The notes below the pieces were generated by a model. It was given only the letters and a program-made list of their open reading frames with translations, ran no database searches and was not told the origin of the DNA. The position numbers were made by a program, and so were the translations under genes. This document shows, piece by piece, positions 1-64,000 of a stretch of DNA of 64,000 nucleotides. The stretch is from Candidatus Obscuribacterales bacterium (GTDB lineage: Bacteria > Cyanobacteriota > Vampirovibrionia > Obscuribacterales > Obscuribacteraceae): contig JAIETF010000002.1 of NCBI GenBank assembly GCA_019745415.1, forward strand, positions 26,998-90,997, given 5' to 3'. Each line of letters opens with the position of its first letter. Within the stretch, counting starts at the first letter, position 1.

Positions 1-303
1 CCGGCCGCGGCTCTCAAGCTAGGTCTCTTTCATTTACCCAAGAAACTGGATATGCTTGCGCAAGCGGGCTTCCATCTTGCTTTCGGCGGGCATACTCATG
101 GCGGGCAGGTGCGCCTGCCTGGTTTTGGCGCCTTGGTTACAGATTCTGAGCTGGAGCGTCATGAGGCGAGCGGCTTGATTAAGCGAGGCTCCACCACTTT
201 TCATATATCACGTGGTCTAGGCGCCGACCCGCGCAGTAATATCAGATTGTTTTGCCCGCCGGCTGCAACTGTTATTGAACTGCGTCACGGTCTATACGTT
301 TAG
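1..303 (+). CDS. Metallophosphoesterase (YkuE-like), C-terminal part, truncated by window edge
   Basis: Frame open from base 1; GGHTHGGQVRLP motif typical of calcineurin-like phosphoesterases. Confidence 0.75.
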   Translation, partial: PAAALKLGLFHLPKKLDMLAQAGFHLAFGGHTHGGQVRLPGFGALVTDSELERHEASGLIKRGSTTFHISRGLGADPRSNIRLFCPPAATVIELRHGLYV

Positions 304-1294
304 AGTTGGAACCAGAATCACTATACGAACTCGGCGAGCCCCCGACCTGAGGCTGTTGATTGGCTTGCGGTGATTTGTACAATTCGACGGCGTTCCTACC
401 TTCCTCCTCTTTCACCGAGTTTCGCCATCTGGCTAGAGAGCTTTCTTTGCTGATTGATTTAGTATATTCAGCTCCCATCTCGTAAAGACGCTTGCGATCT
501 TCTTGGGTGAGGCGCTGGCTGTATTGTTTTTCTTGCTCAATTTGCTTTTTTATGGCACCTAAGTTGAGCGCCTTTACCTCGGCATCTCTGCGCAGTCTTT
601 GAATGCGCATCCTTTCGCTTGCAGGAGAACTGGCTGTACTTGCCGGTTTTCCATCTAAGAAGCTTTTCGGTTTCTCGTTGTTTACCCATGACGGAGGACG
701 GAAAGCAGGCACCACCGGCACGCTATTTTGAATTAGGCGAAAGAGGGAGGCCAGGAGGTTCTTTTCCAACTTTAGCTTGTATTTTCCCTGGGCATCAACC
801 AAGGTACCCTTCGCTTCCGAACTGGAAACTGTTCCGAGAAAAACTGCTTTCATTGCTTTGCCTTGCAGTCTTAGTTCCGGATCGGTTTCGAAAACTAGTC
901 TTTGTTTTTGCTTTTGCGGATCAAAATCGCCTTGCAGGAAGAGGCAAGGCGAACCGTTATAGACCAGTTCTCCATTTAGTTTATCGCCATTGCGCAGGAG
1001 TGATATTTTGATCAGTCCTAAGCTGCGATCGTGCGCTACATATTCGCCGGCAAAGTCGCCGGCGATGTAGTTCCACAAGCCTATCAAAGCGAAAATCACA
1101 AGCAGACAAAGTGCTTCATTGCTGATTAGATTAATCAGTCTTTTGCGCTTGCGTTTCTTCTCTTTCTTTTCGAAAGCCTCTTCTTCTTTGGCTCGTCTGT
1201 CCAATTCCCGGAAGCGCTCCGACGCCGTCCTATCGCCTCGGTTCGGTGGGCGCCTTGCCCTGCTTCGGTCGTAGCGATCGTCTCTGTCGCGCAT
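272..1294 (-). CDS. Hypothetical membrane protein with charged N-terminus
   Basis: 340-aa ORF; basic/acidic N-terminus followed by one hydrophobic segment (ALCLLVIFALIGLWNYIAG). Confidence 0.7.
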   Translation of the reverse strand: MRDRDDRYDRSRARRPPNRGDRTASERFRELDRRAKEEEAFEKKEKKRKRKRLINLISNEALCLLVIFALIGLWNYIAGDFAGEYVAHDRSLGLIKISLLRNGDKLNGELVYNGSPCLFLQGDFDPQKQKQRLVFETDPELRLQGKAMKAVFLGTVSSSEAKGTLVDAQGKYKLKLEKNLLASLFRLIQNSVPVVPAFRPPSWVNNEKPKSFLDGKPASTASSPASERMRIQRLRRDAEVKALNLGAIKKQIEQEKQYSQRLTQEDRKRLYEMGAEYTKSISKESSLARWRNSVKEEEGRNAVELYKSPQANQQPQVGGSPSSYSDSGSNSKRIDRDAVQ

Positions 1295-1296
1295 AT

Positions 1297-2139
1297 TTAG
1301 GGAATGAGGTCGGGCTGCAGTCGGTATAGATAGCGAAGAGTGGCGGCATCGCTCGGTGAGATGACGCCTCGTCCATAATAAACACTCATCAAGTCTGAGG
1401 CATTAGTGCTGTGCCCCTCTATTCCGAGGGCATGACCGAATTCATGTGTGGCGGCAGCTTTCATTTTGCCTAGAGGCATTGAACCGCCTCTACCTTCGGT
1501 GGTTCTAAGCACAATCACCACCGGCTTGAAGTTGGCTTGGCCTCCGGCCAGAATGGCTTTGTAGGGAAAATTCGTTTTTGAGGTATAGCCGCGAATGTCA
1601 TTGGCGAAGAGGGCCATGCCCATCTTGTTCACAAATTGCTTGGTAAAGAAAACATAGATATCGGCTTCACTTGGGTCATTGGTAAATTGGTAGGAAAGAA
1701 AGCCTTCTTTCTCGAAAACTTTCCAGGAGGCGATACCTTCGTAGGCCGCTTGATAATGCCCGTCCACATAGCCTTCGGCAATGCCCAGACTGTTCCATTG
1801 TTGCGGGTTTTCAATAAGCTGAGCCACCAGCCCCGGCCAGGCCGAGAGATTGTCTACATTGGCAACCGGGGCTCCCAGCTGAGGATCAATCACCGAGTCA
1901 AGACTGAGTCCGCGACTGATAAAGACTCTCAAGGGCATTTGCTCTTTTAGCCAACGAATGACGCCAAACTGACTTTTGAATTCAGGGTAGACTCGCACTG
2001 CTCCCGGATTTTGCTGTGCCGGTCTCTGTGTCTGTCTCTGCGCCGAAGCTTTGCCGACGCTAAGTCCCAGCATGGCAAATAACAGTCCGATAATACAAAT
2101 TGTCAGGCGCGCTCTGTGTTTCATTTCAGCTCCCGTCAC
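1297..2139 (-). CDS. Predicted secreted metzincin-type zinc protease
   Basis: N-terminal hydrophobic signal; HEFGHALGIEGH = HExxHxxGxxH followed by LMS (Met-turn-like). Confidence 0.75.
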   Translation of the reverse strand: MTGAEMKHRARLTICIIGLLFAMLGLSVGKASAQRQTQRPAQQNPGAVRVYPEFKSQFGVIRWLKEQMPLRVFISRGLSLDSVIDPQLGAPVANVDNLSAWPGLVAQLIENPQQWNSLGIAEGYVDGHYQAAYEGIASWKVFEKEGFLSYQFTNDPSEADIYVFFTKQFVNKMGMALFANDIRGYTSKTNFPYKAILAGGQANFKPVVIVLRTTEGRGGSMPLGKMKAAATHEFGHALGIEGHSTNASDLMSVYYGRGVISPSDAATLRYLYRLQPDLIP

Positions 2140-2400
2140 TAAAGATATATGCCACGAATGTTTAAATAGGCTATATCTATTGGTAGATGATAATGTTCTT
2201 TGGACTTTCTTGCTCGAATCTTTACAGGCAAAATAAACGAAAGGTTAAAACCGTTGCTGAACCGAGGTTTTCGGTAAAAAATATACCTACAGATAAATCC
2301 CGTCCGATTTTTTCGGTCACTATCGCAGAAACTCCAGTAGAGAGGCACAAGGGATTGAGCCTGTTGGGGCAGCACCAACCCTGCGAACAATAAATAAACC

Positions 2401-2524
2401 AAGAAGAGGCTCCCTTGTGGAGCCTCTTCTGTTAGTAATTAAGAGAGAAGGCTCCCTTGCGGAGCCTCTTCTGTTAGTAATTAAGAGAGAAGGCTCCCTT
2501 GTGGAGCCTCTTCTGTTTGCAATT
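2401..2524. repeat. Three tandem hairpin units (about 42-nt period)
   Basis: Units 2401-2440, 2441-2482, 2483-2524; each contains GGCTCCctt(g/c)(t/c)GGAGCC with flanking GAAGA/TCTTC pairing. Confidence 0.9.
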
Positions 2525-2593
2525 ATTTTCCGGCGGCATTCGTGCTAACCTAATTGACTGAACAATTTTGCGAATCGTACTCCTGGAGCGGGT

Positions 2594-4033
2594 GTGTCTA
2601 TGACTTTAGCTGATCACGGTCATCGTTTGAGAGCAGTGGTGCTGGCGGCAGGCCAGGGCAAGCGCATGAAGTCGGCTTTGCCAAAGGTCTTGCATGATGT
2701 CTTAGGCAAGCCCATACTGGGGCGGGTTTTGGGGCAATGCGCTCGACTCGGCTGCGAAAAATTGCACGTGGTGGTTGGGCATCAAGCCGACTTGGTCGGG
2801 CGTTATGTCAGCGATAGCGAGTTTGCCCAGTCTTCCAGCACCCATTTGCAAGAACCCCAACTGGGCACTGGTCACGCTGTTCTGCAAGTCGAGCCTGCTT
2901 TGCTTGCCGATAATTTCAAGGGTTATTTGATCGTCACCGTGGGTGACGCCCCGGTTATTCAAGCCGAGACTCTGAGAGCGCTTTTAGATAAGCATGTGCT
3001 TAGCGGTGCAGCTGTGACGGCGTTGACTGCCATTGTTGATGATCCTAAGAATTATGGGCGCATTGTGCGCGATCAAAATGGGGCTGTCAGGGCTGTTGTT
3101 GAAGACAAAGATGCCGATGCCGATGAAAAGAAGATCAAAGAAGTTAACACCGGTATTTATTGTTTGAGCTGGCCCGCTGTACAAAACGGACTGAAAGAGC
3201 TGAAATGCGAGAACAAACAGAATGAGTATTATCTGACCGATCTGGTGGGCTGGGCTCATAAGTCGGGTCTTGGGGCTGAAACTCAGGTTCTAGAAGACTG
3301 GCGTGAAATGGCTGGTATCAATTCGAGAATTGAACTCGCGGAAGCAATGAAATATTTGCGTGATATAAAACTTAGCCGTCTCTCGCTCGAAAGCGGTGTC
3401 ACCATTGTAGATCCGCAGTCTACTTGGATTGCCCCTGAGGTGAGGATCGGACAAGAGACCGTTGTCATGCCAGGCTGTATCATGCTTGGTGATGTCGAGA
3501 TTGGCTCAGGCTGTCATATCGGACCCTATTCAGTGATTAAGGGGCGGGTGCGAATTGGTGATGGCACCAGTGTTGTTCATTCTCACGTCAATGATTCGGT
3601 CGTTGGCGCTAAGGCCAAGATCGGACCTTTTGCACATCTTAGAGAAGGCAATAGCGTTGGCGATGCCTCCAAAGTGGGTAATTTCGTCGAGTTGAAGAAG
3701 ACCAATGTGGGCGAACATACCAATGTTTCCCATCTTTCGTATGTGGGAGATGCCACCCTCGGCAACAACGTCAACATCGGAGCCGGCACCATTACAGCTA
3801 ACTATGATCACATAACCAAGAAAAAAGAACGCACCATTCTTGGTGACGGTGCTTCGACTGGTTCCAACTCTGTGCTGGTCGCACCGGTGGAACTGGAAGC
3901 TGAAGCAGTCGTGGGGGCTGGTTCGGTGGTGACCAAGAATGTGCCTTCAGGTGCTTTAGCGGTTGCCCGTTCGCGTCAGGAGAATATCGAAGGTTGGGCC
4001 AAGAAACGCAAAGCTAAGGTAAAGACAAGCTGA
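2594..4033 (+). CDS. glmU: Bifunctional N-acetylglucosamine-1-phosphate uridyltransferase / glucosamine-1-phosphate acetyltransferase
   Basis: N-terminal VVLAAGQGKRMKSALPKVLH; C-terminal left-handed beta-helix hexapeptides and NIGAGTITANYD. Confidence 0.95.
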   Translation: MSMTLADHGHRLRAVVLAAGQGKRMKSALPKVLHDVLGKPILGRVLGQCARLGCEKLHVVVGHQADLVGRYVSDSEFAQSSSTHLQEPQLGTGHAVLQVEPALLADNFKGYLIVTVGDAPVIQAETLRALLDKHVLSGAAVTALTAIVDDPKNYGRIVRDQNGAVRAVVEDKDADADEKKIKEVNTGIYCLSWPAVQNGLKELKCENKQNEYYLTDLVGWAHKSGLGAETQVLEDWREMAGINSRIELAEAMKYLRDIKLSRLSLESGVTIVDPQSTWIAPEVRIGQETVVMPGCIMLGDVEIGSGCHIGPYSVIKGRVRIGDGTSVVHSHVNDSVVGAKAKIGPFAHLREGNSVGDASKVGNFVELKKTNVGEHTNVSHLSYVGDATLGNNVNIGAGTITANYDHITKKKERTILGDGASTGSNSVLVAPVELEAEAVVGAGSVVTKNVPSGALAVARSRQENIEGWAKKRKAKVKTS

Positions 4034-4070
4034 AGCGCTTCAGAACTCTATTTAGAGTTCTCAAATCAAT

Positions 4071-4433
4071 TTAAAGTTCCATCTCTGGGGCGTCTTGATT
4101 GGAATCTAGGCGAGAAAGATAGTTCAGCCTGCGCCTTTCGCATTCAGCAAAGATTGGCGACTCAACCGTCACTATCTTTATCAGACCCAGGGGAATGAGA
4201 TGTCTGGAATATTCAGATTCGGACACGCCGCCTTTATCAGGATCGCCGTATGTCTCTAATTCCACATAATCTTGCCCTATGCGCAAAAGTCTGCCGATGA
4301 TGGCTGTGCCATCAGCAAAGCCAAGGCGCGTCCAGCCTCTTGAATCGCATAGTTTTTCTAGTCGCAGTCTTAAATTCATATTCTCATTATAAGACGTTAG
4401 CCTTTCTTGGGCGTATATTCGATCTATTTGCAT
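4071..4433 (-). CDS. Hypothetical protein
   Basis: 120-aa ORF; probable internal start at MNLRLRLEKL. Confidence 0.5.
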   Translation of the reverse strand: MQIDRIYAQERLTSYNENMNLRLRLEKLCDSRGWTRLGFADGTAIIGRLLRIGQDYVELETYGDPDKGGVSESEYSRHLIPLGLIKIVTVESPIFAECERRRLNYLSRLDSNQDAPEMEL

Positions 4434-4677
4434 TGCTAAATCGTTTCGTACTGAATTTTGCCCGAAATATATATTGTCAAAGTCTAAGGCAAGATTTTAA
4501 GTAGACAATTTGGAAAGTGACAATTGGTGCTGGTTTCTATTAGATATAGCGAGAAGTCAAGAATTGCTTCTCTATTTGGATTCTCTAGAATGAACCTTAA
4601 TGAGCGCAATCAAAATTGATTCGCGCCACCAGATAAGATGGCAGAAATAATTAAACAAACTAGATTCGAGGCGATTA

Positions 4678-4866
4678 ATGCAAGAAGATCTCATTCCCGC
4701 AAATCTACGTAAACGCCTAGAGGAGCTCAAGGAAAGGGAAGATAGTTACTGGCACGACGAGATGTATTCAGTAGAAGCTCTTACCAATATGGCTTATCGG
4801 CAAGAGTTGGAAAGGTCCTTTAGTCTTGATCCACTAGGCGCATTGCCTCCAAGACAGGGCTTCTAA
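4678..4866 (+). CDS. Small hypothetical protein
   Basis: 62-aa ORF followed by a strong hairpin at 4885-4933. Confidence 0.45.
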   Translation: MQEDLIPANLRKRLEELKEREDSYWHDEMYSVEALTNMAYRQELERSFSLDPLGALPPRQGF

Positions 4867-4884
4867 GTTTTTCATTCACTAAAT

Positions 4885-4933
4885 TAGCTAACAAGAAAGA
4901 TTCGAGTTCATTTCGGATCTTTTTTGTTGGCTA
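4885..4933 (+). terminator. Long-stem intrinsic terminator-like hairpin
   Basis: tagctaacaagaaagattcga / ttcggatcttttttgttggcta pair over about 21 bp with three G-U wobbles; T-rich 3' arm. Confidence 0.65.
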
Positions 4934-5013
4934 GTTTTATCAGACTGATTTCCTGCTCATCGCTGATACCGTAAGTGGTGCAGTGAGCAAAGTTGTTGCT
5001 TCTTTTCTGGCGC

Positions 5014-6993
5014 TTAATTCTGATTGCTTTCCGCCGGCTTTGGCGCGAAATAATCCGCCAGACCTCTAGCTAGAGACTTGCCTGCTTTGGCCTGCCAATC
5101 AGGATTAATCATATTGCTGTATTCGTCGGGATTGACCACAAAAGCCACTTCGGCAAGCACAGCGGGCATAGCGGTTGGGCGACAAAGGGCAAGGTTTTGA
5201 TAGCGTTCACCCAAGTCGGGCAAATTGAGATCTCTCACCATTGCGTTTTTTAGAGATCTAGCCAGTTCTATAGACTGTGGGTGATAGCGATAAGTGGAAG
5301 TGCCATGCTCTTTGAGGGGATCTCTGCCGTCGGGCAGCGCATTGCCATGCACTGAAATCAAAACGTCTACCTTCTTAGCCACGGCGAATTTAACTCTATC
5401 GGCTAGTGAAACATCGACGTCATTTTCTCTAGTCATATAGACAGTCGCCCCTAATTTTTCCAATTCTTTCTTGAATTCGAGAGCGATGGCTAGATTTATC
5501 GTTGCTTCATTAATACCGGAAGGTCCCAGGGCCCCAGATTCATTACCGCCATGCCCCGGGTCGACGCAGACCTTAAGACCGCTCAGTCTTTTTTCGCCTT
5601 TGACTAATAGGGGCGGATATTTGATATGTAGATTTAATGTGTTTTCACTGTAGTCGAGATAGTAACCCCACTGTCTATTGGCTTTCAGAGCTACATCAAT
5701 TTCATAAGTGTGGTCGTCGGGCTGCTTCCAGCTTATGTCTTCAATCAGTTTCGCTTCTTTTTCGTCGGGCGGTGCTTGGTAGGCCCAGTCAGTATCAGCC
5801 TGGGCTCCAAATATTTTCAAAACTAGGCGATTGGGCTTGGTTTGTTGTTCAACAATAAAGGGCAGCCTTTGACTGAGTGGAATACTAACCACCTCTCCAT
5901 AGGCGTCTTTGGATACTTGCAAGGTACGGCACACGGCTCTAGGAATGGGCGCCCCAGGTGGTTCGAACTGCAAGTCTTCTCTCTTGATCCAAACATGCTT
6001 GCCGGGTCTGTAGAGACATCTGATATTGTCTTTCTGATAGCCGTCGGTGAGCACTCTCACGCCGGCCGGCAAAGGTGTGAGTCTAGCGAGTTCTGGCGCC
6101 ACTCTTACTATTGTATCGTCGTGCAAAGTGAAAGCTGTAAGTGGTTGCCTTACCACTGAAATATTCACGGCTGAGGCAAGACTGGTAGATTTGCCGTCTT
6201 TGGAAAGCAAGAAGCGGGGCTGGGCATTGACGAAGTTATCGCTTGATTCTATGCGATAAAGCCCTATATAGAGGTCTGAAGCTTGTTGGGGATAGCGCTG
6301 GAATAGTTCGCCATAGGCGGCTTCCATGCCGCGATTGATTGTTGGTGTAACTCCGCCTTTGACCTGTGCCTTGAGGCTGCTTAAGGTCGAGAGCTTGATT
6401 TTCTTGCCTGCTAGTTCGACGCTGACGGCTGCATCAGGGGTGGCTCGACAGGAAAACTCAATGATATCGCCGGCGGTGAGAGCTCGATCTTCTTTAGGCT
6501 CAAGATTGTCGGGCGAAATTAGCAGACTCTGGCTTGGTATGCCGGGCTTTAACTTTTCTCTATTCACCTTTAGTAGCTTTGTGAATACCTGACCACTGAC
6601 CATGTCTTTATATTGCAGTTCAAAGCTGTTCTCACCCCGACTAAGCGGTATCACATGGGCAAAAAAACCGTCTTTATTGAGTGTTACCGGCTTGTTGGTT
6701 TTGCCGTCACTGAGTGTGAGGCTGCCACCAGGCAAAACTGCACCGATGATGAAGGATGAGGAGGCTGCGATGGCTTCAGCTGACCTCGGATAGACCACCA
6801 TGATTGGGTTTTGCCTGCTCAGGCTGAGCTGACTGATCTGATTGGACTGTTTGGGTGAAGACTTTTGCTGCTCAGCGGCTCTGCCCTCGGTGGTGTTTTC
6901 TTGGGCGTTGCTGCAAGCGTTTAAGCTTAGAACTAAGAGTAGGACGGCAGTTAATGAAATGGCTGAAAGCCTAGTCAATTTGGTTGTCTTCAT
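5014..6993 (-). CDS. N-acetylmuramoyl-L-alanine amidase (Amidase_3), exported
   Basis: Lipobox-like SLNAC; VCVDPGHGGNESGALG, SVHGNA and AVLAEVAFVVNP motifs. Confidence 0.9.
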   Translation of the reverse strand: MKTTKLTRLSAISLTAVLLLVLSLNACSNAQENTTEGRAAEQQKSSPKQSNQISQLSLSRQNPIMVVYPRSAEAIAASSSFIIGAVLPGGSLTLSDGKTNKPVTLNKDGFFAHVIPLSRGENSFELQYKDMVSGQVFTKLLKVNREKLKPGIPSQSLLISPDNLEPKEDRALTAGDIIEFSCRATPDAAVSVELAGKKIKLSTLSSLKAQVKGGVTPTINRGMEAAYGELFQRYPQQASDLYIGLYRIESSDNFVNAQPRFLLSKDGKSTSLASAVNISVVRQPLTAFTLHDDTIVRVAPELARLTPLPAGVRVLTDGYQKDNIRCLYRPGKHVWIKREDLQFEPPGAPIPRAVCRTLQVSKDAYGEVVSIPLSQRLPFIVEQQTKPNRLVLKIFGAQADTDWAYQAPPDEKEAKLIEDISWKQPDDHTYEIDVALKANRQWGYYLDYSENTLNLHIKYPPLLVKGEKRLSGLKVCVDPGHGGNESGALGPSGINEATINLAIALEFKKELEKLGATVYMTRENDVDVSLADRVKFAVAKKVDVLISVHGNALPDGRDPLKEHGTSTYRYHPQSIELARSLKNAMVRDLNLPDLGERYQNLALCRPTAMPAVLAEVAFVVNPDEYSNMINPDWQAKAGKSLARGLADYFAPKPAESNQN

Positions 6994-7839
6994 TTACTTA
7001 GCGCTGTTCATCGACCAGTTGTATCTCGTATCGTATTCATCGAGGCTGAATACCTGATCTAGTACCGGTTTGCCTTCGGGTAAAAGACTATAAACATACT
7101 TGTGAAGATTGCGATGGCGAGTTAGGAAAACGCGATTGTGCCATTGGAACCAGGTGGAGATAATAAACTTCCTGCCGTCGGGAGAGACGAAGACATTTTC
7201 TTTATTGGTAATAAAGGCGAGGCGGTTGGCTAGGCTGTCTTCATTTAATGATGCGCCGGTGAGAGCATGGTCTAACAGGTCTGGTTCGCCACGAGTGCCT
7301 CGGCAAAGCAGAAATGGAATAGCATCTTTGTCATAACTGCTGGAGAAAGTATCGACTAAGTCTGGATAGATGTGATTGCGCAGTATTTCTTCGGCGCTCA
7401 AAGACTTACCGCCGACAACAAAGCGGTGGCGATGCAGATCGAGGCTGACAACCTTGGCAGTCTTGGCCGGGTAGTGGTCGGCGGTGCATTTGAGCGCCAG
7501 CAAGTTGTAGGCGTTTATCCAATAAGCCAGTTTTTCGTCTTCATCTTCTATTTTGTCGCTGCTTTGGGCCGCCAATTCTGCCAAGGCTTTGCCTAAATAT
7601 GGGCTCTTCTTGACTGCATCATAATCAACCAGGCGGCGGTCTCCAACCTTGACCACCACTTCTTTCAAGAGCTTGTTATAGCTTTCGAAACTAGGTTTAG
7701 CCGGATGTTCAACCCGGATAAACCAGGTCTGCACAGTTTCAACTGTGCGATTAAAGGCCGTGACGCCCATGGCCAAGACTCCAAAAAAGAGCATGACAAA
7801 AGGTGTAACAAGAACCAGATTGTTCGACTTTATGCCCAT
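6994..7839 (-). CDS. DUF547 family protein
   Basis: YWINAYNLLAL and CRGTRGEPDLL typical of DUF547. Confidence 0.75.
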   Translation of the reverse strand: MGIKSNNLVLVTPFVMLFFGVLAMGVTAFNRTVETVQTWFIRVEHPAKPSFESYNKLLKEVVVKVGDRRLVDYDAVKKSPYLGKALAELAAQSSDKIEDEDEKLAYWINAYNLLALKCTADHYPAKTAKVVSLDLHRHRFVVGGKSLSAEEILRNHIYPDLVDTFSSSYDKDAIPFLLCRGTRGEPDLLDHALTGASLNEDSLANRLAFITNKENVFVSPDGRKFIISTWFQWHNRVFLTRHRNLHKYVYSLLPEGKPVLDQVFSLDEYDTRYNWSMNSAK

Positions 7840-7910
7840 ATCTAAAGTTTAGAAAGATCTGGCGAATAATGCAAAGCAAAAGACTGGTTTTCAAGCAAAA
7901 GAAAGAGCAA

Positions 7911-7946
7911 AAATAAAAGCCCTCGGAGTAACCGAAGGCTTTCAAT
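7911..7946 (-). terminator. Probable original terminator of tRNA-Ala, now at attL
   Basis: On the - strand GAAAGCCTTCGGTTACTCCGAGGGCTTTTATTTTT: stem plus T-tract directly 3' of the tRNA remnant. Confidence 0.75.
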
Positions 7947-7953
7947 AAATGGT

Positions 7954-7995
7954 GGAGCGTACGAGAGTCGAACTCGTGACCTCTTCAATGCCATG
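7954..7995 (-). other. attL: displaced 3' part of host tRNA-Ala, including 17-bp att core (7979-7995)
   Basis: tggagcgtacgagagtcgaactcgtgacctcttcaatgccat; last 17 nt identical to 50463-50479. Confidence 0.9.
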
Positions 7996-8099
7996 AGACC
8001 CCACCCAGTGGGGGTTTCACGTATTTGTCATGTGTTTGTCTACTTGGCAAGCATTGGAGAAAAGAGGCAGAATACATATCCCTTATATGGAGGTCTGTT

Positions 8100-8957
8100 A
8101 TGAATCGTGTCACTTTATTCGGTGAGCTGTTTACGCTCTACCAGCGAAAACACGTCGAGACTCGGCTCAAATGCCCGGACAACGTCAAATACTGGGCGAA
8201 TGTCCATCTTGCGACCTGGGCTGACCAGGCGCTGCCTGAGATCACTCGCTTCGACGTGCAAGACTGGGTCGACGAACTTAGTCGCAAGTCGCCATCGTCA
8301 GCGACCAGGGCGGTCAATCAGCTTGCCGCTATTTTCAGCTGGGGCATCAAGCGTGGTTACTTTGCAGGACCGAACCCGTGCAGTGGAATCGACAAGATAA
8401 CAGTCAGATCGCGGGACCGCTTCTTGCTGCCCGACGAGTTTGAGCGATTTAAGCGAGCCCTGGACAAGTTGCCCGAGGACCGGCGCGACCTGTTCTGGAT
8501 GTTCCTGCTGACGGCTGCAAGGCGCAGCAATATCCTACAAATGAGGTGGGAAGAGATTGACTTCGCCCTGGGCGTCTGGCGCATCGACGCTAAAGACTAT
8601 AAGAACGGCGAGACACACTTTATCCCGTTAACGCCGCCGGCACTTGCAATACTTCAACGCAGGCGCGAGATAATCAAGTCCCCCTGGGTCTTTCCGGGTC
8701 GCAAGCTGAATCAGCCGCTGAAAGAGCCAAAGCGCACATGGGTCAAGCTGTGCAAGCTCGCAGGTGTCAGCGATGTGCGCATTCACGATCTGCGCCGAAC
8801 AGTCGGCAGCTACCTGGCGATTGCAGGTGCAAGCCCTTACATAATACAAAAGACCCTTGGTCACAAGGACCAAAGGTCTACTGCGGTCTATGCTCGCCTA
8901 AATTTAGCGCCTGTCCGGTCAGCCCTGGAAGGCGTTCAGGCTAACTGGCTCAGCTGA
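8100..8957 (+). CDS. int: Tyrosine integrase
   Basis: TAARRSNILQMRWEEID and HDLRRTVGSYLAIAG...LGHKDQRSTAVYARL (R..H-R..GH..Y); ggagg RBS before ATG 8100. Confidence 0.95.
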   Translation: MNRVTLFGELFTLYQRKHVETRLKCPDNVKYWANVHLATWADQALPEITRFDVQDWVDELSRKSPSSATRAVNQLAAIFSWGIKRGYFAGPNPCSGIDKITVRSRDRFLLPDEFERFKRALDKLPEDRRDLFWMFLLTAARRSNILQMRWEEIDFALGVWRIDAKDYKNGETHFIPLTPPALAILQRRREIIKSPWVFPGRKLNQPLKEPKRTWVKLCKLAGVSDVRIHDLRRTVGSYLAIAGASPYIIQKTLGHKDQRSTAVYARLNLAPVRSALEGVQANWLS

Positions 8958-9195
8958 CTGAGAAGTCGTCTAGCAGGTCTGCCAGGGCAGAATACAGCGG
9001 CGGCGCTTTCTTCTTTGCTCTCAGAAAGTCTTTGAGTTTTGACAGCTCAGAAGGTGCGCCGCTTTCCTTTTCCTCCATCGCAGCACGTACCAGTTGATTG
9101 AGCCACGTTGAGCGTGTCGACGCGGGGATCGCGTCAATAAACGCCTCGACATCGGCTTCCGCGTAGAATTTTATACATTTTTTAGTCGTTGCCAT
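8950..9195 (-). CDS. Small phage protein
   Basis: 81-aa frame starting MATTKKCIKF with upstream GGAG. Confidence 0.5.
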   Translation of the reverse strand: MATTKKCIKFYAEADVEAFIDAIPASTRSTWLNQLVRAAMEEKESGAPSELSKLKDFLRAKKKAPPLYSALADLLDDFSVS

Positions 9196-9205
9196 GGGCT
9201 CTCTC

Positions 9206-9520
9206 CTAATCCGCGTAAGGTTCAACAACCAGAGTATTAAAGACACCTGGGTCACAGCACCATTTGTATTCAATTCCAGCCGCCTGCAGTGCTTCCTTTA
9301 GCAACTGGTATGTAATTCTGTCTATTTTGTCGAGGTAATCTTGCTCGTCGTTGTCTGTGCCTTGGCACTCAGCAACTTGATGCAACAGCTCTCTCAGCTG
9401 AGCGCTTTGCTCATCAGACACATTAGCTGCGATATGGTTTTCTATGAATAACTTTTCTTCAAATGACAATGGCTCTGCATTTTGCGCGGATACTCTAAAC
9501 GAAATTGTTTTATTGCTCAT
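9206..9520 (-). CDS. Hypothetical phage protein
   Basis: 104-aa ORF in a - strand cluster with a GGAGAG RBS. Confidence 0.5.
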   Translation of the reverse strand: MSNKTISFRVSAQNAEPLSFEEKLFIENHIAANVSDEQSAQLRELLHQVAECQGTDNDEQDYLDKIDRITYQLLKEALQAAGIEYKWCCDPGVFNTLVVEPYAD

Positions 9521-9583
9521 GGCTCTCTCCGTGGTGGGCTTAGGTGGGCTTACTGTACTATTTTGCTGCGTTCCCGGTCAAGT

Positions 9584-9859
9584 CTACTCATGCGAGTGCT
9601 TTGCAAAGTCTGCATGTTTCTTTGAGATATATGCTGCGTCTTGGCTTGTATTGCCTGCGAGCACGCCAACCAGCCTGTATATCGCTGACCATTGCTTCCC
9701 GCACTCGCCGCAGAGAACAGAGTGATAGAACGCATCTTCAGCAAACTGGTATTCGCCGATATCTTCAAAAGTTTCGGACTCGCAGAAGGGGCAGAGGCTC
9801 TTGCGAGCGTAGGCGTGAGCCGCCTTGCGATTGAGTACTTTTCGGGGTTTTGCGAGCAT
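9584..9859 (-). CDS. Zinc-ribbon-like small protein
   Basis: CPFCESETF...CGECGKQW (two CxxC). Confidence 0.55.
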   Translation of the reverse strand: MLAKPRKVLNRKAAHAYARKSLCPFCESETFEDIGEYQFAEDAFYHSVLCGECGKQWSAIYRLVGVLAGNTSQDAAYISKKHADFAKHSHE

Positions 9860-9941
9860 TATTTTTTCCTCTTGGTGTGGTCCCTGTCTCATCAGTACCG
9901 GGGCGGGAATCCGGTAGACGCCCCTGGAGGGGCGTTTCGAC

Positions 9942-10160
9942 TTAGACGCTGGCGCCGCAGTCTCTGCATGTGCAACCTTGCCCGGCAATGAGCTTGACGC
10001 GCTTATGAGCGCAGCTAGGGGCGCTGACCGCTTGTAACGCTTCGATGACTTCTGTTTCTTCGTCGAGTGCCAGGTCGCCGGTTACACACTCTAGAATCCA
10101 TTCGCGCATGTCTTGCACTATTGCCGGTGTGAGGTCCTTGTAACGGTCATAACAATTCAT
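9942..10160 (-). CDS. Small Cys-containing phage protein
   Basis: 72-aa ORF ending CTCRDCGASV. Confidence 0.45.
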   Translation of the reverse strand: MNCYDRYKDLTPAIVQDMREWILECVTGDLALDEETEVIEALQAVSAPSCAHKRVKLIAGQGCTCRDCGASV

Positions 10161-10269
10161 CGTGATTTAACTCCGGTTTTTGGGTGGTCCTTCATGGTCC
10201 CACTCGATGCCGAAAATAGTAAGCCCACATGGGACCACTCGTCAAATTAGAGATTACTCAGAATTGCGC

Positions 10270-10308
10270 AAAGCAAAGCCCCGCCTGCTTAAATTCGGTT
10301 GCAGACGG
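10270..10308 (-). terminator. Intrinsic terminator-like hairpin downstream of 10336-10719
   Basis: agccccgcctgc / gcagacggggct near-perfect arms, T-containing tail on - strand. Confidence 0.6.
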
Positions 10309-10335
10309 GGCTAAAACTGCTAAATTTGCGCCGAT

Positions 10336-10719
10336 TTAGTCAGCGATTGCAGGCTCTTTTCTTGACCAGACTGTTGCAAATCTGCCCTTGCCAGGCTCAG
10401 ACCGCCGCTCGATGATGCCCGCTTTCTCCAGGGTGAGTAGTTGTTCGACAAGCTCCCTGGAGCTTACCGAGTTCTTCAGCGCCCTATTCAACGCTGTCTG
10501 TTTCTGGGGCGACTGCGCAAGCAACTCTAAGACTCTTGTCTCCAGTGCCGGCAGCGTGATACCGCACATAGCAAACGCGTCTGCTATTGCTATTTCTCTG
10601 GCTTTTGCTGCCCCTAGCAGTGCCGCATTTATCACGGCTGACCGCTGCACATAGGGCAGCCCAGACAAGAGCTGCGCGGTCTCTTTTGTTGGTGTAAATG
10701 TCAGCTTCTTTCTTGTCAT
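10336..10719 (-). CDS. Winged-helix-like DNA-binding protein (possible regulator)
   Basis: MTRKKLTFTPTKE...SVSSRELVEQLLTLEKAGIIERRSEPGKGRFATVW; dyad operator 55 bp upstream. Confidence 0.6.
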   Translation of the reverse strand: MTRKKLTFTPTKETAQLLSGLPYVQRSAVINAALLGAAKAREIAIADAFAMCGITLPALETRVLELLAQSPQKQTALNRALKNSVSSRELVEQLLTLEKAGIIERRSEPGKGRFATVWSRKEPAIAD

Positions 10720-10773
10720 TTTGTCCCTCTTTTCAATGCAAGCTAGCACACCTTGTTAACATAATAGCCTTAA

Positions 10774-10793
10774 CTACTAGCGCAGTTAGTATA
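10774..10793 (-). promoter_or_regulatory. Dyad motif copy 1
   Basis: - strand TATACTA-ACTGCGC-TAGTAG. Confidence 0.8.
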
Positions 10794-11110
10794 GCACCTT
10801 ATTGTCTTAATGCCTGAACTAGCAGTATCCCTTGCACAGCTTAGCATGCAATGCCTTAATGCCTGCAAAAACCGCAAAACGTGCCCTTACTTCCTGCCTG
10901 GTGTCCCGAAGTGTCCCGAGGGGTAGAGGACACCCGAAACGATTGTCCCCCAAGGGTTGAGGCACTTCTTGCCTTCTTGCCTGGTGATTTATATTTATAC
11001 CCTCTCTCGCCCTTAGCGCTAGCTAGCCTAGCCAAGGGGGTATCCTCTCTCTTTTTTATATAAGGCAGTAAGTAAGTAAGTCATAAAGCCATGGGGTGAG
11101 GGTTTCAAGC

Positions 11111-11145
11111 AAAACTTCTTGCCTGCTGACAAGGCAAGAAGTTTT
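11111..11145. terminator. Perfect 14-bp inverted repeat, bidirectional terminator candidate
   Basis: aaaacttcttgcct-gctgaca-aggcaagaagtttt. Confidence 0.75.
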
Positions 11146-11174
11146 GACAAGTTCAAATTCAAATGCGCTAATAG

Positions 11175-11801
11175 TCAAGAGGTTGCGCTAGCTTTTAGCA
11201 CTCGCCCGACTGTATCTTTGCCTATCCTGAGCTTGCTTGCAATCTCTCGATAGCTGAAGCCAAGCCCGTGCAGCTCAAGCACAGCATCGCGGTGTTGCTC
11301 GTCAGTCTTGTTCCCCTGCGGTCTACCCAGCTTCACGCCTTTAGAGCGAGCATGTGCAAGCCCGCTCTTAGTGCGCTCTGCTATCAGGTCACGCTCAAAC
11401 TCTGAGAGACCTGCTAACAGCCTGAGTATTAGGCGAGAGTGTGCAGACTTTAAGTCGAAGGTCATCCCGTTCAGTGCTTCAAGTGACACGCCGTAGCTTG
11501 CCAGCTGCTCTATCGTGTCAAGCAAGTCTATCGTGGACCTACCCCAGCGTGAGAGTTCGGTGACGAGAACGGTGTCGATTTGTCTCCTTTGTGCCTGCGC
11601 GATTATTTCAGCCCGAGCTTTTCGGGCAGTCTTCATGCCTGATGCTGTCTCTATATATGGAGCGCAGACAAGGCAGTAGCCCGCACGCTTTGCCCAGGCT
11701 GTCAGGTCAGCAACCTGGCGAGCGCAATCCTGGTCATCAGTAGACACACGGGCATAGATGACTGCTCGCTTAGTGTCCTTGGAAATGGTGGTCTCATTCA
11801 T
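11175..11801 (-). CDS. Serine recombinase (resolvase/invertase family)
   Basis: AVIYARVSTDDQDCARQ, TELSRWGRS, ERDLIAERTKSGLAHARSKGVKLGRP and C-terminal HTH. Confidence 0.92.
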   Translation of the reverse strand: MNETTISKDTKRAVIYARVSTDDQDCARQVADLTAWAKRAGYCLVCAPYIETASGMKTARKARAEIIAQAQRRQIDTVLVTELSRWGRSTIDLLDTIEQLASYGVSLEALNGMTFDLKSAHSRLILRLLAGLSEFERDLIAERTKSGLAHARSKGVKLGRPQGNKTDEQHRDAVLELHGLGFSYREIASKLRIGKDTVGRVLKASATS

Positions 11802-11833
11802 CAGCTGTAATCCCTCCGTCGGTCAGCAAGGTT

Positions 11834-11862
11834 ATTGTACCTGCAAACCGTATGTTTTGCAA
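11834..11862 (-). promoter_or_regulatory. Sigma70-like promoter for the serine recombinase
   Basis: - strand TTGCAA-17 nt-TACAAT. Confidence 0.6.
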
Positions 11863-12037
11863 GGACGCATGAGTTATATCTACGCACGCACGCGCACGCA
11901 GGCACGGGCGCACGCACACACGCACGCGCCTGGGCGGAAATTCCGCACGCGACCCCCTATGGGCACCCATGGGGGCAGCTCCCCACGCATAGGGGTATCC
12001 CCTTTCCGCCGACAACAAAAAAATCCGAAAATCGCTC

Positions 12038-12066
12038 TGGACAATTAGAATATGCAAGCCTATACT
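12038..12066 (+). promoter_or_regulatory. Sigma70-like promoter of rightward phage operon
   Basis: TGGACA (12038-12043)-17 nt-TATACT (12061-12066), overlapped by dyad motif. Confidence 0.7.
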
Positions 12067-12080
12067 ACGGCGAGTAGTAG
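12061..12080 (+). promoter_or_regulatory. Dyad motif copy 2
   Basis: TATACTA-CGGCGAG-TAGTAG. Confidence 0.85.
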
Positions 12081-12104
12081 AAGCCGGCAGAAGGAGAGGG
12101 CGCT

Positions 12105-12374
12105 ATGACAGCCATAGATTTAAGAGACTTAAAGCGATTGACAGGCGGGAATGAGGAAGAGATTGAGCGTGCGATCAAAGAATTGTTCACCTATCGGAGA
12201 TGGACTACAGAGCAAGAGAAGCGGTCGGCGCCGGTGAGTGAGGCGCTACAGCTTGCGTATAAGACTATCTTGCTGAATGTCCCAGCCAGTCCATCTAGGA
12301 CAAGAGCTCTGAATTGCTTGACTGACGCAAGAATGTTGGCAAACCAAGCTATCACCTTTGGCGGTGACGTTTAG
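12105..12374 (+). CDS. Hypothetical phage protein
   Basis: First ORF downstream of promoter; ggagag RBS. Confidence 0.65.
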   Translation: MTAIDLRDLKRLTGGNEEEIERAIKELFTYRRWTTEQEKRSAPVSEALQLAYKTILLNVPASPSRTRALNCLTDARMLANQAITFGGDV

Positions 12375-12389
12375 ACAAAAGCTTCGCGA

Positions 12390-12511
12390 GTGGCGGCAGC
12401 CTTCTGGCTGAGCGAGTTTTATGACCGCCACAATATTGATGAACGAGAGAAGACGAGCCGCAGTGACCAGAAAAGCGGCGCAACCTCCCTGGTAGGTAAG
12501 AACCAGGACAA
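12390..12511 (+). ncRNA. Candidate structured RNA: run of nested hairpins
   Basis: GTGGCGG(12390)/CCGCCAC(12425) enclosing CAGCC/GGCTG; GCCGC(12457)/GCGGC(12475); CCTGGT(12488)/ACCAGG(12502). Confidence 0.35.
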
Positions 12512-12617
12512 CACCCTTAATCCTGCGGATGGCTCGCAGGGTTGGCAGCAAGAGTCAATTACCTTTCGTGGGCGTGTACAGCCTACAAGAGGGCTGGTTC
12601 GAATCCAGGAAGGGTGG
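12512..12617 (+). ncRNA. Class-II tRNA-like cloverleaf (anticodon-position CAA)
   Basis: CACCCTT/AAGGGTG acceptor; CCTGCG/CGCAGG D-arm; TTGGC-agcaaga-GTCAA anticodon arm; GTGGGC/GCCTAC variable arm; GCTGG-TTCGAAT-CCAGG T-arm; lacks U33, one T-stem mismatch. Confidence 0.4.
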
Positions 12618-12649
12618 ACTATCAGTGAAGCCGGTAGAGAGGGAAGTGC

Positions 12650-12856
12650 ATGAAGGTTAGTTCTACAATTGTGCTCAAAGAAAGGCAAAGCAACGAGACA
12701 AAGATAGAAGTGAATAGCTATCGCTCATCAGGAATAGGCGACGAGTGGCATTATCACCTGGATATCACGGTGCCTGATGGTGCAGGCAAGGAAGCTCATG
12801 TCAGCCTAGCGCTGAATAGCGTGGAGCTGGAAGCACTGCGGAGGCTGCTGGCGTGA
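12650..12856 (+). CDS. Small phage protein
   Basis: 68-aa ORF, RBS agagaggg. Confidence 0.6.
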   Translation: MKVSSTIVLKERQSNETKIEVNSYRSSGIGDEWHYHLDITVPDGAGKEAHVSLALNSVELEALRRLLA

Positions 12857-13134
12857 TGGACACTAAGAGCTTTGAAGAACGAGTTGCGAAAGTTGTTGAG
12901 ATTGTGAAGTCTACGACCGGCGAACCGGCGCGTGTGTCGGTCAGTTGCGAAATCAACACTTTTGGAGTCATGGCGTGGTGTGCCTCAGTTGAGATACACA
13001 AAGATGAGAGAGTTCTCCGTGCTGACTGGTGGGAGCCAAGCGTCGAGCTTGCACTCGCCTCCCTGGCACATGTCGTTAACAGCGTCCCATTCCGAATGAA
13101 GCTACTGACCGGACCCAAGGGGGTTAAGAAATGA
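12853..13134 (+). CDS. Hypothetical phage protein
   Basis: Overlaps the preceding stop; 93 aa. Confidence 0.65.
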   Translation: MMDTKSFEERVAKVVEIVKSTTGEPARVSVSCEINTFGVMAWCASVEIHKDERVLRADWWEPSVELALASLAHVVNSVPFRMKLLTGPKGVKK

Positions 13135-13358
13135 GCGCACTTAGCGGGGATGTTAAGTATAAGTATTACGGTGTCTTGATGCGCTCGGGGCGGTGCTGGG
13201 ACGCGGATGCAGTTGAGCCTTTCCATTCCGGTAGTGTTGAGGCTGTTCTTGCAGAGGCAAAGCAGTACAACTGGAACTTTCCAGAATATGACTATCTCTT
13301 TGTCTACGACGAAAACAACGTCGAAGTCGTTGAGGCTCAGCTTGTAAATGCTGAATAG
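13131..13358 (+). CDS. Hypothetical phage protein
   Basis: ATGA overlap with preceding gene. Confidence 0.6.
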   Translation: MSALSGDVKYKYYGVLMRSGRCWDADAVEPFHSGSVEAVLAEAKQYNWNFPEYDYLFVYDENNVEVVEAQLVNAE

Positions 13359-13364
13359 AAGCCA

Positions 13365-13634
13365 GTGTGTGAATGCGAAGAGAGAGAGCACGAGATGGGA
13401 GGTGTCATTCTCTTCTGCGAAAGGCATCGAGTATCGCTGAACTCCTACGAGTTTCACAGACTGATGGGCAGCTTCTATCCCGAGTCGTTCCAGCGCGTAG
13501 AAGGCGCGGGATGTCCTCGGATAGACGTGCGAACCGGGCACGGGCAGGGGCGCTTGTACATGCGGTGTGAGCATGACTTTCAACGGGTTGAACAATATCT
13601 GCGAGCTCGCGAAGGTTTCACAAAAGCACAGTGA
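13365..13634 (+). CDS. Hypothetical phage protein
   Basis: GTG start; 89 aa in operon context. Confidence 0.5.
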   Translation: MCECEEREHEMGGVILFCERHRVSLNSYEFHRLMGSFYPESFQRVEGAGCPRIDVRTGHGQGRLYMRCEHDFQRVEQYLRAREGFTKAQ

Positions 13635-13641
13635 GGAAAGC

Positions 13642-13992
13642 ATGACTGAGTCTTTTTCTATTTTCCACGATGAAGCAAGTGGCGAAGCTCTGACAGTTGT
13701 TGTTTGTCAGGATTGTACAGATGGGCGCATGGTCAAGCTCATGCCAGTAGACCCGGAGTGGGGGAAGGTTCATGTGCGCGTTCATGCCCGGTGCCAGGCT
13801 GTGAGCTCGTTCCTGCGGAAACTTATGGAGCTTCCACCGGATCTGCTAAAGCCTATTAAGAGTAGCTACCTGGAAGAGATTCGCTTGCGGGCGCAAGTCG
13901 AGCATGACGCTGACGTATTGGCTCGCGCAGCTGCTCAGCGCGTAGTGGAGCAATCGAGAGAAAATTTTAGAGAGAGGTGTAGTGATGGATGA
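13642..13992 (+). CDS. Hypothetical phage protein
   Basis: MTESFSIFHDEASGEALTVVV with gaggaaag RBS. Confidence 0.6.
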   Translation: MTESFSIFHDEASGEALTVVVCQDCTDGRMVKLMPVDPEWGKVHVRVHARCQAVSSFLRKLMELPPDLLKPIKSSYLEEIRLRAQVEHDADVLARAAAQRVVEQSRENFRERCSDG

Positions 13993-14200
13993 ACACGGCG
14001 GCAAGGTGCTGGTTGGCGAGAACAAGTCAGGCAGACTCTATTGTTACTTTGAAGAGTGGAAGGGGCAGAGAATGCTGCACTTCCGATACTGGTATCAAGA
14101 CAAGAACGATGGCATGTGGAAGCCAGGTTTGAAAGGGATTGCTATTCCAGACCACATGCTCAAGAGTCTGGTGGAAGCGCTTAAGAGCGTGCTTGCATGA
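13985..14200 (+). CDS. Hypothetical phage protein
   Basis: MDEHGGKVLVGENKSG; gagaggtg RBS; overlaps upstream stop. Confidence 0.6.
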   Translation: MDEHGGKVLVGENKSGRLYCYFEEWKGQRMLHFRYWYQDKNDGMWKPGLKGIAIPDHMLKSLVEALKSVLA

Positions 14201-14655
14201 GTAGCGATGCGGATATTCTCAGAGAGCTCGGTCTCGAGCTTGACGCGGTGGAAGTGCCACCGCCAACGCCACCTGAGAAAAAACCGTATTTGCCATCAAT
14301 CCCTGGAAGACAAAGCAAAGACCCATTTACACTGCAGCAGCTTGCAAAGCAGCACACCGAAGAAGCCTTTAAAGTGCTCCTGGAGGTCATGCGGCACGCT
14401 GAGGATGACTCGACCAGGCTTGAGGCAGCTAAGCAAGTGCTTGACCGTGGATGGGGCAAGCCGACACAGCACCAGAAGACTGAAACAGTGAACTTTGATT
14501 TCAGTGTTATCGAGACCAAGCTCCTGGAGCACCAGGACGAGATGGCTCGGAAAATGATGGAAGCGAAGGAGGTGGAAGATGCAAACCTCAGATACATTGT
14601 CGAAGATGCTGAGGTCCTTGAGGACCTTACCTCACGTAGCGAAACAGTATTATAA
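14197..14655 (+). CDS. Terminase small subunit-like
   Basis: EEAFKVLLEVMRHAEDDSTRLEAAKQVLDRGWGKPTQ pattern, directly upstream of TerL. Confidence 0.7.
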   Translation: MSSDADILRELGLELDAVEVPPPTPPEKKPYLPSIPGRQSKDPFTLQQLAKQHTEEAFKVLLEVMRHAEDDSTRLEAAKQVLDRGWGKPTQHQKTETVNFDFSVIETKLLEHQDEMARKMMEAKEVEDANLRYIVEDAEVLEDLTSRSETVL

Positions 14656-16234
14656 AATCACGGCGAAGGGCGCAGGCGTCATCAACCTGGATGCTACACA
14701 TATCCAGCTGCGCCTCTTGTATCTTCTCATCAAGCTTCTAGAGACAAGAGAGCGAGCCAATCTGATTGTGGTAAAGCCTCGTCAGATTATGGCGACTACA
14801 CTCTTCAATGCGGCTCAGTACAAGATGAGCCAGGACATCGACGGGCTAAAGACTCTAATCCTGACTCACCGAGCCAAGGTAACGACAGAAGTATTTGAAA
14901 ACCTCAAGCGCTTTCACGAGCAGATGCCACCGCAATTAGTGCACAAGGCAACACAGCTCAACGATTACAAAATGGCTTTGGCTAACCTGTCCGAGATTGT
15001 GACAGGTGTCGCCGGCACTGATGCGGGCAGGGGATTCCCGTGCCTTGTCCTGGAGCTGTCAGAGCTCGGACGATACAAGGCAAGACACGTTGCTGACATT
15101 CAGGAAGGCGCAATGCAAGCTCACGCTGCTGCTGAACGCGGCGCGATGATTCTTGCTGACAGCACCAGTGGCGGTGAGGGCAATTATTTCCACGAGATTG
15201 CCAAGGCAGGCTATCGCAACTCAAAAAGCTCTTGGTTTACCGCTTTCTTCGGCTGGCATGAAATGCCTGATTACAGGCTGCCACCCCCCAAGGGCTGGGT
15301 GCCTGATTCAGAAGAAGTGAAAGTCATGCAGATGCTCAAGGCTGATATTGAGCAAATGTACTGGCGCCATGTCGTCTTGCATGATAAGTTGCGCGGCAAT
15401 CTAACCGCCTTCCACCGAGAGTATCCAGCAACTTTCGAGGAAGCTTTTGAGTCCGCTGAAGGCAGACTCATCGACATGGTCGTGTTAATCAACTGTCTAA
15501 ACTCACTTACTCGACCGGATGCCTCGCAGCCCTTGATACTGGGTGTCGACCCCGCCGGACAAGGTGACAGAACTGTCTTGGTTCTTCGCCAAGGCTATTA
15601 CATGTTTGACCCGTTAATCTTCAACAAGATGGACGATGTCACCCTGGCGAACATCGTCGACAAAGTGATGGGTGAAAAGAACGTCGACCACTGCTTCATA
15701 GACATGGGCTATGGTCACGGTACTTTTAACATTCTGCGCTCCAGAGGGAGACGGAACATAACCGGCGTGCACTTTGGCTCAACTAACTCCGTGCAAAACA
15801 AGATGCTCTATTTCAACAAAAGAGCTGAGATGGCTGGGCGCTTTCAAGACTGGTGCGAAGAAGGACCGGACGGCATGGGCGGTGTAGCCAGGCTCCCGGA
15901 CAACCCTGAGTTCTTGCGAGATATCAAGATGATTCCAGATTTGGAATACTCAGGCGACCAGCAAAAATTCAAGCTTGCGACGAAGGAAGAAATCAAAGCC
16001 GACCTGGGCAAGTCGCCTGACTGCTTCGACGCAGCCATTCTCACTTTTGCTGAGACTGTTCACAAGCAAGGCGGTGACTCGGGCATCATTATCGTGCCGC
16101 AGCAGACTTCCTTGCTCCAGACTGAAAACACTTTCCGCGAGCTGTCTCAACAAGGCGGACAGATAATTAATCCCAATTATCGCTTCTATAGCTTTGGCGG
16201 TTCCGGCGGAAATGATTGGCAACAAATCAACTAA
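14579..16234 (+). CDS. Terminase large subunit
   Basis: ATPase-like N-terminus (IVVKPRQIMATTL), nuclease motif ILGVDPAGQGDRTVLVLR; start could be 14606. Confidence 0.88.
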   Translation: MQTSDTLSKMLRSLRTLPHVAKQYYKITAKGAGVINLDATHIQLRLLYLLIKLLETRERANLIVVKPRQIMATTLFNAAQYKMSQDIDGLKTLILTHRAKVTTEVFENLKRFHEQMPPQLVHKATQLNDYKMALANLSEIVTGVAGTDAGRGFPCLVLELSELGRYKARHVADIQEGAMQAHAAAERGAMILADSTSGGEGNYFHEIAKAGYRNSKSSWFTAFFGWHEMPDYRLPPPKGWVPDSEEVKVMQMLKADIEQMYWRHVVLHDKLRGNLTAFHREYPATFEEAFESAEGRLIDMVVLINCLNSLTRPDASQPLILGVDPAGQGDRTVLVLRQGYYMFDPLIFNKMDDVTLANIVDKVMGEKNVDHCFIDMGYGHGTFNILRSRGRRNITGVHFGSTNSVQNKMLYFNKRAEMAGRFQDWCEEGPDGMGGVARLPDNPEFLRDIKMIPDLEYSGDQQKFKLATKEEIKADLGKSPDCFDAAILTFAETVHKQGGDSGIIIVPQQTSLLQTENTFRELSQQGGQIINPNYRFYSFGGSGGNDWQQIN

Positions 16235-16297
16235 GCGTTATAGTAAGGCGGGACGAACCTGAAACGCAATACGTATTTCTAATAGAGAGGGAGAAGC

Positions 16298-16867
16298 ATG
16301 ACAGACTCAGAATACATACTCGCAGAGTTCAAGGGCACTTATCGAGCACCGGAGCCGAACGGTCAGCGCGACTTGAACGTGACAAAGCCTTTTCACGTTG
16401 CAGTGAAGATGGACCGGTCAGTCTTGACCGACGACAGAGTGCTCGGTCTCAAAGGTTTGTTTGCGACCTACTACCGCGAGTTTGTTCGTCGCGCCTACCC
16501 GGACATGATCGACCTGTATTTCTTCGATTTGGTGCAAGCCACCGAACTTGATGGCACTGTCATCGAGAATCCAAAAGCGCTTTCGTTTGATAATCTCATT
16601 GCTTACATTCAGAAGAAGCGCTATCCGATCAACACCACTTTGTACGCTCCAGCAGAGCTCAGAAATGAAGTGCTGCTCTACGAGCGTGACAAAGACGGAC
16701 AGCAACACCTAGAAAGCCTGCGCACTAAGATGCGCGGTTCTGAATTGGCTGTTGCCGCAAAACTGCAGAACTTAGATGACGTGCTTGTTGTACTGACTCC
16801 TTCTTCTGCGTCAGCTGATTCGCTAGAAGATTTGCTTGCCCCAGCGGGTCGAGCAAAGAAAAAGTAA
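16298..16867 (+). CDS. Hypothetical virion-module protein
   Basis: 189-aa ORF; gggagaag RBS. Confidence 0.65.
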   Translation: MTDSEYILAEFKGTYRAPEPNGQRDLNVTKPFHVAVKMDRSVLTDDRVLGLKGLFATYYREFVRRAYPDMIDLYFFDLVQATELDGTVIENPKALSFDNLIAYIQKKRYPINTTLYAPAELRNEVLLYERDKDGQQHLESLRTKMRGSELAVAAKLQNLDDVLVVLTPSSASADSLEDLLAPAGRAKKK

Positions 16868-16877
16868 GGAGGGCTCT

Positions 16878-17156
16878 ATGTCCAGAAGACCGCCAAGCAG
16901 TTCAGGAATGATGGAGCAGCTAATGTTGCAAAACATGATGCGGCAACAGCAGCTCCAGCAAGAGCAGTCTGCCTATTCAGCGGAAGCTGAACGGCAGAGG
17001 CGAGCCGCTGAAGAGCGTGTCGCAGCTCAGCAGGCAGCTCTTGATGCAAGCGTCAAAGGCGCAATAGGCAAGCCTGTGACGCTCGGCACATTGCTGACCA
17101 GCAACAGCGGTCTCCTGGGCAACCCCGTTCTAAGTCTGCAAAAGCTAAGCGGGTGA
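16878..17156 (+). CDS. Hypothetical Gln/Met-rich protein
   Basis: MSRRPPSSSGMMEQLMLQNMMRQQQLQQEQ; aggagg RBS. Confidence 0.6.
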   Translation: MSRRPPSSSGMMEQLMLQNMMRQQQLQQEQSAYSAEAERQRRAAEERVAAQQAALDASVKGAIGKPVTLGTLLTSNSGLLGNPVLSLQKLSG

Positions 17157-17160
17157 TTCT

Positions 17161-18903
17161 ATGCAAGATCGCGTCAAAGCTCTACTCAAGCGAAACGAAG
17201 ACTTAAAGAAACAGCGGCAATACTGGTTTCCGCTCTACGAAGCTTTGGCGCGATACGTCTTTCAGCGCAAGCAGAACTTCACGACCGACAGAGCTGAAGG
17301 ACCTTTTCTGCTTAACCAGGTCTATGACTCGACAGCTATTCATGCGGCTCACATGATGGCGAGCTCCATCCTGGGGCAAGTCTGGCCCAACCCGTTTGAA
17401 AGCTTTGAGTTTGTTCCTCAAGTGGCTCAAGAAGACGCGGTCTTCAGTGATGCGTTCGACATGATGACCACTGTGAATGAGGTCATGCCAGCAAACCTGG
17501 CAATCCCTGAAGCGGGCGTCATGACTTCTTTTGGGGAAGCTATACTAGATGCCGTAGTATTTGGCACTGGCGGCATTGTCGTTCAAGAGACAGGTGACAT
17601 CAAGGTTCCAATCGTCTGCAAAGCTGTCGACGCAAAGTGCGCGTCCTACGCGGAGAACGAGCACGGTCAGATCGACACTGTCTATCAAGAAAAAGAATTT
17701 ACGGTGGCGACACTCGTCCAGCGATACGGACTGGAGAACGTCAGCGAGAAAATCCGAAAATTATACGAGGCGCCGGACGGCAAGCACCTCGACGAGAAAG
17801 TAAAAGTCCTACATGTCATCGAGCCCCGGCGCGAGCGCAACCCGCTCAAGCTGGGCAATCAAGATATGCCTTTTGCGTCGATTCATATCGAGATCGACCA
17901 AAAGCACCTCTTGCTTGAGAGCGGCTATGAAGAGAACCCGGTGATTATTTTTCGATTTTGGAAGAACGTCGGCGAAGTACTCGGACGCTCGCCCGCTATG
18001 GATGCGCTTGCAGATATCCGCGCCCTGAACAAGCTTGTCGAGATTTTTGAGAAGACCGGCGAGATGGGATTAGACCCGCCGAAGTTGGTTGCCACTGATG
18101 ACATTGTCGGCGCGGGCAAAATACCGTGGGGACCGGGCGCGTGGATCGCGACACATAAGTCAGGTCTCACCGGCACAGATAAGGGCGGCAGAGCAATCGA
18201 GCCGGTAATGACTGTGACAAATCCGTCATGGGCAATTCAGCAAATCTCAAATCTGAGAGATAACATCCAGCAGTATTTTATGCTGGACAAGCTGACTGAC
18301 TTGAGCAACCGCTCCAGGCAGACTTTAGGCGAAGCCAATATCAGAAACGAGCTCAGGCAGTTCATGACTGGACCAATGCTGACTCGCTTGATAGTTGAGC
18401 TTGTTGGTCCGTTCTTAGACCGCTGCTTTAATATTCTGCTCCAGCTCGGCGCCTTTGGCGTGATCGAGGGCAGCCGCCAGGACATGCAACTCCAGATGGC
18501 AGGCATTTCGCCTAAGTACATCTCGCAAGATTTCATGATGCACCGCATGGGCGGACTGAAGGGCTATCGCATTAACTATATCTCGCCCGCTGCTCGACTC
18601 ATGAAGCTGGAAGAAGCGCAAGGCTTAGACAGCCTGACTCAATTCGTGTTGATGCTCGCACAAGTGCAACCGGATGTAGTGCACAATTTCGACTTTGACG
18701 AAGCGGTGCGGACACGGCAGCGGCTATCGGGTGCGAGCCAAAAAATCTTGCGGTCTCCCGCAAAAGTTCGGCAGCTGCGCGAGCAAGCAGCTGCTGCACA
18801 AGCGCAGCAAATGCAGGTTGCGCAGGAAATGGGACAAGCCTCGACTTTTGCCGAGGCAGCAAAAGGAGTGAAGGACATTGGCGCAGCTGGACTCAATCTC
18901 TGA
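17161..18903 (+). CDS. T7-like head-to-tail connector / portal protein
   Basis: WFPLYEALARYVFQRKQNF..., VYDSTAIHAAHMMASSILGQVWP typical of podoviral head-tail connectors. Confidence 0.9.
   Translation: MQDRVKALLKRNEDLKKQRQYWFPLYEALARYVFQRKQNFTTDRAEGPFLLNQVYDSTAIHAAHMMASSILGQVWPNPFESFEFVPQVAQEDAVFSDAFDMMTTVNEVMPANLAIPEAGVMTSFGEAILDAVVFGTGGIVVQETGDIKVPIVCKAVDAKCASYAENEHGQIDTVYQEKEFTVATLVQRYGLENVSEKIRKLYEAPDGKHLDEKVKVLHVIEPRRERNPLKLGNQDMPFASIHIEIDQKHLLLESGYEENPVIIFRFWKNVGEVLGRSPAMDALADIRALNKLVEIFEKTGEMGLDPPKLVATDDIVGAGKIPWGPGAWIATHKSGLTGTDKGGRAIEPVMTVTNPSWAIQQISNLRDNIQQYFMLDKLTDLSNRSRQTLGEANIRNELRQFMTGPMLTRLIVELVGPFLDRCFNILLQLGAFGVIEGSRQDMQLQMAGISPKYISQDFMMHRMGGLKGYRINYISPAARLMKLEEAQGLDSLTQFVLMLAQVQPDVVHNFDFDEAVRTRQRLSGASQKILRSPAKVRQLREQAAAAQAQQMQVAQEMGQASTFAEAAKGVKDIGAAGLNL
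17541..17560 (+). promoter_or_regulatory. Dyad motif copy 3 (inside portal gene)
   Basis: TATACTA-GATGCCG-TAGTAT; ATACTA/TAGTAT is a perfect inverted repeat. Confidence 0.65.
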
Positions 18904-19174
18904 GAATCACCTAGACAGGATGCTCATGCTTAAGGCGGTGTCAGAGACACCGGCGGGCATCGAGCTGCTTCGCTGGATTTGCCAGCTTAGCGGGTTCAAC
19001 CGGTCGAGCTGCTCCCTGGAAGAAGCTGCCCGAAGAGATATATGGCTCACTCTACGCCAGTTCATGCCCGTTGAAAGGCTGAGCGAAGTAGAGCACCACG
19101 AACTGAGAGAGACACAACAGCAATTAAGAGAGCTTCTAATTGCTTCACAAGAGGTGAACTTAAATGGAGATTAA
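18878..19174 (+). CDS. Bbp19-like small structural protein (tentative)
   Basis: 98-aa helical ORF between portal and scaffold; TTG start. Confidence 0.5.
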   Translation: MAQLDSISENHLDRMLMLKAVSETPAGIELLRWICQLSGFNRSSCSLEEAARRDIWLTLRQFMPVERLSEVEHHELRETQQQLRELLIASQEVNLNGD

Positions 19175-20072
19175 TGCCACCCCGGCTGGATACAGCATGG
19201 GAATTGACATCGACAAGCCAACAGCACCGCCGCCGGCACCAGCAACAAATGCAGGAGAGCCGCCGGCAGGGACTAAGTCTTTTCTAGACTCCGTGCCGGA
19301 AGAGTACAGATCGAAAGAGTGGCTTACCAATTTTGCTAAGACTGAAAATCCGCTCGGCGAGATCCTGAAGTCTTACGATAATCAGCTGGGCTTGATCGGA
19401 AGAAAAAGCGAAGGCATCAAGGTTCCCGGCGAAGGTGCAACCGCAGACGACTGGGCAGCCTTCCACAAAGCTATCGGCGTTCCCGAGTCACCGGATAAGT
19501 ACGAGTACGCACCGCCTACGGTGAAAGACGAGCTGAAAGAATACTTCAAGCCGGACGACAATTTGCTCAAGCACATGAAAGAAGCTGCGCTGAAAGCAGG
19601 TGTAAGACCGGAAGGCTTCAAGGTACTAGCCGAGGCACTTGACAACTATTATGTCGGCGAGCTTGACAAAGCGCTTGGCTCGACAAACCAAATGCTCGCT
19701 GACCTGGAGAACAAGTTCAAGCAGAAATTTGGCGAGCGCTCCGACCAGGTCTTGAACGGTTGGCAGAAGTCTTTTGAAGCGATGCCGGCAGAGTCAAAAA
19801 CGGTGATCGAGTCTCTCGATCCGCGAGTGAAAGTAGTCTTGGCAGATGCCTGGGAGACATTCGCTAAGAAGTATATTCGCGAAGATAAGCTCGATCTGAA
19901 TGTCCCCAACCTGGGCAGTGCGATGACAGAAGCTGAGTACGGCGAAGAGTTCAAGAGACTATTTGCTGCAACCAGATCTGCACAGCCGGGAACCGCCGCA
20001 CACATCGAAGCAGAGCAAAAATTGGAGGCGCTCAGGAAGAAAGGCGCCATGCTGTTTCAGTCCAAAATTTAA
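19164..20072 (+). CDS. Putative capsid scaffolding protein
   Basis: Acidic helical protein immediately upstream of the capsid gene; SVPEEYRSKEWLTNF... Confidence 0.7.
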   Translation: MEINATPAGYSMGIDIDKPTAPPPAPATNAGEPPAGTKSFLDSVPEEYRSKEWLTNFAKTENPLGEILKSYDNQLGLIGRKSEGIKVPGEGATADDWAAFHKAIGVPESPDKYEYAPPTVKDELKEYFKPDDNLLKHMKEAALKAGVRPEGFKVLAEALDNYYVGELDKALGSTNQMLADLENKFKQKFGERSDQVLNGWQKSFEAMPAESKTVIESLDPRVKVVLADAWETFAKKYIREDKLDLNVPNLGSAMTEAEYGEEFKRLFAATRSAQPGTAAHIEAEQKLEALRKKGAMLFQSKI

Positions 20073-20105
20073 CAGAGCGTAGACCACACTACGATAGACT
20101 CCTGG

Positions 20106-20142
20106 CAAAGAGGCTCTCTGAAAAGAGGGCTTCTTTGTTTTA
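20106..20142 (+). terminator. Intrinsic terminator upstream of capsid gene
   Basis: aaagaggctctct-gaaa-agagggcttctttgtttt. Confidence 0.65.
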
Positions 20143-20147
20143 GGGTG

Positions 20148-20186
20148 TTGACAAAGTTGTGCTAGCTCTACTATCTTTTGTAGCAG
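20148..20186 (+). promoter_or_regulatory. Promoter-like TTGACA with overlapping dyad motif copy 4
   Basis: TTGACA at 20148-20153; TCTACTA-TCTTTTG-TAGCAG at 20167-20186. Confidence 0.65.
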
Positions 20187-20300
20187 ATAGGACAACCGCT
20201 AGTCGATCCCGTCTCACAGGTGGTGGTATCCCACAAGAGGCATCCGGTGGACCGGGGACTGTCTCGAAAAAGACGACACGTTTTTTCGAGGTAGAAAAAC

Positions 20301-21200
20301 ATGCCTGAAATTTTAGCAACCATGTCCTCGCAGTACGTGACCGAGTTTGGACAGATGGTCCACGTGCTTGCCCAGGAAAAAATGTCCAAGCTGATGCCCT
20401 ACGTCAAAATGACCGACTTTTCGGGCGAAGACTTTGGATACAACCGGTTCGGTATTGTTGCCGACCAAGAAATCGTTCAGCGCTTTCAGCCTATCCAGCT
20501 GCAAGACGTTGGTTACGACAGACGCTGGATGGCTCCGCGTTATTTCGCTGTGGCTCTCGGCATCGACGGGAAAGACATCGACAAGATGGGCAGAAATCCT
20601 TCGCCTGAGCTTGTCGAGGCTTGCGTCAATGCGCTTTCCAGGCGCAGAGACAAAAGCATCTACGAAGCTGGCTTCGCTGATGTGCGCGTAGGCAAGAGCG
20701 CTGCTGCCACCACCTTAGTCACTTTCGCTAACGACGGTGGTCAGACTATTGATGCTACCGGTGGTTTCGGTCTCTCGACTCTGAAGACCATCAAGCGCAA
20801 CTTCGTCGATAGCGCTGTTGCCACTGATGTTGAAGTGAACACCGCTTTGACTGTCGACGGCAAACGTATCGAAGCTCTAATGGGCGAGACCGCCTTGACC
20901 AGCTTCGACTACAACACTGAGAAGCCTTTGGTCAAAGGTTCGATGGCTAATGCCTACGGCATGAGTTTGATTCCTTACGCCAGCGCTTCGCAAGACCCGT
21001 TGCTCGTCGCCGCTTCTGGTGAAAGGAACCTGCTTGCTCTCGCGCAAGAAGGCATCGTCTTCGCTAAAGGTGTAATCAACGTGCGAATCGAGAAGCGTCC
21101 TGACATGTTTAACAGCCCGATCCAGATCGTGGCTGAAATGGCTGTCGCTGCTCTTCGCACCGAAGGCGCCCGAGTTCAGAAAATCCGCGTAGCGGCCTAA
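20301..21200 (+). CDS. Major capsid protein
   Basis: 299-aa protein after scaffold; RYFAVALGIDGKDIDKMGRNP; C-terminal RIEKRPDMFNSPIQIVAEMAVAALRTEGARVQKI. Confidence 0.8.
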   Translation: MPEILATMSSQYVTEFGQMVHVLAQEKMSKLMPYVKMTDFSGEDFGYNRFGIVADQEIVQRFQPIQLQDVGYDRRWMAPRYFAVALGIDGKDIDKMGRNPSPELVEACVNALSRRRDKSIYEAGFADVRVGKSAAATTLVTFANDGGQTIDATGGFGLSTLKTIKRNFVDSAVATDVEVNTALTVDGKRIEALMGETALTSFDYNTEKPLVKGSMANAYGMSLIPYASASQDPLLVAASGERNLLALAQEGIVFAKGVINVRIEKRPDMFNSPIQIVAEMAVAALRTEGARVQKIRVAA

Positions 21201-21229
21201 TCAAACCGTCTTACGGTTAAGGAGGTAGA

Positions 21230-21754
21230 ATGGCTGTAATCAACGAAGCGGACGACATTTTTGTATTTCCGCAACACGCTGCCCAAATTGGCGGCAAACG
21301 AGTAATTGAAACTGTTCGCGTCATTAGCATTGCTGCTGCTGACGACGATGGTTCCAAGTACTTCATGGCTGAAGTGCCGGGAACTGCTGTGCTTGAGAGA
21401 ATCGAGCTGGAAGGTCCCGCTATCACTGGTGCCAGTGACTACGACGTGGGCTTCTACGACGTTAATGGCAACGTGATCATCAAGGACAAATTGGCTGACA
21501 ATCTGGATCTGTCCAGCGTTACCGGTCTGCCAACCGGTCCTACTGGTGACGCTGTCAGGCAAGCCATGACCAACTTGGCTCTGGCTGACGCGATCAAGTC
21601 TGTTGCCGAGCTCGCTGGTCATGTTGTGAAAGCACTGCCCGCACCCGCTGAAACTCGCGCAAAAGAAAAATACCGAATCGTTCTGACAGCTAACACTGCT
21701 GGCAGCGCCGCCGGTACTTTGATTGCAAGAGTCAGATACTTGATGGAACCTTAA
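21230..21754 (+). CDS. Putative capsid decoration/virion protein
   Basis: aaggaggta RBS; adjacent to capsid gene. Confidence 0.6.
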   Translation: MAVINEADDIFVFPQHAAQIGGKRVIETVRVISIAAADDDGSKYFMAEVPGTAVLERIELEGPAITGASDYDVGFYDVNGNVIIKDKLADNLDLSSVTGLPTGPTGDAVRQAMTNLALADAIKSVAELAGHVVKALPAPAETRAKEKYRIVLTANTAGSAAGTLIARVRYLMEP

Positions 21755-21779
21755 GTTTCATTCGGTCCCTCTCCGGTGA

Positions 21780-21817
21780 AGAAAAGCCCTGCTTGAAAAG
21801 AGTGGGGCTTTTCTTTA
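21780..21817 (+). terminator. Intrinsic terminator
   Basis: agaaaagccc...ggggcttttcttta hairpin with T-tail. Confidence 0.85.
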
Positions 21818-21820
21818 TGC

Positions 21821-21840
21821 TCTATTATGTCGAGTAGTAG
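21821..21840 (+). promoter_or_regulatory. Dyad motif copy 5
   Basis: TCTATTA-TGTCGAG-TAGTAG between terminator and tail gene. Confidence 0.75.
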
Positions 21841-21854
21841 GAAGAGGTCGCGAA

Positions 21855-22499
21855 GTGGACAAGTTGTCAATTATCAATCGAGCTCTCGGCATGATCGGCT
21901 GTCCGCCAATCACTTCGCCCGAAGCGCCAGTAAGCAAAGAGGGCAAGCATCTTGTCGGCATTTTCGACCAGTGCAGAAGGGAGCTGCTCAGGCGATACCC
22001 TTGGAACTTCGCTGAAGTCTGGACCGAGGTCGAGCGGACCACGGCGCCAGCTTTCTATTACACCGATGCGTATTCGCTGCCTCCGCAGTTTCTGCGCTTG
22101 TTGTGGGTGGGCGACTTTGAGAGACCGCTTGTTGATTATCGCTTGCTGCTGCAACCGGAGCCGGATAATCGCAGGGTGATCGCCTGCAATAACTCAAGTG
22201 CGCCTAAGATGAAAATTGGCTATACAGCTGACATAACGCTGTATCCGCTTTGGGACCCGCTCGCAATTAAGTCTTTCGCAATCTGGCTCGCCCTGGACGC
22301 GGCAAAGAATATTACCGGGCAAGATTCGCAGATCTCAAGCCTATTGAAGCTTTTAAGTGAAGAGCTCAAGGACGCCGTTGCAGTGGACGGACAAGAGCAG
22401 GCAATCAGAGAGATGACCTGGAGCAACGTGCAAAATGCAAGAGACCAGGCGCAGTTTGGAGCCGGTTTTGGTTTTGCCGATGTGCGAGGTTTCTACTAA
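21855..22499 (+). CDS. Tail tubular protein A-like (T7 gp11-like) adaptor
   Basis: NRALGMIGCPPI...RRELLRRYPWNFA, typical TTPA N-terminus. Confidence 0.85.
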   Translation: MDKLSIINRALGMIGCPPITSPEAPVSKEGKHLVGIFDQCRRELLRRYPWNFAEVWTEVERTTAPAFYYTDAYSLPPQFLRLLWVGDFERPLVDYRLLLQPEPDNRRVIACNNSSAPKMKIGYTADITLYPLWDPLAIKSFAIWLALDAAKNITGQDSQISSLLKLLSEELKDAVAVDGQEQAIREMTWSNVQNARDQAQFGAGFGFADVRGFY

Positions 22500-25111
22500 T
22501 GGCGCGGGGCAATACGATTGTTCTCAACGTCTCAGGCGGTGAGACAGCAGGCGAGCTTGCCGGGCGGCTTGACCTTCCGCTTATTCAGCGAAGTTACTTG
22601 CGAGTGCAAAATTATATCGTGCAAAGTCAGGGCGGTTTGCTTTATCGCAATGGTTTGTCGCACGTCAAAAATACTCGCTCTCGACAGAATGGACGACTGC
22701 TGTCGTTCACGTTCTCAGAACAAGACACGTATGTCATCGAGATGACTGATAAGAAACTGCGGTTCTATCGGAACTTTGCTGCGGTGCTGACGAACGTCAA
22801 AAATATCTCTGCGATCACCAAAGCCAATCCGGCTGTCGTGACGGCGAACGCTCACGGCTACACGAATGGCATGGAAGTCTTTATCACCGGTGTTGGTGGC
22901 ATGAAGGCGGTCAACGGGCAGTTTTTTCTTGTAGCCAACGCCACTACCAACACTTTCCAGCTTAAGACTGTCTATGATGAGTTTGTCGACTCCACGCTTT
23001 TTGACACATACACCAGTGGTGGTACTGTGGCTCAGGTCTACGAAGTTGACGCCCCCTACCTAGAAACGCACCTGAAGGACATCCACTACCGCCAATCAGC
23101 AGACACGATTTATCTCACTCATGAGAAGTATGCACCCTTCAAGCTGACCAGGACGGACCACACCGCTTGGACGATTGACACTTTCACGCGCACGAGCGAT
23201 CCATTCAATCAGCGAGTTATCAGCGGTATCACAAAAGCCAATCCAGGCGTGTTCACGACCACGGCTGCGCACGGCTTTGCTGTTGATGATGAGGTGTTTA
23301 TTTCAAACGTCGGTGGCATGACTGAAGTGAACTGGAATCGCTACAAAGTCAACACGACTCCAAGTACTACGACCTTCACGCTCAAGAATGCCACAACTGG
23401 CGTCGCGCTGAATACAACAAGCTTCACGACATACACTTCAGGTGGCATCGTGATTCAAACCAAGTATTGCCCGAGAACGCTGGCTTTCTTGGATTCGACA
23501 AGGCTTGTCTACGGGAACTGGGGAGTAAACCCAGCAGGTCTTGCCTTTAGTCGAGCTCCCGATCCGACAACAGGCGCAACCAGGTTTGAAGACTTCACAA
23601 CGGGTGCTAACCCGACTGATGCGGTGTTGTTTACGCTGTCTCCAGTGTTCGACAAGATAGACTCGATCCAGTGGATCGCGAACGTCAACAGGCAAGTTGT
23701 AGTCGGGGCGCTGTCCTCGATTCGCAGGTTGCACGGTGACACAATCGACGAGCCGATTTCTCCGAGCTCAGTAAACTCTCGTCCAATCAACTCGATTGGT
23801 TCTGCAAGGGTGCAGCCTTATTCTTCCGGTCAGTCAGTGTTCTACATTGACTTGACGGGTAGGCGACTACACTCGTTCTTGTACACGTTCCAGGCGAACG
23901 ACTTTGCGACACTCAATCAAAACCTAGTATCAACTCAGCTTGGTTCTTCGCCGTTCGATGGACTGGCGCAGCAGCGAGGCGACTCAGGCTTGCTCTGGGT
24001 GAACCGCCGTGACGGCGTCTTGCTTGGCTTGACCTTCAATGAGATCGAGTCGATCTTTGGCTGGCACCGCCATTACATCGGCGGGCAGTCCGTGACTGAT
24101 GGCGTCTCGTATGACCGGGCGAAAGTGCTTTCGATCACAGTTGAGCCCAGGCTTGGTGAAGAGTCAGTCTTGTGGGCAATTGTTGAAAGGACGATTGGTA
24201 GCAAGACCTATCGGTCTGTTGAGTATCTCAATCAGCCTGTGCGATTCTTGGAGTCAATGGACTTCTTGTCGACGGCTCAAGTTGAGTACCAGCTCGACGA
24301 TGAGGAACGGTTTCACAATGCGACCTTTGAGCAGCTGAAAGACTCAATCCACCTGGATGGCTGCGCGACCTACGATGGGGCAGCGCTTTCGACAACGGTT
24401 TCGATGACGCCGTCCGCCGCCACGGGCGATGAGATCACGATCACTGCAAGCGCGGCTTTCTTCGACAGTAGCATGGTCGGTCGGGAGATCTGGAAGAAAT
24501 ATAATGCTCGAGGTGTCGGGGGTGGAAGAGCCAAGATCACCCAGTACATTTCAACGACCGTTGTGAATGCAGAGGTGCTGACTGACTTCGACAATGCGGC
24601 TGCAATTCCGGCAGGCAGATGGGCTCTGACAACAGACAGAGTCTTTGGGCTTTTGCACCTGGCAGGGCAGACCGTTGACACGCAAATTGATGGCGCCCCC
24701 GGTGCTGCGAAAGTAGTGGCAAGCGATGGCTCGATTCAGTTGGACGACCAGGCTTCCAAAGTGCACGTCGGGTTTAAGTACCGCGGACTGGCAGTCACAA
24801 ACAACCTGGATATAGCAAGCCAGGGTGGCAGCTCTCAGGCGCGAATTAGACGTATCTTGAATGTGTTATCGAAGTGGATGAACACAATCGGTGCAAAGAT
24901 AGGGTCAACACTCTGGAACGTACAGCCCATTATTTTCAAGACGCTGTCAGACAGAGCAGATAGACCGACTCGACTATCGAATGGCGTGCAAGAGCTGCGC
25001 CCAGAAGACAGCTACGGGCGTGAGCCAAAGCAAATTGTGATACAGCAGGACATCCCGTCACCGCAGAACTTGCTGAGCTTGGATGTCGAAATGGAGGTCG
25101 CAACAGACTAA
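22499..25111 (+). CDS. Tail tubular protein B-like (T7 gp12-like) with two FCCH-like repeats
   Basis: Position after TTPA; two ITKANP...HG...V.I..VGGM..VN repeats. Confidence 0.8.
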   Translation: MARGNTIVLNVSGGETAGELAGRLDLPLIQRSYLRVQNYIVQSQGGLLYRNGLSHVKNTRSRQNGRLLSFTFSEQDTYVIEMTDKKLRFYRNFAAVLTNVKNISAITKANPAVVTANAHGYTNGMEVFITGVGGMKAVNGQFFLVANATTNTFQLKTVYDEFVDSTLFDTYTSGGTVAQVYEVDAPYLETHLKDIHYRQSADTIYLTHEKYAPFKLTRTDHTAWTIDTFTRTSDPFNQRVISGITKANPGVFTTTAAHGFAVDDEVFISNVGGMTEVNWNRYKVNTTPSTTTFTLKNATTGVALNTTSFTTYTSGGIVIQTKYCPRTLAFLDSTRLVYGNWGVNPAGLAFSRAPDPTTGATRFEDFTTGANPTDAVLFTLSPVFDKIDSIQWIANVNRQVVVGALSSIRRLHGDTIDEPISPSSVNSRPINSIGSARVQPYSSGQSVFYIDLTGRRLHSFLYTFQANDFATLNQNLVSTQLGSSPFDGLAQQRGDSGLLWVNRRDGVLLGLTFNEIESIFGWHRHYIGGQSVTDGVSYDRAKVLSITVEPRLGEESVLWAIVERTIGSKTYRSVEYLNQPVRFLESMDFLSTAQVEYQLDDEERFHNATFEQLKDSIHLDGCATYDGAALSTTVSMTPSAATGDEITITASAAFFDSSMVGREIWKKYNARGVGGGRAKITQYISTTVVNAEVLTDFDNAAAIPAGRWALTTDRVFGLLHLAGQTVDTQIDGAPGAAKVVASDGSIQLDDQASKVHVGFKYRGLAVTNNLDIASQGGSSQARIRRILNVLSKWMNTIGAKIGSTLWNVQPIIFKTLSDRADRPTRLSNGVQELRPEDSYGREPKQIVIQQDIPSPQNLLSLDVEMEVATD

Positions 25112-25554
25112 TGAAGGGACTTGTTACCGTGCCTTTTCGCGAGGCTCACTCTGACCTCTTTGAGCCGCACCCTGACTGGTGCTCAAGCTGGAAGGGCAAT
25201 TTGAATATGCTGGAGATTCTCGGCAAGATGGCTCAAGCTTGCGTGATTCTGCATGACGGGCGGATTCTGTTTATTGGAGCCTATTGCGAGGTTGCCCCTG
25301 GTGTGTGCGAGGTCAGCTTGTTCCCCTCAACCTGGATAGACAAGTATCCGAAAAGCTATGTCAAAGAGGTCAAGTACTGGATTAACAGTCTGAAGGCAAA
25401 ATACAGACGACTGCAATGCTGGGGAGAAGACACAGACAGATCGTATCTGTGGCTGCAAAGGTTAGGCTTTACCTTGGAGGGTAAGCTACGATACTATACC
25501 GTAGAAGGCGATATGCTGATTTGGGGGATGGAAGGCGATGGCAGGAGCGATTAG
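25111..25554 (+). CDS. Internal virion protein A-like / GNAT-like (T7 gp13 position)
   Basis: RSYLWLQRLGFTLEGKLRYYTVEGDMLIWGM, GNAT-like C-terminus. Confidence 0.7.
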   Translation: MKGLVTVPFREAHSDLFEPHPDWCSSWKGNLNMLEILGKMAQACVILHDGRILFIGAYCEVAPGVCEVSLFPSTWIDKYPKSYVKEVKYWINSLKAKYRRLQCWGEDTDRSYLWLQRLGFTLEGKLRYYTVEGDMLIWGMEGDGRSD

Positions 25555-26122
25555 CGGTGGACTAAGCTTAATCGGCGGTATCATGGGCATGGGCAGCCGC
25601 CCAGCAGGTCCAGGAATTGCCCCTCTGATGTACATCATGTCTGGTCGAGAGCAGCAGGCAGCGGCTCAAGCTGAGGCTGCCTCACTTTCAAAGCAATCTT
25701 CAATCGCCTATGAGGAAAGCCTCATGGAGGCTGCGCGAAAAGAGTATCAAGTGAGGCAGTTTCGCGAGCAGCAAGCCTTGAAGTTTGCGAGCTCCGGTAT
25801 CACGCTCCAAGGTTCGCCGCTCGGTGTTCTCGCTGAAACTGAAGCACTTGGAGCGCAAGAAGTCTCTGCAATCAAAAGACGCGGAGAAGCGCTGTCAGGG
25901 CTGTATGAAGCTGAGGGATTGCAGATGCTGCGGCGCGGGAGTGCAGCGGCTTTCTCTGGCTTTGCGCAAGCGATGCAGTCTGAATATGACGCGAAGGTCC
26001 AAGCTTATCAGCACAGCACGCAGAAAGCTCAGACGCTGATGTCTGGAATCGGAGCAGGCGTCCAGGGCTTTGCTTCGCTCTTCAAGTCTAGTGGTAGCAG
26101 CAGCGGATTCTTTCAGCCATAG
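25538..26122 (+). CDS. Internal virion protein B-like (T7 gp14 position)
   Basis: Gly-rich N-terminus, long Ala/Gln helices; synteny. Confidence 0.7.
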   Translation: MAGAISGGLSLIGGIMGMGSRPAGPGIAPLMYIMSGREQQAAAQAEAASLSKQSSIAYEESLMEAARKEYQVRQFREQQALKFASSGITLQGSPLGVLAETEALGAQEVSAIKRRGEALSGLYEAEGLQMLRRGSAAAFSGFAQAMQSEYDAKVQAYQHSTQKAQTLMSGIGAGVQGFASLFKSSGSSSGFFQP

Positions 26123-26131
26123 GAGGCTATC

Positions 26132-28039
26132 ATGCCTGAGCGCTATCAACAAAATCAGCTCGCGTCTTCGCTTGTCGGCACTCCCGGTATTGACACCAGT
26201 GCCGGTGTCGCCGAGGCGCAAATTGCGCAGACCGCAGATGCTGCGAGAACGAAAGAGAATCAGCTGGCTATTGCTCAAATGGCAAACGCTGAACAGTCGT
26301 TCAATCGCGCTGGTGCCTATTTCAATCAGTGGGCTAATCAACGTGCTTACGAGGCGCGGCTCAAGAAGGCGCAAGAAGCTGAGGCGCGGAGACTGCAAGT
26401 GCAGTTCGACCAGCTTGACGAAGACGACTTGATGAACGGCAAAATAACGCAGCTCAAAGAGCAGTTTGCGAACAATCCGCAGGAAGCCTTGAGAGCTTTT
26501 GCGAATGAAGTGCCGCAAATGCGCGAAGAGTTCAAAGCTACTTATGCCTCCGATCCGGTTCGGCTGCGCATGAACCAAGGACCGCAGAGAGCTCGCGAGC
26601 GGGCTGCGTACAATGAGCTGCAAAGCTGGGCACAACAGACAACGAAAGCAAACCTGGAGCAAAGGCTTGCTCTATTTCCGCAGCAAGTGTCTGACAAGAT
26701 CGCCGGCTTGTCTGGTAGCTTTACCGAACAGCTGAAAGGCTTTCAGGGTTTGATGCAGAGTACCAATGCTGTCTATGACACTATGCGCTTGAGCGCCGTT
26801 ACCCAAGCCGATCACGATAAGACTTTCTTGAAACAGCTCGCGCTAAACAACGAAGCTGCGAAACAGTTCGTCGATCACTCGCTGGCGCAAACGCCCGAGG
26901 GAGAAGGCGGCATTAAGTATCTTGAGTCGCTGCAGGATGTTGTCAAGACTGCCAGGCAGAACGGCTTTCGCTTCTCGCCGGAAGACGAGAGCGCGATCAT
27001 GGGCAAAATTCAGACACAGCTGAAAGCTCATGAGCAGGACTTGATTGTCGGCATTCAGGGCGATAATGCGCAGAAAGTCTTGGATGCGAATCGCTTCAAG
27101 TACCAGCTCTTCCAAGCAGCTGACGACCCAGTGTTGATGGCGAATTTAGCAAAGCAAGTCGATGCTCGGATGGCAGAGCTTGACAAACAGATTGCGCTTG
27201 TTTCGCAAGAGCCGGACTCGAAAATCAAGAATGCCAAGCTGACAGGCTTGAAGCAAGAGCAAGCAGCTTACATCACTGAGACTGGACAAGAGCTGAAGCA
27301 GCAGCGTCAGTTCGACCAGCTTCAACGCACGCTAACAAGCTTTGCTCAAGGACAGATTCGGTTTCAGCAAAGCCAGATTTCTTTTCAGCAAGGGCAACAG
27401 AAGTTTGCGCAGTGGCAAGCAGACTTGCTTACAAAAGGGGAAAATCGTGAAGTCACTCGCTTGCATACAGATGCGGTCGACAGCTTTAACAAAGAGTGGG
27501 CAGGCGTCCAGAACAGCTTAAAGGCTGCTTGGTCTCAGCCAGGACTGAAGTCGAAAGAAGCGGTTTCGCAAATCGTTACTGCGACTGTGCCAAAGCTGCA
27601 GAAAGCTTTGTTTGACGGAACGCTCTCCGGTCCTGAATACGGGAAGATGCTGGCTTTTTTAGACGAACAAAATACCAAAGTGCACTCGGCTACTAAGACT
27701 GTGCAACAGCCCTGGTACTTTGGCGGTGGTGAGAAACAAGTGCCGCTCAAGCCTGAAGAAGCAAAGAAAGCCTCCCTCGCAGCCAAGCAGCAGTTTGGTG
27801 ACATTGTTAATCGACAGCAGCAAAATTTCTTGTACATGAACTCTGCAATCAAGCAGCTGGACACTCTCACGACTAGCAAAGGTGAGCGTGCCTTCTTGCA
27901 TCAATTCGTCTCAGCAAATTTGCCGACGATGCTCAACACCAAAAAGTTCCAGGCGAAGTCTCCGCAAGAGCAAGATAGAGATGTTGCGCAGAAAGTTAGA
28001 GAGGCTGTGATTCTTTTTAGACAGGGCAAATTGAAATGA
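26132..28039 (+). CDS. Internal virion/ejection protein (T7 gp15 position)
   Basis: 635-aa helical protein; synteny. Confidence 0.7.
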   Translation: MPERYQQNQLASSLVGTPGIDTSAGVAEAQIAQTADAARTKENQLAIAQMANAEQSFNRAGAYFNQWANQRAYEARLKKAQEAEARRLQVQFDQLDEDDLMNGKITQLKEQFANNPQEALRAFANEVPQMREEFKATYASDPVRLRMNQGPQRARERAAYNELQSWAQQTTKANLEQRLALFPQQVSDKIAGLSGSFTEQLKGFQGLMQSTNAVYDTMRLSAVTQADHDKTFLKQLALNNEAAKQFVDHSLAQTPEGEGGIKYLESLQDVVKTARQNGFRFSPEDESAIMGKIQTQLKAHEQDLIVGIQGDNAQKVLDANRFKYQLFQAADDPVLMANLAKQVDARMAELDKQIALVSQEPDSKIKNAKLTGLKQEQAAYITETGQELKQQRQFDQLQRTLTSFAQGQIRFQQSQISFQQGQQKFAQWQADLLTKGENREVTRLHTDAVDSFNKEWAGVQNSLKAAWSQPGLKSKEAVSQIVTATVPKLQKALFDGTLSGPEYGKMLAFLDEQNTKVHSATKTVQQPWYFGGGEKQVPLKPEEAKKASLAAKQQFGDIVNRQQQNFLYMNSAIKQLDTLTTSKGERAFLHQFVSANLPTMLNTKKFQAKSPQEQDRDVAQKVREAVILFRQGKLK

Positions 28040-37407: not shown

Positions 37408-37754
37408 TTGTCGCAGCTTTGCTGTTGCTTCTGAGCGCTCCGCCGGCACTTGCCCAGGACGACCCTGACGCGCCGCTGAACAATGCTGCGCACCTCACTG
37501 CGCTTGTGCACACGACGAGGGCGCCCAGGTCCTGGAAGAGCTTGAAGATTCTGCCGGGCAAGATTGAGAAGTACTACTACGAGTTTGTCATGCCGGACGG
37601 CACTGTGCGCATTAAAGTGCAGAGCCACCCCCTCACTGCAGAGGGAGTGGCTGACCGCCGACCATTGTCCGAGAGTCACCCGAATGTGCAGGCTACTCTG
37701 ACTGTGCTTCAGACGGGTGCTGCTTGGGGTCCGTCGATTGCTCGTCTGTGGTGA
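37389..37754 (+). CDS. Small exported protein of lysis region
   Basis: MQSKKIIVAALLLLLSAPPALAQ signal peptide. Confidence 0.6.
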   Translation: MQSKKIIVAALLLLLSAPPALAQDDPDAPLNNAAHLTALVHTTRAPRSWKSLKILPGKIEKYYYEFVMPDGTVRIKVQSHPLTAEGVADRRPLSESHPNVQATLTVLQTGAAWGPSIARLW

Positions 37755-38022
37755 AACCGTACTGAAGCCAATCAGAGGCTGACTTGCGGTGTCGTTGAGC
37801 CTGGCGGTCTAAGAAGGCTGCCAGGTCTTCTCTTATCTCATCGTCTGAGATGTTTTCAATACCGCTTAGATACGCACCTGTGTAATCATTATTGCAACTG
37901 ATTTTTATAGAGCCGACATCGCAAGTTAATACTTGCTGCGCTAGCTTCTCAAGCTGTCGAGCTCTCTGGATGTCGTGCGCAGCTTGCTCGATAGCAGTTT
38001 CGTTTTGTATTTTGATAGTCAA
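37693..38022 (-). CDS. Hypothetical phage protein
   Basis: 109-aa ORF, AGGAGG RBS; converges on the lysis region. Confidence 0.6.
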   Translation of the reverse strand: MTIKIQNETAIEQAAHDIQRARQLEKLAQQVLTCDVGSIKISCNNDYTGAYLSGIENISDDEIREDLAAFLDRQAQRHRKSASDWLQYGFTTDEQSTDPKQHPSEAQSE

Positions 38023-38044
38023 TTCTTTGTCCTCCTAGTGATGT

Positions 38045-38251
38045 TTAGTTTGCTGGTTCCGATATTCCGATTAGCTCAGCTTTGTCGTAGTCACGAAACA
38101 CAACTGACTCACCCTTGTTGACTGTCTCTACGCCTCCTAGCTTGAGTTTTGCCGCAATCTCGTTAGAAGCAGGCACTTCTAAATAAACCCAGGTCGGCAC
38201 TCTAAATAGATATCTTTCAACTACGCTAATCACTCTGCTTGTATCGTCCAT
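38045..38251 (-). CDS. Small phage protein
   Basis: 68-aa ORF in - strand cluster. Confidence 0.5.
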   Translation of the reverse strand: MDDTSRVISVVERYLFRVPTWVYLEVPASNEIAAKLKLGGVETVNKGESVVFRDYDKAELIGISEPAN

Positions 38252-38298
38252 TTACTCACCCGTCGTACTTTGTTGTTTAGTTAGTTGCTCTCTAATTG

Positions 38299-38517
38299 TT
38301 AAAGCGCGTTACAGTAGTCGCAATCTTTGTCATCACAAAAAGCAGGACCAGGGCAGCGACTGCGCCCCTGACAGCAATGCTTTTTGCCGGACTGCGGCTC
38401 GTGTAGAGTAACGCCGTATAGTGATTCCTTGGCGACTAGATTCTTGCCACAAGTCGGACATCGTTCAATTGTTTGGTCCCCTACTGCCAAAGCAACCTCC
38501 TTGTAATTCGCTCTCAA
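38299..38517 (-). CDS. Cys-rich small protein
   Basis: CPTCGKNLV...CCQGRSRCPGPAFCDDKDCDYC. Confidence 0.55.
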   Translation of the reverse strand: MRANYKEVALAVGDQTIERCPTCGKNLVAKESLYGVTLHEPQSGKKHCCQGRSRCPGPAFCDDKDCDYCNAL

Positions 38518-38705
38518 TTTTCATTTGGAAAAAGGTCAAACAACTCTTGCTCAAACTTGTATTGCAGCGTCACAAGTTCGTTCTCCGCCTGAATGACAAG
38601 AGACTTTTTAGTCGTGATGTCTATCTGCTTTTCACGTATTTCATCAGCCATTCGAAACAACTTTTTTCTTATATCCGCATTAGATACTTGCTTTTCTTCA
38701 GACAT
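38514..38705 (-). CDS. Small coiled-coil-like protein
   Basis: 63 aa; AACAAGGAG leader. Confidence 0.5.
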   Translation of the reverse strand: MSEEKQVSNADIRKKLFRMADEIREKQIDITTKKSLVIQAENELVTLQYKFEQELFDLFPNEN

Positions 38706-38724
38706 ATTTACTCCTTGTTATTGG

Positions 38725-38937
38725 CTATTTGCGGTCTCGTGGTTTTAGTTCTTTGTCTCTAACAAAAAACTGCGGACGCTGGCGATCCCAGTACGCATCT
38801 ACCGCCTCATATCCAAAAGCTCCAACATCATCTAGCGCTTTGTTGTAAGCCAAGCTCCCGCCCACTGCTTGACCAAGCCAGAACGATGCAGCGAGGAAAA
38901 ATATAACTACAACCGCTGAAGCGAATTCATTTTCCAT
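38725..38937 (-). CDS. Small membrane protein
   Basis: N-terminal TM FASAVVVIFFLAASFWLGQAVGG; AACTAGGAG leader. Confidence 0.5.
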   Translation of the reverse strand: MENEFASAVVVIFFLAASFWLGQAVGGSLAYNKALDDVGAFGYEAVDAYWDRQRPQFFVRDKELKPRDRK

Positions 38938-38963
38938 TGTCTTCTCCTAGTTATTCTTACTTG

Positions 38964-39173
38964 CTATAGATAGCCCTGGTCTTGCCTGTACTTTGCTTTC
39001 GCTTGCCTGATCTGCTCCTTTATCTCTTCCTGCTCTTTCCACCATTTTTCCTTAGCGCCATCTGGGCAAACGTGCGGAAACTCTCCGGCTTGGTCAAATA
39101 GTTTCCATTTGCCCTCTACACACTGCCAATCTAATTCGTCTTCTTGGCAAATAAAACATTTTGCTTTCGGCAT
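38964..39173 (-). CDS. Small CxxC protein
   Basis: CFICQEDELDWQC; TTACAAGGAG leader. Confidence 0.5.
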   Translation of the reverse strand: MPKAKCFICQEDELDWQCVEGKWKLFDQAGEFPHVCPDGAKEKWWKEQEEIKEQIRQAKAKYRQDQGYL

Positions 39174-39190
39174 ATCACTCCTTGTAATTC

Positions 39191-39403
39191 TTACTTTGTT
39201 GCTGTATTTGTTACTGCGTCTATCACGTGGTCGAGCGTGTCAAGCGCTTTATTAAATAGAATCGTGCGAGTTGTTGCTTTTGGGCAAAGTTTTTTCAGCA
39301 TCAAATACGAAGCGAAAACTAATAACTCCACCTCGTTTTTGTTCATCTCACCAGTCATAACCCGCTCCACGTAGTCGTCAAAACTTATCCCTTCTTTCTT
39401 CAA
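39191..39403 (-). CDS. Small phage protein
   Basis: 70 aa; AACTAGGAGG leader. Confidence 0.5.
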   Translation of the reverse strand: MKKEGISFDDYVERVMTGEMNKNEVELLVFASYLMLKKLCPKATTRTILFNKALDTLDHVIDAVTNTATK

Positions 39404-39440
39404 ACCAACCTCCTAGTTATTGCTAATTACTTTGTCTGTA

Positions 39441-40145
39441 TCACTCTTTAATCAGTCGCTTGCGTCGCGCCTTCTCTTCTCGCTGCAACACTGGGTTCCA
39501 TCCCGCTTTCTCATAGTGCTGCCAAGAATAATATGAGCCCTCCCGTTGCCACTTGGGCAAGTAGTCATAATTGACGCTATGCTCTGCTAGGATCTGTTTT
39601 TTACGGTCTTTTGAGGCGTTCTGTAAAGCTTTTGTGGCTGCCGTGGGAGTGTACCCATCTCGCCGCAGCAGCCAGTACGCGTAGGTGTTGAGACAATTCC
39701 TGGTGGCATCTTCCTGGCGCCAAGAAAAATAATCTCTAACGTGGTCATCGGTTGGCAGTTCAGAGATGCGGCAATCGAAAGCAACTATTTGCCCAAAGAA
39801 TCGAGTCAGTGTTGCAGACGCTTCCCCAGCCAATACCGATATCAGCTTGCGCAGTTTCCGGTTAAACGCGGTTTCGTCGGCGGCAAACAAAAGTGATATT
39901 TCATCTGACTGGTGATAGCCTCGCTCGATCGAGAAGCCACACGCAGACATTAGGTACTGCGTTGTTGTTTGCATCCCTAAGTAAAACCCGACATCAAATG
40001 GCTTCTTAAACTGCGAATCTTCGCTTGTGAGTTTGCTAAATCCGCGCCCATCAAGCCGGGCAATCATCCTAAATCCGGGCGGCACACAGCGGTCGCTCGC
40101 TTGCTCGTACACTCTCAGTCTTGCTTCTAAATCGTCAAATCGCAT
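39441..40145 (-). CDS. Thg1-like protein (tRNA 5'-end 3'-5' polymerase family)
   Basis: IARLDGRGFSKLT, GYHQSDEISLLF, DYFSWRQEDATRNCLNTYAYWLL, ILAEHSVNYDYLPKWQREGS align along the Thg1 core; GGGAGGG RBS. Confidence 0.9.
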   Translation of the reverse strand: MRFDDLEARLRVYEQASDRCVPPGFRMIARLDGRGFSKLTSEDSQFKKPFDVGFYLGMQTTTQYLMSACGFSIERGYHQSDEISLLFAADETAFNRKLRKLISVLAGEASATLTRFFGQIVAFDCRISELPTDDHVRDYFSWRQEDATRNCLNTYAYWLLRRDGYTPTAATKALQNASKDRKKQILAEHSVNYDYLPKWQREGSYYSWQHYEKAGWNPVLQREEKARRKRLIKE

Positions 40146-40147
40146 TG

Positions 40148-40318
40148 TCACCCTCCCCATTTCTTCTTGTTTACGACAATGAAGATAATGCTAAAAAGCC
40201 ATATGATGCCCAGCGGGATAAGCTCGATCGCCATCGGGATGAAGCAACACCAAAGCGGGATGCTCAGCAGCTTCAGGCACACTAGAATGAGCAGCACGAT
40301 TGTTAAAACGGTAAGCAT
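40148..40318 (-). CDS. 56-aa two-TM membrane protein preceding Thg1-like gene
   Basis: Translates MLTVLTIVLLILVCLKLLSIPLWCCFIPMAIELIPLGIIWLFSIIFIVVNKKKWGG; AAGGAG RBS; not in ORF track. Confidence 0.6.
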   Translation of the reverse strand: MLTVLTIVLLILVCLKLLSIPLWCCFIPMAIELIPLGIIWLFSIIFIVVNKKKWGG

Positions 40319-40334
40319 TGGTCTCTCCTTCTGG

Positions 40335-40892
40335 TTAGTTATTAGCTAGTTTTTTGAGTGCATTCCCGTGGCGCTCGTTTGTTTTCTCAAGCGCTTCGGC
40401 AAAGCGAAGATCTTCAAACAAGTTATCGGGCACGTCAAAAAAGCCTTGAGCGCCTGTGAAGGGGATCGGCTCAGCCAGAGGCTGAACGTCTTCAAGCATC
40501 CAGCCGAATCGCCCGCGGTCGTAGTTGCCTAGCCAGTACTCCCCGCCTGGTTTGCAGGACGTTATTAGTTTAGTAGTGGACTGGCAGTCTGCTAATCTTG
40601 CCAATGCAACAATTGCTCCGTAAGGCATTGCGAGCATTGCTTCTGTCGCTTTCGCGATGTTGCCTTCTTCGTCGTAGTCAGGCGAGTTCCAAGTTTCTAC
40701 ATCAAGAACTCCCAGCGCTAAGCGGTAATCATCGTCCTCGGCGAGCATCTTAATCTCCTTCAAGACTTTACGCTTTGCTGCGTGAATTGCTATCGGTCCG
40801 CGATAGCCTGTGTACCAGCTCCTTGTCTCAATCTTCTTGGCTCCAGTGGCAATCAGTGTTGCCCACGGTTGCCAGAGTGATATTGCTTTCAA
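40335..40892 (-). CDS. ASCH-domain protein
   Basis: MKAISLWQPWATLIATGAKKIETRSWYTGYRGPIAIHAAK. Confidence 0.88.
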   Translation of the reverse strand: MKAISLWQPWATLIATGAKKIETRSWYTGYRGPIAIHAAKRKVLKEIKMLAEDDDYRLALGVLDVETWNSPDYDEEGNIAKATEAMLAMPYGAIVALARLADCQSTTKLITSCKPGGEYWLGNYDRGRFGWMLEDVQPLAEPIPFTGAQGFFDVPDNLFEDLRFAEALEKTNERHGNALKKLANN

Positions 40893-40907
40893 TGTTTAAT
40901 CCCTCTC

Positions 40908-41402
40908 TTAATTGCGTTGTGCTCTCATATCCGTTATCAGATTCTCTAGGTCTTCTTGGTGTCTCAGGTAGTGCACTTTCAAGTCGCCCGTTCCTCTAGC
41001 CAGGTCCACTCTCAGGAAGCCTTCTGGCAGAAATACGCCCTGTCCACCTGCTAGTATTTTTCGCATCATATCGAGAGTGCCTCTCGACTTGCCATTCCAA
41101 AAAGCAAAGCAAATTCCTCCACCGGCTTCTTTGAACGCTTTGAGCATCTCTGTATTTCGGATAGGTCCAGCAGCATCGCCGTGCTCTGCCCACTTCGCCC
41201 GAAAGACTCTGGGTTTGCTCTTTCTGACTTCTTCCCATGTTCGCGCAGCTTCGCGGTCAACTCCTTTTGCATCACCCACAAAAAGCATTTCAGCAGGGAC
41301 TCTTTTCTCCCCTGGGCGATTTGGCGCAATGAATGCATAAAGAACCGCTTCGACGAGATCTAGGTTTTTATACTCACGGCTTCCTGTCACTAATAAATTC
41401 AA
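40908..41402 (-). CDS. SLOG/DUF2493-like nucleotide-sensing protein
   Basis: LLVTGSREY, FVGDAKGVDREA, DAAGPIRNTEML, KSRGTLDMM. Confidence 0.8.
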   Translation of the reverse strand: MNLLVTGSREYKNLDLVEAVLYAFIAPNRPGEKRVPAEMLFVGDAKGVDREAARTWEEVRKSKPRVFRAKWAEHGDAAGPIRNTEMLKAFKEAGGGICFAFWNGKSRGTLDMMRKILAGGQGVFLPEGFLRVDLARGTGDLKVHYLRHQEDLENLITDMRAQRN

Positions 41403-41459
41403 CTGTCAATCCTCCGGTAGGGGCAGGCGACTTGCACCCGCCCCGTATTTGGTGTCACT

Positions 41460-41726
41460 CTAAGTCGGCTGGTAGGTCGCGAGAAATACTTCGCGCTTCA
41501 TGATGCTGAGCGTTCCTTCGGCGTCCTGGACGATAAAGTCTCCGACGCCGCCGGTCTGAGCTTCTTTGCCTGCGCCCAGTCTGGCGGTGCCTTTCTTCGG
41601 GTCGTAGGCTACGCCGACAACGTGGTCGCTGTTCGGGAGCTCGTCTAGGAAGTCAGACTCGCGAATCTCTTGAGCACGCACAAGCTGCTCTTCGATTGGT
41701 CTTGGAATTGTGATGTACTTTTTCAA
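41460..41726 (-). CDS. Hypothetical phage protein
   Basis: 88-aa ORF, AAGGAG RBS. Confidence 0.6.
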   Translation of the reverse strand: MKKYITIPRPIEEQLVRAQEIRESDFLDELPNSDHVVGVAYDPKKGTARLGAGKEAQTGGVGDFIVQDAEGTLSIMKREVFLATYQPT

Positions 41727-41757
41727 TTGCTTTCTCCTTTAGGCGTTGTGTGAGTGA

Positions 41758-42324
41758 TTAGGCTTTGGGCTTGCGCAGCTTCGCTCTAACGAAGCAGTCT
41801 TTTGCTTCTAGCAGCTTGCGCAGTCCGGCGGTCAGCTCGCTGGAGTCTTCGATCTGCTCAAGCAAAATATCTATCGTTGAGCAAATAGGCTCGACTACTG
41901 CTTGCAGCTCAAGCGGCAAGTGCCCATACTTGAAGTACTCGCAAATGTCTCGCACCGATCCGTGGCGGTTCGCTAGAGCTGTGGGCAGAGCAGGCACGGG
42001 CTCTGGCTTCTCAACGCGCATGGGCTCTGCATCATGCTCTTCCCTGGTCTCGATGTTCACATTCGCAGACGGGTCGAAGCCAAAGCACTTGCGAGTAGCG
42101 CCATAGGACGCTGTCAGGATGGTGATAATTATGCTGCGTTTGCCAAGTTTACTTGGTGTTGACAGCGCAGACAGTTCGACTAACTCTATTTGTTCGCCAA
42201 TTTCGATATGTCCTCGTGATGCGCACGTCACTGGTCGAGCGCTGAACTCATCAATGGACAGTAGTGAGGTTTTGCGATTCCAGATCGCGTCGAAGTCGCT
42301 TCTATTTACAAATATTTGTTTCAT
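41758..42324 (-). CDS. Phage protein with C-terminal helical hairpin (ELTAGLRKLLEAKDCFVRA)
   Basis: C-terminal YFKYGHLPLELQAVVEPICSTIDILLEQIEDSSELTAGLRKLLEAKDCFVRAKL. Confidence 0.65.
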   Translation of the reverse strand: MKQIFVNRSDFDAIWNRKTSLLSIDEFSARPVTCASRGHIEIGEQIELVELSALSTPSKLGKRSIIITILTASYGATRKCFGFDPSANVNIETREEHDAEPMRVEKPEPVPALPTALANRHGSVRDICEYFKYGHLPLELQAVVEPICSTIDILLEQIEDSSELTAGLRKLLEAKDCFVRAKLRKPKA

Positions 42325-42333
42325 GTGTTCCTC

Positions 42334-42630
42334 TCAAGTTGTAATTCCAAGTACTGAAAAAATGTCGTCGTCTTCTTGCGCTGGCTTCTGCAACTCGCTC
42401 CAGCACTCGTCTAAAAGTTCAAATGATTCTTGTGCCCATCTCCGATCTAGTTCGTCTTGTGTGTCAATTGCTTTAGCTCTATCGAGCCAAAAATTTAGAA
42501 CTGCTTCGTTCCCTTGCTCCTTCAGCTTTTGCAGCCGGTCTAAGCAGTATTGTTTTGTCGGGACTTTCTTCGACCTTTTGCCATCAGTCCAGATCGCTTC
42601 ACCACCTACAACTCTCCGAAAAACTGGCAT
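42334..42630 (-). CDS. Hypothetical protein with acidic C-terminus
   Basis: MPVFRRVVGGEAIW...EDDDIFSVLGITT; start overlaps primase stop. Confidence 0.6.
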   Translation of the reverse strand: MPVFRRVVGGEAIWTDGKRSKKVPTKQYCLDRLQKLKEQGNEAVLNFWLDRAKAIDTQDELDRRWAQESFELLDECWSELQKPAQEDDDIFSVLGITT

Positions 42631-44786
42631 TAGCGCACCTCCACGAGAGACCAGAGCACGGGAGCTCGACCGCCGCCGGTGTCGCCCTGGCGCTGTGTGA
42701 TTCGACCGAGAGCTTGCAGCTCTGCAAGTGCAGTTGCAAGCTGACTTGCTTTGCAAGTATTTTTGAATTTACGATTGAGCTCAGTCTGACTTGTCTCCCC
42801 AGCCTGGAGCGCATCTAGCAAGCGCTCGTTAAGCGAGCGAGTAGGCGAGTGCTCAGTCGTTGCAGTGCCGAATATCCAACGAGCAGATGCGAGGCAATAC
42901 TCCCACACGGCATTGGCTGCTTGGAGATGGTGGATCTTGATTGTGTAATCGAGATCGAGGATTGCATATATCAAAGCAAGTCTCCGAATCTGCGCCGGTC
43001 CGCGAGCTGTGATATCTCCGATCAAGCCGCCGACATCCGAGGTGGTGACGCGGTGATAAAGATACCGATAGTACTCAGCTGCTTCGCTGTCGAAGTTGAA
43101 CAAGTGATCGCGCTGCCCGTGACAAATAGCTTTTGCTAGGTCGCTCGCGAGGTGCGGCAAAACGTGCTCGCTTAACCCTTCGGGGAACGCCAATATTTTC
43201 GAGCGGCGTGAGCAAAACCAAAGAAAACGGTTCACAAGCCCATTGCTCAGCTCGACTTTCTCAAGCTGTCTCGACAGCTCATTCTTTGTGATATGTCCGA
43301 GCAGTGCGATATGTCCATCGCTCGCTTGCATGGGATTGGTCTTGGTCATGATGCTCAGCTTGCGACGGTCCCATGCGTCACGAATCACAACTGAGAGCGT
43401 GTTGCCCTGGCGCTGCATCGCTTTGAGCGCTCCTGCAAACTCACTCTCGATCACGAGTAAGCGCTTGTCTGTGACGCCCTCGTCTGCGTCTTCATCCTTC
43501 GTCGCTTTCTTCCCGTCTCTAATCGAAGCTATCAAGCCCTCGCCCGAGCTCAAGCCGTTGCTCACTGTCAGCGGTGGCACTCCGAGCCTCGCTTCAGCGT
43601 CGTCAAAGATTCGCTCGATTGGTCCGAGACTTGTGCCTTTCCTGGCGTTTGCTGACGCTCCGACGACCATGCCGAACACCAGCGGATAGTGGCGGTCGTC
43701 GCCGATCTTCGTCCAAGCGTGACGTCCAAAAGTTGCCCCCGCTCTGACAAGCAAGGTGGCAAGTACAGCCGCCGGATCTGCTTCACTTGATTCGACTGAC
43801 GCTTCGACTATGCGCCCCGCGAGACCATGCAGGGCTGCGGGCTGTAATGTGGGCCACTCACGCACATGAAAATCGTCTGACTCTTCTGCCGGCGGCGCGA
43901 AGTTTTCAAGGGGTGCGTCGAACCGTGCTTTTCTGGGCTCTCGGTAGACCAACCTTTTGCCTGCCAGGTGGAAGATCGTGCCGAGACTTACCGCGCCTCG
44001 CGACGAGCCGCCGCGAAAGCTGCGCCATTTTTTATCGCAGTCACCTGGTCGATACTTCGCCGATCTGCTCGACCAGTCATCCCATGTCGAGAGCGGATAG
44101 CCGCCGGACTTGAGAGCCATGCCGACTTTTATCCAGACGTCATAGTCGTCGCAGTCGATTGCGCGAAGTGCGTCAAGTAAAGCGTCTTCGTCTATCTCGC
44201 GATTGTCTTGCTGCGCAGAAGGCTCAGGCTTCTCGACATAAAATTGCTCATATATCCACTCAAGCGCTTCTTGGCAGTCAGCAAGTGGCACTTGATTGAA
44301 CACGTCACCGGATACGGTGAAATATCTGGGCGAGCGAAAGTCATACAGCTCGATGCCCTGTGTCGAGCCGTCGGCTATTTTCCACTTGCGCTGCCCGGTA
44401 GTGATTGCTCTGCCTTTGCAGAGAATGTGAAAGCCCTCACCGCTGGGTGAGTACTCGATGTACGTGCCCATGAAGTGGCTCAAGATCTCCGCAGCCCACT
44501 CCGCCACTTCGCCGGTAACAACGTCGACGCAGTGGTCCAGGTCAATGCCGACAAGACCGTCTTGCGCCGCGAACACATAGCCAAGCCCCGCCCAGTTGGG
44601 GAGCGCTCTTGATGCTGCCGCGAAGTCTGTCCAGGTCTCAGGTGCGTTAACCCTTGCGAGCTCGCCTGATACTTGTCGTGGTGGCTTAGTCTTTTTGCCG
44701 TCGCGAGTCTCATAGCGCCACATAACCCACTGTGCGCGGCTCTGAAGCTCGACGGGAATATTCTCAAGTTTGGGGGTAGGTGCCAT
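42630..44786 (-). CDS. Prim-pol / PriCT-like / DUF3987 replication protein
   Basis: GIDLDHCVD...YSPSGEGFHI...RYFTVSG; DDYDVWIKVGMALKSGG...W..WS; DUF3987-like core. Confidence 0.8.
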   Translation of the reverse strand: MAPTPKLENIPVELQSRAQWVMWRYETRDGKKTKPPRQVSGELARVNAPETWTDFAAASRALPNWAGLGYVFAAQDGLVGIDLDHCVDVVTGEVAEWAAEILSHFMGTYIEYSPSGEGFHILCKGRAITTGQRKWKIADGSTQGIELYDFRSPRYFTVSGDVFNQVPLADCQEALEWIYEQFYVEKPEPSAQQDNREIDEDALLDALRAIDCDDYDVWIKVGMALKSGGYPLSTWDDWSSRSAKYRPGDCDKKWRSFRGGSSRGAVSLGTIFHLAGKRLVYREPRKARFDAPLENFAPPAEESDDFHVREWPTLQPAALHGLAGRIVEASVESSEADPAAVLATLLVRAGATFGRHAWTKIGDDRHYPLVFGMVVGASANARKGTSLGPIERIFDDAEARLGVPPLTVSNGLSSGEGLIASIRDGKKATKDEDADEGVTDKRLLVIESEFAGALKAMQRQGNTLSVVIRDAWDRRKLSIMTKTNPMQASDGHIALLGHITKNELSRQLEKVELSNGLVNRFLWFCSRRSKILAFPEGLSEHVLPHLASDLAKAICHGQRDHLFNFDSEAAEYYRYLYHRVTTSDVGGLIGDITARGPAQIRRLALIYAILDLDYTIKIHHLQAANAVWEYCLASARWIFGTATTEHSPTRSLNERLLDALQAGETSQTELNRKFKNTCKASQLATALAELQALGRITQRQGDTGGGRAPVLWSLVEVR

Positions 44787-45198
44787 TATTGTCGATTTCT
44801 GTGAGATAGATTGTGACGCCGGGCTCTTCGCCGGGATTGCAATAACGCTTTGACTCAGTCCTGGTGCACACTTGAGAGTCGTCTTTGTAGACAATGCCTG
44901 TCAGTGAGTCTTCAGTCGAGCGAATAATTTTTGTAAGGTCTGGCGTAGTGATGTGCCAGTGCGGCTGATATCGCTTTGTATGCGACTTCGGACGCGCAAA
45001 CCGAAAGTCTAAGAACATCAACACTGGACCGGTCAGCAGCTCTCCGGTGTACTGCGCTTTTGCTGCTTTCGCAACCTGGTCTCTCCAGATTGCAGTCAGG
45101 GGGCTCGCATCGCGGACGAACATCTTGCCGGATTTCGACATGCCGGGCGTTTTGCTTCCCTGCGGACGCGGCACCCCACTGACTTCAATCTTGATCAT
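44764..45198 (-). CDS. RusA-like Holliday junction resolvase
   Basis: VSGVPRPQGSKTPGMS, RPKSHTKRYQPHWHITTPDLTKIIRSTEDSLTGIVYKDDSQV. Confidence 0.88.
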   Translation of the reverse strand: MIKIEVSGVPRPQGSKTPGMSKSGKMFVRDASPLTAIWRDQVAKAAKAQYTGELLTGPVLMFLDFRFARPKSHTKRYQPHWHITTPDLTKIIRSTEDSLTGIVYKDDSQVCTRTESKRYCNPGEEPGVTIYLTEIDNNGTYPQT

Positions 45199-45566
45199 TA
45201 GGCAAATGGATCGTAGTCGTCGGACGAATCAGCGCCCTGGTCGCCCTGGTCTTTTTTGCCATTTGGCATAAGCTCCACGCGCTGGCAGTTGACGAGAGTG
45301 CGCGAGCGCTTCTCGCCTGACTGGGACTCCCACTTATCTACCTCTAAACGACCGATGATGCCTACCATGTCACCTTTCCGCACGTACTGATTGACAGTAT
45401 CGACCTGGTCTCCCCAGGCTCGCACGTCGATAAAATCAACCTGCTTCTCTTTCGTCGGACGCTGAAGCGCGATACTGAAATCGACTTTCTTCTTGCCTGA
45501 CTCGAAATACCTAGCTTCAGGCTCTCTGCTGACTCTTCCGACTAACACCACATTATTCACGCTCAC
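45198..45566 (-). CDS. ssb: Single-stranded DNA-binding protein
   Basis: NNVVLVGRVSREPEARYFESGKKKVDFSIAL...; acidic tail DSSDDYDPFA. Confidence 0.92.
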   Translation of the reverse strand: MSVNNVVLVGRVSREPEARYFESGKKKVDFSIALQRPTKEKQVDFIDVRAWGDQVDTVNQYVRKGDMVGIIGRLEVDKWESQSGEKRSRTLVNCQRVELMPNGKKDQGDQGADSSDDYDPFA

Positions 45567-45590
45567 GACTAATCTCCTTATTTTTTTTGT

Positions 45591-45974
45591 CTACACTTTG
45601 CGCGGGTCAGTCTCTACCCAGGGGAGAGACTGAGGGCTGGTTGGCTCTGGTCTCGGAGACACCACCGGCGGTATCGTCTTGACCGAACCGATTGGCACTC
45701 TTGGCAGCGCTTCTGCAGCCTGAGCGAAAAACACCAAGAGCAGGGCGAGCGGGAGCGTGCCAGGCCACTTCTCTAGCTCAGCTGTCGCCTGGTCAACGAG
45801 CTTGTCCCAGATTCGCTTTTCGCGCTCGCTGGCTTTCGGACCGAACGGAAATGCGCGGCGCATCTCCGGTCGAATAGCGCGAGCTGCTTGACCCTTGCGA
45901 GCTTTAATGACCTCATTGATTGCAAGCTTCGCTTCCATTTCGATCTGCTTGTCTGTGCGCTTGTCGTTACTCAT
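45591..45974 (-). CDS. Hypothetical phage protein
   Basis: 127-aa ORF in replication operon. Confidence 0.5.
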   Translation of the reverse strand: MSNDKRTDKQIEMEAKLAINEVIKARKGQAARAIRPEMRRAFPFGPKASEREKRIWDKLVDQATAELEKWPGTLPLALLLVFFAQAAEALPRVPIGSVKTIPPVVSPRPEPTSPQSLPWVETDPRKV

Positions 45975-48216
45975 CGTCTCCCCCTTCGTCGTCGGCTTGC
46001 GCTCCGCCTAGCTTCGCAAGCGAGCACTTGCCGAGCGGGTCTTTAGGCACAACCTTGGTGCCTGGTATGTCCGTTAGTGCGCCTTTGTTTATCAGGCTCA
46101 ACAGAGTGCGGCTGTTGAAGTCTACGGACGGACGAGCATTGATATTTTTGAAAGCCTCAAAGCCTTTTGCTTTGATATGCTCGACAATTTTTTCTCTGTC
46201 GAATATCTGAGCGCCGCCGGTCTGGCTGAACTTCACGGGACCGGAAGGCAAGGTCATCGTCTTGCCGACAAACTCACCTTTCTTGTTTGTCTTGAGCCTG
46301 TACTTTGCGAGCATTCGCGCCATAGGCTGAATGAACTGCTCAAAATAGAACTGCGCTGCGCCGTCGTATGGCTTGCATCGAGCTTCGCAGGCTGCGCGAT
46401 ATCTTGCAGCTTTCTCCAAGTGTCCATACGCCCGGTCAACAACCTGGTCAAGCTTCTGCTCGAAAGCATCGACTTGCTCTTTGGTCGCGCCGTCGCGCAA
46501 GACGGGCAACTCAGTCCAGCCAAATTTTTGCAAGATAAAACTTGGCTCGATGACCTCGCCGGTCTCAGGATCGACAAGCCCTGCCTCGGTGCGCTCCTGC
46601 GCTTGCTTCTGCTCGACAGGCTCTTGCTGTTGAGCTTGCTGCTGTTCGACGGGCGGAGCGTCTTGTCCGACTTCAACGCCCTCGCGTGTGACCTCGACAG
46701 TAGTGGCAATATCGTTGACGATTGCCCAGGACACATTGTCACCGACAGAGCGGACCGCATGATACAAGGCGCGAGTGCAGGGCACGATGACAATTTTTGA
46801 AACGTCAGCGACTTGGCTCAGTTGAGTGAGAATAGCGTCTAGACCTTCGCGGGTCTTGTCGACGCCCCAAATGCGATCTCCCTCGAAAGCCATGAAGTAG
46901 GTTGTCGGAGGTTGCGCTGGCTGTTCAGCCGGTGCAAGCTTAAGATCAAATCCAAGCTGAAAGCCAAGCTCCTTTTTTACCTGCTCCAGAGTTGGTTTGC
47001 ACTTATTCCAGACAAGACTAGCAAAGGTTAGCTCGTGTGCAACTTGCCCATCTTTCTCGGGTTTGCAATAGTTTCTTATCTCACCCCAAAGCCAGGCGAG
47101 AGCCAATCGTCTGGCTGCTTTCGCTAGGTCAAGCTGCTTCGCTTTGTCGGCGGGTTGAGGTATCTTCTCAAAGCGTCCTGCTACTCTCAAATAATCGACC
47201 GCCTCGTCAAGCACTGGGGTCCAGGGCTTCCCTAGCAGGCTAGCCGTTGCATCAAGCAAGACGCCGATATCCATGTCACTTGCCGTATCAGAGAGCAAAG
47301 CAAAAAGATTATCTTCCTGAAGAATCACTTCAAGCGGTGCGCGATTACTAGGTGCAGGTTCAGGCAAGAAGTTCTCGACTCGTTCTTCACCTGGTTTCTC
47401 GGCTGTCACTGTGCCGGTGAGCTGGCACTTTTTGCAGATGCGACGACCATCGTCGAGTGTTGGGCTGTTTTTGTTGGTCTTGACGTTGTTGCAGATCGCG
47501 CACATGCTTGCAGTGCTGCCTGCTGTTGATTCGACCTGCTTTGGCTCAGCTCTATTTTCTGCGCAGACCTCTATCCAATCTGGCACCGCTTCCTTTGCTT
47601 CCTGCTCAGTGCCAAAGAAATGCTCAAGCGCGTTAAACTTGCCGTTCTCGACAATGCCGACATCAAAAGTGCCTTCGTGATCTTCACTCGGCTGGACAAC
47701 GACATTGCCTTCCTCTGGATGGGCAACTGTTACGCCGAGCGCAGCAAAGATGTCATCGTCTGCTGCTGTCGCTTCAGGCGCGGGTGTGTTCCAGATGTGA
47801 GCAAACGCATCCTGCTTCTGCTCAGCAAGCTTTATTAGCTCAGCTTCCAACGAATAAAGCGGGCAGCCCTTGAGGTTATGCAGTGGCTGGGTAAGAGCTT
47901 GCACGCTTATCGCTGCCTCAAGCTTTTGAATCTCTTCCTCGGTCAAGCAAGCCTCGGCGATACCGTACTGGTACAGGGCTTCTCTGTACTCGTTGACAGT
48001 GGTCACGCGGAGGTCTTTCTCAGGCTCGACCGATATCTCGCCGTTAGACCATGCAACAGTAATTCCTAGCTCGCCAACGGCTTCGACCATGCCAAAGGCA
48101 AAACCGTCGACATCTTTGACGAGGTCGCCCACTTGAGGCACCGCTCTCAGTGCCGATTGTTGCACCGGCTTCACTCCACCTGGCGGCGGGTACTTTCCAA
48201 AATCTATTGCTGACAT
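45967..48216 (-). CDS. Large multidomain phage protein with zinc ribbon
   Basis: CAICNNVKTNKN...CKKC; internal DDDIFAALGVT; C-terminal segment faintly Gam/Gp157-like. Confidence 0.65.
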   Translation of the reverse strand: MSAIDFGKYPPPGGVKPVQQSALRAVPQVGDLVKDVDGFAFGMVEAVGELGITVAWSNGEISVEPEKDLRVTTVNEYREALYQYGIAEACLTEEEIQKLEAAISVQALTQPLHNLKGCPLYSLEAELIKLAEQKQDAFAHIWNTPAPEATAADDDIFAALGVTVAHPEEGNVVVQPSEDHEGTFDVGIVENGKFNALEHFFGTEQEAKEAVPDWIEVCAENRAEPKQVESTAGSTASMCAICNNVKTNKNSPTLDDGRRICKKCQLTGTVTAEKPGEERVENFLPEPAPSNRAPLEVILQEDNLFALLSDTASDMDIGVLLDATASLLGKPWTPVLDEAVDYLRVAGRFEKIPQPADKAKQLDLAKAARRLALAWLWGEIRNYCKPEKDGQVAHELTFASLVWNKCKPTLEQVKKELGFQLGFDLKLAPAEQPAQPPTTYFMAFEGDRIWGVDKTREGLDAILTQLSQVADVSKIVIVPCTRALYHAVRSVGDNVSWAIVNDIATTVEVTREGVEVGQDAPPVEQQQAQQQEPVEQKQAQERTEAGLVDPETGEVIEPSFILQKFGWTELPVLRDGATKEQVDAFEQKLDQVVDRAYGHLEKAARYRAACEARCKPYDGAAQFYFEQFIQPMARMLAKYRLKTNKKGEFVGKTMTLPSGPVKFSQTGGAQIFDREKIVEHIKAKGFEAFKNINARPSVDFNSRTLLSLINKGALTDIPGTKVVPKDPLGKCSLAKLGGAQADDEGGDDE

Positions 48217-48243
48217 TTTGTCTCTCTCTAAAGTGTGTGTGAA

Positions 48244-49485
48244 TTACGCTTTGGGCCAGTGATGGCTCTCGGGCAGTGGCTGACCGCGGTGGTCGACCAG
48301 GACGCGCCCGCCTTTATTGCCCGGATGGCTCAGTATCTTGACCGCAGCTTCCCACTGCTTGACAGTGAAGGCAGTCTCTATCTGGCGAATGTCGAGCTTG
48401 AACTGATGACACAACCAACCTGTTACGGTCTGTCCTGTCCATCCGTTAGCCGTTGCTGCTTGCAGAAGCTGCTGCAATTGCACCTTGGATACAATCTCTA
48501 CACCGGCAGGCGTCGTGGTGTCTGATCCAGCGCCCGAGCTTTTCCCAGTAGTGGACTTTGGGTCAGGCTGGCTCGCAGAGGCAGAGCTTGCACCGGCATT
48601 GCTTGCCGTGCTCGACCCAGAGTTTGCGCTTTTCGTCGTAGTGCTCTGTTGGGTGTTCGCCTTCCCACTGCCCGCAGGGGCAGGGGTCGAGCTCGCAGGT
48701 GCAGTCTGCGATTGTTCTTGTTGCGCCGCAACCCTCGCATCGTCCGCATTGCTGCTGCTCTGACCAGACGACTCTGCCTGGGACTTTGGGACCGCTGCAA
48801 CACCATTGTCGAGCCAAGCTTTTAGAGTTTCTGCGAACTCCTTGCCTGGATTGCGAGTGACGACGCCATCTACGAGGTGACATCTAGTCTTGCTCACAAC
48901 CATGTCATGTTCAAGATTGAGGTCGCAAATTACGTCAAATTCATACTCGACACCCTCTCTCTGAACCGGCGCCATGCCGACTTTCTTCGGCACTTTCCTG
49001 CCTCGCTCGTTCTCTTCAAGCACGTACTCTTGCTTGGTGCGCATAGTCGCGATGACGTGACACTTACTCTGCAACATTGCGTCGACCAGTGCGTTATGCT
49101 GCGGCGTGACTTCTCTCCAAGCTGCAAAACTGTTGCCGCTCTGCGATTTCTTCGCAGCCTTGTCGACCTGCTCAAGAGCGCCGTCCTTGCCGGACCAAGC
49201 GTGAGACAGTGAGTCGATTATCACAACTTCATAGCCGGCTTTCTCGGCTTCTTTCAACATGGTAACGTAGTGCTGGGGCGAGTGTGTCTCCAGGTCAACC
49301 GTGTCGAAGTTAAACAGGTCGGCATACTTGCTCGCACTACCACGCTCGCTGTCTATTACTGCGATCTTGGCACTGAGCGCGGTGGCAAAAGTCAAAGCGG
49401 TGAAGGTCTTGCCCGAGCCGCTAGGACCCATCAAAGCAAGCCGGAGCTTTGACTTTTCTTTAGTAGCTTTCTTGAATAATGACAT
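48244..49485 (-). CDS. Sak4-like / AAA_24 recombination ATPase with long disordered linker and C-terminal helical domain
   Basis: LALMGPSGSGKTFTALTFATAL (Walker A), YEVVIIDSLSHAWSG (Walker B). Confidence 0.85.
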   Translation of the reverse strand: MSLFKKATKEKSKLRLALMGPSGSGKTFTALTFATALSAKIAVIDSERGSASKYADLFNFDTVDLETHSPQHYVTMLKEAEKAGYEVVIIDSLSHAWSGKDGALEQVDKAAKKSQSGNSFAAWREVTPQHNALVDAMLQSKCHVIATMRTKQEYVLEENERGRKVPKKVGMAPVQREGVEYEFDVICDLNLEHDMVVSKTRCHLVDGVVTRNPGKEFAETLKAWLDNGVAAVPKSQAESSGQSSSNADDARVAAQQEQSQTAPASSTPAPAGSGKANTQQSTTTKSANSGSSTASNAGASSASASQPDPKSTTGKSSGAGSDTTTPAGVEIVSKVQLQQLLQAATANGWTGQTVTGWLCHQFKLDIRQIETAFTVKQWEAAVKILSHPGNKGGRVLVDHRGQPLPESHHWPKA

Positions 49486-49835
49486 TTACGTTCCTCTCTC
49501 CTAATTACTGCTCTCTTCTCAATCTCTGCGAGCACCGCATATAGTGCTAAAAAACAGAGACAAAACACGTCGAAATGGCTCATGCCTACTCCTTTACACG
49601 CGAAAGAAGAGCAGCCGCCGCGATGGCAGAGCGCGTACCCCCACACTCCTGCGAAGGCGGAGACTGCTCTTGTTTTGCGTATATATCAGCTATATCGCTT
49701 AGTATTTGAAAAGACAAAGAAAGCGCCATTATCTAGCCCGCATGAAAGCGGGATAACAAGCCAATAACAAGAGGTGTTACACCCCTGGTTGTTGCTATTC
49801 AGTTGTTTCAAAAGTCCCGGCTAACCGGTCACGTG

Positions 49836-49862
49836 AAAATGTTACCGCGCCGGAAACATTTT
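49836..49862. repeat. Inverted repeat in replication-operon upstream region
   Basis: AAAATGTT-11 nt-AACATTTT. Confidence 0.7.
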
Positions 49863-49892
49863 TGAACACGCGAAAACTTAAAATTTCAAAAT

Positions 49893-50111
49893 TTAATCTT
49901 TACTTGAGTATGCGGCTAGTTTCTTTCGCAGGCTGCAAATCTCGATAGACTGGTCTAGTAGGGCGTTATCGAGGTTTTGCGCCCGAATCTCTAGGCTGCG
50001 CACTTTTTCCTCAAGAGCTGCCAACCTGGCTTCTGACAACCTGTTGCCGATGGGGGAGCACAGGGCAGGCAGGCAGGAGACAGTAAAAACTAGGCAGATT
50101 AAACGCTTCAC
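49893..50111 (-). CDS. Small exported coiled-coil protein
   Basis: MKRLICLVFTVSCLPALCSP signal; LAALEEKVRSLEIRAQNLDNALLDQS. Confidence 0.55.
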   Translation of the reverse strand: MKRLICLVFTVSCLPALCSPIGNRLSEARLAALEEKVRSLEIRAQNLDNALLDQSIEICSLRKKLAAYSSKD

Positions 50112-50371
50112 TCTTCGACAATAAGGTCCTGGTCGGCGAGGTCGTCCAATGAGACCTGGAGCGCTTTGCTCAGCCTCTTCGCAGTCTCCAGGTGCATGGG
50201 TCGCTCGCCCCGGAAGTTGCGGAAGAGAGTGATCGCGGTCACGTCGCTCATTTTTGCGAGTGTGCGTAGTGTGGGCTTTACGTCGAGCGCCTCCATCCGC
50301 AGCTTTACATAAGGAGGAAGACCATCGCCCCAGCCGCTGGCTTTTCTCGCGCTGTCCATAAGATATAACAT
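50108..50371 (-). CDS. XRE-family HTH regulator (candidate prophage repressor)
   Basis: LRTLAKMSDVTAITLFRNFRGERPMHLETAKRLSKALQVSLDDL; start uncertain (50386/50371/50359). Confidence 0.75.
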   Translation of the reverse strand: MLYLMDSARKASGWGDGLPPYVKLRMEALDVKPTLRTLAKMSDVTAITLFRNFRGERPMHLETAKRLSKALQVSLDDLADQDLIVEE

Positions 50372-50437
50372 CCCCCGATTATACATATGTACTAGACTGC
50401 GAACATTAAAGGACGGATAATCCTTGTATATAGATTG

Positions 50438-50510
50438 TGGAGCGTAAGGGAGTCGAACCCTTGACCTCTTCAATGCCATTGAAGCGCGCTACCAACTGCG
50501 CTAACGCCCC
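50438..50510 (-). tRNA. tRNA-Ala(GGC), reconstituted at attR
   Basis: Full cloverleaf GGGGCGT TA GCGC AGTTGGTA GCGC G CTTCA ATGGCAT TGAAG AGGTC AAGGG TTCGACT CCCTT ACGCTCC A; G3:U70 identity pair. Confidence 0.97.
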
Positions 50511-50704
50511 GACATGTGGATTTATATCATAAATTAGTCGGACAAAGCAAAGCCGGATCGCCTTGCATTTAGGCTTGTTTACACAAAGCTTCTATATTTG
50601 ACCCATTCCTGAACATTTCCTAACTGCCCGAACCGCCCAGAATAGTTCAAGATCGCCAATAATTACCAATGGTATCCTTCAGCCCCGGAGGTTCTTGAAT
50701 ACCG

Positions 50705-51259
50705 GTGCGCAGACATGAAAACTTATTAGACGACGCTTCGGCTTGCCTGCTTGTCATCGATGTGCAAGAGCGCTTCGCCCCGCACATTGAAAATTTCGAG
50801 CAACTTGTCTCAAAAATAGTCACTATGGCTAAAGGGGCAGCCATATTAAACTTGCCTATCATTGTTACTGAGCAGTATGTCAAAGGTCTTGGCCCGACAG
50901 TTCAACCTATAAAGGAAGCCTGCGCAGGCGCCCAATATTTTGAGAAGAATTGCTTTCCGGTGACGACCGAGCCCTTCTTGGCGCATTTAGAAAGTCTTGG
51001 GCGCAGGCAAGTGATCGTCACCGGTATTGAAACCCATGTCTGCGTTAATCAATCTGTGCATGAGCTCTTGCAACGCTCCTATCAGGTGCACGTTATAGAA
51101 GATGCGGTGGGCAGCCGTGAGGCTTTGCACCGAAAGGTCGGATTGAAAAAGATGGAGAGGGCCGGGGCGATTATTTCTTCGACCGAGACAGCCCTTTTTG
51201 AGATGTTGAAAGAAGCCGGAACGGCTCGGTTCAAAGAAGTGCAAGCTCTGGTTAAGTGA
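50705..51259 (+). CDS. Isochorismatase-family hydrolase
   Basis: LLVIDVQERF, VTGIETHVCVNQSVHELL. Confidence 0.9.
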   Translation: MRRHENLLDDASACLLVIDVQERFAPHIENFEQLVSKIVTMAKGAAILNLPIIVTEQYVKGLGPTVQPIKEACAGAQYFEKNCFPVTTEPFLAHLESLGRRQVIVTGIETHVCVNQSVHELLQRSYQVHVIEDAVGSREALHRKVGLKKMERAGAIISSTETALFEMLKEAGTARFKEVQALVK

Positions 51260-53220
51260 TTATGTTTAAGTACACGCAAAAGATTAGTCTTGCTCTAGCT
51301 CTCAGCTTTAACCTGTTTGCTTCTCCGGTTTGGTCGCAAGAAAGCGTCAAAACTGAGCCTCAACCTGCCGACCAGAACCAAAGTGGAGTAATCAACCAGG
51401 GTGAGCAATCTAAGCAAGCGCCCAATTTTCTAAATGGTCCAGCAAATAACCCTATTGATACTTCGACTGATTCAGTCAGACAGGGCGGTCAAGTCTTTAG
51501 AGATCCCCTTGATCAAGTTGACGCTCCCCCTCCCTCCCAGCCCTTGCCTGACAGCGCCAGCACCACCACCGGGCTTTCGGGGCGACAGGCGCAAGATCCT
51601 GCCAATGTCTCAGGGCAAACTTCCGGATTGAGTACCGGAAAAAGGCAGGAAGACTATGAAGTAATCAATACACAGGCTGAAAGCTTCAGGCAGAAGTTCT
51701 TACAGGGTGAGGCGATTGAATTGCGTCTACCAATGGGGGGAGAGCTTATGCCGCTTTCCCCCATATTGCCGCCAATTAGACTGGAAGCCAGCTATACCCA
51801 GCCGATTTCTCTCAAGGAAGCGGTTCTTTATAGTCTCGACAATAATCTAGCCATTCGCATTCAACGCGAAGTGATGACCGAGAACAAATGGCTTTCGGTT
51901 GGTGCTTTTGGCCGCTTCCTGCCTGATGCATTAATGAGCTATCGCTCGCAGTACCAACAGGGTACTACTCTTATCGGCGGTACTATTCCCATTACTTTTG
52001 CCAACCCTTTTGTCACCGCCCAAGCTGGATATAGATTCTTTGGCTTTAGAGGCGGCAGTGTTCTCTTCGGCTCTCTATCAAGTTTGCATAACTTCAGGGC
52101 CAGTCGGGCGCAGTACCGTGCCACCATCAATGATACCTTGCTCAATATCACCCGCAATTATTATGAGCTTGTGCGCAATCAGGCCCTCTTGCAGATTCAG
52201 TCTAGAGCAGTAGATGTTTCAAAGGCTCAGGTCGACCTCAATAGACAGCTGGAAAGGGCTGGAACCGGCACGCGTTTCCAGGTTTTGCAGTCTGAAACAC
52301 AGTTGGCACGCGATGAGCAGGGTCTGCTCACCCAGGAAGTGGGTCTGCGAAACGCTGCTATCAACCTAGCCACAGCCCTCAACCTCAATGCCACCGTCAA
52401 CCTGCTTTCAGTTGAGTCGGAAGTACGAAAAGTAAGACTGGTTGATCCCGGGCTCGATATCAATCGCTTGATTGCCATTGCCATTGAAAATCGACCAGAG
52501 TTGCGGCAATTCGAAGAGTTGCGCATTGCCGCTAAACGCAATATTCAGGTGCAAGCTGCGCCTCTGTATCCTCAGTTTCAGTTTTTCGGCACTGTGGCCG
52601 GTAACGGTCAAACCTTGGGTACTTCATACACGACCACGGCACCTTCCTATACAGCCGTGCCTCTGGCTCAGCCGGCAAGCGCCCAGTCTATCCTCACCAA
52701 TGTCAATGACTTCGCTCGCATCACCACCGCCAATACAGTTGTGCCTGCCGGCATGTCTTATAGCCCAGGCAGTGTGATCAATAGAAAAATAAGAGAGTCT
52801 GTGCAAATCGGTTTTCAAATCGATTGGAATTATCCATCACTCGGCGTGCCCGATTTGGCTAATGTGCAGGCCGCACGTGCCCAGGCCAGGCAAGCCAATT
52901 TGCGCGTCAACCAAACCATTATGGATGTCTACCAACAGGTTAGACAGACCTATCTGCAAAGTCAGACAGCCGAGAGACAAATAGAAGTAGCCACCAAGGA
53001 AGTGCTTTCTTCGGCGGAAGAACTGCGACTTTCTAGGGTGCGACTGGCAAACGGCGTCGGCACGAACATCGATGTCATCAATGCCCAGCGCGACTTTACC
53101 CAGGCTTTGGTGCGCAAAGCTTCCGCCATCATCGAGTTCAATATTCAGCAAGCACAACTCTTGCGCGATATCGGCATCATCAGTGCCGATAATCTCACTT
53201 CAGGGCGCTTGGTCAGGTAG
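51256..53220 (+). CDS. TolC-family outer membrane protein
   Basis: Signal peptide; repeated helical hairpins; GVGTNIDVINAQRDFTQALVRKASAIIEFNIQQAQLLRDIG. Confidence 0.88.
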   Translation: MIMFKYTQKISLALALSFNLFASPVWSQESVKTEPQPADQNQSGVINQGEQSKQAPNFLNGPANNPIDTSTDSVRQGGQVFRDPLDQVDAPPPSQPLPDSASTTTGLSGRQAQDPANVSGQTSGLSTGKRQEDYEVINTQAESFRQKFLQGEAIELRLPMGGELMPLSPILPPIRLEASYTQPISLKEAVLYSLDNNLAIRIQREVMTENKWLSVGAFGRFLPDALMSYRSQYQQGTTLIGGTIPITFANPFVTAQAGYRFFGFRGGSVLFGSLSSLHNFRASRAQYRATINDTLLNITRNYYELVRNQALLQIQSRAVDVSKAQVDLNRQLERAGTGTRFQVLQSETQLARDEQGLLTQEVGLRNAAINLATALNLNATVNLLSVESEVRKVRLVDPGLDINRLIAIAIENRPELRQFEELRIAAKRNIQVQAAPLYPQFQFFGTVAGNGQTLGTSYTTTAPSYTAVPLAQPASAQSILTNVNDFARITTANTVVPAGMSYSPGSVINRKIRESVQIGFQIDWNYPSLGVPDLANVQAARAQARQANLRVNQTIMDVYQQVRQTYLQSQTAERQIEVATKEVLSSAEELRLSRVRLANGVGTNIDVINAQRDFTQALVRKASAIIEFNIQQAQLLRDIGIISADNLTSGRLVR

Positions 53221-53247
53221 GCTGCAGGGCAAAGAGCTAAGCGCGCT

Positions 53248-54000
53248 CTATTTGATGGTGTACATCTTGTTAGGTAATTTTTCGGTAGACAGACTATAAC
53301 CACCGGCAAGGTCAGACTCTTGGTCGCCTATATTGACCAGAATCTTATAGCCCATGTCTTCTATCTGCTTGCGATATTCAGGCTTCATCTGCGCCGCCGG
53401 CGTGCGGTCGTGGTCTTTTCTCATATAGAGACCGTCGTAGACTATGCCGGCTTTGATGAGATTGGCAATAGTGGCTCTGCGCATGTGTTCCTGTCTGCCT
53501 GTGATCAAAAAGACGGCGATGCCTTTAGAGCGAGCAAACTTAAGCAGTGCTATTGATTGAGTGAGAGGCTTGGCCTCGGCTTTGGCCATCCAGTCTTCCC
53601 AGCCGGACCAGTCAACTGCCTTCACCGCCGCTTTAGCCTTTTCTTCCATGTAGGCGCGGTTGTCGAGAATGGTTTCGTCTATGTCCGAAACTACGGCTAG
53701 GCAGCTTGGATCGATGTTCTTATTTTCTTTGAGAAAGTCTTCGATGGCTTTGCGCCCCTTCTTAACGGCGGCGCTGAATTCTTTTTGATAGCCGGCTGAA
53801 TGTGAGTATTTAAGACCGTTCTTTAGCTCATCAGCGCTTTCGGTCTCTTTTGTGGTTTCGTCTTTGACCGCCGCCCAAGCCGGCGTATAGAGTGAATTTG
53901 TATAAAAAGACCCTGTAGAAAAAGACTGAGCCAGGCAAAGTCCCAAAGCAATGGCAAAGGCTTTTCTAAAGACGAGGTTGAATTTACTGTTTTTCTGCAA
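53248..54000 (-). CDS. HAD superfamily acid phosphatase (class B / e(P4)-like), exported
   Basis: AVVSDIDETILDN, FLITGRQEHMR, NIGDQESDLAGG. Confidence 0.88.
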   Translation of the reverse strand: MQKNSKFNLVFRKAFAIALGLCLAQSFSTGSFYTNSLYTPAWAAVKDETTKETESADELKNGLKYSHSAGYQKEFSAAVKKGRKAIEDFLKENKNIDPSCLAVVSDIDETILDNRAYMEEKAKAAVKAVDWSGWEDWMAKAEAKPLTQSIALLKFARSKGIAVFLITGRQEHMRRATIANLIKAGIVYDGLYMRKDHDRTPAAQMKPEYRKQIEDMGYKILVNIGDQESDLAGGYSLSTEKLPNKMYTIK

Positions 54001-54097
54001 TTTTGCCCAATTCGATTGTTTTTGCTGTCGATGAGGTCATTATTGTAGCTCAGCTCAGGCGGTGTTGTTCTGGCCTCGCTCGAGCCCAGTTTATCCT

Positions 54098-54199
54098 AGC
54101 CAAAGCCGAATATGCTTAAGCCCAAACCGAATTTGTTTTGGCCCAAGCCGAGTTTATTCTAGCCCAAGCCGAATTTGTTTTAGCCCAAGCCGTTCATTC
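54098..54199. repeat. 21-bp minisatellite, four full units plus a partial
   Basis: agcccaagccgaatttgtttt-type units at 54098, 54119, 54140, 54161 and partial from 54182. Confidence 0.85.
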
Positions 54200-54467
54200 T
54201 AACGCCGCGACCAGCTGCATATGTGGCACTGCCGCCGATGACCTTTTGTCTGCCGCCCAGTGGCTTCACTTCAACTTCGCCCACCGACTCTTCCACGGTC
54301 ACCCCGTCATAGACGCCCCAAGAGCCCGAGCTTAGTTTCTTGCTTTTCGGCTTCATCTTGTGCAGCAGGCGGTCTGATTCAGCAATGCAATAGAGAAGGG
54401 CTCCCGCCAAAAGTGCGCTCGCCAGGTAAAATGGAATATCCACTGCATGTCCTCCATTGCCGACCAA
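54180..54467 (-). CDS. Small hypothetical membrane protein
   Basis: 95-aa ORF with one TM (LASALLAGALLYCIAE). Confidence 0.5.
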   Translation of the reverse strand: MVGNGGHAVDIPFYLASALLAGALLYCIAESDRLLHKMKPKSKKLSSGSWGVYDGVTVEESVGEVEVKPLGGRQKVIGGSATYAAGRGVRMNGLG

Positions 54468-54588
54468 GATAGATTAAATCAGGGCGAAATTGGTTGTAAA
54501 TGGGGAAAATACTCATATAGCCGAAGCCCTGCCGGAAATACCGACAGGGCTTGGCTTTGGACCTGATATAAGAACTAATGCAGATGCA

Positions 54589-54762
54589 TTAATGCTTAAC
54601 TAAACCGGCTAGCTCTTCATAAAGACCGGCAATGAGCATGGTGATCATGGCTGTTTTCGGGTTTTCTTCTGAAAAGCGCGTGAATTCGCGAGCCTTGGTC
54701 TCGAAGAGACCAAGAAGTCGCTTATCTAGGGCTTTTGCATGCTCGTTATGAATGATCTGCAT
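54589..54762 (-). CDS. 57-aa hypothetical protein
   Basis: Translates MQIIHNEHAKALDKRLLGLFETKAREFTRFSEENPKTAMITMLIAGLYEELAGLVKH; not in ORF track. Confidence 0.45.
   Translation of the reverse strand: MQIIHNEHAKALDKRLLGLFETKAREFTRFSEENPKTAMITMLIAGLYEELAGLVKH

Positions 54763-64000: not shown

What the first reader, a model, noticed from the sequence alone, without database searches (positions are those of the whole stretch)
39441..40145. Prophage-encoded Thg1-like 3'-5' nucleotide polymerase lacking the HINNLYN motif
The protein aligns by eye along the whole Thg1 catalytic core: RLDGRGFSKLT (metal Asp), YHQSDEISLLF (second Asp/Glu), DYFSWRQEDA, SVNYDYLPKWQREGS. Canonical tRNA-His guanylyltransferases carry HINNLYNT; here the position reads TRNCLNTY. 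That loss is characteristic of Thg1-like proteins (TLPs) that repair 5'-truncated tRNAs. A phage copy could restore tRNAs damaged by host RNA-targeting defences, in the way T4 Pnkp/Rnl1 counters anticodon nucleases. The anti-defence role is inference.
Basis: partly seen in the sequence, partly recalled or inferred. Interest (0 to 1): 0.78.

Follow-up and report, generated by a model that had tools for sequence, protein, structure and literature searches.

The report
Prophage reverse-direction RNA repair polymerase
A 42.5-kb prophage carries an intact gene for an enzyme that rebuilds RNA 5' ends "backwards"; its nearest relatives sit in bacterial RNA-repair operons, so it probably mends damaged tRNAs during infection, a role already proposed for other phages but never tested.

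Summary
All ten checked BtTLP catalytic residues are kept. The missing HINNLYN is real but uninformative, because no prokaryotic TLP examined has it. The gene sits inside a roughly 20-gene minus-strand replication operon of a complete-looking 42.5-kb temperate prophage integrated in tRNA-Ala(GGC).

It does not group with the annotated (mostly jumbo) phage TLPs (33% identity or less). It groups, at 39-52%, with bacterial TLPs, 23 of 24 of which directly follow an AAA_33 polynucleotide-kinase-like gene. Three lie in Hen1-kinase-TLP-Pnkp operons. The prophage has no such kinase. Its host carries Pnkp-Hen1, RlaP and RtcB but no other TLP, and its tRNA-His gene already encodes G-1.

Best explanation: a TLP that restores 5' nucleotides on damaged tRNA, using existing 5' phosphates or ones made by a host kinase. 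Anti-defence use is plausible but untested, and was proposed for phage Thg1 in 2010 and 2021. New member of a known kind.

The parts
39441..40145 (-). TLP gene (Thg1-like protein), 234 aa
   Evidence: Pfam PF04446 + PF14413, phrog_4717, PDB Thg1/TLP matches, AlphaFold + Foldseek
40148..40318 (-). 56-aa hydrophobic (putative membrane) ORF ending 2 nt before the TLP start, so probably translationally coupled
   Evidence: sequence read directly; no Pfam match; spacing
40335..40892 (-). ASCH-domain protein (phrog_3193), upstream neighbour in the same operon
40908..41402 (-). YAcAr-type SLOG protein, upstream neighbour in the same operon
   Evidence: (PF10686)
37693..49485 (-). minus-strand gene run holding the TLP: Sak4-like annealing protein, SSB, RusA, primase, YAcAr, ASCH, TLP, small ORFs; gaps of at most 57 nt
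7945..50479 (.). prophage between att repeats (50 bp, 88% identical); the att copy at 50430-50479 overlaps tRNA-Ala(GGC) at 50437-50510
   Evidence: (D5)
8025..8957 (+). prophage integrase next to the left att site
   Evidence: phrog_1, E 5.8e-58
14579..16234 (+). terminase large subunit (phage hallmark)
   Evidence: phrog_2

Best explanation
The gene encodes a TLP, a template-dependent 3'-5' RNA polymerase. It activates a 5'-monophosphate RNA end with ATP or GTP and adds nucleotides to the 5' end, restoring 5'-damaged tRNA (or a similar structured RNA). Placed in the replication-gene operon, it is probably made early in the lytic cycle, so the phage keeps usable tRNA when tRNAs are damaged, for instance by host RNases. 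The prophage lacks the polynucleotide-kinase-like partner that bacterial relatives carry, so it would use ends that are already 5'-phosphorylated, or ends phosphorylated by the host's Pnkp. Shown: family, predicted fold, retained catalytic residues, prophage and operon setting, clade, host repair genes. Inferred: activity, substrate, timing, use of a host kinase, benefit against defence.
For: Family and fold. Catalytic residues defined in BtTLP (PMC3701042) E12, R28, D30, K43, S74, D75, E76, K99, R131, R147 all have identical counterparts (E19, R35, D37, K53, S85, D86, E87, K105, R131, R148 in 239-aa numbering). Clade of bacterial RNA-repair TLPs: 23 of 24 cellular members have an AAA_33 kinase gene directly upstream, mostly overlapping, with Hen1 and/or Pnkp or RlaP nearby in several. 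Across 386 genomes of the phylum this TLP co-occurs with Hen1 in 9 genomes against 0.6 expected. Host has Pnkp-Hen1, RlaP and RtcB. G-1 addition would be redundant: host tRNA-His encodes G-1 opposite C73. Early-operon placement. TLPs prefer 5'-truncated tRNA repair in vitro (PMC6471195).
Against: No activity was measured. The window protein lies on a long branch (1.32 changes per site) and deviates at positions nearly invariant in its clade (K188 for N, Q189 for E, E207 for R, Y210 for G) and lacks the C-terminal ELPMKDEY-type tail, so substrate handling may have changed or weakened. The usual kinase partner is absent from the window. No known defence system or tRNase is linked to it, and PADLOC finds nothing among the ten window proteins scanned.
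Confidence: 0.6

Rival explanations
1. It works as a specific counter-defence: during infection it repairs tRNAs cut by a host abortive-infection RNase, as T4 Pnkp/Rnl1 does for PrrC damage. (A narrower form of the best explanation; the two overlap.)
For: Relatives lie with Pnkp/Hen1, a known ribotoxin-damage repair system (PMC4411300, abstract; operons); phage XacN1 carries Thg1 together with Pnkp and Hen1 (PMC5852040); early-operon position; proposed for phage Thg1 in PMC2904730 and PMC7824862.
Against: No phage kinase was found with it and no RNA ligase was recognised among the prophage genes scanned; a TLP alone cannot reseal an anticodon-loop cut. No target nuclease identified.
Confidence: 0.3
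2. It serves the lysogen: the host has Pnkp-Hen1 without a TLP, and the prophage supplies the missing 3'-5' polymerase for host RNA repair.
For: Cyanobacteria-like relatives have kinase and TLP between Hen1 and Pnkp; the host operon has only Hen1-Pnkp; no other TLP in the host genome.
Against: One genome only; half of the Hen1-bearing genomes in the sample lack a TLP anyway; the TLP lies among replication genes, expected to be silent in a lysogen.
Confidence: 0.12
3. It is a tRNA-His guanylyltransferase that adds G-1, as the PHROG label says.
For: Family annotation.
Against: Host tRNA-His already encodes G-1 opposite C73; no tRNA-His in the prophage; HINNLYN anticodon-reading motif absent.
Confidence: 0.04
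4. It is a decaying passenger gene with no present function.
For: Long branch and loss of several clade-conserved residues and of the C-terminal tail; lost partner.
Against: Intact ORF with a ribosome-binding site inside a tight operon; every checked metal- and triphosphate-binding residue retained; other phage TLPs vary at the same C-terminal positions, e.g. E in L111, N or Y in L087, L091, L095, L100, L101.
Confidence: 0.12

Closest known systems
Bacterial PNK-linked Thg1 operons (Anantharaman, Iyer & Aravind 2010, PMC2904730)
   Same: Same kind of gene neighbourhood in the relatives; same clade by tree and 39-52% identity to those relatives; same catalytic residues.
   Different: Bacterial members directly follow an AAA_33 kinase gene (23 of 24); the prophage copy has none and lacks their C-terminal tail.
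Annotated phage TLPs (XacN1, CBB, GAP32, phage G, BcepSauron and others; PHROG 4717)
   Same: Phage-borne Thg1-like protein without HINNLYN.
   Different: 33% identity or less among the listed hits; the seven phage records sampled fall in a separate, strongly supported clade with BtTLP (100/99); mostly large phages, whereas this is a 42.5-kb temperate prophage.
Bacillus thuringiensis TLP (PDB 4kgk/4kgm)
   Same: Fold and all ten checked active-site residues.
   Different: Other clade; the window protein keeps a helical segment after the HINNLYN position that is shorter in BtTLP-type proteins.
Pnkp/Hen1 RNA repair system (PMC4411300)
   Same: The TLP clade occurs inside Hen1-kinase-TLP-Pnkp operons and co-occurs genome-wide with Hen1.
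   Different: No Pnkp, Hen1 or RlaP in the window; the host has Pnkp-Hen1 elsewhere in its genome.

Membership tests
Thg1/TLP superfamily | Thg1 catalytic palm domain and Thg1C domain | tested here: met
   PF04446 90.2 bits (cut-off 29.2), PF14413 55 bits (cut-off 26.3); fold
Thg1/TLP superfamily | three carboxylates and NTP-binding basic residues | tested here: met
   D37, D86, E87, R35, K53, K105, R131, R148 retained
Thg1/TLP superfamily | 3'-5' nucleotide addition | not testable with these tools
   needs biochemistry
Eukaryotic-type Thg1 (tRNA-His guanylyltransferase) | HINNLYN motif | tested here: not met
   reads TRNCLNT
Eukaryotic-type Thg1 (tRNA-His guanylyltransferase) | host tRNA-His lacking encoded G-1 | tested here: not met
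   G-1:C73 encoded
PNK-linked bacterial TLP clade | phylogenetic placement | tested here: met
   inside the 43-row clade, support 95/79 (just under the SH-aLRT threshold of 80); exact position within it unresolved
PNK-linked bacterial TLP clade | adjacent AAA_33 kinase gene | tested here: not met
   none in the window; 15 of 19 viral clade members also lack it
Phage anti-defence (tRNA repair) protein | restores phage growth against a tRNA-damaging defence | not testable with these tools
   needs plaque assays

The most novel reading that the evidence does not exclude
Phages of this clade have repeatedly taken the 3'-5' polymerase out of the bacterial kinase-TLP repair module and use it without its kinase, relying on the host's Pnkp-Hen1 or on natural 5'-phosphate ends, so that a single small phage gene redirects a host RNA-repair pathway against tRNA-damaging defences.
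Probability: 0.2. Interest if true: 0.6.

Novelty: new member of a known kind. Interest (0 to 1): 0.38.

Why it matters
The biological substrate of bacterial and phage TLPs is an open question (PMC6471195). A small temperate phage with a stand-alone TLP from the RNA-repair clade, in a host that has Pnkp-Hen1 but no other TLP, separates polymerase from kinase and ligase. That makes the phage-repair hypothesis testable one gene at a time.

Tried and rejected
G-1 addition to tRNA-His: rejected as redundant. A missed kinase in the prophage: none by tblastn or HMM. A frameshifted C-terminal tail: not encoded in any frame after the stop. Defence-system membership: no PADLOC match among ten window proteins. 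A cyclic-nucleotide synthase reading (mCpol/GGDEF relatives): Foldseek puts Thg1/TLP far ahead (E<=5.4e-12) of cyclases and GGDEF proteins (E about 1e-2). Conserved ASCH/YAcAr-TLP linkage: other TLP loci do not share the pair; the only matches are distant YAcAr relatives in L005 and L006, about 1-5 kb from the TLP. Comparison with a sister prophage failed: the only TerL relative in the host family (G023, 67% identity) is on a 3.7-kb contig, and IMG/VR holds no close TerL relative. The viral-versus-cellular difference in kinase linkage is strong when uncorrected (p 3.5e-7) but rests on only 5 supported independent pairs (not significant). Most relatives were fetched by patterns from this protein or its clade alignment, so the sample is biased to its kin. 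Burroughs & Aravind 2016, a main review of RNA-repair systems, was not held.

Full report
Observation. The first ATG is at 40160, but the ATG at 40145 is the better start: it has GGAGGG 6 nt upstream, follows a 56-aa hydrophobic ORF by 2 nt, and matches the start of homologues. The protein matches Thg1 (PF04446, E 1.4e-25) and Thg1C (PF14413, E 1.1e-14), PHROG 4717, and solved TLP and Thg1 proteins. AlphaFold gives mean pLDDT 93 and pTM 0.85; all 32 PDB chains matched at E<=0.001 are Thg1/TLP.

Active site. Residues that bind metal and nucleotide in BtTLP (PMC3701042) are conserved at all ten positions checked. At the HINNLYN position the protein reads TRNCLNT. No prokaryotic TLP compared has HINNLYN; the first His is kept in most of the closest bacterial relatives but replaced in 18 of 19 viral clade members. 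The motif loss therefore says 'not a eukaryotic Thg1' and nothing more. The C-terminal third is less conserved: K188, Q189, E207 and Y210 replace residues nearly invariant in the clade, and a C-terminal tail present in all 22 relatives of alignment A1 is missing, without a frameshifted remnant.

Setting. Att repeats at 7945-7994 and 50430-50479, the second overlapping tRNA-Ala(GGC), with an integrase beside the left one and terminase, head-tail adaptor, major head and tail genes between, define a 42.5-kb prophage. The TLP lies in a run of about 20 minus-strand genes with gaps of at most 57 nt that includes a Sak4-like annealing protein and primase, SSB and RusA. That is an early/replication unit, not an isolated lysogenic-conversion gene. 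Expression timing is inferred.

Relatives. Annotated phage TLPs (111 records) are at most about 33% identical among the listed hits. Bacterial and plasmid TLPs of the nearest clade reach 39-52%, and some IMG/VR contigs reach 51%. A maximum-likelihood tree separates a BtTLP/jumbo-phage clade (100/99) from a second clade holding the window protein (95/79); its exact place inside that clade is unresolved. In the second clade 23 of 24 intact cellular members have an AAA_33 P-loop kinase gene directly upstream, most overlapping the TLP start. The exception, a Thiodictyon plasmid, has RlaP downstream. Three phylum members have Hen1-kinase-TLP-Pnkp operons, with Pnkp confirmed by kinase, phosphatase and ligase domains. 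Only 4 of 19 viral members have the kinase adjacent; this contrast is strong uncorrected but not significant in 5 independent pairs.

Host. The host genome has no other Thg1 but has Pnkp and Hen1 in tandem, RlaP and RtcB. Over 386 genomes of the phylum, this TLP and Hen1 coincide in 9 genomes against 0.6 expected (one of the nine has only a Hen1 fragment, and genomes are related, so the p value is not a formal test). Host tRNA-His encodes G-1 opposite C73.

Mechanism and literature. TLPs activate a 5'-monophosphate and extend it against the 3' acceptor strand, and prefer 5'-truncated tRNAs in vitro (PMC6471195, PMC3701042). Anantharaman et al. 2010 (PMC2904730) already reported the bacterial Thg1-polynucleotide kinase neighbourhood, suggested that the kinase supplies the 5' phosphate, and raised RNA repair against host defences for phage 201phi2-1. 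Iyer et al. 2021 (PMC7824862) listed Thg1 among jumbo-phage RNA-repair genes, and XacN1 carries Thg1 with Pnkp and Hen1 (PMC5852040). What is added here is a member of the kinase-linked clade in a small temperate prophage, without its kinase, in a host with Pnkp-Hen1 but no other TLP. Repair of 5'-damaged tRNA is the best reading; use against a specific defence remains unproven.

Verdict. Real, correctly identified and sensibly interpreted, but a new member of a known kind with a previously published hypothesis. Interest 0.38.

Noticed in passing
window 9878-9942 (-): Type II hammerhead ribozyme (RF02276, 43.9 bits, above gathering score) inside the left part of the prophage.
   Followed up: no
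window 45967-48216 (-): 749-aa protein in the replication operon with no Pfam, PHROG or PADLOC match.
   Followed up: no
window 11175-11801 (-): Serine resolvase-family protein in addition to the integrase at 8025-8957.
   Followed up: no
window 40908-41402 (-): YAcAr SLOG-family protein, a family predicted to act on NAD-derived molecules (PMC7824862), a few genes upstream of the TLP in the same operon.
   Followed up: partly
window 32453-34650: Four copies of a 79-nt repeat in two adjacent genes of the tail region.
   Followed up: no
window 2402-2527: Three head-to-tail 42-nt copies, each with an inverted repeat resembling a terminator hairpin.
   Followed up: no
L049 6831-7616 (-): A TLP relative in a Hen1-bearing genome of the phylum (G223) with the first catalytic Asp and several other active-site residues replaced and no kinase neighbour: probably inactive.
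   Followed up: partly
L121 4546-8647 (-): Host Hen1-Pnkp tandem without the kinase-TLP pair found between these genes in relatives.
   Followed up: yes
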